Assembly: GCA_963971535.1 (NCBI GenBank)
Contig: OZ020594.1
Location: 111,814,251-111,878,250, forward strand
Direction: 5' to 3'
From: Notolepis coatsorum
Lineage: Eukaryota; Chordata; Actinopteri; Aulopiformes; Paralepididae
DNA: 64,000 nt
Part shown: positions 1 through 64,000 of the stretch, piece by piece
Numbering within the stretch: the first letter of the stretch is position 1
Layout of the letters: the number at the start of each line of letters is the position of its first letter
Notes under the pieces: generated by a model
What the model was told of the DNA's origin: nothing
The model's input: the letters and a program-made list of their open reading frames with translations, nothing else
The model's database searches: none
Program-made: the position numbers and the translations under genes

Positions 1-800
1 ACCTCACTATGCCGAGGTTCACCAGACTTTAGGCTAAATATTCAATATCTATGGGCATGTCTCGTCTCGGCTTCTTCAGATGGTAGGTTTTTGCGGCCGT
101 CTCTCTGCTGCGTGGTTTCCTCAGTCTCTAGTGGAGAAAAAGAGTGTGTATTCTGCTGTTGTTTCCTGTCTGGTCTCGTGGGGGTTCTGTTTCCCTCTTT
201 CTTAGAGGAGTTTGTCATATTCAAATCTAGGCTCCGCCTCTAATGTTACGACAAGCGGGCGTATCCAAAAACTCTCACCGAGCTTTCTAATTGGAGAAAC
301 ACTCGTTTTAGCTCTCAATAGGCTAAGCCACTACAGTGACGTTTAGGACTGAATTTATTACTGGGCGTTTTCCAGCAATTCAAGATACCCTATTAGGTCA
401 CAGAGTGGACTCAAACGGTCCCTCTTTGATCTTTGCTACATCTGCTGTCCTTTGTTTTAGAAGAGACAGCAGCCCCCCCTTAGTGGGGCTTGTCTGGCGC
501 CTTATAAGGCAGTTTCTTTAGTATCTTGTATATTCAATCTGTCTGACCAGATGGTTCTCTAGCTGCTTGGTTGATCTCAAAGCTGTAAAACCACACATTT
601 GTTGATTTTCCCAGGAGATCAAACAGCCACTGTCTCTCACTTAATCAGCGCCTGGCTATCTCATCTTCCCCCATGAGGAGATTTGAGACAGGCAGCTGCC
701 TGTACCAAGTGAGAGGTGTGTGTCTATGCCTCTTGTGTTACAGAGAGAGGGGAGAGGGGGGGAAGAAATTTGTGAATGTATATTACCTCTCCTTTGAAGC
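1..800. other. No gene recognised
   Basis: Only short open frames occur here, and none resembles a family I know. A G-rich stretch lies near 750-770. The sequence is probably old repeat or intergenic DNA lying left of the LINE remnant that begins at about 808. Confidence 0.4.
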
Positions 801-807
801 CATTCTG

Positions 808-2024
808 TCATCGTTGGTTGTGTTGTACATTATTACATATACAGTTTGCTTGACTGAAAACTACCACAGTATCTTTGTGTATATACACGCAGACGCCACC
901 TCCATGCTGGTTTCTATCCCTCCTGACTATTGAGTAGTTTTCAATTTCAATCTCTGGATCCTGTACAGATGAGTCTAATTTTGTTTCTGTGAAACACAAT
1001 ATGTTAGCCTTACCGTTTAAAAACAATTGTTTGATTTCAGCCAGTTTGGGTCTCAGGCTGTTTGTATTAATGTGGAATATATGAAATACGTTTTTGCTGG
1101 TAATCTGATTGATGTCGTCACACTGGAGGTAACTCTGTTAATTTGTGTCCTGTCCTGTGGTGGGGGGAGGGGGGGCGTTGTTGTTGTTTGTGCCGTGAGT
1201 GGGGAGGGGGGTAGGGGGTGATCCTTTGTCCTTTGCTGTAGTCTGTATTCCTCTGTGTAAAAGCCTGCGATGTGGGGGGGGGGGGGCTGGTTGATTACAG
1301 ATGTGTCTGTTAGTACTCCATTGTGGGGGAGGGGGGGTGCCTGTTGTGACTGTCCTGGCCCCGGCCCGGGTAGTCTAGCTGGCATGGCGGGGCCAGCTGA
1401 GCTAACCGGCGGTTCCTTGGTGATCTCGACCATAGGTATGATCTCGACGTCCAGCGCCGCTCTCCCTCTCGCCTCTCGCCTCGCCTGTTGGGGCTTCTGT
1501 GAGGGTATGTCGCCGCTTGCTGGTCGGCTGGTGCAACTGCTGGCTGTAGCGTCAGCTGCGTGGATGAAGTTAATCTCGACGGCTGGCGCCGGTGTGTGGA
1601 GCGATGCCGCTTCTTGGGTCAGCAGATCTAACTGTAGTCTCTGGTTCCGTGTCATTACGGGACCAGGGTTCTGGTGTATGTCACCCGACATGAGCAGATA
1701 TAATAAAAACATTGATCTCTTATTACACTTGCCTGTCGGGGGTAATTTCTTTCGTTCCGGATTAGCAGTAAGTACTGTGTGGATAGTCGTGGCTCCGAAG
1801 GCTGGATGTTTCCTCTCCATGCCCATTAACAAGTAGAAGTCGCAATGGGACTGCTGATTTGCGTTTTCGCTACCCTCCACGTCTGTCTGGAGTTGTTGCT
1901 TGAGTTGTGAATTCAGGTACAAGTCCATAATCCACAGGAGGGAAAGTAGAAAATGCGCAAAATACTTTTTTGTTGTTGTTCTGTTGCGTTGGTTACGGGA
2001 GCTGGGTAAAATGCGACCGTCCAT
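808..2024 (-). pseudogene. LINE 5' portion: N-terminal ORF with 2A-like motif and start of AP endonuclease
   Basis: Read on the minus strand, a 323-codon frame (2024 to 1053) begins with a basic N-terminus, then carries a short hydrophobic stretch directly followed by SGDIHQNPGP at about residues 113-122. It continues as a Pro/Ala/Ser/Thr-rich region. A second frame (about 1060 to 808) holds the beginning of an endonuclease/exonuclease/phosphatase domain: RPKLAEIKQ, then CFTETKLDSSV, then RRDRNQHGGGVCVYI. These are hallmarks of L2/CR1-type non-LTR retrotransposons. The frames differ, so there is either an ORF boundary or a frameshift near 1055. The rest of the endonuclease and the whole reverse transcriptase are absent to the left, so the copy is truncated and inactive. 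GDxHxNPGP motifs are known near the N-terminus of several fish and invertebrate LINEs; this copy has H where the classical 2A motif has E. Confidence 0.75.
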
Positions 2025-2087
2025 GTTGAAGCCGGATGCCGGATTTAAGCAGCATTTAAGTAAATCAAAGCCTGTGTAAGCACTGAA

Positions 2088-2165
2088 TGAATTAATGAAT
2101 GAATGAAAACTTTATTTAACAGATTGTAGAATGGGTACAATACAGTAGTGGCCAAATAAAGCACT
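2088..2165 (-). mobile_element. LINE 3' tail (TTCA/CATT-tailed), copy 1
   Basis: A tandem GAATGAAT run is followed by AACTTTATTTAACAGATTG and TAGAATGGGTACAATACAGTA. The same block occurs at 7568-7705 and, inverted, at 59580-59697. Read on the minus strand it ends in AATAAAGTTTTCATTCATTC, the form of a LINE 3' UTR with a short tandem tail. Only the 3' end is present. Confidence 0.6.
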
Positions 2166-2630
2166 GAACCAGTATTGAACCACTTCACCAAATGTATTGA
2201 ACATGGATTCATTCATTCAAATGTTCGTTTCAGTCCCCTCTGCTGGCGAAATAGGAGACTGCAAAACAAACCTGTTTTGTGTGGATGGAAAGCTATTTAG
2301 AATTGTTTGTTTTGTAATATATATTGTTACACGCTCACACTTAATTGATCTGATCATAACAATAACAGGTGTTCCCAATGGCAAATCAGTCCCCCTCACC
2401 CCCAGAGTATAAAGAGGCTGGCATGCAACACATTTCTCTTCCCTACACAGGTTCACACACACAGGTTTTTACTTTGAATTATTTCCTTCTGGGGATGGAG
2501 ATTAATTGTATGATTGATAGTGTAAATATATGTAGTTGGTACGGAGAGGGTGTGCTTGGGAAACGGGATGTGCAGGATAATGATGATGGCTGTGCTTGTG
2601 TAACTATAGGGCAGGGTGTGATTATGGGAC

Positions 2631-2923
2631 TCAAAGATTTTTATTGAGGAATAGAATCTTTTCAACAGTTTTTGGACTGAGACGGTTTCTTTTCTTGCTG
2701 ACCACTTCTCCAGCTTTTGAGAAAACCCGTTCACATGGAACAGATGAGGCTGGAATACAAAGATAGTGTTTTGCCAGTCTGAACAAATGAGGGTACACAT
2801 GCTTGTGGTTGCTCCAGTACAAAAGTGGATCTTCAGATCTTTCCAGGGGAGGATCAGTGTTGTATCTCTGGACCTCTACAGTGGCATCTGCTGTGGCATT
2901 TCGTGACCTTCTCGCAGTCGCAG
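2631..2923 (-). pseudogene. hAT transposase C-terminal dimerisation domain (fragment)
   Basis: The minus-strand frame encodes the conserved hAT C-terminal block. It contains YPHLFRLAKHYLCIPASS, PCERVFSKAGEVV and KKRNRLSPKTVEKILFLNKN, with a natural stop at 2631-2633. In-frame coding continues to the right through RYNTDPPLERSEDPLLYWS and ends at 2923, where the remnant LTR of the gypsy copy begins. This domain mediates dimerisation of hAT/ZBED-type transposases. The N-terminal BED finger and catalytic core are missing, so this is a remnant apparently split by the gypsy insertion. Confidence 0.85.
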
Positions 2924-3033
2924 TGTAACGGTTGTCATCTGGTCAGAGATTGAAGAGACGGAACTGCTTTCGACTGTTTATTGCCTATAAAAGACATGAA
3001 ATAAAAACAGCTGTAGTGTTTTCCTGTCAAAAC
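2924..3033 (-). repeat. Remnant of 3' LTR of the decayed gypsy
   Basis: Immediately after the pol stop (3034-3036) the minus strand reads GGTTTTGACAGG, then later CAATAAACA, and ends CCGTTACA. The young gypsy LTR has the same order near its end: GGGTTTTGACAGGG, AATAAACA, GGTTACA. Only about 110 bp remain, so most of the LTR has been lost. Confidence 0.55.
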
Positions 3034-6000
3034 CTAGAACAAAGACCCTGTGTCGCGAACAACATCCTGCCTTGACATGGTCTGTATTAACCTGCTAACT
3101 GGTTTGATAAGGCGGCCAAATCTAGACCGAGCCTGATCAGTGTGCACGGGTGGACTCTGTATGTCACTGCACTGCACATTTCTCGCCCTATCAGTCCGTG
3201 TCACAGTGTCAAGTGAAGGATCCGCCTGCACTCTGTGTACAGAACTGTCAGCATCAACAGTGACGTTCACTGGTCCATAGTCACAGCTCACAGACCGAAC
3301 CTCCATCTGGCCCTCAGGTCCCTCTGAGATGTCTCGAGACACAGAGGCTGCACTGCTTATGTCTGTAAGTCGGCCTGCGAAAGACTAGGAACGGACAATT
3401 GTGTAATCCATTCTCGGGTCCTTCCTTCAGAGTCCACAGATGCTGGGCCAGTCAAGAGATCCCCACTCCCCTCCTCAGAGATGTTCTCTGTGTTCTCCCC
3501 CATACCGTCGACACTTGGAATGGACGATTGGGTCTCAGGCATGGATGAGGCAAGGTCGGACACTTCACTCATGTCATCCACAGGGATAAAATTGACAAGC
3601 ATCAGCAGGTTCCTATGGACCACCTTCTCACGTCCAGCAACTGTGTCACAGATCTTGTACGTATGTGTCTCAGCATTCATGCCCACCACAGTGTAGATGG
3701 TTGATTCCCATCGATCAGCGACTTTCCTCTTCCCCCTCTCCCTCTTGTTCGCCAAGAGCACCCTGTCGCCGACCTCAATGTCAGACCCCTTCACTTTCCT
3801 GTTGTAGAGCCGAGCATGCCTGTTCTGCTCTTTTGTGGCATGTTCCTGGGCAATGGCCATGGCCTCCCTCAGATCTTTAGTGAGAGATTCCACATACTTG
3901 TCATAACTCGTCACACATGAGTCATTCAAGATGGTTCGGAAGAGGACATCTACAGGTAGACGGGGAATGCGGCCAAACATGAGATAAAAGGGGGCGTATC
4001 CCGTCGTCTCATGGACCGTACAGTTGTACATGAATGTCAACGTCTGCAAACGCTGTGGCCAGTCAGCCTTTGCTTCAGGTGTCAATGCACGGATCATCCC
4101 ACCCAGGGTCCTGTTGAATCGTTCCACACTACCATTTCCCATTGGATGGTAGGGTGTTGTGTGCGATTTCCTGACGCCTGAAACTCTGAGAAGCTCACTG
4201 ATTAGCTGACTCTCAAAGTTTGCCCCTTGGTCGCTGTGGATCCGCTCTGGGAACCCGAAGACATAGAAATATCTGTCCCAGAGAACTCTCGCCACTTGCT
4301 TGGCTGACTGGTTCCTCAGAAAAACGCCTGAGCCATCCTCGTAAAGTGATCGGTCACCACCAAGACATCGACTGACTTGTTTCTGGAATCTTCAGCTGAC
4401 CAAAAGTCGATACAGACAAGCTGCAGCGGTCTGGTTGATGTTATACTCTCTAAGGGAGCTCTCCCCTCAGGTTCGACTGTCTTGCTGACGATGCATCGCT
4501 GACAGTGGCGCACATAGTCTCTCACATCCCTGTCAAGATTTAGCCAGAAGAACCTCTGTCTGGTTAAACTGAGACTCCTGAAATGGCCCTGATGTCCTGC
4601 ATCGTCATGAACACCCTTCAGAACCTCAACCTTGAGTGAATCAGGCACGACATACTGAGACCGCCTTGCCTTAGTAATCTGGTCTCTTGAAACTCTGTAC
4701 AGCACACCATTGCTCACAGCGAGCTTCTCCCAGTGCTTCAAGTATCTCATGACTGTGACAGACTCTTTCACTCTTTCTCTCCTGGAAGGTCTCCGACATC
4801 TCTCCACGTAATACAGGACATGGGAAACGGTTCTGTCTTCTAACTGCCTATCACGGAGGTCCCTCTCTGTGTGGGCAGGCAGAGAATCTTGTCCAGGCGG
4901 AACCAACTGAGGCAAATACTGCAGCACTGCCACAGCACGAGCCCTTGAACCAGCCTCCCATTCCACATGTGATTGTACAACAGCAGACACATCTTCCATC
5001 TCAATGGATTGAGTATGCATGTGAATGGGACTGCATGAGGCCTGGGCATCGACACTCATCGGAGGGTGTTCCCTGTGACCACTGGAAACCCGAAAGGCAT
5101 CTTGAACAGAGCCACTCGACATATCCCTGACTTGGGATAGGAGACTCAGGTAGGGCTCTTCCAGCAACCTATGACCAACACTGTCCTTAACAATCAGCCA
5201 CAACGTTCAGCCGGCCTGGCACATACTTGATGTCAAAGTCGTAGCTTGCCAATTTAGCTACCCAGCGCTGCTCACAACAGTCCAGCTTCGGCTTTGTCAT
5301 TATGTGAGTCAGCGGGTTGTTGTCAGTCCAGATTGTAAACTTGTGGCCCTTCAGCCAGTGACTAAACTTGTCACAGACTGACCACTTCAAGGCCAGAAAC
5401 TCCAAACGATGAGCTGGATAGTTCTTTTGAGACTGAGGACTTTCTGGCGAACACAATAGGCCTGGCTCTGGTTTCGCCTTCCTGGACTTGTGACAGGACA
5501 GCACCAATACCATCCAGGGATGCATCCGTCGACAGCATGAAGGGACGGCTGAAGTCAGGGTGAGCCAGGACCACCGTGTTAACAAGGGATGCCTTGAGCT
5601 TCTCAAAAGCCTGTTCCTGGTCTGAGGTCCAGTCAGAGGCACTCAACTTCTTGTTCGACAGTCTGTACTTCCCCTCCTTCCCTTTTCTTCTCTCGCCCTT
5701 CAACAGAGAGAAGAGAGGCTTGGCGACGGCGGAGTATCTGGGAATGAAGTGCTGGTAATAGTTGATCATCCCCAAAAATGACCTTATCCGCTTCTGTGAT
5801 GGGTTCACCCCATTGGGCTCCATGAGGTCAGCACTCGTCATTTTTGCAATGCTCTCAACCTTGCTGCGGTCTGTTGACACGCCCTTCTCATCTATTATGT
5901 GACCGAGAAATTTCACAGACCTTCTAAGGAAGAAGCATTTCTTTGGGGCCAACTTCAGGTTATGACCACGCAGTCTGTCGAACACCATTTTAAGGCGCCC

Positions 6001-6346
6001 CAAGGCAGTCTCCTGATCTGGAGCATACACCAACAAGTCATCCAAGTAGCACAGTAAACTCAAGTAGTTCTGGTCCCCGAAGATACTGGTCATCATGCGC
6101 ATAAAGCTCCCGGGGCTATTGCAGAGGCCCTGCGGAAGGCGGTTGTATTCATACAAGCCCATAGGCGTGGTGAAGGCTGAGTACTTTCTGTCATCCTCAT
6201 GTAATGGCATGTTATAGAACCCGGAGGTCAAGTCCATTGTACTGAAGAAACAGTTGCCACCAAGCGCAGCCAGGCAATTCGCCTGGTGAGGGAGAGGATG
6301 AGCGTCCTTTAGGGTCCTCTTGTTCAGCCAACGGAAATCTGTACAC
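3034..6346 (-). pseudogene. gypsy pol fragment: reverse transcriptase, RNase H, integrase
   Basis: Recognisable blocks, in order on the minus strand: RT with DFRWLN, FFSTMDLTSGFYN, LPQGLCNSP and the catalytic YLDD; RNase H with STDASLDGIGAVLSQ and WTDNNPLTHI; integrase with an HHCC zinc finger (HDDAGHQG ... CQRCIVSK), core residues in VCIDFWSAED, HSDQGANFES and NGSVERFNR, then a C-terminal RVLLANKRERGKRK block. The reading frame breaks near 5400 (within RNase H), near 5200, near 4310 (inside the integrase core) and near 3350. All catalytic residues are still visible but no continuous protein is possible. Confidence 0.85.
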
Positions 6347-7193
6347 CAGTGGCGGCTCGCCACTAAGGGCGCAAGGGCGCCGACCCACCTGCTGGCCAGC
6401 TGCTGTTAAATCAGAGAAGAAGACAATAAAACTTTTTCGTTTTTGTGTTTTATAGCCCTATAAATAATATAAACATGTTTAAAATGAATAATATTTACTC
6501 ATTTTAAGTATGTTTGTATTTCCAATGCACAATATAACGTTATTATCTAAATAAAAAAAACATCGTTTTCATGAGCAGGAAGTGACGTTTTTTTTTATTT
6601 TTTCGTATTTCTCGCCCGGGCTAGAAGCGATAGCGCTCTGAGTGCGCGTCACAGTTTGATCGCTGTCTCCGTCACAGCCAATCAGTGCATACGGCGTTGT
6701 GCGTTGAAATATGACTATTATGTTGGAATCCGAGCGCGATTTGAAGCGGTCTAGCCAGTAGCGTCAAGAATATCTATAGCCGCATTTCGCGGAGACGCTC
6801 TCTGATTGGCCGACGCCAGTATTTTTTTCCGTGGCTGAATTTCACAGAGACGATCTCTGATTGGCCGAATCCAATTTCTAATGTTCCAATTCTAGCTTCT
6901 AGCTTCCTAGGTTGGTCTAGGTTGTTTGTCTTAGACGAGCGTGCCGTGACTGCAAGTTCTTTAGACTGTTAAGCTTAGGCACTCTTTCAAAGTTGGCTAA
7001 GGTTAGAGTTTGTCTTAGAGCATGGCGATAGAACGCCAGGTAGTTTGCAGTCTGTTCGAGCGGAAATGGACAAAGGAATGTACTTGTTGAGTGTTGTGCT
7101 AACGAGCTAAGCTAACACTTGGCTAACAAGCTATATGGCGGATTATACACGTTTATCAAGCTCTCCTGCCCTGGACGTTTCAACTAAACAGTG

Positions 7194-7295
<102 letters not shown>

Positions 7296-7567
7296 TAACG
7301 TTAACGTTTGTAAATAGTTTTTTTAGGAGCAGTACTGTTAGGCTACTGCTGTGCTGGCCATTCATGAAGCGAGACATTGCTGATTGTTTATTTATTTTAT
7401 AACACAAGACTATGACTACCAACTGCCTAGCCAGCCGTGTATCAATCTTGGATGCAATAATAACGTTACTTACCACACTGACTATGTCGATGGCTCATTG
7501 ATTTAACTACTGCAGCTCTCTCGGATTGAAAATACGTGGATTATGGCTTGTTCAATATCGTCTATGT

Positions 7568-7705
7568 TTGAATGAATGAATGAATGAGAACTTTATTAAC
7601 AGATTGCAGAATGGGTACAATACAGTACGGCTCAATACACACAATTGTTAAGGGGATGCAGACCAGAGAAAGACGTTTGTCTTGTTTACATCAGGGTCCC
7701 AGATT
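7568..7705 (-). mobile_element. LINE 3' tail, copy 2
   Basis: Tandem GAATGAAT, then AACTTTATTAACAGATTG, CAGAATGGGTACAATACAG and AAGGGGATGCAGAC, then CTTGTTTACATCAGGG. This is the same block, over about 130 bp, as 59580-59697 in opposite orientation. Only the 3' end of the LINE is present, consistent with target-primed 5' truncation. Confidence 0.6.
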
Positions 7706-8164
7706 TTCGATTCATATCGATAGTTTAATAGCTAGCCTTGGCTCGTTTAACAATATGCAAAATATGTGTACAGCCCTGTACTCATACTGAAGTTATTCTT
7801 GGTATATAATAGGTCTGATTGTGTAACGAATCGATTCCACGTCGCGCTGTGTGTGAGAGAGAGAAGGAGAGAGGGAGAGATCTGCCTGTGTTTGGAGACG
7901 GGCGAGTTTTGTTTCTAACTTTTCTATTTATATTGTGTTTCAAGTTGTGAATTAGAGTCTAGACTATACTTTATTTGACTGGTTGTGTGTTGTTGTAGTA
8001 ACAGCTGAGCGACTCGTTCATAAGAGCCGATTCATTGCCGTGAGCGTGAGTCGAATCGCTCACGTCTTGCCATGAGTCTTGCGTGGTACAGTACTGTACT
8101 GTACATGTTTGCAAAATATTTGGTATAGCGCCCCTAGTGGCGAAGTACCCACCGGCCGCCACTG

Positions 8165-9310
8165 CTGTACACACACGGAGATCGCCATTCTTTTTCCACA
8201 CAAGTACCAGAGGAGACGCGTATTCACTGGTGGACTTTCGGATGATCTCCTTCTCCTCCATCTCACTCAGTACCTGGCGTAATATCTGATACTGGCCGGG
8301 GGGCACTCGCCTGAATGGGAGCCGGAATGGTCTGTGGTCAGAGAGGTGAATACGAAGTCCTTCGCTTTTCCACAGTCAAGATGGTGGCGTGAGAAGATGT
8401 CTTCCTACCGCACAATCAGGTCAGCCATCTTCTGTTTCCAGCTCTCTGATACATCACAAGACTGGACGTCAAGACTGCTCAACCCAACTGACTCAAGTTT
8501 GTCATCAGTGGAACGTACCTCGGCAGAGGCGGGCATCTCCACTTGAGTGCAACTGACCAGGGGGACCTTTGGAGGGTCAGCAACATCCATGTCCTCAAGC
8601 GCCATGCAGGGGAAGACATCAGCCAGCTTTGCATTACGCCTCACCAACACGGGCCTGTCAGAAGTATTGATGAGCTTCAGTGGGACCCATCTGTCTCCCC
8701 ACAATAGAGTAACAATCCTTGCTACCAAAACTCCCCTCGGGGCCGAACGAGCAGATGTGGGCTCTGTCATTACGGTGCTGCCCGGAGATACAGCAGTGTC
8801 TTTAGGCAGCTTTCCCCATACGAGATATTCACGGCCAGGTTCAAGGCAAACAGCTGAATTGCACCTCACAGTGCCAACTTTGTCCGGCACGTCCTGACCT
8901 CTCCACGGACTCAGACCAGAGAGCATAGATGTTCAGATTCTTGATATTTGGCAGTGCAGGGGCCGGATACAGTTTTCCAGTAGGAATCGCACAGCTTAGA
9001 CTGACGAAGGACATGCTTAATAACATTAGTCCCCAGTATCAACTCATCATGCTGTCCCTGAACAACGAGCGCGGGGACCGACATCTTACAGCCATACACT
9101 TCCATCTCCACATCGAAGGCAGACTTTGGCTTGACACGGCGTCCACCACATCCAACAAGGACCACGTTCACATTGATCTGGTTGTGCTCAGTTATCACTC
9201 CAGCCTCCCTCAGCTTCATCTCTGCTACCTCGCTGATGCTACAAGCCATGGACCCGCTGTCTAGCATGCCACCCAGCGTTGTTGTACCACCCACACCCAC
9301 AGGTGTATAA
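8165..9310 (-). pseudogene. gypsy pol fragment: protease and start of reverse transcriptase
   Basis: The minus strand encodes an aspartic protease block with the catalytic GMLDSGSMACS and a VVLVGCGGRRVKPKS segment. A PR-RT linker follows (REYLVWGKLPKD, then WGDRWVPLK), then the first RT motifs (PPGQYQILRQVL, KEIIRKSTSEYASPLV). A stop lies at about 8403 and a frameshift near 8335. The coding sequence stops at the hAT insertion (8164) and resumes at 6346. Confidence 0.85.
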
Positions 9311-9839
9311 AAAAGACTGTCAGCTAAATGACTAAATGTAAATGTGAATGTAAATGCCTTGTAGAATTCCACACATAAGAAAGAAAGATACTGGGATGAA
9401 TAAACAAAATAGGAAATAAAATGTAGAAATGCATGCAATACATAAATAAATATGAATCTCCATATATGAAATAGAACATTTAGATAAGGTGCTACTGAGA
9501 TGTTTTGGTGAGTTCTTTGTTTTTTTGTGGAAGTAGCCCTTCTTAAAAATGCATGAACATTCACTGATAATTGGTCTGTAGTGGAGTCTACAAGGTCTAC
9601 ATTGCCGGACCATGTAGAATCCGGACCTTGTAGACTGACATAATTCTGTGCATAGTTTAGTCTACACAGGCCATATTTCAAAGAATCAAAATCTTACTTC
9701 ATTCATCTTAAACATTCTTGATTTGGGGGATTGGTAGTTCCCATGAAATCTGGAGTTGTTCAAACGACAACAGCGAATCCACCTTGAATTAAATCACACT
9801 GTGTTGGCTGCGTCACAGTCACGAAAGGGGCTACTTAAT
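9311..9839. other. Unassigned repeat-like DNA
   Basis: Gypsy similarity ends near 9310. A CTAAATGACTAAATGTAAATG motif (about 9325-9350) resembles the (TTTACAT)-type ends common in fish interspersed repeats. A short partial inverted repeat around 9575-9635 (GTCTACAAGGTCTACA against GGACCTTGTAGAC) is visible. No gene is seen. Confidence 0.35.
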
Positions 9840-9849
9840 TCATTAATCC

Positions 9850-9945
9850 AATCCACTTTATTTATAGAGCACATTTAAAAACAACAAAGTTTACCAAAGT
9901 GCTGTACAAGTCCCACAACATAAGATTAAAAAAAAAAAAAATTAT
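9850..9945 (-). mobile_element. LINE 3' UTR fragment
   Basis: CCACTTTATTTATAGAGCAC, then AACAACAAAGTTTACC and AAGTGCTGTACA, with an adjacent A-rich run, is the form of an L2-like LINE 3' end on the minus strand. It is too short to classify firmly. The adjoining 9960-10050 contains near-palindromic TTCGAAGCTTCGAA units ending GGTCAGCCCTA, which look like one end of a DNA transposon. Confidence 0.4.
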
Positions 9946-10146
9946 AAAAAAAAAATTAATGAATGAATTTTTTTTAATTCGAAGCTTCGAATTAAAATCG
10001 AAGCTTGGCCCCGAAGCTTCGATTGCCAAAAAAAATTCGAAGGTCAGCCCTAGTAGGCTATGATGTGTTCTACCCCAAAATGCCCTGAGTGGGTGGGTAG
10101 TTTATTTACCAGTGTTGTGGCTATGTTTGTGAAGAACATTTTAAAG

Positions 10147-11045
10147 TAGATAGATAGATCTTTATTTGTCATTGTTGGTACAACGAAATGTGTTAGGAAC
10201 ATCACCACTGGCATACAACATAAGATATAACATGTGCAAAATAATAATGTCAATAATAGTAGTAATATAGTAATAATAAGTAATAAAGTATCAATGTCCC
10301 AATGTCCCAATATATAACATACCTTCATTGTCCCAAGTGCATTTAGTGCTTGTGCAAATAAATTAATAAATATAAATATTTCAGTCCAGTGAGTTGATGG
10401 AAGGAGGGGGGGGGGGGGGGGGGGGGGGGGCGTTGACTTGCAAAGGATGAAGTATTGTATAGTGCAGCAATGCAAGTCCGGTTCACAGTTATTGTTGTAA
10501 TGTGGGAGTGGGAGTTATGTCACCGGGGGTGGGATGCGGGGGGGGGCAAGTTGATGTTCGTTGGCCACATCCAGCTTGTCTGTGATGAGCGTGTTGTCCG
10601 TCTTTATGTTTATGTTTGAAAATCTGGTTTTAAGTTTTTTACTGCAGCCTAGTTGATTATTGAGTAATTTCCAAAGTTCACAGGGTTTATTTTTGTTTTC
10701 CTCAGTTTTGTCATTGATGAAATTCTTTTTTGCAGTTTTGATCATGGAGTTTACTTCATTTCTTAGTCTGTTTCTTTGCAGTTTGATTTCAGTCACATGG
10801 GCTTGGAGTTCACTGCTTGAGCTTTTGGTAAGCTTTGACTGACTTTTATGAAACTCAGAGCATTTTTTGTTTCTGGTTTTCATAGCGGTCAATATTTCAG
10901 AGTGCATCCATGGCTCAGCGCGATTCTTTACTCTGGTGGTTCTTAGGGGGGCCATGTCGTTTAGTATTGTTGAGAATTTGGTTTTGAAACCAAGCCATGT
11001 TTCTTCAACTAGTGTACTACTGAGCTCTTCTTAGCTGGCTGAGGC
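10147..11045 (-). pseudogene. LINE fragment: endonuclease-RT linker plus 3' UTR
   Basis: A minus-strand frame (about 11045 to 10515) encodes TLVEETWLGFKTKFS, MAPLRTTRVKNRAEPWM and a Lys-rich helical region, the linker between endonuclease and RT seen in L2/CR1-like LINEs. The RT itself is missing. To the left, the sequence passes through a 25-G run into a 3' UTR-like end with AATAAAGATC and a (TCTA)n tail at about 10147. It is therefore an internally deleted copy. Confidence 0.6.
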
Positions 11046-11367
11046 TGTGCAGATCACCATTGGAGTTGTGGTAAATTCCCAAACATAGACTCATGATTAA
11101 CTAATGTGTGGAAATACTTGGCTCTCAAAACAATAATTCATAGATTGTGTGTGTGTTTACATAGACTGATTGCCATTGTCACCCCAGGAGGGCATTTGCA
11201 CATAGTGGCAGCTGGGGTAAGACTTACTTCCCTTTAGGGGGTGGGTCAGAACAAAGGGCAGGAAATTCGAGAGAAACATGTCTCCTTTTAGGAGACATCA
11301 AAGAGCCAACTGGTCTGCCAAAGACAAAAGGTCACGTAGACATGTTATCTCGCTGGAGTTTCCTGTC

Positions 11368-11683
11368 ACACACACACACACACATTCACACACACATTCA
11401 CACACACACACACACTCACACACACACATTTTCAAATACAAATACACACACACACACACACAGACAGACACACACACACACACACAGACAGACACACACA
11501 CACACACACACACACTCACACACACACATTTTCAAATACACACACACACATAGACACACACACATAGTCACTCACATACACACACATAAACACACACACA
11601 CACACACACATAGTCACACACACAGACACACACATTCACACACACACACATTTTCAAATACACATCCACACACACACACAGAG
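11368..11683. repeat. Compound (CA)n repeat with interspersed TTTTCAAATAC units
   Basis: CA tracts alternate with CACATTCACA and with three copies of ACATTTTCAAATACA (about 11427, 11527, 11649). Long threonine/histidine- or cysteine/valine-only frames across this region are repeat artefacts. Confidence 0.95.
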
Positions 11684-11974
11684 AAGATCACTATTGAAAT
11701 CCTGGTATATTGTACTTATAATCTTGAATTAAGTCATTGAAGTAAGTTAAAATATAATTAGGTTTGGTCATACTTAAATGTCTACAATTAGTTAATGTGT
11801 CTGTGCTGTTTTCATTTATGTTCAATATGATTAATTGATTGTTATGGTATTGATTTGTATTCTATTAAGCTAAATGATTAGATTTGTTAGATATTTTCTG
11901 AAAGTCAGTAGACTTAGTGATAAAGAAATATATCTGTGTTTATGTGGGCAATTGTAATTCAAATATAAATATTA

Positions 11975-12065
11975 GTAAATGAGAATGATGCAATGTTTAA
12001 ATGAGAATGATGCAATGTTTAAATGAAAATGATGCAATGTTGAAATGAAAATAATGCAATGTTTA
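11975..12065. repeat. Short tandem repeat, unit about 22 bp
   Basis: Four degenerate copies of AATGAGAATGATGCAATGTTTA lie head to tail. Confidence 0.85.
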
Positions 12066-12545
12066 AGGTAGATGGTTTGGGACAGCCTCTGTTAGTATTA
12101 TGTGAAGGGGGTTGGGCTATTAAGCCAAACCCCTATTTTTCAAATACAAGCCTAGCAGGCTTGTGATTGGGGCAATAATGTGATGATGTCATCAACTCCG
12201 AGACACTGGGCCTTGGGCTATAAGAATGGGTGTGTGATGGGGGGAGAGAAACTCTGAACCAACCAACCCAACAGGACAGACCTCTCCACCATCAACACCA
12301 AGGAGGCCAAGGCAACGAGAACAAAGGACTTTTTGGAGGGAAAATCAACTCTTTGTTCACTAGCCAAGGGGACAAAGACCATCAACAACTTATCAACTAT
12401 CATTCTTTATACTGTAATATTAGTCTGGTTGTTATCATTCACGGCATAGTGTTTGTGATCACAACCATAGCAGTTTCTTATTGTAATTTGTATACACTCT
12501 TAAACTTTGATTAAACAACTGTTAAACTACCTTCCTCCTAATTCC
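12066..12545 (+). mobile_element. Possible solo LTR (tentative)
   Basis: The block contains a TATA-like GGGCTATAAGAATGGG at about 12213 followed by GGGGAGAGAAACTCTGAACC, the usual look of an LTR promoter and R-region start. No second copy, TSD or coding region is visible, so this could equally be an unrelated promoter-like repeat. Confidence 0.25.
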
Positions 12546-12559
12546 TTCTGCCTGCTCAG

Positions 12560-12740
12560 TCAGTTTGAACAGAAGTGATTCCCAGAGCTTTAAGGTATTG
12601 AATCACAACGCAGAGTACCACTAACAAACAGGTTCTGATCAGAGCAGAACCGAAACAGCTTGGGAATCCACTTCAGAGTACTAAGCCAACCCGGTTACTG
12701 ATCAGAGCAGAACAGGACAGCTTGGGAATCCACTTCAGAG
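12560..12740. repeat. Duplicated about 65-bp block with GGGAATCCACTTC ends
   Basis: TGATCAGAGCAGAAC, then ACAGCTTGGGAATCCACTTC, occurs twice (about 12637 and 12700). An inverted version of the end, GAAGTGATTCCCAGAGCT, lies at 12571. The arrangement suggests a small rearranged element. Confidence 0.6.
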
Positions 12741-12824
12741 TCAAGCAGAGTTGACGCATCCACTCCAATGATAGAAGTGGGCACATATTGGCCATTTTGG
12801 CTATAGAGCTACATTGGAGTTCAC

Positions 12825-12955
12825 TTGTTTGGTCCACACCAGAGTTCGAATGAGCTTTCACACCACCCAAAACCAACCGGACTATCAGAGGAAAACGAAC
12901 CAGGGTTCGATTAAGGCGGACCAAAGAGCTCAGGTGTGAAAGCGACCTTAGACTG
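12825..12955. mobile_element. MITE-like element with internal inverted repeat
   Basis: GCTTTCACACC (about 12858) and GGTGTGAAAGC (about 12938) form an inverted pair around paired GAACCAGGGTTCGA-type palindromes. This composition is common in short non-autonomous fish DNA transposons. No clear TSD was found. Confidence 0.45.
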
Positions 12956-13035
12956 TAGGAGTTCAGGAATCTACTCTTTTTGGGTAGACTCTTTGCTAGT
13001 TTTGACATTATTATGGTATTGAGTTTTGAATGTGC

Positions 13036-14045
13036 AGGGAGCGAAATTTACTTTTTGACTCACCGGCCAGTGGCGGATAGATGGGAAGAAGCATATTTCT
13101 TACCTGCCAAATTTTTTTTGATTAAAAAATATATATATATATTTAATATAATTTTTTTTTAAATAAAATATATATTATATAATCATACTTGTAGTTGTAT
13201 TATCTGTGAGACATCGCCACCACGCAATAAGTCAAAATGCTCGCTATCTGCAAACAGCTCCACTGTCTGTGTGTATACTTGAGTAGCCTCCAGCTCCAGC
13301 AAGGATTCACCGGCCCTGCAGCTAGACCCTATATTCAGCTAGACCCTACATTCAGCATGCAAGGATTCTCCGGCGATGCAGCTGGACCCTATTGGTATAA
13401 CGTTACGGTTTTGTCAAATCACATTCAACATGCCCTCAGCTAGAATAGGCATTCAATCAATGTTATAAGACATTGATATCAGGAGCTATCTGTAGCTACT
13501 GCTAGCCCGGTAGATAACGTTAAGACAATTTAGTTTACTGGGACAGATAGATCTAATGTGAGCTAGCTAACGTGAGCTAGCTAACGAGGGAACGGAGGTA
13601 TTATGCACTCGAGTCGACTATTGCTGGAGCATTTGTTGATATCAGCAGCTATCAGTAGCTAGCCAGCTAGATACCGTTAGACAATGCCTCGTCATGTATT
13701 AAACTAAAAGTGAATAGTTGACTGGGTCATTGTTTAAACAGTAACGGTAGCTCATGGAGGTCCGATATAGACTAGAGCAAACTGCCCGCATATCGCAATG
13801 GTGGCGTTTCAGGAAGTAAACAAGCCAAATGAGAGCTTCCGATTGGTAATTTGCTTTCTTTCTCATGAAACCAGTCACGTCACTCTACTGTGATTGGACC
13901 GTTGACTTGAGTGCAATGTGGGACTTGTAGTTTTTTAACGATCTTGCGGCGGAGAAAAAAAAGACGAGAGAGGCTATAATCTGTACTCGCACAATCAAAA
14001 TAAGAGTATCGTTATGAACTACACGCCACACGCCAGGCAGCCCTC
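13036..14045. mobile_element. Diverged hAT-like element related to 59127-60414
   Basis: It begins CAGGGAGCGAAATTTACTTT and contains TTTTTGACTCACCGGCC; the element at 59.1 kb contains the matching AACTTTTTGACTTACCAGCC. Near its right side both carry CAAAATAAGAGTATC. The right end reads GGCAGCCCT and is eroded; no TSD could be matched. Inside are a 68-bp imperfect duplication around CAAGGATTC...CCGGC (13295-13395) and GCTAGCTAACG repeats. Confidence 0.4.
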
Positions 14046-14423
14046 TAAGTGTCAAGCGCCAAAGGTAAAAACTGAGCGCCCCTGGCGGGCGGCGGGCTTT
14101 AGTTTCGGTCCCTGCGAATGTGATATGACTATTGATCTATTTGATATCAGTATCAAAATTATTTCCAAATGAACCGTTATGAATACCGTTATGAATAAGT
14201 GGTTAACTGGCAAACCAGTTATCTGTCCACCGCTCCACCCCCCCCCCCCCTTATTACAATCCAAACAAAGAGTATACTCTTCAATACATTGGTTGAGCAT
14301 TGGTTGAGCATAAGTGATTATGTTATGAACAAATTAAAAGTTTGACCTAGTGAACGATTGTCTTCCAGGGATGTATTGATACGGGTATCGGGCCATGCCA
14401 GGCTAAAACAGGGTAGCGGGATT

Positions 14424-14444
14424 GGGGGGGGGGGGGGGGGGGGG
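14424..14444. repeat. Poly-G tract (21 G)
   Basis: Uninterrupted G run; see the finding on recurring poly-G tracts. Confidence 0.95.
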
Positions 14445-14584
14445 ATTTCCCCAATGCTAAAGTCTGACACCAAGATAGTGTGATTTGATTAAACTCCAAG
14501 CAACATAATACCCTGTTTGGCCCATCTTGTACCCCAGCATGTGGGGAAACTTGGCATGGCCAAACACTGTGAGTGACTTGTGAG

Positions 14585-15325
14585 TTAAAGGGATAGATTG
14601 GATTTTTGGACTCTTAAGTGGTATGAAATACTTGCCAGTAGTATAGTTGATGCAATGCCATTAGCTTAACTCGCAGAGTACCCTGGTCTGAGTTCTGGCC
14701 TGGTTCTGAGTGAACCGGGAAGCTTCAGACAGGCAGCAAATGAGGTCATGAGACAAAAAAGTGTTATTCCACCACACAATAACCTGCAGGCAAAAGTTGT
14801 AATCATCCACAGCAGAAAACATTTCCTATGCTTCAGAGTGACATGATGTGTTGAACTAGTCTCAGTGTGAGGTCACTAAATGCTTCAGAGTGACATGATG
14901 TGTTGAACTAGTCTCAGTGTGACGTCACTAAATGCTTCAGAGTGACATGATGTGTTGAACTAGTCTCAGTGTGACGTCACTAAATGCTTCAGAATGACAT
15001 GATGTGTTGAACTAGTCTCAGTGTGAGGTCACTAAATGCTTCAGAGTGACATGATGTGTTGAACTAGTCTCAGTGTGACGTCACTAAATGCTTCAGAGTG
15101 ACATGATGTGTTGAACTAGTCTCAGTGTGAGGTAGTCACTAAATGCTGGGTCTTGAAGCATAGAAAATGAGGCACACTGTTTTCTGCGGTGGGTGATTAA
15201 AACTTCTGCCAGGTCAGAACTCCGACCACGAGACTCTGTGTGTAAACTGAGGGCACTGCATCAACTATACTACTATATAGTATTTCATACCACTTGATGT
15301 CCAAAACTCTTGAACTATCCTTTAA
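14585..15325. mobile_element. piggyBac-like MITE with TTAA ends
   Basis: TTAA lies at both ends (14585-14588, 15322-15325). The left end reads TTAAAGGGATAGATTGG and the right end, inverted, TTAAAGGATAGTTCAAGAG. The inverted similarity continues for about 75 bp through GGTATGAAATA and AGTTGATGCA(A)TGCC. TTAA is the piggyBac-superfamily target. No transposase is present; most of the interior is the 52-bp minisatellite. Confidence 0.8.
14828..15142. repeat. 52-bp minisatellite, six copies, with CRE-type palindromes
   Basis: Copies start at 14828, 14880, 14932, 14984, 15036 and 15088, each ATGCTTCAGAGTGACATGAT onward. Copies 2, 3 and 5 contain TGACGTCA (the CREB/ATF palindrome); copies 1, 4 and 6 carry TGAGGTCA or a 3-bp insertion. 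Confidence 0.95.
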
Positions 15326-15336
15326 GGTGACACTCA

Positions 15337-15492
15337 TCATCAAGTTCCAGTGACAAGACATGTCTAACATAAAAAAAAAACACTCAGCCAAACCTGTCAA
15401 TCTACAATAGACCTTCATCAAGTTCCAGTGACAAGACATGTCTAACATAAAAAAAAAACACTCAGCCAAACCTGTCAATCTACAATAGACCT
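15337..15492. repeat. Tandem duplication of a 78-bp block
   Basis: Two head-to-tail copies (15337-15414, 15415-15492), each with an A10 run. The unit ends in AATAGACCT, which overlaps the presumed end of the ISL2EU-like element. Confidence 0.9.
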
Positions 15493-16080
15493 ATTGCTAA
15501 GCCACGCCCCCTTTGAAAACTCGGACAAACAAAGCCGACGTGAATGACGATCGCCGCGGGGGGACCTCAAGTCGCGAATGACTGTTGACGATGGCCGCGG
15601 GGGTAGTCATTTCTAACACATTATTACCTTAGAGAGACCTCCATGGTGATGCAAGCATTAGCTATAGATAAGGTCTCAAGCATTACTTACAGTTGACTTG
15701 ATTGAAGATTACAAGAACTATGACGATAATCCATGATTACTACTATTGCTGATACATTTAGTTTAGGCTAGTGATCCAACGCAGTATACGAGCTAGACCC
15801 GACAGTTGTGTCACTAGATGGGGGAGGGAATGAGGAAAAAAGTGAGAGCTGTCATTCTGCAACCAGAATAATCCACCTCTTTTGTAAACATGCTATGTTG
15901 GTTCTTTTGTGACCCAGGTAAATATGCCAACAATCCTCCTCCATAAAGGGGTGAGACGTCAGAGAATGGTATGCTGCACATTCTAGTGTACATCAGGTCA
16001 AATTATTGATTACATAACTATAAATGTATAGTGATAGAGACCAAAGTAGAAATACCTAATAATAAAATAGACCTAGTAAT

Positions 16081-16328
16081 AGGGGGCGACAGTGGCTTGG
16101 GAGTAGAGCAGTCGTCTGGTAATCCGGAGGTTCCCGGTTTGATTCTCGCTCCTCCCGGGCAGCGTGTCGAAGTGTCCTTGATTAAGACACTGATGAGCAG
16201 GTTGGCACCTTGCATGGTTGCCTCCACCGTCGGTGTGTGAATGTGTGAGTGAATGGGTAAGATGTGAGGAACAAATTGTAAAGCGCTTTGGATAAAAGCG
16301 CTAAATACAGCCATTTACCATTTACCAA
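16081..16328 (+). mobile_element. tRNA-derived SINE
   Basis: The head GGGGCGACAGTGGCTTGGGA leads into an A-box-like TGGCTTGGGAGTAGAGC and a B-box-like GGTTCCCGGTTTGATTC. The body ends with GTAAAGCGCTTTGGATAAAA and a (CATTTAC)n tail. This is the structure of widespread fish tRNA-derived SINEs. Confidence 0.8.
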
Positions 16329-17470
16329 AATACCTGTAAATCACAGTATATGGGTACAGGACATAGATTTTCTTATAACACTAAGTATAAGTTATATTTA
16401 ATATAAATAAATGCATATACAACACATTCTCAAGATAGATCAATCTGATTAGAAAAGAAAACCCACAACTAAAGTGTACATAAATAGACACTATTTTTAA
16501 TATACATATACATGGATTTACAGTTACACAAATGGATGTACGATATAAAATACAAACAGTGCTGGAATAGCGAACAATATCATGTGTTGTTGTGATACAT
16601 CTATGGTAATTTAACATTATATTCTTGTAGCCAAATGAATGCTGTGACGAGGCTTAAAATGGATTTTGTCCCAACCGCAGACCCATAGTTCACAAATCGA
16701 ATAAAAATGTTATCGCTGGATGCACATCCTCTTGTCAATCTCCTGACCTGTTAGTCATACAGTCACAACATTTGCTGTGATTATTGATGACCCTTGGAAG
16801 GAGAAACATGTTGATTTTGGTTACCCTGTAACTGTAACCTTTCTTCTAGTACCTCCATTATGGATTAATAGCCTGGTCTGTTGACATTTGCAATATCAGC
16901 AACTGTTGTTTCCGTCATCTACCCAGTAAAATGTGAAAGTAACAGCAAAGTGGAGAGATTGTTAGGCCTTGGATGCAGTCTGCACTCTACTGACTGCATT
17001 ACTAAAGCCTTATTTTGGAATGAAACTCTTCAAACACTATTAGCCTCACAAGTCGGCCATGATAGCAAGGACTTCAGCCTCCTGTCAGGGCTGCATTTAA
17101 ATAAATGTTCTTGTATCTTGTACTTTACTTGAGTATTTTCATTATAGGGAACTTTGTACTTTCACTCCACTACATTTCAAAGTAAATATTGTACATTTAC
17201 TCAACTACATTTATCTCAGCCTCCCCCAAAAAAGATTTAGCATACAAGACATGGCATAAATTGATGAAGATTAAGTACTTTAACATTTTAAACCAGCAAT
17301 CTGAGGGACACAGAGCAGCATAACTGGACCACTTTAACAACCTTCAGGTCAATATATCGAGGGTTGAATGCACTGAAATACAAGAACACCCTATAGAATA
17401 TGTACTGTACTTTTACTTTTGAAACTTAATACAGTACATTCAATATCAAATAGTTCTCAACTTTTACTTA
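16329..17470. other. No gene recognised
   Basis: AT-rich DNA without a recognisable coding region or element boundary. A short frame near 16881-17132 has no known motif. Confidence 0.4.
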
Positions 17471-18112
17471 AGTAGTAGCTACAGCACCATCTACAGTACC
17501 ATCTACAGTACCAGCTACAGTAGTAGCTACAGTACCATCTACAGTACCAGCTACAGTACCAGCTACAGTAGTAGCTACAGTACCAGCTACAGTACCATCT
17601 ATAGTAGTAGCTACAGTACCATCTACAGTACCAGCTACAGTACCAGCTACAGTAGTAGCTACAGTACCATCTACAGTAGTAGCTACAGTACCAGCTACAG
17701 TACCAGCTACAGTACCAGCTAGAGTACCAGCTACAGTAGTAGCTACAGTACCAGCTACAGTAGTAGCTACAGTACCATCTACAGTACCATCTACAGTACC
17801 ATCTACAGTAGTAGCTACAGTACCAGCTACAGTACCAGCTACAGTAGTAGCTACAGTACCAGCTACAGTACCAGCTACAGTAGTAGCTACAGTACAATCT
17901 ACAGTAGTAGCTACAGTACCAGCTACAGTACCATCTACAGTACCAGCTACAGTAGTTTGCTGTGCTGTTTCACTGCTAGGTATACTAAACACAGTACATA
18001 GATTATTGAATTGATCATAAGTGAATCCAGTGGCATTGTTCGGATCTTTCAAAAATGTTCTATTTGAATCCCTCCCAAAGGGCTGACAGGCACCACACAA
18101 TGGATGACTCAA
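17468..18112 (-). CDS. Hypothetical frame with about 40 TV-x-x repeats
   Basis: A 214-codon minus-strand frame begins with about 55 non-repetitive residues (MSHPLCGACQPFGRDSN, an N-glycosylation-type NNATG, then CTVFSIPSSETAQQ). It runs into about 40 copies of a 4-residue unit TVAG/TVDG/TVAT encoded by a 12-bp tandem repeat (about 17471-17955). All units are 12 bp, so the frame never breaks. The Thr-rich repeat could resemble a mucin-like extracellular tract, but no signal peptide or known domain is seen. It may simply be a minisatellite that happens to be open. I do not recognise the gene. Confidence 0.3.
   Translation of the reverse strand: MSHPLCGACQPFGRDSNRTFLKDPNNATGFTYDQFNNLCTVFSIPSSETAQQTTVAGTVDGTVAGTVATTVDCTVATTVAGTVAGTVATTVAGTVAGTVATTVDGTVDGTVDGTVATTVAGTVATTVAGTLAGTVAGTVAGTVATTVDGTVATTVAGTVAGTVDGTVATTIDGTVAGTVATTVAGTVAGTVDGTVATTVAGTVDGTVDGAVATT
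17471..17955. repeat. 12-bp minisatellite (ACAGTACCAGCT and variants)
   Basis: About 40 copies of three interchangeable 12-mers: ACAGTACCAGCT, ACAGTAGTAGCT and ACAGTACCATCT. Confidence 0.95.
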
Positions 18113-18317
18113 TGGTTAGTCATTAGAGTTTGTTTATTTTAACAAACTAGTTGAAATGTTTTTCCACAATACAACTCCTTATAATTCCCACAGTTGACCA
18201 TAGCTTGTATATAGCTTTACCATAGCTTGTATATAGCTTTACCATAGGTCAAAAACATGTGAAACAGAACAAAATGCAGTGCATACACATTAATTAAGCA
18301 TAATATTAATATACACT

Positions 18318-20441
18318 TGATAAGTGCCCACGCTAGGTCTTAGGTCAGATTGATAACTTCATAACTCATTGGTGTGCTCATCTTGACATCAAGCAGCGTC
18401 CTGCGAAGTGGTTGACATGCAGAACCCAATGAGTCTACAAAATGTTGTTGTTACACCTGACCAACAGACCCAGCGAATGCACCGTTCCGACCCCACCAGT
18501 CATTGACCATGGTCAAGTGATTGAAGTTGCGGAATCTTTTATTTTATTTGCACTGGGATGGACACTCTTTATTCAGATGATGTCCATTTCCCTTATCCGT
18601 CACACGTAGTATCACTGTAGCTTTACTTGATAATGTGTGGATAAAGGCCCACTCCTATAGTTTTACATCATAAATCAGGAACATTACGGGACCGTGTTGT
18701 TGCCGACTGGTTAAAGACACACTTCTAAAGTTTTTACATCATAAATCATGAACATCACGAAGCAATGGGTAAAGTTACAATGCAAAAACATTTCAATGCT
18801 TACCCGTCTGGTCAGAAGAATGGATACAAAAAGATATATTATAAAAAGCTGTTTTATTTAGAAAAAGCAAGTTACAGAAGAGACTTCATTGGAAATGTCC
18901 AACTCAGTTAAAAGAAGTATAAAACAAAAACATCAAAGGCCTAACACGGCTTGTGCCTGGTGTCTGCAAGCAAAATCTTCAAATCTGGCCTCTTGAAGGA
19001 AGAACAGTCATTTTTATATCGATCTGGCATCACATTGCTATTGGCCCAAAAACAGTGGTGTCACTGTGATGTCATTTCACTAGCCAACCAACGTACACTA
19101 CATAGTAAGGATGGACTCCTCCCCTTCTAGTCATTACATCTACTGGAGAAGTAACAGATTACCTTGTGTTGGAAAATACCTATCTGTTACTAGCAGAGGC
19201 CAGAGGCCCCAAGGTTGTTTTTACATTCCTTAGTGGCCAAACAGTATTGAAGTGAAAGCAATTCACACTTCTAGCATGAGTATATAGTACATAGCCCAAC
19301 ACATACTACAGATATATACAGATACACATACATCCCTCTCTGCGCCGCCCCTATCTCCCTGTCTCCGGCTGTCCCTGAGCAACGACCGGAGTGTTAAATG
19401 TCCCTTGACTAAGACGGGGAGGACGTGACCCTCTTTGCGCCGCCCCTGTGCCTCAAATAGATTGCTATCAGCTCTATCTTTAATCTTTCAAAATGTTCAG
19501 TTGCTATCGCTATTAGCTCTATCTTTAATTTTTCAAAATGTACAGTTGCTATTGCATGCACTCATCTGTGTTCCACTACACACATGAGTGCATGCTTACC
19601 AACTGTCCGTCTGCAACACTACTATCACCAACATCTAAGAAGGGAGATCCCCCCTTGAATGGCCCTTCTAAGGTTTCTCTCCTCCACACTGCCTGTGGAG
19701 CTTTTTTTCCCCTATTGTTAGGTTTTAGTGAGTTTTTCCTTACCTTCGCGTGGGGTATGTCTGGGAGTGCTTGCATTCTTTCATTTATTTGCATCCATCT
19801 AAAAATGTTTGCACCTTATGGTGTTCTTGTTCTGTTCTTGACTTATTGTTATGTTTTCTTCTTGACTTGTTTAAAGAAGATCTGTACGGCCCATGGGGAC
19901 ATTAACGTGTGTTGTTGGGCCCTATAAATAAATTTGATTTGATTTGATTTGACATGTATAATACAGTACATATATATATAGTATACAGTGTACACATAAA
20001 TATGCACATACTTGTACCTATCATTGTCTACTCTACGCAGGGTGTGACAACCTGCTGTGGAAAGCACCCTGCTCAGAGATGTTTCCAAGGCCATCACCTC
20101 CCGGCATTCCGAAGGGGCCCCCTTCGTTCTCACTCACCCCAACTCAAGGGGATGCAGACGAGGGAGACTGCTGGCTATATAGTACATGGTCCTAAGGTGT
20201 ATAAAGAATATACAGCTTATATAAGATACAAGTGTATACAAGTTATACAAGTGTGCACCCTTCATAGAGCTGTCTCCTCTGCCACGGATCTTCACATATA
20301 GACACCTACAGTAACATATGCCTAGATCTAAAACAGATATATACCATAAACATATGCTTAAACCTTTTACATTCCATAATTGACAGAGAGAACAGGATGT
20401 CATTATTAACTAGTGTCACTAGTTGGCTGTGACACTTTACA
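18318..20441 (-). repeat. 3' LTR of the gag-only element (with LINE insertion)
   Basis: The same 1.5-kb sequence as 26310-27813, starting TGATAAGTGCCC and ending CACTTTACA, but longer by about 620 bp because of the insertion at 19334-19951. Small differences include a 3-bp indel near 18582. On the minus strand a TATA-like ACTATATAGCC lies at about 20172-20182. Confidence 0.9.
19334..19951 (+). mobile_element. L2-like LINE 3' end inserted in the LTR, TSD ACAT
   Basis: This 618-bp segment is absent from the other LTR, so both junctions are exact: ACAT at 19330-19333 and 19952-19955. It contains the L2-type 3' UTR blocks AAGGTTTCTCTCCTCCACA and GAGTTTTTCCTTACC and ends with AATAAATTTGATTTGATTTG, a (TTGAT)n tail. 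Confidence 0.85.
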
Positions 20442-20454
20442 CCCCCTCTGTCAT
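20442..20454 (-). other. Polypurine tract of the gag-only element
   Basis: On the minus strand ACAGAGGGGG is immediately followed by the LTR start TGTAAAG. This is the plus-strand primer position of an LTR retroelement and fixes its orientation. Confidence 0.75.
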
Positions 20455-20949
20455 CCTGGTCGGTCATTTTCCATTGTCTTAGTAGCGTCTATACTGGGGG
20501 ATGAGATGGCGACTGCGGGGTCACGTGGCTGTGACTCTCCACACCCCCTCTGCCATCTTGGTACCTTGTTACCCTGGTAGCCGGCGGGAAGACTTGCATC
20601 TGTTGTTCCCTGGCTGGACGGCTCGACAGGATAGGGGTCACGTTGTTGCTTGGTATCCGGCAGGAAGACTTGCATCTGTTGTTCCCGGCCAACGCACCTG
20701 AAGACAACACCTGGTGGTCATCGTGTGGTCATCTTGGTCATCTTGGTCATCTTGGGGTCACCCCCTCTGACCTCTTGGATCTCTCCCATAGTTTGAGGTA
20801 GGTTGAATTGTTGCTTCTCGGGCGACCCCCACGGGTCCCCGAGAATTGTAGCAGCAGTCCTCTATTGAAGTGTGGTTGGCCTGGTCGTGTGACCCTGTCC
20901 GTAGGCCTCACAGGACATCACAGATACAGTCCACAGAGGACTCATTTCT

Positions 20950-21915
20950 TTTCTCTCTTTCAGGTCCATTCAGGGCTCTCGTCGCCCTATAACCTGGGTC
21001 CAGGCCGATGTCTCTCTGTCCGGTCTAGGAGGTCTAGGAGGTCTAGGAGGTCTGGGAGGTCTGGGAGGTCTAGGAGGTCTGGGAGGTCTAGGTGAGGACC
21101 TTGAGGATGCTCTGGAGCTTGACCTATCCCGGTCTTCCTCCATTTCCGAGTTCTGACCTGGGTCAGTATATTCCTTCTTGCCATTCGCTGCGTCGTCCAC
21201 TGACTCCGGGGGACAGCCCCCCCCCGTCTAAGAATGTGGCACTGGTTCAGGTTTTGTCCCCTTTACCAGCGCACATTGTTCACAGGCCTTTCGGACTGTT
21301 ATCGCTCTTTGTTTGGCTTTAGGTATGAGAATGTTGTTAGTTCTCAGGTATACCAACATCCTCTTACTTCCGGCATGTCCAAGGTTATCATATACCTGTC
21401 TGATCATGTGAGTAGCCTCGTCCTGTTAGCAATGGCTAGTTAGCCTGCTATTTGCTCCTGTTCGCAATGGCTATTTCAGCCTGCTATTTGCTCCTGTTCG
21501 CAATGGCTATTTCAGCCTGCTATTCACAAAGTAGAGTTTTTTCTACTTAAGTTCTGACTTTAAGTAAGCATTTAGTTACTTCAAGTTCAAGTGACTTTAG
21601 GGCTCCCTAGCCCTGTTAGTCGCGAGTAAACGCCACTTCAAGTGGTTTCTTATGAACCCTCTCTTGTTCCTGATAGATTTTTTACCTCTTAGGCTGTCTG
21701 CTGCGCTTTGCAGACCTCTACGTCACTCATTGTTCCAGATCTCGAGCACTTAGGAGGAGTCTTGGTTGGAGAGGTTTGCTTGCTGATAAGATCAATCTTG
21801 AGTAAGGTTTTAACTCAAATCTGTAATAAATTTTACTCCAGAGGCACCTGACCGCAGTTATTTCAGTTCATATTCTTTCGGCTTTTGATACCTATTCAAT
21901 TAGTATAAAGCCCAA
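20950..21915 (-). pseudogene. Second, collapsed leader-repeat-gag unit inside the gag-only element
   Basis: Read on the minus strand, 21915-21815 repeats the leader next to the primer site (GGGCTTTATACTAATTGAATAGG against GGGCATTTATACTAACTGAATAGG at about 26290-26268). GCTAGTTAGCC-type repeats follow (21520-21430), and then a gag fragment (about 21200-20970: EYTDPGQNSEMEEDRDRSSS). The gag fragment matches EYTDLDQDSGMEGDRDRSSS of the main ORF. A (PPR)n tract from a 9-bp repeat at about 21018-21090 follows. The order leader, repeats, gag repeats that of the main unit with most of gag deleted. Confidence 0.65.
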
Positions 21916-22257
21916 CTCACGGATGTTCTAAGCCCCAGAACCTCCAATCCGTTTTGACAGACCTATAAACCAGTGACTCGGCCGCCCAAGCACTACAGCG
22001 TCCTGCATGCTGAAGCTTCCGAGTCCCCACAAATCTGATAGGCCCGTCGGATATAGATACCCTGATGCTCGCTCTGTCCCCCCGCGTCAAGGTGCTAAGC
22101 TTGATGAGAGTTTGCAGAGTCTCAATTTTTATCCATAGGCGCTGGTGAGTGTACATCTCACGCAGCTGATATGGTTGGTACAGGTGCTAACCTACCAGAT
22201 GGTAGCTGTCAGGAAATCCCCTTTGCATGAAATAGATTACAAATTCTTTCGTCCTCT

Positions 22258-25002
22258 TTACTCTGGTTTAGAGAAAAGACGGACATCTTTACATTCTTTG
22301 TGTTGAGAAAGCATTTTGACTTGGTCATACAGCATGCATTCCATCCGTAACTGGTCTCGGGACCATGCTGCGCATTTGGCTGCAAGACGGTTACCCCCTG
22401 GTACACCTATGAATAGCTTTTCAAGCAGTAAGCCTGATCTTTGCCTAGGTGTTCCACGTATGACTGATTCTGCTGCAACAGTGAGAGACAAGCTCCCGTC
22501 TCGCACCTGTGGGATTAGTTTCTCCACCATATTTTCCCCTGGATCTTGACCGGGGATTCTTACTTCCATTTCCATCATTTGGGCCATTGAAGCCCCTTCG
22601 GGGATCTCCAGTCCTTTGAGGTGTCTCAAAATGCGAGCGGCATCCGGGTCATCATAGAGAGGTGACCCATGGAAAATCTGAGCACACTTATGGATATAAG
22701 CAGCCTGGGTCTCCCCTCGAAGCATTTCTGGGGCTAGTTTTTTGAGCACTTGGGTTTTGCTTAACAATTCTTGTGCTTTGTTGCTTTCTCCATATTGGGT
22801 GCTGTCATTCAGACTCCTGCCTGTATGTGAACTCTTTCCTCTCGGTCGGTAAATGTCTCCGGGAGATTGGGCTAGTATGGAGTGAGGGCTCACTTCCGGT
22901 CGGTGTTCCTCTGTGCTGTGTCTCAGGGCTCGGATTGGGCTTATGGACGGGGCCTCGTTCAACCAGTTTCTTTCTCTCCTGGCTATTTCAGCCATGGCCC
23001 TGTCTAGCTTGTACACCTGTTCACGTAGTATGTCATAGCCTGCATGTAAGTGTGCATGCTCGTATGGTTCTGTTACCCCAGGGTGAGACAACACTTTTTC
23101 TGCCACGGGTGACCGGGCTAAGGCCTGAGCCGTTCCCCATCTCACGGGATATGCTGGCATAATATCCCCTGTTTCCTTTCCTTCCAAGTCTCCTTCACTC
23201 TCTTCGGAGACGTCCTCCAATCCTGAGCTCCAGGTCAAGCCCGAGGGTGACTGAAAGGTGGTGCCTTTCAGAGTAGGCCCCTTGCCTATAGGTCTCAGTT
23301 TGACCGGTTTCGCTCTCTTGTTTCGAGGTCTAGGAGGTTCGCCCCTCGGGTACCGAACTCTCTCCCTAGATCTTGATCGAGATGAAGACCTGGAGGATGC
23401 TCTGGAGCTTGACCTATCCCGGTCTCCCTCCATTCCTGAGTCCTGATCTAGATCAGTATACTCCTGTTCGCTACTTGCTGGGTCGTCCCCTGACTCCGGG
23501 GGACGGCCTAGAAGTCTATAGATACTCCTGACCTGAGATCGCGCAGGTTCCGCCTTTTCAGGTTCGAACTGTACTGTCGGTCTCCTGGGTGTGGATGATC
23601 TCCCTCTCTCCGCTGCTCGGGAGGAGTTCTGGGAGTTGGACCTTTCTTTCCTGGGTACGGGTCCCGACCCTTTAGGGTTCGGAGGGGAAGTGAGAGGTAC
23701 CAATGCAGGCTCATCGTCCTCGTCTTCCTCACCCTCCCCGGCTCTATCCACGGCCAGGGTTATTGCCTCATGGTCCCTAGGTTCCACCATGAGACGGATC
23801 TCCGTGTGCTCTGCACTCCTTAGGCTTGAGATTGCGCTGATTACGGCTTTCCCCAACCATATGCCTCTTTGGCCATATCCTCGAGACCTGCCCCACATCA
23901 GGTTTATGGCTAGTCGGTAGGGCATGACCTTAGTACCATGGCCAGCATAGATTTCCCTTTTCTGCAGTAGTTCCTTTATACGGGACACCAGTCTGTCCCA
24001 GTTTATGTGTGAGGACTTTATCTCCTTGTATTGGTCTTGGCTTAGTGTCATATGGACAATTTTCTCCGCGTGAAACACCCCATAATCACACTCTGTGATT
24101 ACTGCCTTGCCTGGTTTCAGGGGCTCTTGGGTCCTTTTTTCCATTACCTGTTTCCTCAGGTTCCAGTAGTAAGAGCCTCCTGCCGTTACCATGCTTGTTT
24201 CCCATCTACCATAGTTCGTCAATGACGGTCCAGTGAAGGTGAGGATTGACCATGGTGTATCAGAGTTATCGGTCCAGACTGGGTAGTTAGTGACTGTTAT
24301 GTCTGGTGATTGTCTGTGAGACCTTGTAGATGTCACTCTCACCCCTGAGTGTTCACCACGGGGAGATATATAGGTTGCTCTCGCTTGCCTCACTTCCTCG
24401 TGAACACGTGGTCCTGGGCTTATGCACTGCAGGGAGTGATCTCGCCCTGGTGTGGTTGATCCCCCCAGTGTCGGGAGGTGTCCCCTGAGTGTATATTCTC
24501 CCATTTCGTGTCCAGAGGGGGCTCTTATTGAGGGCGGAGCCCTCTTATCCATATACATGGAAGTAGGAGCAGGCAGTGTTCGGCCTGTTTCCTCATATAT
24601 CCTTCCTTGTCCTGACCGGGGCCACGTAATTTGAGCCCTCTGGTCTGAGTGACTCACTGCTCCCCTTGGTGTTCCCGAGGGACAGACTGTCCGGTTTCTG
24701 TACGCCAGCTCCTCCTGAGCTAGCGTCTCTAGCATCTGTTGTGCTAGCGTCTTCCGTGCTAGCATTTCTTGTGCTAGCTTCTCTTGAGCTAGCATCAGCT
24801 GCGCCAGCTCCTCCTGAGCTAGCGTCTCTTGCACTAGCATCTGCTGTGCTAGCGTCTTCCGTGCTAGCATCTGTTGTGCTAGCTTCTCTTGAGCTAGCAT
24901 CAGATGTGCTAGCATCTGTTGTGCTAGCTCCTCTTGAGCTAGCGTCTGATGTGCTAGCATCTGTTGTGCTAGCTTCTCTTGAGCTAACTCCTTCTGCGCC
25001 AT
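22258..25002 (-). CDS. Gag-like protein of the LTR element, 914 codons
   Basis: The position right after the leader of an LTR element, with no other ORF, suggests a structural Gag-type protein. Residues 1 to about 105 are repeats of LAQEKLAQQM-type decapeptides, strongly helical and coiled-coil-like, encoded by GCTAGC-bearing 30-bp repeats. A Pro/Arg/Ser-rich stretch follows, then a more globular region (TNYPVWTDNSDTPWSILTF to about ISSLRSAEHTEIRLMVEP). Next come an acidic GEGEEDEDDE patch, an SR-rich tract (DRDRSSSRASSRSSSRSRSR) with a basic NKRAKPVKLRP, and a C-terminal helical region (QAAYIHKCAQIFHGSPLYDD, GLEIPEGASMAQMMEMEV) that could be capsid-like. No CCHC knuckle or protease site is seen. 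I do not recognise the family; the Gag call rests on context. Confidence 0.55.
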   Translation of the reverse strand: MAQKELAQEKLAQQMLAHQTLAQEELAQQMLAHLMLAQEKLAQQMLARKTLAQQMLVQETLAQEELAQLMLAQEKLAQEMLARKTLAQQMLETLAQEELAYRNRTVCPSGTPRGAVSHSDQRAQITWPRSGQGRIYEETGRTLPAPTSMYMDKRAPPSIRAPSGHEMGEYTLRGHLPTLGGSTTPGRDHSLQCISPGPRVHEEVRQARATYISPRGEHSGVRVTSTRSHRQSPDITVTNYPVWTDNSDTPWSILTFTGPSLTNYGRWETSMVTAGGSYYWNLRKQVMEKRTQEPLKPGKAVITECDYGVFHAEKIVHMTLSQDQYKEIKSSHINWDRLVSRIKELLQKREIYAGHGTKVMPYRLAINLMWGRSRGYGQRGIWLGKAVISAISSLRSAEHTEIRLMVEPRDHEAITLAVDRAGEGEEDEDDEPALVPLTSPPNPKGSGPVPRKERSNSQNSSRAAERGRSSTPRRPTVQFEPEKAEPARSQVRSIYRLLGRPPESGDDPASSEQEYTDLDQDSGMEGDRDRSSSRASSRSSSRSRSRERVRYPRGEPPRPRNKRAKPVKLRPIGKGPTLKGTTFQSPSGLTWSSGLEDVSEESEGDLEGKETGDIMPAYPVRWGTAQALARSPVAEKVLSHPGVTEPYEHAHLHAGYDILREQVYKLDRAMAEIARRERNWLNEAPSISPIRALRHSTEEHRPEVSPHSILAQSPGDIYRPRGKSSHTGRSLNDSTQYGESNKAQELLSKTQVLKKLAPEMLRGETQAAYIHKCAQIFHGSPLYDDPDAARILRHLKGLEIPEGASMAQMMEMEVRIPGQDPGENMVEKLIPQVRDGSLSLTVAAESVIRGTPRQRSGLLLEKLFIGVPGGNRLAAKCAAWSRDQLRMECMLYDQVKMLSQHKECKDVRLFSKPE

Positions 25003-26100
25003 CTTCTTCTGAGCTAGCGTCTGCTGTGCTAGCTTCTCTTGTGCTAGCTTCTCTTGAGCTAGCGTTGGTTGCTAGCTCCGGCTATTTAGCCTGCTGTTAG
25101 CTCCTGGCTTTGTTAGCCTGTGGTGAGCTAGTTAGCTTTTGGCTAGTTAGCCATCAATTCACTCCTGGCTTGTTAGCCTATTGGGAGCTCCTGTCTGGCT
25201 AGGGCCAGTTCATTTGTGTTAGCACTGGCTCGTTAGCCCATGGTGAGCTAGTTAGCTCTCGTCTGGCTAGGGCCAGCTCATGGGTGTTAGCACTGGCTCG
25301 TTAGCCGATGGTGAGCTAGTTAGCTTCCGTCTGGCTAGGGCCAGCTCATGGGTGTTAGCACTGGCTCGTTAGCCGACGGTGAGCTAGTTAGCTTCCGTCT
25401 GGCTAGTTCCAGCTCATCTCCAGTTAGCTCTGGCTTGTTAGCCGTCAATTCACTCTTGGCTTGTTAGCCTGTGGGGAGCTAGTTAGCTCTTGGCTAGTTA
25501 GCCTGTGGGGAGCTAGTTAGCTCTTGGCTAGTTAGCCTGTGGTGAGCTAGTTAGCTCTTGTCTGGCTAGGGCCTCGGGCTAGGTAGCCATCCAGTTAGCA
25601 TTCAGTTAGCTTGTGGCTAGTTAGCCTGCATTCCAGTGAGCGCCGTTTTAGCTAGCTCACGTAGCCTCGGGCTAGGTAGCCATCCAGTTAGCATTCAGTT
25701 AGCTTGTGGCTAGTTAGCCTGCATTCCAGTGAGCGCCGTTTTAGCTAGCTCACGTAGCCTCGGGCTAGGTAGCCATCCAGTTAGCATTCAGTTAGCTTGT
25801 GGCTAGTTAGCCTGCATTCCAGTGAGCGCCATTTTAGCTAGCTCACGTAGCCTCGGGCTAGGTAGCCATCCAGTTAGCATTCAGTTAGCTTGTGGCTAGT
25901 TAGCCTGCATTCCAGTGAGCGCCGTTTTAGCTAGCTCACGTAGCCTCGGGCTAGGTAGCCATCCAGTTAGCATTCAGTTAGCTTGTGGCTAGTTAGCCTG
26001 CATTCCAGTGAGCGCCGTTTTAGCTAGCTCACGTAGCCTCGGGCTAGGTAGCCATCCAGTTAGCATTCAGTTAGCTTGTGGCTAGTTAGCCTGCATTCCT
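25003..26100 (-). repeat. GCTAGC-rich tandem repeats in the leader
   Basis: There are two main arrays. Units of about 66 bp around CTCATGGGTGTTAGCACTGG (25200-25400) are repeated about three times. Units of exactly 93 bp start at 25571, 25664, 25757, 25850, 25943 and 26036 (GCCTCGGGCTAGGTAGCC). The same GCTAGC core continues into the N-terminal codons of the gag-like ORF. Confidence 0.9.
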
Positions 26101-26289
26101 GTGGGCAAAGCACGAAATTATGTTGCACTTGTAACTCCCCCCAGAGCTTTCTAGTGAAGCGTGATTTTTTTCTTTGAGTAGAGTCTTCTACGTTAGGTTT
26201 TGTCAAATCTGTAATTAATTTTATTCCAGAGGCATTTGACAGTAGTCCTGTTTTCTTCGACCGTTAGCACCTATTCAGTTAGTATAAAT

Positions 26290-26309
26290 GCCCAACGCAA
26301 GGGACGCCA
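26290..26309 (-). other. Putative primer-binding site of the gag-only element
   Basis: On the minus strand the 5' LTR ends ...CTTATCA and is followed directly by TGGCGTCCCTTGCG, starting with TGG as required to pair with a tRNA CCA end. The tRNA was not identified. Confidence 0.5.
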
Positions 26310-27813
26310 TGATAAGTGCCCACGCTAGGTCTTAGGTCAGATTGATAACTTCATAACTCATTGGTGTGCTCATCTTGACATCAAGCAGCGTCCTGCGAAG
26401 TGGTTGACATGCAGAACCCAATGAGTCTACAAAATGTTGTTGTTACACCTGACCGACAGACCCAGCGAATGCACCGTTCCGACCCCACCAGTCATTGACC
26501 ATGGTCAAGTGATTGAAGTTGCGGAATCTTTTATTTTATTTGCACTGGGATGGACACTCTTTATTCAGATGATTCAGTCCATTTCCCTTATCCGTCACAC
26601 GTAGTATCACTGTAGCTTTACTTGATAATGTGTGGATAAAGGCCCACTCCTATAGTTTTACATCATAAATCAGGAATATTACGGGACCGTGTTGTTGCCG
26701 ACTGGTTAAAGACACACTTCTAAAGTTTTTACATCATAAATCATGAACATCACGAAGCAATGGGTAAAGTTACAATGCAAAAACATTTCAATGCTTACCC
26801 GTCTGGTCAGAAGAATGGATACAAAAAGATATATTATAAAAAGCTGTTTTATTTAGAAAAAGCAAGTTACAGAAGAGACTTCATTGGAAATGTCCAACTC
26901 AGTTAAAAGAAGTATAAAACAAAAACATCAAAGGCCTAACACGGCTTGTGCCTGGTGTCTGCAAGCAAAATCTTCAAATCTGGCCTCTTGAAGGAAGAAC
27001 AGTCATTTTTATATCGATCTGGCATCACATTGCTATTGGCCCAAAAACAGTGGTGTCACTGTGATGTCATTTCACTAGCCAACCAACGTACACTACATAT
27101 TAAGGATGGACTCCTCCCCTTCTAGTCATTACATCTACTGGAGAAGTAACAGATTACCTTGTGTTGGAAAATACCTATCTGTTACTAGCAGAGGCCAGAG
27201 GCCCCAAGGTTGTTTTTACATTCCTTAGTGGCCAAACAGTATTGAAGTGAAAGCAATTCACACTTCTAGCATGAGTATATAGTACATAGCCCAACACATA
27301 CTACAGATATATACAGATACACATACATGTATAATACAGTACATATTATATAGTATACAGTGTACACATATATATGCACATACTTGTACCTATCATTGTC
27401 TACTCTACGCAGGGTGTGACAACCTGCTGTGGAAAGCACCCTGCTCAGAGATGTTTCCAAGGCCATCACCTCCCGGCATTCCGAAGGGGCCCCCTTCGTT
27501 CTCACTCACCCCAACTCAAGGGGATGCAGACGAGGGAGACTGCTGGCTATATAGTACATGGTCCTAAGGTGTATAAAGAATATACAGCTTATATAAGATA
27601 CAAGTGTATACAAGTTATACAAGTGTGCACCCGTCATAGAGCTGTCTCCTCTGCCACGGATCTTCACATATAGACACCTACAGTAACATATGCCTAGATC
27701 TAAAACAGATATATACCATAAACATATGCTTAAACCTTTTACATTCCATAATTGACAGAGAGAACAGGATGTCATTATTAACTAGTGTCACTAGTTGGCT
27801 GTGACACTTTACA
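26310..27813 (-). repeat. 5' LTR of the gag-only element
   Basis: 1,504 bp, TG...CA, with no LINE insertion and therefore the ancestral length. A TATA-like ACTATATAGCC on the minus strand at about 27544-27554 is the likely promoter. Confidence 0.9.
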
Positions 27814-28022
27814 ACACTATATATTAATATGAATACCAACACCAATCAATCAATTAATTAATTAGTATTAATATCAACATCAATATACATATTAATATAC
27901 TATCAATACTACTATTGAATATACATACACTATTCATTTCATTTACACTATACACTTCATCAAACCAGCAGGTCATGTCTCCTCTAACTGTGGGTGAAAG
28001 GAGGGCGAACTACAATGACTAC

Positions 28023-29397
28023 TAGGCCTGCCGCGATAAGCAATAAATCGATTAATCGGCGCGATAATTAAAATGAATGCAATGATTTTGACGGGCGCGA
28101 TTAATTGCTATTTGCTCGTTTGTTTTAATGAGGCGGAACCAGTACCCCTTGTCAGTCACTCTCCGTGTGGGCGGCCGCTGGCCTTACTACAGAGCACAGC
28201 ACGGGAGCTCGCCTATAGCAACGCCACATATAGCTTAACTACATTTCTCAATATCTTTTAACCAAGTAGCGTTATTTGTAGTGTAACGTTAGCTATTTTT
28301 AGACCCAAGTAGTTACTCGCTACTGCCCAGAGAAACTGGACTGCTAAATAAAGATTAAAGATCTAGCGTTCGTTGATGCTCATTCAATGCTAACAACATT
28401 AGCTAAATAGCTAACAAACTAAATACAACGTATAGCATTAGCTTCAACACAGAATAACGTTAATACAATTACATGCATCATTGTTTACAATGAACGGGTG
28501 GGGCTAGTCAAAGGACTGGACACGGGGACAAGTTAAACATGAATTAATTTATTATAACAGGTAATCGAGTTGCGCTCTCGTGCCTACACACCACGGCTAT
28601 TCTATTATATACGGCGTTGACGCTTCCTCCTCATTGTTGATTGCCTGTAGTAGCTGCATCTAACGTTAGTAGCTAATGTTAAAACAAGTTGGCTGCTAGG
28701 ATAATAACAGCAATACTTCCGCTCCGGTCGGTGGGCTTCAAAATAAAAGTCTAAAACACCGGAAAAGACGGAGCGGTGGGCTTCAAAATAAAAGTCTAAA
28801 ACACCGGAAAATACGTTTATTTTGTACAGCGTTTTCCTCCACGAGAACTCAAGTACATCATGTGATCAATCGATCTGGATTATTTTTACACATCCCTAAT
28901 GTATCCTGTGCTGAAGTCTCCATTCCAATAGAGATAGTATATATTTTTGTGTTTATTTGATTATTGTTTCACTGCCTTTTTATTTATTACGTTTCCAGTT
29001 TTTTCCTCACACTTTATTAACATTTTGTACATGGTACCACGGCGCAAGGTACATTAATAATACATGTACGTTAAAAGGATGACACAAAAAGCCAGACAGA
29101 GGGCTTGTTTCCAGTTTCAGTTTGTTTTATAATAAACAATCAAACTGAGCATCTTTTTATTTAGGATATTTAAAATGTCTTCCAATGTTAAATAAAAGTG
29201 TATTGCACTTTGAAACGGTGTCCTTGCATTATTATGCTATTATCATTATATTAGTGAATTTTTTAAAGAAAATTGAGAACTTTTGGGAAATAAACTTCTC
29301 CAAAATAAACGCCTCTAACCGGTCGCAATAATATCGCTTATCGCGATATTTTCGGGGGCAATTAATCGCCCAGCAAAATGTGTTATCGTGGCAGGCC
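28023..29397. mobile_element. Non-autonomous hAT element, TSD TGACTAC
   Basis: The left end TAGGCCTGCCGCGATAA and the right end (inverted) AGGCCTGCCACGATAACAC are inverted repeats of the AGGCCTG(C/T)C-CGATAA type found in fish hAT elements. TGACTAC flanks both sides (28016-28022, 29398-29404); the eighth base differs. No transposase is present. A 49-bp tandem duplication (GGTGGGCTTCAAAATAAAAG) lies at about 28730-28810. Confidence 0.8.
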
Positions 29398-29616
29398 TGA
29401 CTACATTAACCAGAATGCCTGGCAATGTTTACTTCCTCCTCCGAGACTGAGCCACTAAGCTCCTCGTCACAGACACAGCGCAAAGTCAAATCAGTGCTAT
29501 ATTTAGAATGACAATCGCCAGCCACCATTTAAAAGGCAGCTGCGCCAACTGCGCAAGCTCACAAGCGCAAACACCTGTTAACTTATTTAGAACCCTTTAC
29601 ATATCTGATCCTTATA

Positions 29617-30281
29617 TTAAATAAACCAAAAGTCTTGACAGGCATATTTGAAATAGGCTGGTACACGGCTGTGCTGCAAGACCTCTGGTGTTAATCTATT
29701 TGGTATTTGATTAAGTCTCAGAACAGTATTTATACTCGTCAGTGATTCGATTTGTGCTTGTTGATTTCTCAATCGTTCATCTCGCTCCTCTTGTCCACTT
29801 CTTCCATTGGGCTTGGGGGAGGCTGCTCCACAGGCCGGGGCTCCCCATCTGGACAAAAGACAGTTAGCAAACGTTAAGTTAGCTAAAAACACCAGCTAAC
29901 TAGCGAGGAAGAAAAGTCAGACAGCAAATTAATGACAGCAAAGTTGATGTTGATAACACTGTAGCTAGCTAGCTAGGATAACACCAGCTAGCTGGCTAGC
30001 TAGTTGGCAGCTAACGTTAGCTAACTAATAGTTTGGTCTACGTTTCTAATACATGCCGTCAAATATGATGTCTTTATGAATTGACCTTACCTTTGAGCAA
30101 ACATAAGTGTCCTTGGAAATTGTCTTCACATTCAGTTGTGTATGTGGTCGACGACACAGCAGAATCCATCGCTTGCATTTGTTGATTTTCTTTTGGGCTT
30201 CGGAAAATATACTCCTCCATCCAGTCTTTCAGGGTACCTGGTGTCCGAATTACAGGTACCCCACACACATCGTTTCACCAT
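29617..30281 (-). pseudogene. THAP-type zinc-finger exon and downstream exon of a DNA transposon
   Basis: From the ATG at 30281, the minus strand reads MVKRCVWGTCNSDTRYPERL, DGGVYFPKPK. In a second frame it reads CKRWILLCRRPHTQLNVKTI, then YVCSK, ending at a consensus donor (AAAG|GTAAGG, exon end 30091). These are the C2CH and conserved residues of a THAP domain, a DNA-binding finger used by P-type and ISL2EU-type transposases. The shift between the two frames shows a small indel inside the exon. A candidate acceptor (TTTTGTCCAG) at 29849 leads into a DGEPRPVEQPPPSP segment and a short helical frame ending at 29617. The transposase core is missing. Confidence 0.65.
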
Positions 30282-30660
30282 CAGATATTAGCTAGATAAT
30301 AAACATAGAAACTGAACTCTTCACAGTGGTTTCGATCACAGACATCTGGTATTGGTTTGATGCGCCCTACAAACAGCGTTTCAGGTGATGTCCGCGTTTT
30401 CTCCAAGCGAGGATTTTCGCTGTGATATGATTGGACAAATTCAATTTGGGGCGTGGTTTAGCGACAGGTCTATTACTCTGGGGAGAGTGAACATTGTACT
30501 TTGCAAGACTCTTATTGTTACTGTTTTTTATCTGGTATTTTTTAGGCCACAGCCCCACTGATATCCAGTACAGTGGAGGAGATGGCGTCTTGCAGTCACC
30601 CCTCTCTGTTGGGACTAAAGGAACTATCTGTCTGCTTGGTGGACTGCATTAAAACACCAG

Positions 30661-32273
30661 GGCCCTCATTCATCAACGTGTGCGTAGAACATGTTCTATT
30701 TCCACACGTAAGCACAGAATTTAGAATGAGTGTACGCACAGGAAAATCGGGATTCACCACACGTGCGTACGCAGGTTCTACGCACACCTGTCATGATGAA
30801 TATGACTTTGATCCTACGTTTGAGCTCGTGCACTGTTTTAAGTATTTGCATACCAGAACCGCCCCGATTAACCATATACGGTAATGGTATACCCCCATGA
30901 AATGTGGAAAAATGGACTAAGCCGAGGGAAGCGTGTTATGAGAACGGTGATGTCGGATATGATATCTATTAACCATTGCTGCCTGGGCAGCGCAAACACT
31001 AATAAAGACCGCGCTGGAATATGACTGCCTTTTCCCGTGTTGTTTGATTAATACCCAGGGATTAAAGTTCTCCTCAATTTTATTCCAAATCGCGATGGAT
31101 CTCCCGTCAATTTTCTACCTGCTGCATATGATTTCTAGAGGCATACTACAATCTATTTTGATGTCAGTATTGGGTAGCCTATATAAACAATAATACGAGA
31201 GCATATACAAGAACAATGAATCTCACTGCATGTATGATGTAGCCTGCCTTTCAATACATGAACTTGAATTCCATCATGTTTGTGTGCGGGACTCACAAGG
31301 CTGTTGTCACAATGGGTGGTACCGGTACAGTAATAATAACAGTCCACACAATATCACGATGGACCATGCCATAGCCTATGTTCTATTAGGACATGATCTG
31401 TGACGACAAATGTTCTAGAATGTTTGATTAAGATATCATACTCTGACAGCATGCCTATGATCAACAAAAACGCGAACTTGAATCCCATCATATACATAGT
31501 CTGTCCACTATCTGGTGTCATTGCAATGCGTTTTCTATTCTTTCTTATGCAGTAAAAAGGGGGAAGAACACTATATCGTGGGTGTTCATATGACTCTGCT
31601 TACAGCTTCGAAACTCCACTTGTTTCGTTTAACGTAAAGCCTTTTAAATATAATCAAAACGTTCCCGTGTTTCTGCGGTCTGTGCGCAAAATAATAACGA
31701 GTTGAGATACGCGGAGCGCAGTCAGTCAGTAGCCTACACCCCGTATATTCCGATAACGCTATATAAACCATGCTGCATTCATTCTGAGAGAAAGATCTAT
31801 TATTCCAAATGCTATTTATAGGGTTTTGACCATAATTACACTACTGTTGCTATTTTACAATGAACTATAATGAATTACGGTTCATACAGCCGTAATTCAT
31901 TATAGTTCATTGTAAAATAGCAACAGTAGTGTAATTATGGTCAAAACCCTATAAATAGCATTTGGAATAATAGATCTTTCTCTCAGAATGAATGCAGCAT
32001 GGTTTATATAGCGTTATCGGAATATACGGGGTGTAGGCTACTGACTGACTGCGCTCCGCCAGTGTTGAAACTAATGCACAGAAGCTCATTTCCTTGTTGT
32101 AATAATATATTCTACCACTGGGCGTCAGCTAAGTGTGCTCAGAGCTGTGCGTAGACATAAGCACAAAGTCAAGTTCAAGTTGAAATTGATGAATCCCACT
32201 CTTTGCTTAGAAATTATCGTACGCACAGGGTAAGCACAAATCTGTGCGTAAGACACGTTGATGAATGAGGGCC
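30661..32273. mobile_element. Harbinger-like element with 3-bp TSD
   Basis: The left end is GGCCCTCATTCATCAACGTG and the right end its exact complement. CAG flanks both sides (30658-30660, 32274-32276). A 3-bp TSD fits the PIF/Harbinger group, although its usual target is TWA. Near-repeats of GTGCGTA-type sequence lie inside both ends. No transposase ORF is seen. Confidence 0.65.
31711..32059. repeat. Perfect 170-bp inverted repeat with 9-nt spacer
   Basis: The left arm 31711-31880 and right arm 31890-32059 are exact complements by manual alignment, separated by TTCATACAG. The arms start GCGGAGCGCAGTCAGTCAG and end GAATTACGG. Confidence 0.9.
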
Positions 32274-33107
32274 CAGGACTTAACGGAACTGTGAATGCAG
32301 GAGGAGGTAAGGCTCTAAAGGGTAAATCCATCTTCAGTGTTCATACAGATGCTTGAAATAAATCATGCAAAGACGAGGCGATCGTTCAAACTATATCCCC
32401 AATTGTTTTTATGCATGTTTTTTCATGATTCTCATTACCATCATTTTCAAGGTGACATAATACTGTGATGAATCTGAAGAAAATCTCCATATTCCAATAA
32501 ATCTAACTTTATTTTAAACCTTACATGAAATGCAAAAAAAAGTATGCGCACATGCGCACAAAACACTCTATATCTCACAATCTAGAAAACCAGCCTGGAT
32601 TATTGTGCAACAAGGCGATTTTTTGCGTGGTATAGCGCACAAACGAAGGTATGTAGAAATAAACAGTTTTGGCCCTGTTGGAGTATAAATAGTGCCTGTC
32701 AAATTAGACATACTATTGTCTCCATAGCTATATTATAGAATATACGATGGGTCCGCAAACAAGTGTTGAGTTTAAAGTGCTTTGCAAAAGATTCCATGTG
32801 TCGGGGGCACAGAAGCTAAAAGCAGATTTTCCCAATTCAGTGCAAACTCCTTAAGTGGCTTTATAGTAGAAGCAGCAGCATGTCTATAAACTTGATCTTT
32901 GGTTTTGTTATAGCAGCTGGCAGTATTATACTGTAGGTCTAACACAGGCATTCTCAAAGTCTGGACTCCGGACTAAATGATCTAATCTAATCTTAGAAAT
33001 TAAGTAAAGTGTACTTACTGGGTGTTAAGCACAACAGCATCTAAGTTAATTTACTTCTGACCATTATAGTCGAAGTATTTTCCTATGAAATGAAACTCAT
33101 AAGGAGC
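32274..33107. other. No gene recognised
   Basis: AT-rich sequence with no identifiable element or coding region. Confidence 0.4.
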
Positions 33108-33570
33108 GGCTGGGTAGCGCAGCGGACTAAGCGTCTGCCTACCACTGCAGAGACACTGGTATCGAATCCAGCTGTCAGCGGTACCTCCTGCTTGGTCGGT
33201 CGGCCATACTAACACGATTGGCAGTGTCAGAGGGTGGGAAGCCGGTGCGGTGGTTATCCTGGTCGTTGTAAACAGCGACTCCTACAGGTCGGTCGGGGCG
33301 CCTGCTCAGCGAGGAAGGGATCTGCGGGAAGTAGTGTGATCCTCCCACACGTTACGCTCCCCCAATGAGAGTCCTCGCTGTCAGGTGAAAAGAAGCGGCT
33401 GGCTGACTCTGCATGTATCGGAGGAGACATGTGATAGTCTTCAACCCTCCCTAGACCGGCAAGTGGGTGGCAAATGCGCGCAACAACCAGGAGGGGGGGG
33501 GGGGGGGGGGGATTGGCATAACGACTAAATTGGGATGGGAGAAAAAGTAGATACAAAAAAAAGAAAATAA
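33108..33570 (+). mobile_element. tRNA-derived SINE with long body
   Basis: The head GGAGCGGCTGGGTAGCGCAG has an A-box-like TGGGTAGCGCAGCGG and a B-box-like GGTATCGAATCC about 45 bp downstream. The body includes ATGTATCGGAGGAGACATGT and ends GACTAAATTGGGATGGGAG and an A-rich tail. A 19-G run interrupts the body at 33493-33511. Confidence 0.8.
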
Positions 33571-33703
33571 GATCACATAAGGCTATTGGCGTTCAGTTAC
33601 AGCTATATTGGCCAACGTTAGCCAGCCAGCTACTGCACTACGAACTGCCAGCAAGCTAGCTGGCTACCCTTAACACATTGGGTGCCACGAAGTATGCCCA
33701 TCT

Positions 33704-35083
33704 TTACCACCCTCTGCCAGTGCTGTAACACTGGCAGTCGACTGCCAGAAGAAAGAGGAAAGGGGACAGTAGGCAGCCCTGTCTGACTCCTGTCTCTACT
33801 GTAAAGCTGTCTGTGAGCTGGCCGTTGTGTATTACTCTGCAGGATGATTGTAGGTACAGGTGTTGGATGATGGTTATGAACTTCGTTGGGATACCGTAAT
33901 GTGCCATGAGTTTCCATATAGTGTCTCTGTCTAGACTGTCGAATGCTTTGTGGAAGTCGATGAATGTGAGGTGGAGAGATGTGTTCCATTCCAGGGTCTG
34001 TTCTATGATAATGCGGAGGGTGGCAGTGTGATCTGTACATGATCTGTCCCGTCGGAAACCTGCTTGTTCTTCTCGGAATTCTTTGTCCACTTCTTTGGAC
34101 AGTCTTTCCAGGATGATCCTGCTCAAAATCTTCCCTGGCACAGATGTGAGCATGATGCCCCTGTAGTTGTTACAGTCCTTCAGGTTGCCTTTTTTGGGGA
34201 GCTTCACCAGGTATCCCTCTGCCCAGTCGCTTGGCACCTTTTCTTCATCCCAGATCTGTCCAAAGAGTTTGTGGAGTAGTGTTGTTGCCATTTCTGGGTC
34301 TGCTTTTATGGCCTCTGGGGGTATTCCGTCAGGTCCTCGTGCTTTATTGTTTTTCAGTTTTTGAATGGTCTTTTTTATTTCTTGTTTATTGCCTTTTTTG
34401 GGGAGCTTCACCAGGTATCCCTCTGCCCAGTCGCTTGGCACCTTTTCTTCATCCCAGATCTGTCCAAAGAGTTTGTGGAGTAGTGTTGTTGCCATTTCTG
34501 GGTCTGCTTTTATGGCCTCTGGGGGTATTCCGTCAGGTCCTCGTGCTTTATTGTTTTTCAGTTTTTGAATGGTCTTTTTTATTTCTTGTTTATTGGGCTT
34601 GTTGGTGTTGACCGGTAGGGAGTGTACCGCTGGATGGATGTTGGCTAGCGCTGTCGGTTTGGGTCTGTTCAGTATGTCTCTGAAATGTTCTGCCCATCTC
34701 TTCAGCTGAGCCTCTTGCTTTGTGAGTGTTTTTCCTTCTTTGTCTAATATTGGTCTGTCCGGAGTTTTGCGTTTATTAGCCAGTTTCCTTGTGATGTCGT
34801 AGAGTTCCTTCATGTTGTGTTGAGCTGCTGCTTCTTCTGCTTGAGTTGCCAGGTTGTTGATGAATTGTTTTTTGTCGTTCTTGATGCTCCTTTTTACCCG
34901 CTTGTCTGCCGTGGTGTAGTCTTGTTGTGCTTTTACTTTTGCAGCTCTTGTGCGACTATTGTTGAGAGTGTCTTTGGCTTGTTTGCGAGTCTGAATTTTC
35001 TGTAGTGTTTCTCCTGTCATCCACTCCTTGTGGTGCCTTGTCTTCCTCCCACATGTGTCCTCACTAAGGCTGAGCCCGAACAT
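33704..35083 (-). pseudogene. LINE reverse transcriptase fragment (RTE-like) with exact internal duplication
   Basis: The 459-codon minus-strand frame has a basic linker (KEWMTGETLQKIQTRKQAKD) followed by RT blocks: ARGPDGIPPEAIKADPE, WAEGYLVKLPKKGN, EEQAGFRRDRSCTDHTATL, FIDFHKAFDSLDRDT and GVRQGCLLSPFLFLLAVD. It stops before the catalytic YADD motif, where similarity ends at about 33735. A block of 68 codons (34187-34390 and 34391-34594) is present twice in tandem without any difference I can see. The duplication and truncation make it non-functional. The clade assignment is tentative. Confidence 0.75.
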
Positions 35084-36132
35084 TCGAACGTTCGAACGTT
35101 TGTTCGTTACGCTGACATTCGGACTTTAATAGGTTCGAACGTTCGGTGAAAAAAAATAAAGGATGCGCACGGGGTTGAGGTGATGTGAATGCGAGGCGCT
35201 CGGCTCAAACAGTATGGTCTGCCGGGCTGCAGCGGGATACTATTTCTCAACCAGAGCTCAATTTTGATTGACAGGCGATTCTGCCAATTACGTCACACAC
35301 CGCTTGCACCCGCCTCTGCTGTTACCACCAATCGGCAAGCGTTTATTCGTTTTTTTCTTCAGGCAATGCCGCCATTGATCTGCTTGCGAGAAGCCTCAAC
35401 AGACTTACCGTAGCTACCGGGGAGCCGTAGTTAGCTCCCCGCCGAGGAAGTAATCGGTAACAAGGTTTCCGTAGGTGAACCTGCAGAAGGATCATTAATG
35501 AATACCAGCCTTTTTCGGCCACGGAGCGCAAGCTTCATGGCGGGAGGTGGTTGCGTTGGAAACAACAGCAGGCACACGCCTCGGCTCCTCAACAGACCCG
35601 TCCACCGTCTACCTCGGAACGGTGGTAGGGCGGACGGGCGGCAGGCGTGTTGGGAGCCCGTCCGACGGGTCTGTTGAGGAGCCGAGGCGTGCGCCTCTCC
35701 TCCCGGCTCCCCGTCGACCAAGAGTGAATACCTGTTATTGAACGTGTAACACTAACTATATAACGTTAATGCCACAAAACGAATGCCTTTGTTTATCTAG
35801 CCCCTTACGTGACTGCAAGGGCTATTGTTTATCATAAGTAGTAACTTTTGATGCAGTAGCTTGTTTAATTTCTTCTTAGTGCTTTGTTTAATTACATGTT
35901 TACATGAACAGCCACCACTGTAAAGAACATGTTTTTCACCAATACACTATGCAATGCCGCCCTCCGTGGGATCTATAATAATACAATAAAAAAATATATA
36001 TATTATTTAAAAAAATTAAAAAAATAATTTTATTAAAAAAAAAATTATTAAAATTTTTTAAAAAACGAACGTTCATTCGATAAACCCTGGCGAACGTTCG
36101 AACCCTAAAAACAGGGTTCGGGGACAGCCTTA
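35065..36132. mobile_element. Non-autonomous hAT element, TSD GTCCTCAC, carrying rRNA/ITS sequence
   Basis: The ends TAAGGCTGAGCCCGAAC and (inverted) TAAGGCTGTCCCCGAAC are flanked by the exact 8-bp duplication GTCCTCAC (35057-35064, 36133-36140). Subterminal regions are rich in GAACGTTCGAA palindromes. No transposase is present. The insertion lies at the 5' edge of the LINE fragment. The interior carries the 18S/ITS1 junction fragment. Confidence 0.9.
35456..35735 (+). rRNA. 18S rRNA 3' terminus plus putative ITS1 fragment (captured, non-functional)
   Basis: 35457-35497 reads GTAACAAGGTTTCCGTAGG, TGAACCTGCAGAAGGATCAT, TA. This is the highly conserved 3' end of eukaryotic 18S rRNA, with one A where G is usual (CTGCAGAAGG for CTGCGGAAGG). 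The following about 240 bp is GC-rich and contains a strong hairpin (CACGCCTCGGCTCCTCAACA at about 35576 and its complement at about 35673), as expected of ITS1. Only the terminal stretch of 18S is present, so it cannot function as an rRNA gene. Confidence 0.75.
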
Positions 36133-36140
36133 GTCCTCAC

Positions 36141-37012
36141 ATGTCTCACCTTCTTTGCAGGGCTATAACTTTTTAAATATTATAGCTATATCGACATTAC
36201 TATGGCCCATTCAACATCGGGTATCTATCGTTCCGGATGTGGGAACGTTATATTTTTCCATTCATACATTGTCGTGTTCATACCGTCGAGAATATAAGTG
36301 TTTTTAGACTGTATAGCAGTAATTCCTAGAACGCATGCTATAGGCCCCGGCGCGTATTATACATTATCGATTGGCGTTTCGTCCCTATACACGCTATTTA
36401 AAAAATGTCAAATGCATATGATACATTATGCTCCATCATGTGTGAAGGAAAGGGGGGGGTTTATGATTCTTTGATTGTCACTAACGGCTTTCTTTAATAA
36501 TACACCATACATTGATCGGACAGATTGCAATGAAAGAAATGGACAATCGAGCTGGACATAACGCTAAATTCCTCTTACCTGTGGCCGATGCGTCTGGAGA
36601 AAAAAAATTCCAATTATTTGACGTTGATCTGCTAGATCCATTTTCCGTTTGTATGACACAATAAACGCCGAAAGCATATTGATTCTTGCATCTCGAAAGC
36701 GATCCCATGCACTCGAGGTGTGTATATTGATCCACGTTTCAAGATATTACAAGGCAGAGCTTTTTCCCCGATGCACAGAGCGCCACTTTCGGTTTAGAGT
36801 GGAGTGTAACTCGCCCGAAATCCACCAGGCGGCGGTATTGAGGCGTTGCAATATCAGACAGGGTCCAGCTGGCTCCCGGAGGCTTCCTGGATGAATTATG
36901 AATGCCAATAGCGAATAAAAGAAATAACGATCATAAAAACGAGTTTACTCGTTGTTGGCACTCAACGCATGGCGGCCAATAACAAGTATACTTGTCATTG
37001 GCAATTAATGTG
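36141..37012. other. Unassigned sequence
   Basis: No clear gene. A minus-strand 84-codon frame (36481-36735) contains a donor-like CAGGTAAGAG at about 36575-36584, but no known motif. It may be an exon remnant or a piggyBac-like interior. Confidence 0.3.
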
Positions 37013-37189
37013 TTAACCCACAATACAACAGCTATCCAGCCAGCTACTGCACTACGAACTGCCAGATAGCCAGCTGGCCACCCCCAATACACAACACAAG
37101 TCAGCCAGCCAGCCAACCGTACACAATACGGTCTAAGCCAATCACATCGATTAGTTAGCTAGACTAAACACGTTTTGCAATTATGCCAA

Positions 37190-37300
37190 CAATGTGGAAC
37201 GCCCGCTACCCACAGCCATAAAATAATGTGAATCCCTAGCCTCCTTCAAAACCGCTCTCAAAGAGCACCTATGGGAGGCTGCAATTCGAAACTGGCCCCG
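37190..37300 (+). pseudogene. LINE C-terminal fragment (short)
   Basis: One frame reads CESLASFKTALKEHLWEA, preceded by a WN-like segment. This resembles the C-terminal end of many L2/Rex-type LINE proteins (LWN-LP ... SLxSFKxxLKTxL). It is very short and frameshifted. Confidence 0.4.
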
Positions 37301-37849
37301 GTAAATGTCCATAAATGTGCATAAATGTTCCCTCGCGTGCGCACAGACTAAAGACAATGCCTAATTGCCTCTAGGAATCGAATGTAACACATTTCATTCA
37401 CAAGTTTTGTGTGAATGTATCGGAGGACGTATTTGAACACACCTGACGACCTGAGCTATTGTTATGCAAAGTAGCCATGTGGGTACTTGGCGAGTTGGCG
37501 CATCAGTCGAGTTGGCGCATTCCTGTGTGCACGCGCGTGCACATCCGTGCACAGAGCCGGTTGCTCTGCGTGCAACCCGTCCCATGACCAACGCACCACT
37601 GCTAACCACAACCGTTACCTTAACTTTCTATCATCATATTATTGCTGTTTGTATCAGGGTGGGTGGCTTGATCTAGTGCACTCGCCCCCCAACGACAAGC
37701 ATTGTTCGTTTGACTCTCAAGCATGCTTTTAAATTTTTATTTTTTTACTTTTGCCGATACAAAATGTAATGTAAATTACTTATATATATATAAAGTACAT
37801 TGTGTACCTTTTGTCGATTAAGTACTTTATTTACGTTTTCTGATGAGAC

Positions 37850-39417
37850 CGTGTCTCTCTGTAAGAGTAAGCAGTCCCTGTCCCCTCCTCTACGTCTCTC
37901 TCTCTGTGAGAGTAAGCAGTCCCTGTCCCCTCCTTTACGTCTCTCTCTGTGAGAGTAAGCAGTCCCTGTCCCCTCCTTTACGTCTCTCTCTGTGAGAGTA
38001 AGCAGTCCCTGTCCCCTCCTTTACGTCTCTCTGTGAGAGTAAGCAGTCCCTGTCCCCTCCTTTACGTCTCTCTCTGAGAGAGTAAGCAGTCCCTGTCCCC
38101 TCCTTTACGTCTCTCTGTAAGAGTAAGCAGTCCCTGTCCCCTCCTTTACGTCTCTCTGTGAGAGTAAGCAGTCCCTGTCCCCTCCTTTACGTCTCTCTCT
38201 GTAAGAGTAAGCAGTCCCTGCCCCCGCCTTTACGTCTCTCTGTAAGAGTAAGCAGTCCCTGTCCCCTCCTTTACGTCTCTCTCTGTAAGAGTAAGCAGTC
38301 CCTGTCCCCTCCTTTACGTCTCTCTCTCTGTGAGAGTAAGCAGTCCCTGTCCCCTCCTTTACGTCTCTCTCTGTAAGAGTAATCAGTCCCTGTCCCCTCC
38401 TCTACGTCTCTCTGTAAGAGTAAGCAGTCCCTGTCCCCTCCTTTACGTCTCTCTCTGTAAGAGTAAGCAGTCCCTGTCCCCTCCTTTACGTCTCTCTCTG
38501 TAAGAGTAAGCAGTCCCTGTCCCCTCCTTTATGTCTCTCTCTGTAAGAGTAAGCAGTCCCTGTCCCCTCCTTTACGTCTCTCTGTAAGAGTAAGCAGTCC
38601 CTGTCCCCTCCTTTACGTCTCTCTGTAAGAGTAAGCAGTCCCTGTCCCCTCCTTTACGTCTCTCTGTAAGAGTAAGCAGTCCCTGTCCCCTCCTTTACGT
38701 CTCTCTGTAAGAGTAAGCAGTCCCTGTCCCCTCCTTTACATCTCTCTCTGTAAGAGTAAGCAGTCCCTGTCCCCTCCTTTACGTCTCTCTCTCTGTAAGA
38801 GTAAGCAGTCCCTGTCCCCTCCTTTACGTCTTTGCAAGAGTAAGCAGTCCCTGTCCCCTCCTTTACGTCTCTGTAAGAGTAAGCAGTCCCTGTCCCCTCC
38901 TTTACGTCTCTGTAAGAGTAAGCAGTCCCTGTCTCCTCCTTTACGTCTCTCTCTGTGAGAGTAAGCAGTCCCTGTCCCCTCCTTTACGTCTCTCTCTCTG
39001 TAAGAGTAAGCAGTCCCTGTCCCCTCCTTTACGTCTCTGCAAGAGTAAGCAGTCCCTGTCCCCTCCTTTACGTCTCTGTAAGAGTAAGCAGTCCCTGTCC
39101 CCTCCTTTACGTCTCTGTAAGAGTAAGCAGTCCCTGTCTCCTCCTTTACGTCTCTCTCTGTGAGAGTAAGCAGTCCCTGTCCCCTCCTTTACATCTCTCT
39201 CTGTAAGAGTAAGCAGTCCCTGTTCCCTCCTTTACGTCTCTCTCTGTAGGAGTAAGCAGTCCCTGTCCCCTCCTTTACGTCTCTCTCTCTGTAAGAGTAA
39301 GCAGTCCCTGTCCCCTCCTCTACGTCTCTCTCTGTAAGAGTAAGCAGTCCCTGTCCCCTCCTTTACGTCTCTCTGTAAGAGTAAGCAGTCCCTGACCCCT
39401 CCTTTACGTCTCTCTGT
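37850..39417. repeat. Large minisatellite, unit about 40-46 bp
   Basis: Roughly 35-37 copies of GTAAGAGTAAGCAGTCCCTG, TCCCCTCCTTTACGTCTCTC, with variable numbers of TC at the junction. It continues at 40713-40911 after an insertion. Frames through it (SKQSLSPPLRLS on plus, GTGTAYSYRE on minus) are repeat artefacts. Confidence 0.95.
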
Positions 39418-39874
39418 TAACCCTTTTACACCAGCAAGGCTCCGTGCTGGAGCCGGTTCCCGAACGTAATCTCGCACCGGCCGGCGCGTTCAGACCGGGA
39501 TTAATTGGTTCAGAACGTGAAAAATCGGTGCTCAGCTGGCACCGGAAAAGAGTTGGTTTTTCCTTGCGAACCGTGACTTCATCAGTGGGCGTGTCATAGT
39601 GGGCTGTGAAGACGAGTAGTAGCGAGTCAGCGTGAGAGCCAACACACAAAAGAATACATGCACACACACGCTGTATACGTTTTAAATGAATCGTTCCAGC
39701 AAAGTAGGCTTCTATTATCCTAATTACTGTTTTAATGGGTATCACAGTAGTAAGTCCTACTGTAGAACATGACATATTAGCATGACATCTGATTTACTAA
39801 TGCCAATAATAAACGACAACCGCAATTGGCACTTGAAAAGTGTAAATTATGGATTAGTCGGTCACAATTCATGG

Positions 39875-39946
39875 CAGCCCGTTTAGCTCGGGAGGTTAGT
39901 TTCCATGCGTGTGGAGTGAAAGGTCCCGAGTTCGAATCTTGGTAAA
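39875..39946 (+). other. tRNA-like (Pol III promoter-like) segment in the left arm
   Basis: GGCAGCCCGTTTAGCTCGGG has an A-box-like TAGCTCGGGAGGT, and GTCCCGAGTTCGAATCTTGG a B-box (GTTCGAATC). A T8 run, the Pol III stop form, follows at about 39951. The complement lies at 40262-40330 in the right arm. Acceptor-stem pairing is poor, so I do not call a tRNA gene. Confidence 0.45.
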
Positions 39947-39984
39947 TTCTTTTTTTTTGTAACGTTAATTAATTTATACACTCT

Positions 39985-40218
39985 GGTTGATAAGATAAGA
40001 TATTCCTTTATTGATCCCCTTGGGGAAATGCAGGCATCATAGTAGCATGGGGGATGGGGGGGGGGGGGGGGGGGGGTACAGGTAGTAAAAACTACACAAG
40101 CAGTGTAAACAAATAAATCAATATAATTTACTATCTAACTAACTGAAATATACAGTATCACAGTTTTCACATAAGGTGCAGTATGCATAAGGTAGTGTTA
40201 TTGTCCTTTTTGGGACAC
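39985..40218 (-). mobile_element. LINE 3' UTR in the loop of the fold-back element
   Basis: The minus strand ends GGATCAATAAAGGAATATCT with a (TTATC)n tail at about 39985-39997. Upstream lies a 21-G/C run (40056-40076). It has no counterpart in the arms, so it is a later insertion. Confidence 0.55.
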
Positions 40219-40712
40219 CAGTGTATAAATTAATTAACGTTACAGAACAAGAAAAAAAAGTTACCAAGATTCGAACTCGGGACCTTTCACAGGCAGGGAA
40301 ACTAACCTCCCGAGCTAAACGGGCTGCCATGAATTGCGGTTGTCGTTTATTATTGGCATTAGTAAATCAGATGTCATGCTAATATGTCATGTTCTACAGT
40401 AGGACTTACTACTGTGATACCCATTAAAACAGTAATTAGAATAATAGAAGCCTACTTTGCTGGAACGATTCATTTCAAACGTATACAGTGCGTGTGTGTG
40501 CTTTTGTGTGTGCTCGCGTGTTGAGGCTCGCTCTCCACGCATTATTTCTACCTCCGCCTGGGTAACGCCCCCATTGATGACGGAGACGGTGGAATGTTGG
40601 TTCTGCTTAAATGGGTGTAAACGCGGGGTGGTTCGCCAGAGAGCACCAGGGTTCAGAGGGTTCAGAACGGAGCTGGAGCTTGAACCGGAGCCTGGGCGGT
40701 TTAAAAGCGCTA

Positions 40713-40911
40713 TGTAAGAGTAAGCAGTCCCTGTCCCCTCCTTTACGTCTCTCTGTAAGAGTAAGCAGTCCCTGTCCCCTCCTTTACGTCTCTCTGTAAG
40801 AGTAAGCAGTCCCTGTCCCCTCCTTTACGTCTCTCTGTAAGAGTAAGCAGTCCCTGTCCCCTCCTTTACGTCTCTCTGTAAGAGTAAGCAGTCCCTGTCC
40901 CCTCCTTTACT
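40713..40911. repeat. Minisatellite, right part
   Basis: About five more units of the array at 37850-39417, separated from it by the fold-back element. Confidence 0.95.
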
Positions 40912-41795
40912 TCTCTTTCTCCTCCTTAGTCTCCTTACCTCGAAATCCTCAGTTTTCCTTTCTAGATTCCCTTGCCTTTTCTTAGCTACATGTACAATAA
41001 TAGATAAATCCTCTGCCATTGTTGTGTAACATGTCATCTGTTCTCTAGTCTTCTTCAGTCTCGGCTTCACGTTAAGTTAAATCCTCTCTACAAGTGAAAC
41101 TGAAACTAAGTTGTTGCATACGTTGTTAAGGGGGCAGTAGGCAATTCATTTACTGGATGCCTGAACACAGAATGACACCAGTATCACTGACTACCACGGC
41201 AAGCCTATAGAATATGATTCTATTTAATAATAATTATAATAATAATTATTATTATTATAAATGTATAATAATAATTATAAATATTTTTTTCCTGTTGTAC
41301 CGAACTCATACCGAACCGTGGCACCAATACCGAGGTACGTACCGAACCGTGGCTTCTGTGTACCATTACCTTTTTCTTTTAACAAATGTTTTTCCCCCCC
41401 TTTTTTAACATGAAACTAGACAAACAATACAGTAACAGTAATAATCAGTCATAAATCACAGGACAATGACAGAAATAATAATAACAATAATGACAGTCCA
41501 GTAATTAAATCAAAATAAATGTAGATTAAAAGACATAAAAATAATAAATACATTACATGTGCTCTTGCTCGCTCTTTCCTTCCCCTTCCCTCCCCCTCCA
41601 CCCCCCCCTCAGGACCCCCACTTGGACTATACATCCACTATTTCATTTAACATCAGAAAATTACAAGTTTATATGCTTCCCTTTATCTTCTCCACCACAG
41701 CTACCCAGACTGCTATGCTGGCTTCATTAACACCTAAAATTCGTGCAGTGGATATCTCTAGATAAATCACATCGAGATAGGTAAGAATTGGGGTT
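40912..41795. other. No gene recognised; AT-rich
   Basis: Contains an ATT/AAT-rich stretch (41225-41290), twin CCGAACCGTGGC motifs (about 41313, 41344) like ends of fish hAT elements, and a short plus-strand frame (41559-41765) after a CT-rich tract. Nothing firm. Confidence 0.35.
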
Positions 41796-42117
41796 AGATT
41801 TTATTGATTTATTATTATTATTATTATTATTTTTTTTTTCAGATAATGGTTGACGAAGTGCGTCTTTAGTCGACGGTGAAATATTGGACAGGTTTCGGCT
41901 GTCCTAACTGGGGTGGGTAGTTCATTCCACCATTGTGGGGCAAGGACTGAGAATAGGCGACTTCTCTTTGATGACCCTCCGGGAGCTTGGATAGGAGTAG
42001 GTCTGAGGCGGCCAGAAGATGCAGAGCGTAGGGGTCTTGAGGGTGTGTAGTTAGAGACCATTGACCCTAGGTAGGCGGGAGCGGTTCCCTTTGCCGCACG
42101 GTATGCTAGGTCGAGGG

Positions 42118-43052
42118 TAGGGGTGGACGGTATGGTCTAAAATTTATATCACGGTATAATTTGAAGCATAGACGGTAACGGTATATATCACGGTATCAGT
42201 GTTTCTGTTAGAATAATTTTTTTTGCCTGATAGGCAGGCTATATAAAGAATGACATCCTCAAGGCATGTAGATTTATAATATTTTAACTTAAAACTAGGC
42301 TACTTTTGCGTATAAAGTCATTATATTCCAAATAAAATAAGTCCCGAGTCGAGACTCCTGCTCCCATTGCAAACAGCGGGGCTGGATTTTGCTAGAAGCA
42401 TAGGTAGCTGCAGAGCCGCAGAGCCAGGGGCTCTTTCAGGTCATTCATTTCAGCCATTGGCAATTCAGCCGTTGGGTGGGGGGGCGCTGTTTGACGGGCC
42501 TGTGACCAGACCTGAAAGAGCCCCTGGCTCTGCGGCTCTGCAGCTGCATGCTATTCGCAAATCCACTGCTGCAGCCGTCCTCCCGGCTCCCGCTGCTGCC
42601 GTCGTTATCATAACACTACACACATATCGTAATGTTTACAGCAAACTGTAGTTGATCACCAGGTATGTTTTATTAACGTAGAATAATTTATATAAGAAAA
42701 ACGATAGGGAAATATCTTACCTTTCTCCACTGGTTAAAAATGCCAGGAACTGAAATTGAAACTTGCTGTGCGCCGCGGTGATATGTGTTTATTATGAAAT
42801 GACAATTGCGTGTTGACACGCCCACTGCGCAAAGCCTCCTAAATAACTTTTTCCAGTTTGCACATATCTATTATCTATGACTAATTCTATCTATTTTTAG
42901 GGGCAAATGCGATTGAAATAGTCACGCTGTGGTTACATGACGTCATTGCTATTTTAGAGCTGCTCTACCGGTTACACGGTATAGTCAAAATCCATACCGT
43001 AGAGCAAATTAATACCGTTTATACCGTATACCGTTTATACCGTCCACCCCTA
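42118..43052. mobile_element. Non-autonomous hAT element, TSD GTCGAGGG
   Basis: The ends TAGGGGTGGACGGTAT are perfect inverted repeats over 16 bp and are flanked by exact GTCGAGGG (42110-42117, 43053-43060). The interior has CACGGTAT-type subterminal repeats and an imperfect GAGCCAGGGGCTCTTTCAGG hairpin (about 42420 and 42510). No transposase. Confidence 0.95.
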
Positions 43053-43148
43053 GTCGAGGGCCTTGAAGCGGATTCGTGCAGCAATGAGGAGCCAGTGCAG
43101 GTCCCTGAGAAGTGGGGTTACATGGGCCGACTTCGGTAGGTTTGATAT

Positions 43149-44154
43149 TAGAGTTATTCCGATAAAATGCTGGTATCGGCGAGTACCCTCTAATTCTGCG
43201 CTCCGATACCATATGACGTAATTTATCAACAACACTGCGGTCTGCTGAGTGAGCATTATAAAACAAACGTGTTTTTAACCGACCGTGAATTAAAGTGTCA
43301 ATGCCATTTGTCATTTTAACAGCAGATACTTTCCAGATACGTTGCCATCGTCCCGACAGAGCGCTGTTGACGGGGAGCTCTGATGGGTTCGCTTGGTGTG
43401 GTGGTGTTATTAGCATTGAACAGCTAACCGAAAGCTAGCGTTAACTAACGTTAAAGTTTTAGCTTTAACGTTACCTTGGCTAAAGTTGGGGCTATTCATA
43501 ATCCAGCAATAATGGCTGCTGACCTGCAAGCAAAGTACAGCAAGTTGGCAAATGAGTATTCCAAGTTAAATCACATTTTCACCAGTAACGTTACAGTCTT
43601 TCCATCTACCGGTAGCTCATACTAGCTAACCTAACGTTAGCTCACGTTAACGTCGTCACTGATCGACCACCTCGCGTACACAATTAATGACATGTTGTGG
43701 ACAGCCATATCGGTGACAATGTTTAGCTTTTAGTGCCAAATGATAAGAGTCTGAGGCGGAGTCTCAAAAGAGAATGTTGAATATTTATTGTGCAAAAATC
43801 AAAACAAAAAAACTGAGCCTTGTGGAAGCAAGTGCAGCAACGAATAATGTCCGTGTGGAACTAATGTGCCAACAACCTTTCCGTGGGTGAACTCATTGAG
43901 ATAGTTTTCAATTACTGATACTAATACTAATCTATACAATCACCTGTTGTTGAATAAATACCATTACTTTATAGTTATTACTAAAAAACAGTATATATAA
44001 AACGGTAACTGTGTAAATTTTTTTTTTTTATAATTTATATAATTTTTTTTTTATGTATGCACTGGTATCGGATCAGTATCGGTATCGGCCGATACCCAAA
44101 GCTTAGGTATCGGAATCGGGTCGGGAAGGAAAAAATGGTATCGGAACATCTCTA
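43149..44154. mobile_element. Non-autonomous hAT element, TSD TTTGA(T/G)AT
   Basis: The left end is TAGAGTTATTCCGATA and the inverted right end TAGAGATGTTCCGATACC. They are flanked by TTTGATAT (43141-43148) and TTTGAGAT (44155-44162), 8 bp with one mismatch. Subterminal GGTATCGG repeats are dense near the right end. No transposase. Confidence 0.9.
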
Positions 44155-44215
44155 TTTGAGATCAGGCGGGCCGCTGTGTTCTGAATGAGTGTCCACTTGA
44201 ATAACATGTCCACTT

Positions 44216-44580
44216 GTTATTTTATAGCCTTATATAATAGTCCAAACCTTTGTCCAACATCTCATCAAGCAGAATCAGCAGGAACATTGTCCTCCTTCCT
44301 CTCCACCATGCACTGCTGCTGGGATGTTAGTGGAGGAGGATGCTTTATGACAACGTGGTAATGGATCAGACCACCTGTAGTCGATACTGATCACATGTAG
44401 CTAGTATCAGCCTGATAGTGGTGTTGGGTATAGGATCTGTGCATCCCTATATATTGGTTCAGCGTGTTGTTACTTTCCTGTTAAGAGAGTAGTGTGAAAT
44501 AGTGACCTGTCCCTTTGTTACTTTCAAAAGCAATGGTTACAACAAATTACATTTAAATGATTGTATGCTCTTCTTTCTAG
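44216..44580 (+). other. Intron/upstream region of zinc-finger gene A
   Basis: No repeats recognised. It ends with a polypyrimidine tract and acceptor CTCTTCTTTCTAG at 44568-44580, directly before the coding exon. Confidence 0.5.
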
Positions 44581-46037
44581 ACTCCATGGCCTTACAGCTG
44601 TTTATCTGTGAAGAGGATGTTCCCCCTGAGCAGCAGGAGAGGAGCCCCAGTCTGGTCCAGGAGGAGCCAGAGCTCCTACAGATGAAAGAGGAACAGGAGG
44701 AACTGTGGATCAGTCAGGAGGGAGAGGAGCTTCCTGTCTCTGTGAAGAGTGAACATGATGAAGAGAAACCTCAGTCCTCACAGCTCAGCCAAACCCAGGA
44801 CACAGAGCCCCTCCAGATTAAAGAGGAACAGGAGGAACTGTGTCAAGATCTAGAGGAGGCTGATGGCTCCAAGATGACCCTACAACCTATGAAATGTGAA
44901 AATGAAGGTGAGAACACTCTGTCCTCACAACTCAGCCAAAACCGGGACCCAGAGCAGATTAAAGATGAACTAGATCAAGGGCTGGAAGAAGCTGATCTCT
45001 CCAAGATCACAGTAGACCCAGTGAAATGTGAAGATGGTCAAGAGAACGCTCTGTCCTTCCAGCCTCTTCAAACCCAAAGGGAGAAAAACAGAGAAGCATA
45101 CTCTTTACCCAGCACCTCAACTGAACACATGAAAACAGAACCTGAAGGAGAGGACTGTGGAGTAGCAGAACTAACCAGTAACTTAGATCCAGCTGGTGAT
45201 TTAGAACCAACTAGAGATAGCCAGCCTCTCTCTTCAGACTGTTCTCTAACTGAGACTGATGACAGTGATGACAGTTCTGGAGCTGAGACTGATGACGGTG
45301 ATGATGACAGTTCTGGAGCTGAGACTGATGATGGTGATGATGACAGTTCTGGAGCTGAGACTGATGATAGTGATAAATGGAAGGAGAGTGGCGGTCCAGG
45401 TTTGATGGCAGTAAAACAAAAGACACAGAAAATACAAACGTTGTCTAACAGGCCTGGGTTCAGCAAGAAGAGAGATCTGAAGATACACGTAAAAAATTAT
45501 ACCGGAGTGAAATCATTTGGTTGTTCAGTTTGTGGGAAAGGGTTCAGTAGGAAGGCATATCTGAAGACACACATGATAACTCATACTGGAGAGAAACCAT
45601 TTAGATGTTCAGTTTGTGGGAAAGGGTTCAGTATGAAGGCAGTTCTGAAGCGTCACATGATAACTCATACTGGAGAGAAACCTTTAAGCTGTTCAATTTG
45701 TGGGAAAGGGATCAGTAGGAAGGGAAATCTGAAGACACACATGAGAACACATACTGGAGAGAAACCATTTAGTTGTTCAGTTTGTGGGAAAGGGTTCAAT
45801 CTGCAAACAGATCTGAAGAGACACATGAGAACACATACTGGAGAGAAACCATTTAGTTGTTCAGTTTGTGGGAAAGGGTTCAATGACCAAGGAAATCTGA
45901 AGAAACACATGATAACTCATACTGGAGAGAAGCTATTTAGTTGTTCAGTTTGTGGGAAAGGGTTCAATGCTAAAGGAAATATGAAGAGACACACTAGAAC
46001 TCATACAGGAAAGAAACCATTTCGTTGTTCTGTTTAA
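44581..46037 (+). CDS. C2H2 zinc-finger protein A, terminal exon with six fingers
   Basis: Probable DNA-binding transcription regulator acting in the nucleus. The exon starts after the acceptor at 44580; the in-frame codons upstream are intronic. The first part (SMALQLFICEEDVPPEQQER, EEPELLQMKEEQEELW) is an acidic exon typical of fish multi-finger genes, and includes three related IKEEQEEL-type units. Four [16 protein letters not shown] acidic repeats lie at about residues 245-290. After a degenerate first finger (GFSKKRDLKIHVKN) come six canonical fingers with C-x2-C and H-x3-H and TGEKPF linkers. A seventh is cut off after PFRCSV by the stop at 46035-46037. AATAAA lies 22 bp downstream. KRAB, SCAN and BTB are absent. 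A paralogous copy lies inverted at 62.5-64 kb. Confidence 0.85.
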
Positions 46038-46058
46038 GCTGAAAGTAGACTTGAAAAG

Positions 46059-46064
46059 AATAAA
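46059..46064 (+). promoter_or_regulatory. Polyadenylation signal of gene A
   Basis: AATAAA lies 22 bp after the stop codon in a normal context. Its position fits early termination at this stop. Confidence 0.6.
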
Positions 46065-46377
46065 GACAACAGGTCCCCAAACACAGTTTGCAATATATTA
46101 AATAGAAACCCCATGTACTTTTTTAGAAGAAGAACACACACACATGCGAGATGGGCGATACACAGGAACACTCACACACACATGCACTGATGAAATGTCT
46201 CTCTGCACTTTTCCCATCCCGTCATCCTTCCCCCCCAAGGGCAGCCGGGAGCAGACATGGGCTGTGGCGTGGGCCGCGCCCGGGGACCAATCCAAGTGCT
46301 CCTGTCCATCTTCGTCAGGGACGCGACAGCGTTAGCCATCTGTTCTGCATGTTTTTCCTTTGGGTTTATCTTATCTG

Positions 46378-46396
46378 GAGGGGAAACCCTTGCGAG
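46378..46396 (-). mobile_element. Right-hand (3') piece of the SINE split by the gypsy element
   Basis: Minus-strand CTCGCAAGGGTTTCCCCTCC continues the SINE sequence at 55101-55259 across the gypsy insertion; the CGAG duplication is shared. Confidence 0.5.
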
Positions 46397-46598
46397 TGTA
46401 ACAGGTTAATATGTCCCTCTTGTGAATTTCGCCAAAACACCCTTTTTTCATTGTTTTGTTTATTATTATTATTTTATTATCAAAAGTCTTTTGTTTTGAA
46501 ACATCGTCACTTCCTGCCGAAGTGACGTATTTCCCCTCGCGTCTCTCATTTCTGAGCGTGCTTCCCTCTCGCGCCAGTTTCTCTGGAATTGTTAAGAG

Positions 46599-46828
46599 GT
46601 AAGGACTGCTCTGTGGTTCTAGACATATCTTTGGGTTAAAAGAGCATTATTGTGGTGTAAATGTATGGATAAGTTGCTGGGCAATGAACCAGATTATATA
46701 CATTAACTATCTATGTTGAAGAGTAACATTTGTGCACTTTCTGTGGAGTTATTTAGAAGTGACGATCTTTTCTGTGTAACACATTGAGTAGGCTTCAACC
46801 CTGACGCTGTTGCATGTCTTCCCATTAG
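46599..46828 (+). other. Intron-like segment in the 5' LTR (230 bp)
   Basis: It begins GTAAGGACTG after TTGTTAAGAG and ends TCTTCCCATTAG before AATCTAAGAA. The same 230 bp are present in the 3' LTR (54346-54575). The segment is missing, exactly at these boundaries, from the second copy of the flanks at 47090-47194. Confidence 0.8.
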
Positions 46829-47089
46829 AATCTAAGAACCAAGGCGCCATCTTGTGGCCAAAAAGGATAAGACAAGACATTAATCCCAACAGGTAATGGG
46901 TCCATCTTACTAATGGTTTTGTTTATTATTTTAATGTATTTGTTTAATAGGCAATGAGTCAATCTTATTATTGGCATATTGTATTATTTTGTATCTGTTT
47001 TAACAGATGGATGAGTGACCCATATTGTATTATTTTTGGTATTGAGTTGTATTTACTTCATGTGCTATTTCAATGTGAATTAAAATGGG

Positions 47090-47194
47090 AGTTTCTCTGG
47101 AATTGTTAAGAGAATCTAAGAACCAAGGCGCCATCTTGTGGCCAAAAAGGATAAGACAAGACATTAATCCCTGTGTGTATTTGGGTTTTGACAG
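47090..47194 (+). repeat. Exact copy of the LTR flanks with the intron-like segment removed
   Basis: 105 bp = 23 bp (as 46576-46598) joined directly to 82 bp (as 54576-54657 in the 3' LTR), with no mismatch seen. The junction reads TTGTTAAGAG|AATCTAAGAA. The identical arrangement is at 54913-55017. Confidence 0.9.
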
Positions 47195-47278
47195 GGTGAA
47201 TAAACAACCTGAGATCCAGTCCTGCCTGATTATTGACAGTACACCAGAACACAACGCAAGCTAAACCATCGGTTACAT

Positions 47279-47296
47279 TGGTGCCGTCGACCTTCG
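47279..47296 (+). other. Putative primer-binding site
   Basis: TGGTGCCGTCGACC starts one base after the 5' LTR. TGG fits pairing with a tRNA CCA end; the tRNA was not identified. Confidence 0.5.
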
Positions 47297-47572
47297 GATT
47301 CATCTGCCATCGATGTCGTCTCGATCGCCGAAGGAAGCTGAAGATCGCCTTCGTTTCAAGTTGGTCACTCTTGGCCGTGTGGGGCATTTTGAATAAGGTT
47401 TAAAAAAAAAAAAAAAAAAAAAAAGAGAAAAGGCTGAAAAAAAAAGGAGAATAATTACTTTAAAGTGTCAAATAGGAACATTGGATTATTGGATATTGTG
47501 TGACTATATATATATGTACTTATGTACGTATGATTTTTATTTTTGTATAGTTCTTTCAATTTTTCAATTGGC

Positions 47573-49159
47573 ATGGAACCAGCAGCTAACTCAGAAGGGG
47601 CTGGGGTCTCTGAAGGAGAGAGTTTATCTGGGGTGGGCTTTGGGAGAGGTTGGTTTTTGGGTGATGAAGGCCAAACGCCTAGGGTGGGTGGGTTGCAAAC
47701 CCCACGGTTTTGTTCCACTGGTAACCGGGTCCCCCGGTATGAATTGGCAAGCCCACAAACAGCTTCTCATGTAGATGAAGGCCAAACGCCTAGGGCGGGT
47801 GGGTTGCAAACCCCACGGTTTTGTTCCACTGGTGGCCAGGTCCCCCGGTATGAATTACCAAGCCCACAAACAGCTTCTCACGTAGAGTTGAGTGCTCTCA
47901 TCTCAGAGTTGGCCAGTCAGATTGGTCAGTCGATTGCGACCCAGTTACAGGGTGACAGGGGTGTTAATAGGTCCATGTCAGCAGAGAGCCCTAAATCGGA
48001 GCAGAGAGCCCCCGAGTTGAATTTGTCAGGTGTAAAGCTCGTCATGCAGTCCGAAGTTAAGGAGAAACCAATTTTCAGGGGCGATGGCAGTGATAAATAC
48101 TCCGTTCGTGAGTGGGTGGAAGTAATGGGGGTGTATCTTATAAAGAAAAACACACCAAAACACCAACAGTCACAAGAGATACTGTCTAAGCTAATGGGGG
48201 GGGGGGCGAAAGATGTAGTGAGAATTACTCTACGACACAACCCCACACTCGACCCCATTAAGACTCCCGACCTGATCTTTGACATTCTGAAGCAGCACTT
48301 CGGTGAGCTATCCTACTCATCCATGCCCATGGCTGACTTTTATAATATCAAGCCACTGCAGCGGGAGGGAGTGATGGAGTACTGGGTGAGACTGAACAAT
48401 GCCATTGATATTGCAGACAAGTGTCTAAAGAGGCAGGGGCGTAGTGTGGAGGATCCAGGACGTGAAGTGTCGATGATGTTCATCAAGTACTGTCCAGACC
48501 CGGTCCTTTTTAACAGGCTCAGCATCAGAGCGGCTGAAGAATGGTCGACCAGCGAGGTTCAGGAGCGCATCGACAGCCACCAGCGTGAGCTCAGGTCATC
48601 GCAAGGCCGTTCTCAAGCCCCGCAGATACATGTACTGAGCCACACCCAGACGGCCATACCACAGCACATGGAGAGACCACCGCCAGTGCATGTCAGCACA
48701 GCTTCACATCTCTCAGCTGTCTCAACTGCGGCAGCATACGATGTGGCATCGGTCTCAGCACTAACCCCACAGCTTTCGCCCACAGCAGCCCAGTTCATTC
48801 CGGCTCCAACAGCCGCTCTCACTCCACAACTTCCCCAGGTGCTAATCGCCCCTCACCCGGTACCAGTGGCCACTGCTCAACCTGGTTTTGAGCCAGGTCA
48901 TCGCCAGCCGGCTCCGGGCCTCACTGCAGAGGCCGACGTAGATGGCATGCGTGCTCTATTCAGCCTCTTGGGTCGCATGATGACACAGCAGAATGTGCAG
49001 GTGGCAGCCCATGCACCGGCACCGGCCCCGCCAAGACAGTTTGCTTCGGGTCCTTTTCAGACGAGGAACTGCCGGGTCTGCGGTGATACCGGCCACTCCA
49101 CGCTCATGCACTGCAGGAGAGAGAATCTGTGCCTCTCATGCTTCACTCCAGGTCATTGA
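47573..49159 (+). CDS. gag of the young gypsy element
   Basis: The likely start is the ATG at 47573 (MEPAANSEG); an upstream in-frame ATG at 47543 is also possible. The N-terminus contains two copies of a 37-residue unit (DEGQTPR(V/A)GGLQTPRF..., 111 bp apart). A capsid-like helical region follows (EWVEVMGVYLIKKN, GAKDVVRITLRHNP, SSMPMADFYNIKPLQREGVM, YCPDPVLFNRLS), then a Pro/Ala/Gln-rich linker. The C-terminus has a knuckle CRVCGDTGHSTLMHC and the start of a second (CLSCFTPGH). The stop TGA falls inside that second knuckle: the codons after it would supply the missing Cys (KRDC). The pol frame overlaps by about 70 bp in the -1 frame. Confidence 0.85.
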   Translation: MEPAANSEGAGVSEGESLSGVGFGRGWFLGDEGQTPRVGGLQTPRFCSTGNRVPRYELASPQTASHVDEGQTPRAGGLQTPRFCSTGGQVPRYELPSPQTASHVELSALISELASQIGQSIATQLQGDRGVNRSMSAESPKSEQRAPELNLSGVKLVMQSEVKEKPIFRGDGSDKYSVREWVEVMGVYLIKKNTPKHQQSQEILSKLMGGGAKDVVRITLRHNPTLDPIKTPDLIFDILKQHFGELSYSSMPMADFYNIKPLQREGVMEYWVRLNNAIDIADKCLKRQGRSVEDPGREVSMMFIKYCPDPVLFNRLSIRAAEEWSTSEVQERIDSHQRELRSSQGRSQAPQIHVLSHTQTAIPQHMERPPPVHVSTASHLSAVSTAAAYDVASVSALTPQLSPTAAQFIPAPTAALTPQLPQVLIAPHPVPVATAQPGFEPGHRQPAPGLTAEADVDGMRALFSLLGRMMTQQNVQVAAHAPAPAPPRQFASGPFQTRNCRVCGDTGHSTLMHCRRENLCLSCFTPGH

Positions 49160-52100
49160 AAGAGAGACTGCAACAGGCGTGGACAGAGGCAGTCAGGTCA
49201 GGGCGACCCCAGTCGGGATCAGCCTTCGGGAAACTAGAACACCCACACTCAGAGAGGGGCAGTGTGGGGGGTGGACAGCAGACCCTCAGTGAAGATGAGT
49301 CAAGTCTCGAGCTTCTCTATGTTAACACCTGTTCAGCCATGCCAGAATGCGAAGTCGTGGTTCAAAGATCAGCAGAGGTGCCAGCTTTCAGTGAATTGTT
49401 CTACACTCAGGTCACAGTGAATGACAGAGTTGGACTGAAGGGCATGATTGATTCAGGATCCATGGCTTGCACCCTGAATGAGGAGGCAGAATGTAAGCTC
49501 AGAGAAGCTGGGGCCCTAGTGGGAGAACCTCAGTCAGCAGGAAGGATTATGCTGGTTGGCTGTGGAGGAAAACAGACCCACCCCAAATACATATATGACT
49601 TAACACTGACCATCTACGGAGTGAAATGCTTCGTCCCTGTTCTAGTGGTCCCAGGTCAGCGCGATGACCTCATCATCGGATCAAACGTTCTCAAGCACCT
49701 AATGAGTGTCATGAAAGGTAGTGACACCTACTGGAAACTCATATCTGCGGCAGGCAAGCATTCGCCGCCTGATCATGAGCAGTTCTTGGATATGATGTCA
49801 TGTACCACCAGATGGAGGGGAGACGAGGCCCCCGACAGGATCGGCACTGTGAAGTTACCCCATGCCATCACGCTGCTCCCTCAACGCGAATACCTGGTGT
49901 GGGGCAGGCTGCCCAGCAATGTGCCAGTGTCTCCAGGAAGCACGGTCATCGTGGAGCCTTGCACCTCTAAGGCCAGACCGAGAGACGTGCTTGTTGGGCG
50001 GGTTATCACGCCAATGTGGGGAGATCGGTGGGTGCCTGTGAAGATGACCAACCTCTCACCCAGACCAATCACTCTGAAACGCAACTCCAAGGTCGCAGAT
50101 GTCTCACCTTGCCTTGCGGTGGAAGACCTAGACATCCAGCAGGGCTCCTGCACGATGGAGGCAGGAAGGCCAGGACAGGGTATCAGGCCGGCTGCCACAG
50201 ATACCGACCTCAGGGACAGGCTCTCCACCCTCGGATTGAGTGCCCTCGACATCGACTCGTGCCACGCCAGCTTACATTCTAAGAAGGAGCTTGTTGAGCT
50301 TGTCGAAGACTACCAGGATATATTCTCCAGGCACTCACTTGACTGCGGCAAAGCAGAGGGGTTTGTACATCGCATCCGCCTGACAGATGACCGGCCGTTC
50401 CGCATGCCATACAGGAGAGTGCCCCCTGCCCACTATGAACATCTCCGGCAGGTGCTCACAGGGATGGAGGAGATGGACATCATCCGCAAATCCATCAGCG
50501 AATATGAATCTCCCCTCGTCATGGTCTGGAAGAAGGATGGTGGGCTGAGGATTTGTACAGATTTCAGATGGCTGAATGCTCGGACTCTGAAGGATGCCCA
50601 TCCGCTTCCTCACCAAGCCGACTGTCTGGCAGCTCTCGGAGGCAATGCCTTCTTCAGCACAATGGACCTAACCTCCGGGTTTTACAACGTCCCCATGTGC
50701 GAGGAAGACAAAAAGTACACTGCCTTCATGACACCGATTGGCCTGTACGAATACAACAGAATGCCACAGGGACTCTGCAACAGTCCAGCTTCCTTTATGC
50801 GGATGATGTTGGATATCTTTGGCAGTCTCAACTTCACCAGTTTGCTCTGCTACCTGGATGACCTCCTTGTATTTGGCCCCACCGAAGAGGAAGCCCTTAG
50901 CAGGCTGCGAGTGGTCTTCCAGAAGCTGAGGGGCAGTAATCTCAAGCTGAGTCCGAAGAAATGTCATCTTCTGCGGGAGTCAGTCAAGTTCCTTGGTCAC
51001 GTAATCGACCGGAGTGGTGTTGCTGTGGACCCAACAAAGGTGGATGTGATTTCTAACATGCCAAGGGAGGCCGTAATGGAGGAGGATGGCTGCACTCCCT
51101 CCGTGAAGAGGCTTAGGTCCTTCTTGGGCATGGTATTTTTCTACCAGAGCTTCATCCCTGGATGCTCCGCCATCGCCAAGCCTCTGTTTGCCCTGACAGG
51201 GGGCCAGAAGAGGAAGGGCCGTGGTGGAAGGAGTGCCGGCATGTTCAGGAAGTTGACCGCAGCAGACTGGAGTCCTGCATGTGAGGAAGCCTTTCATAGG
51301 CTCAAGAGGGAGCTCCTCAGCTGTGCTGTGCTGGCTCATCCAGACTTTTCGAGGCCCTTCATCTTGTCTGTCGATGCATCTCTGGACGGACTAGGGGCAG
51401 TCTTGTCACAGCTACCCGCTGGAGAGGATAAGGCACGCCCCATCGCCTTTGCCAGCAAAAGCCTCAGCAAGTCACAGCAGAGATATCCCGCCTATCGTCT
51501 TGAATTCTTGGCTTTGAAGTGGAGCGTTACGGAGAAGTTCAGTCACTGGCTGAAAGGGCACGGCTTCACGGTGTGGACTGACAACAACCCACTCACCCAC
51601 ATACTGACGAAGCCCAAGCTTGACGCTTATGAACAGCGATGGGTGGACAAGTTGTCGGCCTACAACTTCGACTTGAAATACATCCCAGGTCCAAAGAATG
51701 TTGTTGCAGACGCACTCAGCCGTGACCCCTTCACTTCTCCCATCAGCAGGCGTCTCATTCAGGAACCCTACAGTAGCTTGGTGCATGAAGCAGAGGGTGA
51801 AGAAGCTGGCAGAGTGCAGGATGCTTTCAGGCTTAGCATCCAGCATGTTCAAGTGGTCCAGGGATCTGAGTCCGCACCGGACATGGCTGGTTCCTGCGGC
51901 TCCTCTGAAGTAAGGGCTGCCCTGCTGCATCACAGTGACTGGACGGCTACTGCAGAGAACAGGGCTCCTTGCCTCGTTCACCAGGTACAGCAGCTGCAAC
52001 CTGCTGGTCAAGATACCTTGCCTTCATTCACCTTACGTGAGCTGGAGGATCACCAGCTTCAAGATTCTGCCATCGCCGGTGTGCTGCCATTCGTTGTCCG

Positions 52101-52757
52101 CAAGCGACGTCCTTCCAGGCGGGAGAGAAATGGTATAGATGCAAGATCATTGGCTGTGCTGAAACATTGGGAGAAGCTCAAGGTCAGAGACAGTGTCTTG
52201 TACAGGGAGACAAGAGACCCAGTAAGCAAGATAAAGAGGCTTCAGTTGGTGCTGCCGGCAAGTCTGATGGACAAGGCGTTGGAGGGAGTGCATGATTTGG
52301 CAGGACACCAAGGTCGGGCCAGAACCCTCCATCTGGCAAGGCAACGTTTCTTCTGGCCTAACATGGAGAGGGATGTGAAGGAGTACGTTCGGTGCTGTGA
52401 GAGGTGTGTGCTTGCTAAGACTCCAGAACCTGCAGCGCGAGCCCCGTTGGAGAGCATAAAGACCTCAGCTCCCATGGAACTCGTCTGCATCGACTTCTGG
52501 TCAGCGGAAGACAAGAACAAGAACTCTGTTGACGTGCTTGTGATAACTGATCACTTCACGAAAATGGCACATGCCTTCCCATGCAGGAACCAGACGGCCA
52601 AACAGATTGCCAGGAAGCTGTGGGACGGTGTTTTCTGTACCTACGCGTTCCCTGAGCGCATTCACTCAGACCAGGGTGCCAACTTTGAGAGTGAACTGGT
52701 GTCCGAGCTGCTGCAGTTGTCTGGTGTGGCCAAGTCTCATACCACGCCTATCACCCC
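49087..52757 (+). CDS. pol of the young gypsy: protease, RT, RNase H, integrase (frameshifted near the end)
   Basis: The frame is open from 49087 and is -1 relative to gag; the first ATG is at 49129. Protease: GMIDSGSMACTL (Asp codon at 49450) and VGCGGKQ. RT: CTDFRWLN, FFSTMDLTSGFYN, MPQGLCNSP, catalytic YLDD at 50851-50862. RNase H: SVDASLDGLGAVLSQ, WTDNNPLTHI. Integrase: HHCC finger HDLAGHQG ... CERCVLAK, core CIDFWSAED and HSDQGANFES. The frame is then lost at about 52747, where one base appears missing; this frame terminates at 52863 with unrelated residues. The third catalytic residue (Glu) is therefore in another frame. Element-encoded replication proteins act in cytoplasmic particles and, for integrase, in the nucleus. 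Confidence 0.9.
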
Positions 52758-53840
52758 ATGGGCAACGGGGGCACAGAGTGGTTCAATCGCACCCTGGGAA
52801 ATATGTTGCGAGCACTCCCTCTCAGAGCCAAGCAAGAATGGCCTCAACAGATCCAGACGCTGACCTTTGCCTACAACGCGACCGTCCATGAGACCACTGG
52901 CTATGCGCCGTTCCACCTGATGTTTGGGCGTGTGCCGAGGCTTTCGGTGGACGTTGTATTCAGGTCTGCCCTGCATGATCCCGTTGTGGTGGATTTTAGC
53001 AGCTACTCTAGGACCCTCCAGACTTACCTGTCTGAGGCTGCCAGAATCGCTCAACAGCACACCGCCAAAGAGCAAGCGCACCAGGCTGGTCAGTACAATA
53101 AGAAGGTCAAGGGCGTCAGTCTACAAGTTGGGGATCGTGTGCTGCTGGCCAACAAGGGAGAACGGGGCAAGAGGAAGCTAGCTGATAAGTGGGAGCCTGT
53201 GGTGTACACTGTTGTCGAGAAAAACCCCAAGCTTCATATCTACAAAATCTGTGATGTCTCGGGCCGGCAGAAGGTCGTCCACAGGAACCTGCTGTTGGAT
53301 GTCAGTTTCCTCCCTGTTCGGGATCGACTGGAGGATCAGTATTCAGACATCTCATCCGATGCTGGTGATCTCAGTGGCTTGGACGACGAGTCTTCTAGGG
53401 AGCGGACATCATCGTGGGTCCTGTCTGACTCAGACCGAAATGAGGATGGAAGCACAGTGGCAGATGTCGTTGACTCGCCTCCCTCTGATCACGTGGATGA
53501 CGCACTGACTGACACAGCCTCCACTCTGGCCAGTTGTCCACTTGACTCTAAAGAGACACAGACTGTCCCTGTTGTCGACTCGGACATGCCACAGACCTCT
53601 GAACACAGACGTGACAGCCCTCAGCCCGACCTATCTCAAACCTTTAGCAGCCGACATGACAGACCACTCTCAGGGTTGCCCGAGCATGATTCTGTCCAAG
53701 TTCCGATTGCGGGTGGGGTAGTCACAAGGGCGGGGAGGATGGTCAAGCCAGTCAATAGGCTCATAGAGAACATGGTTCAGAAACCTGTTAATTGGGGTCT
53801 GTTGCCGCCTCGCAAGGCATGGTGTGGCATAAAGCTTTAG
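52758..53840 (+). CDS. Integrase C-terminal part, displaced by a frameshift
   Basis: It continues the integrase core after the lost base, starting MGNGG and then TEWFNRTLGNM, which contains the catalytic Glu (codon 52776-52778). The C-terminal domain has RVLLANKGERGKRKLADKW and KVVHRNLLLD blocks, as in the older copy. A long Ser/Asp-rich tail follows, ending VTRAGRMVKPVNRLIENM and a stop at 53840. The older copy has the same tail (FGRLIKPVSRLIQTM), so it belongs to the element. No envelope-like protein follows. Confidence 0.9.
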   Translation: MGNGGTEWFNRTLGNMLRALPLRAKQEWPQQIQTLTFAYNATVHETTGYAPFHLMFGRVPRLSVDVVFRSALHDPVVVDFSSYSRTLQTYLSEAARIAQQHTAKEQAHQAGQYNKKVKGVSLQVGDRVLLANKGERGKRKLADKWEPVVYTVVEKNPKLHIYKICDVSGRQKVVHRNLLLDVSFLPVRDRLEDQYSDISSDAGDLSGLDDESSRERTSSWVLSDSDRNEDGSTVADVVDSPPSDHVDDALTDTASTLASCPLDSKETQTVPVVDSDMPQTSEHRRDSPQPDLSQTFSSRHDRPLSGLPEHDSVQVPIAGGVVTRAGRMVKPVNRLIENMVQKPVNWGLLPPRKAWCGIKL

Positions 53841-54127
53841 AGTCACTTCATACACATATTTATAAATGGGACCGATAGGACGCTGTCGCATATGAGTGCC
53901 TGGGGATCGGGTGTAATGGGGTGTAGACTGCACCTCTATGTTCTTGAAGGGTTGGGGGTTTGGCCAACCTGTAACGCCTTTTAATCTGTTTTACGGATAG
54001 TTTTTTTTTCAACTGAACTCAGAGATTAGATCTTTGTGTTGACTGATCCAGAGGGGTAGAATTGAGCGGTGTCTTATGCGCGTCCTTAGTGTTGAAGTGC
54101 AGCTTTGGTGCTAGGTGATTTTGGGGA

Positions 54128-54143
54128 AATTCAGGGGGGTGAA
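54128..54143 (+). other. Polypurine tract of the young gypsy
   Basis: AAATTCAGGGGGGTGAA immediately precedes the 3' LTR start (54144). Confidence 0.7.
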
Positions 54144-55100
54144 TGTAACAGGTTAATATGTCCCTCTTGTGAATTTCGCCAAAACACCCTTTTTTCATTG
54201 TTTTGTTTATTATTATTATTTTATTATCAAAAGTCTTTTGTTTTGAAACATCGTCACTTCCTGCCGAAGTGACGTATTTCCCCTCGCGTCTCTCATTTCT
54301 GAGCGTGCTTCCCTCTCGCGCCAGTTTCTCTGGAATTGTTAAGAGGTAAGGACTGCTCTGTGGTTCTAGACATATCTTTGGGTTAAAAGAGCATTATTGT
54401 GGTGTAAATGTATGGATAAGTTGCTGGGCAATGAACCAGATTATATACATTAACTATCTATGTTGAAGAGTAACATTTGTGCACTTTCTGTGGAGTTATT
54501 TAGAAGTGACGATCTTTTCTGTGTAACACATTGAGTAGGCTTCAACCCTGACGCTGTTGCATGTCTTCCCATTAGAATCTAAGAACCAAGGCGCCATCTT
54601 GTGGCCAAAAAGGATAAGACAAGACATTAATCCCTGTGTGTATTTGGGTTTTGACAGGTAAAGATTGAATCTTATCAGTGGTTTTGTTTATTATTTTAAT
54701 GTATCTGGTTAACAGGTAATGGGTCCATCTTACTAATGGTTTTGTTTATTATTTTAATGTATTTGTTTAATAGGCAATGAGTCAATCTTATTATTGGCAT
54801 ATTGTATTATTTTGTATCTGTTTTAACAGATGGATGAGTGACCCATATTGTATTATTTTTGGTATTGAGTTGTATTTACTTCATGTGCTATTTCAATGTG
54901 AATTAAAATGGGAGTTTCTCTGGAATTGTTAAGAGAATCTAAGAACCAAGGCGCCATCTTGTGGCCAAAAAGGATAAGACAAGACATTAATCCCTGTGTG
55001 TATTTGGGTTTTGACAGGGTGAATAAACAACCTGAGATCCAGTCCCGCCTGATTATTGACAGTACACCAGAACACAACGCAAGCTAAACCATCGGTTACA
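54144..55100 (+). repeat. 3' LTR (957 bp)
   Basis: Contains the intron-like segment (54346-54575), the flanks (23 bp 54323-54345; 82 bp 54576-54657) and the intron-less copy (54913-55017). Between 54658 and 54887 lie about four 56-58-bp units. The first begins GTAAAGATTG right after TTTTGACAG, and the units end in AACAG or AATAG, so each looks like a small GT...AG segment. The 76 bp missing in the 5' LTR are 54635-54710. Confidence 0.95.
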
Positions 55101-55259
55101 CGAGCACGGGGAGAACATGCAAACTCCACACAGAAAGGCCCAGGAGATACCCCACCTGGGTACCTGGCAACGCGGCAACCTGGTCCCCAAGTGGGAATCG
55201 AACCCAGGACCTTCTAGCTGTGAGGCGGCAGTGTTAACCACTACACCACCGTGCCGCCC
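55101..55259 (-). mobile_element. tRNA-derived SINE head, interrupted by the gypsy element
   Basis: From 55259 leftward the minus strand begins GGGCGGCACGGTGGTGTAGT with an A-box-like TGGTGTAGTGGTTAACACTG and a B-box GGTTCGATTCCC, and continues GTGGAGTTTGCATGTTCTCC. The gypsy element sits inside it; the remainder is at 46378-46396. Confidence 0.7.
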
Positions 55260-55265
55260 AAACAT

Positions 55266-56230
55266 TCTGTTCACATACTAAGTAGTATACTCAACAGGAA
55301 CCCCATGTACTTATACTATGTAGTATACTCAACAGGAACCCCATGTACTTATACTAAGTAGTATACTCAACAGGAACCCCATGTACTTATACTAAGCAGT
55401 ATACACAATAGGAATCCTTAGGACTTGTTTTTGTTTTGTGACTGATTTCCCTTTATCTTCATTCATATCAAACAATTCATATCAAACACAAATATTCTGT
55501 ACCTCCTTTTTTGATTTAGTCAATAAAATATATCTAATATGCTTGTTTTGACTCTTTCATTATGAGTGTTATAATTTAAAATGCTGTGTAGCCATTAGGA
55601 CATGATATTTTACTTGAGTTAAAAGTAGAATACTCTACAGAAAATAGTTGCTAAATGAAATAAAAAGCTCTATAGACATTAATGTTGAGTTTTTCAAATG
55701 TATTATTTTGGCACAAACCCGGTGCCATTTAGCTCCATTGTATTGGAGTGACAGCGGACATCTCTACTGCAGATATGTCGTGCCCTAGTGGGCTTCGCTC
55801 ATAAGTAGCTCAAGGTAGCAGTCAGAAGACTGAGGTGTGACAGCAACAGTGTATTCCTTCAATAACTGGTGGCGCCAGAGAGCATCTGACAAAACCTCAG
55901 AGCCTGTTTCACCACAGAACTGGTGGGTCACGTGTTTGAAGCTCTGATCCCTAGGAAGACTTCAGTGTTCAATGTTGACAGACGGACACATCACATTGGA
56001 CCTGGACTTCAATTTAATAACAGAAATGGACTTCCATAATGTTATTACTGTATATATTATGTTGTATGTATCAATAATGTTGTAGATTGTGGCTGCAATA
56101 TTATCATTCATTGATAATTGTTCCACGGTAACAATTAGGGATTGGAAATGTAGCAGCCAGAATAGTGATTTTGTGTTCATGAAGATTTTATATTAATTTA
56201 TTCTCATTTACATTATTGAATTGAAATATT
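55266..56230. repeat. Left arm of inverted duplication (distal part)
   Basis: Matches 60690-62040 in inverted orientation, including the CGGACATCTCTACTGCAGAT, GCTCTCTGGCGCCACC and ATTGTTACCGTGGAACAATT blocks. It opens with 3-4 copies of a ~38-bp unit (GTATACTCAACAGGAACCCC). No gene was found. Confidence 0.85.
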
Positions 56231-58735
56231 TACACTAATCTAATTTCTGAGCACCCAAGGTCGCAGTACAGGGTTAAAAACAAATACAATTTCACACAGT
56301 AAAAACACAGTATTACAGAGTTACATAGGGGAGCAGTTGTAATAAACTTAAAATGAAAGTGAATATGCCAGAATGAACAGATGTGTTTTGAGACGGGAAA
56401 CAAAGGTGGGGAGGTTATCTATTTCACGGATTTCTTGTGGGGGAATTCCAGGGGGGGGGAGAAGGCTCTGGATCCCATGGTAGTCAGACAGGAAGGGGGA
56501 ATGACAAGTTGGAAGGAAGAGGAGGATCTGAGTGACCGAGAGGGAGTGTAGGACTGGAGAAGTTCTGTGAGATAAGGAGGGGCTAGGTTATGGAGGGCCT
56601 TGAAAGTGAGTAGTACTTTGTAGAATACTTTGTAGTCAGTGTGGGACTTGACAGGCAGCCAGTGGAGTTGGTGGAGAACAGGAGTGATGTGGTTGGTGGA
56701 GAACAGGAGTGATGTGGTTGGTGGAGAACAGGAGTGATGTGGTTGGTGGAGAACAGGAGTGATGTGGTTGGTGGAGAACAGGAGTGATGTGGTTGGTGGA
56801 GGGAGTTCTGGTGATAATTCGGGCGGCTGAGTTTTGGACCAGTTGGAGTTTATGGAGGTACTTGTGTGTGGGAGACCAATGAGGAGGAGTTACAGTAATC
56901 CAGGCGGGATGTGACCAGGGCGTGAACAAGAGTAGCAGTGCTGGTGGGTGTAAGTGAGGGGCGAGACGATTAATGTTGCGTAGGTGGAAGTAAGCGGACC
57001 GTGTGATGTTATTTATGTGGGATTTGAATGACAGTGTGCTATCGAGGATGACACCCAAACTCTTAACCTGAGGGGAGGGGAAGACTGTACAGTTGTTAAT
57101 GCTGAGGGGGAAACTGTGGGATTTGGCTATGGTGGATTTGGAACCAATGAGGAGTACCTCGGTTTTATCATTGTTTAGTTTTAGGTAGTTGAGTGTGAAC
57201 CATAAATTAATTTCCTTTAAGCATTCAGTAAGGGAGGTGGTGGGGAGTGCAGAGTCAGGTTTGGTGGGGAAATAGAGCGGTGTCATCCGCGTAGCAGTGA
57301 AACTGTAGAGCAGATGTTCTGAAGATGTTGCCAAGGAGAGGGCCCAGAACAGAACCCTGGGGGACACCGGTGGTAACTGAAGTGGAGTGTGATGTAACAT
57401 CTCTCAGTTGTACATATTGAGTGCGGCCTGTCAGGTATGAGTTGAACCAGTGAAGAGGGGTGCCAGTGATGCCAATGGAGGTTAGTCTGTCTAAAAGAAT
57501 GGAATGTGAAATGGTGTCAAATGCTGCAGAGAGATCCAGAAGTATAAGTATAGTGAGGAGAGCAGAATCGGCAGCCACTAGTAAGTCGTTTGTGATTTTA
57601 ACTAGGGCTGGTTCAGTGCTATGGAGAGATCCAAAACCAGGTTGAAATTGCTCAAACAGATTGTTGCTGGAGAGGTGAGTGTGAACCTGGGCTGCCACTG
57701 TTTTTTCCCAGTATTTTGGCAAGAAATGGAAGATTTGAAATAGGCCGGAAATGATTTAGGATATTGGGGTCTGCACCAGGTTTCTTCAATCTGGGAGTAA
57801 TAGCGGCTGTTTTGAGGGCAGAGGGAACAAGACCAGAGGTCAGGGAGGAGTGTATGATGGCAGTTATAGTAGAAGACGAGGATGGTGGGCAGCTTTAACT
57901 AGGTGGGTGGGAAGGGGGTCTAACTGACATGTAGAAGAGTTAGCTTTTCGGATGAGGTCTGATATGTCACTAACAGATGGGAGTAGGAAACTAGAGCGAG
58001 AGAATGGGAGCATCAGGGAAGGAACACGGTGAACTGTAGGTGACATTAGATGAGGAACACAGTTGCTGATGTATTTTTGCGATTTTAGGATTGAAAAAGT
58101 CCATGAACAAATTGCATTGAGAAACAGAGTGCATTAGTGGAGTGAGAGTGTCAGGAGGCTGTGAGATTGATTTAACAGTGGAAAACAGGGCTTGAGTGCT
58201 TCCTGCGCCTGAGCTCATTACATTGGCACAGTGAGTACTTTTAGCTTTGGAGAGAGCTTCCTTATAGTGGAGTATGTGGTTAAAGTACATTTCTTTATGG
58301 ACAGTAAGACCAGTCTTAGTCTGGAGGCGCTCTAGGCGGCGGCCTTTGGCTTTGAGCAGCGTAGCTCAGGTGTAAACCAGGGTGCAGAGCGAGTGAAGGA
58401 GACAGTCCGTGTTTTAAGTGGAGCAAAAGTGTCTAAGAGGTTATGGAGTCCATTGTTGTACATTGAGACCAGTTCATCACAGGTTGACTCATTGTCATGA
58501 CAGGAAAGGTTATTAATAAGTTCACTGGATAGAGCAGGTACATCGATGTTCCTAATATTCCTGGAAGAGATGGAACGTGACACGTTTGTTTTGTGTGTCT
58601 TCAGGATGAAATTAAAAGATATGAACTTGTGATCAGAGATGGGCAGGTCAGACGCAGTACAGTTTTGGGCTGCGACACCAGAGCAGCACACTAAGTCCAA
58701 AGTGTGTCCTTTGGAGTGAGTAGGGAAGTCAACAT
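56225..58735 (-). pseudogene. L2 LINE, 5'-truncated, multiple frame breaks
   Basis: Minus-strand order: endonuclease C-terminus and linker (SDLPISDHKFISFNF, TVSFTRSAPWFTPELR); RT (FEQFQPGFGSLHSTEPALVK, ILLDLSAAFDTISHSILLDR, GVPQGSVLGPLL, then FHCYADDTALF with the catalytic YADD); C-terminal part (NDKTEVLLIGSK, SFKSHINNITRSAYFHLRNI, LQLVQNSAARIITRT). The 3' UTR contains ACTGCGACCTTGGGTGCTCA. Frame breaks occur near 57300, 57720-57860, 58000 and 58300. It lies in the spacer of the inverted duplication. Confidence 0.85.
56667..56805. repeat. 25-bp tandem repeat in the LINE
   Basis: Five copies of GTTGGTGGAGAACAGGAGTG, ATGTG. The unit is 25 bp, so the NHITPVLHQ-type peptide shifts frame with each copy; it expands a conserved LINE motif. 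Confidence 0.9.
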
Positions 58736-59126
58736 ATTATATATATATATACAACACCACTCATTAACCCCTCCCACAAGTCTGTACGATGAATGGTTCA
58801 TGAGATATGAAAGGGGTGGGGCTTATTGCAATGGACAATAATTTATTCATAAATAATTGTAATGCATGTATATCAATGACAATAGGTTCACTATGGCATG
58901 TCTAACAGGTGCCAGAGAGCTGATTACCAGAAAACCTGTGTAATATCACCCTCTTGTGGTGAAAAGCTGTAACTTTATACTGAATATGCATTTCAATGAT
59001 GAAAATTAATTAACTTAAAATACTTGTCCAAAACTGCCCTATTGTGAGGTTAGCTGCGGACAGAGATAGACAGGTGGACAGAACCGACCTGATGGAGATA
59101 ATTATTATATGATATATAGTGTAGAG
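58736..59126. other. Unassigned spacer
   Basis: A short AT tract (58739-58752) and no recognisable gene or element; it lies between the L2 LINE and the hAT element. Confidence 0.4.
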
Positions 59127-59579
59127 CAGGGCTGTACGTTAACTTTTTTTTGCACATAGCACTGGTGCTACAGAGGTTGATAGTTTTGTAGCACTGGCCA
59201 AAATCTTGTAGCACAAGTATAAAACGTGTTATATTTGTAACAGTCACAAATGTGCCTATTGTATTTGTGTTATTTAGTTGCAGTCAGGGAACAAACTTAA
59301 CTTTTTGACTTACCAGCCATTTGGCTGGTAGATTTAAAAAAGGCAGATTTTTTACCAGCCAAAAATTATAAATTGCTTTTTAGTATATCGCCATGTGTTA
59401 TTATTACTATAATACTCTCATATGCTATTTTCAATTAATATCATAAACAACATAAGGAATATTAGCATAATTTTGAGTGGACTGAAGGAATGAGTCAGCG
59501 TTAATAGTTTTAAATGCAAATAATTTATTGAAACATAGAAGTGGGGTCGGTTGGGACACACACACACAATGGGGGACCC

Positions 59580-59697
59580 TGATGTAAACAAGACGAAAGT
59601 CTTTCTCTCGTCTGCATCCCCTTAACAATTGTGTGTATTGAGCCGTACTGTATTGTACCCATTCTGCAATCTGTTAAATAAAGTTTTCATTCATTCA
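59580..59697 (+). mobile_element. LINE 3' tail, copy 3
   Basis: GGGGGACCCTGATGTAAACA, CGTCTGCATCCCCTTAACAA, GTACTGTATTGTACCCATTC, then AATAAAGTTTTCATTCATTC. Same family as 2088-2165 and 7568-7705, here in forward orientation. Confidence 0.65.
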
Positions 59698-59758
59698 CAC
59701 TGTTTCAACTCACCACCCCCGCATCATAGTCTGTCTTCAAACTTCCACTCCTCTCTCT

Positions 59759-60044
<286 letters not shown>

Positions 60045-60689
60045 TTATTTCGGATCGCAAAATAGCCACAGTCTGCTGTGCAGCTCCGCTCCGCTCGGCT
60101 GAGAGCAGAAGGCAGAAGCACGGTCTGGGGCGGATATGACATCACGGAGTTGCTATGGGTTTTTTCAAAATAAGACTCATCATCAATCATCGTCAATCAT
60201 ATGAACCTGACTGTTGCTAGCTGCCGGAGCCCAGGTATATCATGACTGGAACTGCGCTTAGGCGGAAATGAGACCTGTGACAGGATTTTCAAAATAAGAG
60301 TATCAATATGAACCGAATGCCTATCGCACCAGTGCTACTGAAGTAAATCCATTCATCGCACAGACCGCTGTTGCTGTAGCACGTGCGATATATATGTCGC
60401 ACTGTACAGCCCTGGTGTAGAGGCACTAAACCAACATGCATCTCTATGTGGGGGAATGGTATCCAACAAACAATAAAGTAGCAACAGAGAATGAGACATT
60501 TGTTTTAAATTAAACCATTATTTTTCTGCCTAGGTTACATCTCTAAACTCGTACTGACATAAAGAAATCACTTCCTGTTCCTTATATTACGGGGAGAGGC
60601 TAATAGGTTAAACTCACAACATTAAGATATTTCTCACAAATTAATAATATAGCCATACCATCATAAATATGAACAAAAACTAAATCTTT

Positions 60690-62040
60690 ATATTAAATCA
60701 AATTAGATGAGTGTAAATGAGAATAAATTAATATAAAAACTTCATGAACACAAAATCCCTATTCTGGCTGCTACATATCCAATCCCTAATTGTTACCGTG
60801 GAACAATTATCAATGAATGATAATATTGCAGCCACATTCTACAACATTGATACATACAACATAATATATAATATATACAGTAATAACATTATGGAAGTCC
60901 ATTTCTGTTTTTAAATTAAAGTCTAGGTCCAATGTGATGTGTCCGTCTTTCAACATTGAACACTGAAGTCTTCCTAGGGATCAGAGCTTCAAGCACGTGA
61001 CCCACCAGTTCTGTGGTGAAACAGGCTCTGAGGTTTTGTCAGATGCTCTCTGGCGCCACCGGTTATTGAAGGAATAATAATAATAATAAATTTAATTTAT
61101 ATAGCGCTTCTCAATAACCCGAAGTCGCTGACAATAGTCGGGAGCAAAAGTAAAGAAACAAAAGCAAAGAAACAAAAACAAAGAAACAACAACAAAAGGA
61201 ACATGAGACCATGGGGGGAACAGGGAAGACAGCATGATAGCACAAAAAGACTGGAGACAGACATCAATCAGGTTGGAGGGGGGGGGGGGGGGGTTATGGG
61301 TGGGGGGGGGTTGAAGGCAAGGGAGAACAGGTGGGTTTTGAGGCGAGCTTTGAAGGTGGAGAGTGTAGGGGAGTCTCTGATGGACTGAGGGAGGGAGTTC
61401 CAGAGAATACACTGTTGCTGTCACACCTCAGTCTTCTGACTGCTACCTTGAACTACTTATGAGCGAAGCCCACTAGGGCACGACATATCTGCAGTAGAGA
61501 TGTCCGCTGTCACTCCAATACAATGGAGCTAAATGGCACCGGGTTTGTGCCAAAATAATACATTTGAAAAACTCAACATTAATGTCTATAGAGCTTTCTA
61601 TTTCATTTAGCAACTATTTTCTGTAGAGTATTCTACTTTTAACTTAAGTAAAATATCATGTCCTAATGGCTACATTTTAAATTATAACACTCATAATGAA
61701 AGAGTCAAAACAAGCATATTAGATATATTTTATTGACTAAATCAAAAAAGGAGGTACAGAATCTTTGTTTGATATGAATGAAGATAAACGGAAATCAGTC
61801 ACAAAACAAAAATAAGTCCTAAGGATTCCTATTGTGTATACTACTTAGTATAAGTACATGGGGTTCCTATTGGGTATACTACTTAGTATAAGTACATGGG
61901 GTTCCTGTTGAGTATACTACTTAGTATAAGTACATGGGGTTCCTGTTGAGTATACTACTTAGTATAAGTACATGGGGTTCCTGTTATATATACTACTTAG
62001 TATAAGTACATGGGGTTCCTGTTGAGTATACATAGATAGA
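60690..62040. repeat. Right arm of inverted duplication (distal part)
   Basis: Inverted counterpart of 55266-56230, with an extra LINE 3' end at 61077-61403. It closes with 5-6 copies of a ~38-bp unit (GTATAAGTACATGGGGTTCC, TGTTGAGTATACTACTTA), more than in the left arm. Confidence 0.85.
61077..61403 (-). mobile_element. LINE 3' UTR inserted in the right arm
   Basis: Absent from the left arm, so the junctions can be read: GGAATA before it and AGAATA after it. The minus strand ends AAGCGCTATATAAATTAAAT with an (ATT)n tail; GGTGGGTTTTGAGGCGAGCT is a typical 3' UTR block. A 16-G run lies at 61278-61293. Confidence 0.75.
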
Positions 62041-62052
62041 TAGTATACATGT

Positions 62053-62203
62053 GTTTCTTATCTGGGGGGGGAAAATTCTGTTCCCATACCAAGCAGCATA
62101 CTGAACCCCATGTACTTATACTATGTAGTACATAGTATAAGTACATGGGGTTCAGTATGCTGCTTGGTATGGGAACAGAATTTTTCCCCCCCAGATAAGA
62201 AAC
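62053..62203. repeat. Near-perfect palindrome, 75-bp arms
   Basis: The arms 62053-62127 and 62129-62203 are complementary around a single central G. One G/A difference falls in the G8/A4 versus G7/A5 tract. The arm core is CCATACCAAGCAGCATACTG. Confidence 0.9.
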
Positions 62204-62509
62204 CGAAAGGAAAAACATGCAGAACAGATGGCTAACGCTGTCGCGTCCCTGACGAAGATGGACAGGAGCACTTGGATTGGTCCCCGGGCGCGGCCCACGC
62301 CACAGCCCATGTCTGCTCCCGGCTGCGCTTGGGGGGGAAGGACGACGGGATGGGAAAAGTGCAGAGAGACATTTCATCAGTGCATGTGTGTGTGAGTGTT
62401 CCTGTGTATCGCCCATCTCGCATGTGTGTGTTCTTCTTCTAAAAGAGTACATGGGGTTTCTATTTAATATACTGCAAACCTTAAAGGAACAACTAAATGG
62501 TTTCTTTCC

Positions 62510-64000
62510 TGTATGAGTTCTAGTGTGTTTCTTCATATTTGATTTAACATTGAACCCTTTCCCACAAACTGAACAGCTAAATGGTTTATCTCCAGTATGT
62601 GTCTTCAGATTTCCTTTATCATTGAACCCTTTCTCACAAACAACTAAATGGTTTCTCTCCAGTATGTGTTCTCATGTGTTTCTTCAGAGCTGCCTTCATA
62701 CTGAATCCTTTCCCACAAACTGAACAAAGAAAAGGTTTCTCTCCAGTATGAATTATCATGTGTTCCTTCAGATTTCCCTTCATACTGAAACCTTTCCCAC
62801 AAACTGAACAAAGAAATGGTTTCTCTCCAGTATGTGTTATCATGTGTCTATTCAGATCTGTTTGCCGACTGAACCCTTTCCCACAAACTGAACAGCTAAA
62901 TGGTTTCTCTCCAGTATGTGTTCTCATGTGTGTCTTCAGATTTCCCATCATACTGAATCCTTTCCCACAAACTGAACAAAGAAAAGGTTTCTCTCCAGTA
63001 TGTGTTCTCATGTGTCTCTTCAGATGTACTTGGTGATTGAACCCTTTCCCACAAACTGAACAGCTAAATGGTTTCTCTCCAGTATGTGTTCTCATGTGTG
63101 TCTTCAGATTTCCCTTCATACTGAATCCTTTCCCACAAACTGAACAAAGAAAAGGTTTCTCTCCAGTATGTGTTCTCATGTGTTTCTTCAGATCTCCCTT
63201 CGCACTGAACCCTTTCCCACAAACTGAACAACTAAATGGTTTCTCTCCAGTATGTGTTCTCATGTGTGTCTTCAGATCTCCCTTCATACTGAATCCTTTC
63301 CCACAAACTGAACAAAGAAGAGGTTTCTCTCCAGTATGTGTTCTCATGTGTTTCTTCAGATCTCCCTTCGCACTGAACCCTTTCCCACAAACTGAACAAC
63401 TAAATGGTTTCTCTCCAGTATGTGTTCTCATGTGTGTCTTCAGATCTCCCTTCATACTGAATCCTTTCCCACAAACTGAACAAAGAAAAGGTTTCTCTGT
63501 CATCATCACCGTCATCAGTCTCAGTTCCAGAACTGTCATCATCACAGTCATCAGTCTCAGCTCCAGAACTGTCATCATCACCGTCATCAGTCTCAGTTCC
63601 AGAACGGTCATCATCAGTGTCATCAGTCTCAGCTCCAGAACTGTCATCATCAGTCTCAGTTAGAGAACAGTCTGAAGAGAGAGGCTGGCTATCTCTAGTT
63701 GGTTCTAAATCACCAGCTGGATCTAAGTTACTGGTTAGTTCTGCTACTCCACAGTCCTCTCCTTCAGGTTCTGTTTTCATGTGTTCAGTTGAGGTGCTGG
63801 GTAAAGAGTATGCTTCTCTGTTTTTCTCCCTTTGGGTTTGAAGAGGCTGGAAGGACAGAGCGTTCCCTTGACCATCTTCACATTTCACTGGGTCTACTGT
63901 GATCTTGGAGAGATCAGCTTCTTCCAGCCCTTGATCTAGTTCATCTTTAATCTGCTCTGGGTCCCGGTTTTGGCTGAGTTGTGAGGACAGAGTGTTCTCA
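62510..64000 (-). pseudogene. C2H2 zinc-finger gene B, frame-broken paralogue (runs off the window)
   Basis: From the window edge the minus strand repeats gene A: SQNRDPEQIKDELDQGLEEA, then SLPSTSTEHMKTEPEGEDCG and five to six [16 protein letters not shown] units. Where gene A has about 50 residues before its first finger, B jumps from the acidic repeat straight to [14 protein letters not shown], and in another frame (near 63500). Ten fingers follow, alternating SMKGDLKTH and SAKGDLKKH pairs at the start. A small deletion then truncates finger 11 (stop at 62634); the last fingers lie in yet another frame (61997-62536). Two frame breaks argue for a pseudogene, although a missed intron is possible for the first. 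Confidence 0.75.

Follow-up and report, generated by a model that had tools for sequence, protein, structure and literature searches.

A fish Ty3/gypsy retrotransposon that likely splices its own terminal repeat and retains introns there by way of a pre-spliced DNA copy

In foamy viruses, the major splice donor lies inside the R region of the long terminal repeat (LTR), with the acceptors outside of the LTR, and no spliced LTR copy is known in these viruses. That foamy virus has a major splice donor is stated in one paper (PMC7828637). In SIV and HIV-2, an intron is located in R-U5, i.e., within the transcribed LTR and upstream of the primer-binding site, according to another (PMC1766366). For HIV-1, PMC1868081 describes fully spliced RNA with the primer-binding site and R as a template for reverse transcription, and in dinoflagellate retrogenes, DinoSL relics represent an RNA-processing product that was repeatedly written into DNA, where it serves as a record (PMC12014239).

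The fish element described here resembles SIV and HIV-2 in that splice donor and acceptor sequences both lie within the transcribed LTR, 5′ of the primer-binding site, but it appears to have two such introns and to carry the spliced product in its DNA, whereas the accessible text on SIV and HIV-2 mentions no pre-spliced DNA copy (PMC1766366). Unlike the introns of HIV-1, which lie downstream of the primer-binding site and leave the LTR unchanged, those of the fish element are inside the LTR, such that the strong-stop DNA itself would be spliced (compare PMC1868081). DinoSL sequences, in turn, are trans-spliced leaders on host genes (PMC12014239), whereas the fish element would exhibit cis-splicing of its own LTR. 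A literature search whose coverage excluded many subscription papers found no description of such a pre-spliced LTR arrangement.

We analyzed a stretch of 64,000 nucleotides from Notolepis coatsorum (hereafter, the window, to which positions refer; all element features lie on the plus strand). It contains a young Ty3/gypsy LTR retrotransposon at 46397–55100, flanked on both sides by a 4-bp CGAG target-site duplication (46393–46396 and 55101–55104). The LTRs are direct repeats with TG...CA termini (TGTAAC...GTTACA) and differ by one substitution and a 76-bp deletion private to the 5′ LTR. The 5′ LTR (46397–47277, 881 bp) is adjoined by a putative primer-binding site starting with TGGTGCCGT (47279–47301), which presumably resembles the 3′ end of tRNA-His, and a polypurine tract, CAGGGGGGTGAA (54132–54143), directly precedes the 3′ LTR (54144–55100, 957 bp). 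The coding part comprises a gag open reading frame of 538 amino acids (47543–49159), whose named relatives are from teleosts, among them Salarias, Danio, and Austrofundulus, and a pol frame (49129–52863) with protease-like, reverse transcriptase (RT), RNase H, and integrase domains in that order, as given by profile matches with pol taken as three pieces, where the protease match fell below the curated cut-off. A third frame of 360 amino acids (52758–53840), considered as a candidate envelope gene, gave no Pfam match. Gene order, LTR ends, and the 4-bp target duplication are like those of fish Ty3/gypsy elements, and the named gag and RT relatives are mostly from fish. Rfam and tRNA scans of the window gave no matches, and no relatives were found in viral contigs (RT-based scan and exon-2 pattern scan) or in the genome collection (exon-2 pattern scan). 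The element sits in a zinc-finger inverted duplication whose partner arm is without the element; a clean empty site that would confirm the target duplication is not preserved in that arm.

As part of an overall explanation that we consider highly probable as a whole, the transcribed part of the LTR would be divided by two introns into three short exons of 23, 82, and 83 nt, the last counted up to the LTR end, and all of these would precede the primer-binding site. In the 3′ LTR, where the arrangement is complete, U3 (54144–54322) extends to a start site that we infer from the DNA; U3 lacks TATAAA and TATATA and carries TGACGT at −53 and ACTTCC at −67 from this start. It is followed by exon 1 (54323–54345, 23 nt; 46576–46598 in the 5′ LTR), intron 1 (54346–54575, 230 nt; 46599–46828 in the 5′ LTR), exon 2 (54576–54657, 82 nt), intron 2 (54658–55017, 360 nt), and exon 3, the end of R and U5 (55018–55100; 47195–47277 in the 5′ LTR), which includes AATAAA at 55022–55027. 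Intron 1 reads GTAAGG...CCCATTAG, with the donor AG/GTAAGG, the acceptor CCCATTAG/A, and a CTGAC motif with its A 24 nt upstream of the end of the intron, so that donor and acceptor are both within the transcribed LTR at the sequence level. The ends of intron 2 (donor CAG/GTAAAG, acceptor TTTTGACAG/GGTG) were placed from the intronless and exon-skipped LTRs described below. This second intron houses a tandem array of 58-bp units (54658–54829) and, further downstream, a 105-nt pre-spliced copy of exon 1 plus exon 2 (54913–55017; 47090–47194 in the 5′ LTR), which is identical to its sources in the 3′ LTR at 54323–54345 (23 nt) and 54574–54658 (85 nt). An earlier note on this DNA had pointed to 23-bp and 82-bp blocks that are split by 230 bp and recur joined exactly at the GT/AG boundaries, and we find this in both LTRs. 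The partial deletion that it saw in the first 82-bp block of the 5′ LTR is likewise real: The 76-bp deletion after 46887 leaves 59 nt of exon 2 (46829–46887) and removes the exon end together with the donor of intron 2. The 58-bp units, which the note thought might be related, do exist, in three copies (the second 81% and the third 60% like the first), but they lie inside the second intron and are not spliced copies. The idea that they belong to a one-time ancestral intron with a lost acceptor was replaced by the acceptor at the end of the pre-spliced copy, and a link to the start of U3 was weak and not used (as good in 4–5 of 1000 shuffles for the first 100 bp and in 39–49 of 1000 for the first 60 bp). 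A LINE-type processed copy was rejected as well, as there is no target duplication or poly(A) around 54913–55017 and U5 runs straight on.

The boundaries of the pre-spliced copy look like those of a processed RNA. Its join has a 2-nt (AG) ambiguity, with one placement exactly at GT/AG; 418 of the 46360 possible deletions of at least 31 bp within the source segment allow some GT..AG placement, and 3 of those deletions have a donor plus acceptor score as good as that of the observed join. Scored with weight matrices built from textbook frequencies, the donor of intron 1 is the best of the 3′ LTR and is equalled or exceeded at a fraction of 7.8e-5 of window positions, while its acceptor is weaker, with 0.7% of window positions scoring as high. 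Two further boundaries, not pointed out in the earlier note, are RNA-like too: The first base of the copy corresponds to the A of a perfect initiator motif (CCAGTTT at 54323; the 957-bp LTR has 17 such matches), and its end coincides with the LTR's second-best donor (CAG/GTAAAG at 54658). The exons and U5 contain no ATG in 188 nt, where 3.45 are expected (P 0.01), which we count in favor of the overall explanation; intron 1 contains 5 and intron 2 contains 10 before the copy, neither of which deviates from its own shuffles.

Other copies in the genome suggest that the joined copy tends to follow the exons of its own LTR. A pattern search found 76 joined-copy sites, and a search by exact pattern for a joined copy that retains intron 1, an outcome that the earlier note had named as speaking against its reading, gave 0 matches in the genome. 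Sixty LTR records were separated by their 120 upstream bases, by which many 3′ LTRs were merged, and six were dropped before the counts (L033, L035, L050, L059, and L087 as incomplete, L034 as exon-skipped); as most loci came from searches that relied on full-length LTR similarity or on a pattern in which the copy is obligatory, the sample is biased toward LTRs with a copy. Across 44 insertions, the joined copy (copy 2) differed from the spliced exons of its own LTR (copy 1) by 1.20 positions on average and from those of other insertions by 5.24, with 0 of 20000 permutations as good; for insertions with two LTRs, the closer one was used, and a lost acceptor AG was substituted by the next AG. 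The first-listed LTR of 25 elements gave a similar picture (1.40 own versus 5.41 other; 0 of 20000 permutations), with L002, L033, and L035 omitted as unparsed and L034 omitted from the permutation test. Both copies had the same exon-1 type in 43 of 44 insertions, and 45 of 54 LTRs had matching exon-2 tail types, a concerted exon change that can be read in the DNA itself. The exact join in the window alone could be accounted for by one ancient capture of a spliced RNA that has been fixed in the LTR ever since. Such a fossil would, however, predict independent divergence of the two copies, whereas copies 1 and 2 of the same LTR differ less (1.20) than do copies 1 between insertions (4.29).

The match has its exceptions. 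In only 33 of 44 insertions is the own copy 1 the closest, or joint closest, copy 1, and the two copies are free of differences in only 13 of 44. An exon-2 tail mismatch occurs in 9 of 54 LTRs, and in both LTRs for the pairs L096/L097 and L028/L038, while the exon-1 types of copies 1 and 2 differ in both LTRs of one element (C8:203603370/203611408; L002 and L069), which the parser behind the 44-insertion and 25-element tests had missed. These mismatched copies fit a transfer between two different parent RNAs. A comparison of U5 variants with copy 2 displayed no clear pattern of co-travel. Matching exon types would also result if one ancient capture had been followed by homogenization through DNA gene conversion or direct-repeat slippage, and direct repeats within one LTR can indeed convert. 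The neighboring 58-bp units, which served as a control, nevertheless do not: Units 1 and 2 of one LTR differ at 11.6 positions, versus 1.5 for unit 1 between elements.

A natural mutation of the first acceptor bears on both of these alternatives. In all 21 of 21 LTRs in which the acceptor is mutated to CATTAC, the join of copy 2 is shifted 8 nt downstream to the next AG, while the join is at the usual place in 32 of 32 LTRs with CATTAG. The one exception among the 54 LTRs counted, L083, has CATTAA with an unshifted join, possibly from a change after insertion; its sequence upstream of exon 1 does not match U3. The mutation probably arose once and is shared by a subfamily, which makes the 21 LTRs non-independent. 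A tree built from U3, intron 1, and a portion of intron 2 was tangled, with the CATTAC LTRs not forming one clade, and was therefore not used to count independent events. Where exon 2 meets exon 3, the subfamily also has an additional AG or AGAG, which splicing alone does not explain. A fossil join would not track the state of the acceptor in this way, and gene conversion would carry AATCTAAG of exon 2 into copy 2, whereas the CATTAC LTRs have this stretch in copy 1 and lack exactly it in copy 2.

Further processing outcomes are recorded in DNA as well. At 4 exact sites, spaced like two elements, exon 2 is skipped and exon 1 is joined directly to GGTGAATAAAC, with two different exon-1 types in the two sites that were read. 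Of 16 pattern matches to U3–exon 1 followed by AA, ten were opened: L101–L109 are intronless LTRs of 333–365 bp in which both introns and the copy are gone, in three exon types including the shifted-join type, and L110 belongs to a diverged family. With L112, read separately, which is intronless and has a fourth exon type, that of the window element itself, the exact intron loss is seen in no fewer than four exon types. The LTR layout recurs in a sister family, which has intronless LTRs too, and one of its LTRs has a copy without intron 1 but with an intron-2 stretch, followed by another spliced copy. The presence of several exon types among intronless and exon-skipped LTRs again conflicts with a single fossil capture, which is strongly disfavored and which we regard as very improbable. 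Conversion or slippage after such a capture, scarcely more credible, would yield neither exon skipping, nor an intron-2-keeping copy, nor exact intron loss in several exon types. That intronless LTRs exist in both families could alternatively mean that this form is ancestral and that intron 1 is a later insertion into the first copy, possibly with a 2-bp AG duplication. Several intron-bearing subfamilies, among them the one with the shifted join, are matched by intronless LTRs, which would require that the gain recurred at a single site or that recombination was extensive; intron 1 showed no terminal inverted repeats, and the position of the shifted join depends on the acceptor, as is expected from splicing. 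We deem such a gain the most improbable of the alternatives.

By contrast with these alternatives, reverse transcription of spliced element RNA into the LTR, as the earlier note had proposed, is strongly supported by the other genomic copies; where the note saw a single recorded event, the copies suggest that the joined copy is rewritten recurrently rather than being a one-off fossil. The best explanation, in which we have considerable confidence on the basis of the sequences, is as follows. RNA would start at exon 1 of the 5′ LTR and be spliced to exon 1–exon 2–exon 3/U5, such that minus-strand strong-stop DNA made from it would already be spliced. The 3′ LTR holds the same spliced sequence as contiguous DNA just before the poly(A) signal, and if this LTR normally escapes splicing, the strong-stop DNA could anneal to the ready-joined copy as a landing pad. 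From there, synthesis would continue in the upstream direction and copy intron 2, exon 2, intron 1, exon 1, and U3. The resulting LTRs would retain both introns, while every cycle of this kind would replace the ready-joined copy with the template's spliced exons. Were the strong-stop DNA to anneal to the first exon 1, or were the 3′ LTR to be spliced as well, the product would be an intronless LTR.

The left edge of the joined copy differs between LTRs by a few bases, with AGTTTC preceded by gg, g, ga, c, ag, gggg, and other variants, as is expected at a point of strand transfer. The same variation might suggest that spliced RNA was repeatedly reverse transcribed but that the joined copy arose from non-homologous jumps of the strong-stop end, without any landing pad. 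Repeated blind jumps would hit different places, though, whereas the edge follows AATTAAAAT, or nearly so, in the parsed LTRs and in one sister-family LTR that was read (the 76 pattern matches are uninformative here, as the pattern requires AATTAAAAT). We consider such jumps unlikely, if less so than the other alternatives.

An intron in R-U5 should vanish when spliced RNA is the template and strong-stop DNA lands in its usual place. Here, introns have been lost in several types and yet have also been kept, and the pre-spliced copy offers a concrete reason for their keeping. It seems likely that this retrotransposon splices its own terminal repeat and yet carries its introns through replication via a pre-spliced DNA landing pad that is rewritten from spliced RNA in each such cycle, with its LTRs recording in heritable form which splice sites were chosen, which exons were skipped, and which introns were retained. 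If true, splicing would be tied to the first strand transfer of reverse transcription, mismatched copies would reveal transfer between different parent RNAs, and the family would provide a DNA record of RNA processing over many insertions, some of them with a natural splice-site mutation whose outcome is as predicted.

The Ty3/gypsy element at 46397-55100 carries in its LTRs the repeat that an earlier note had described, in which blocks of 23 and 82 nt stand 230 bp apart and then recur directly joined (54913-55017 in the 3′ LTR). The note had also placed this join on GT/AG and read it as a trace of a reverse-transcribed spliced RNA; the window sequence bears out the position of the join, and by rough scoring 3 of the 46360 deletions possible within the source segment would yield a splice pair as good as that of the join. 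Because the first base of the joined copy is the A of an initiator motif, its join lies on GT/AG, and its end is the second-best donor of the LTR, each of these positions has, as far as sequence can tell, the look of an RNA boundary, namely of a start site, of a donor-to-acceptor splice, and of another donor, in that order. We refer to the putative leader as exon 1 (23 nt), intron 1 (230 nt), exon 2 (82 nt), intron 2 (360 nt), and exon 3-U5, and to the joined exons as the "pre-spliced copy." Exon 2 contains CCATCTTG (54594-54605), which the spliced copy doubles (54954-54965); we take it to be a YY1-like motif whose minus-strand reading differs from a CTCF-like core by a single mismatch.

The 5′ LTR (46397-47277) and 3′ LTR (54144-55100) are both flanked by CGAG and enclose a gag ORF and a pol ORF, the latter with domains in the order protease-like, RT, RNase H, and integrase. 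The insertion is young: where the two LTRs align they differ by one substitution, and the 5′ LTR additionally has a 76-bp deletion. Those RT and gag relatives that carry names, a minority of the matches, are mostly from fishes. Around the element is an inverted duplication that carries a C2H2 zinc-finger ORF (44909-46386 with 62181-64000, and 55268-56212 with 60712-61972; 84-100% alike, depending on the stretch); one of its arms contains the element and the other does not. Elsewhere in the window are a decayed gypsy copy on the minus strand (about 3360-8401; DNA about 66-70% identical to the element's pol), a second LTR-like pair (18318-20441 and 26310-27813; about 99.4% identical, the left copy with about 618 extra bp) enclosing a long ORF without a Pfam match, a palindrome of two fully complementary 170-bp arms 9 bp apart (31711-32059), and, within a minus-strand ORF that bears RT, an exact 204-bp tandem duplication (34185-34592).

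A search of the species' own 3.42-Gb assembly with the 3′ LTR gave at least 44 matches (best 40 of 958 candidates scored), to which a pattern search for the joined copy added, with 76 sites. Parsing of the fetched loci yielded 60 LTR records from 48 insertions, 54 LTRs from 44 insertions being complete for both exon copies, in a sample biased toward LTRs that carry the joined copy. Some joined-copy sites are paired only ~2.2-2.3 kb apart (among others C29:99662496/99664699, C6:178917604/178919910, and C44:49396527/49398742 in the genome), possibly a short non-autonomous derivative with the LTR design of the element. Two rows of three LTR sites (C13:65213073/65220922/65225927 and C6:185653709/185661056/185667057) each look as if two elements had a middle LTR in common.

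Exon 1 occurs in these copies as GGAA, CTTG, CTGG, and divergent CTCG types, and in 43 of 44 insertions the joined copy had the same type as the LTR around it, the odd one being the LTR L093, whose partner L094 agrees. The joined copy showed on average 1.20 differences from the spliced form of its own exons, versus 5.24 for other insertions, a value as low as 1.20 arising in 0 of 20000 permutations (44 insertions, the better LTR used where there were two). In an earlier test the corresponding averages for 25 elements, each represented by its first-listed LTR, were 1.40 and 5.41 (again 0 of 20000), and the exon-2 tail type was the same in both copies in 45 of 54 LTRs. General homogenisation of LTR repeats, which could also make the exon copies match, can hardly be the cause, because the neighbouring 58-bp units of intron 2 behave in reverse, being unlike within one LTR and alike between elements. 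In three LTR pairs (L028/L038, L096/L097, and L002/L069) the two copies disagree in both LTRs, a mismatch that would be compatible with strand transfer from the RNA of one element to that of another; L002/L069 (C8:203603370 and 203611408), missed by the parser, combine a CTTG-type first copy, with 4 nt inserted at its donor (GTACAG), and a GGAA-type second copy.

The position of the join also follows the state of the intron 1 acceptor. In LTRs with CATTAG the join was unshifted (32 of 32 counted), whereas in a CATTAC subfamily, where the AG is lost by what was probably a single mutation, the next 8 nt are missing from the joined copy, which begins after the following AG (21 of 21 counted). These 8 nt are still present in the upstream exon copy; DNA conversion between the exon copies would not have produced such joined copies, and the loss is instead what splicing predicts. 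One CATTAA LTR, with sequence unlike U3 upstream of exon 1, has an unshifted join, and its base change may be later. In CATTAC members such as L007 and L010, the exon 2/exon 3 join of the pre-spliced copy also contains an additional AG or AGAG, which the LTRs of a subgroup share.

We propose that RNA starting in the 5′ LTR would be spliced upstream of the primer-binding site, so that strong-stop DNA would already carry exon 1/exon 2/exon 3-U5. The 3′ LTR, which would escape splicing, holds the same contiguous sequence immediately upstream of AATAAA, the presumed poly(A) signal; strong-stop DNA landing there would overwrite the joined copy and keep the introns. The joined copy varies in the bases at its left edge, which would fit a transfer point carrying untemplated or cap-derived bases. 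Intronless LTRs would result if the strong-stop DNA landed on the first exon 1 instead, or if the 3′ LTR were itself spliced. A pattern search for U3-exon 1 followed by AA returned 16 matches; of ten opened, nine (L101-L109) are LTRs of 333-365 bp without either intron or the joined copy, of CTTG, CTGG, and shifted-join CTGG types, and the tenth (L110) belongs to a diverged family. A further intronless LTR, read separately (L112), adds a fourth type, the GGAA of the window element itself. At four sites, spaced as for two elements, exon 1 is joined straight to GGTGAATAAAC, by which the start of exon 3 was placed; one of them (L034) lies in an intron-bearing LTR, where it forms the joined copy, and another (L111) reads as a short LTR without introns. 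A genome pattern search for the joined copy followed by intron 1 gave 0 matches.

Searching with the L110 LTR (best 40 of 1167 candidates scored) returned at least several intron-bearing LTRs, which map as U3 and exon 1, a gap, exon 2, and then exon 1, exon 2, and U5 joined, the overlap being the 23-nt exon 1. At the sequence level, this sister family thus shows the same plan. One of its LTRs, read in part, has a joined copy keeping the intron-2 stretch and then a further joined copy, as would be expected if the start of the pre-spliced copy had received strong-stop DNA made from a partly spliced RNA.

Within the parts of the literature surveyed, a functional intron in R-U5 is mentioned for SIV/HIV-2 (PMC1766366) and spliced-leader relics for dinoflagellate retrogenes (PMC12014239), and we found no description of a pre-spliced LTR copy in step with its own LTR. 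The exons and U5 contain no ATG, while the two introns contain 5 and 10, which may be a reason why splicing of the leader pays.
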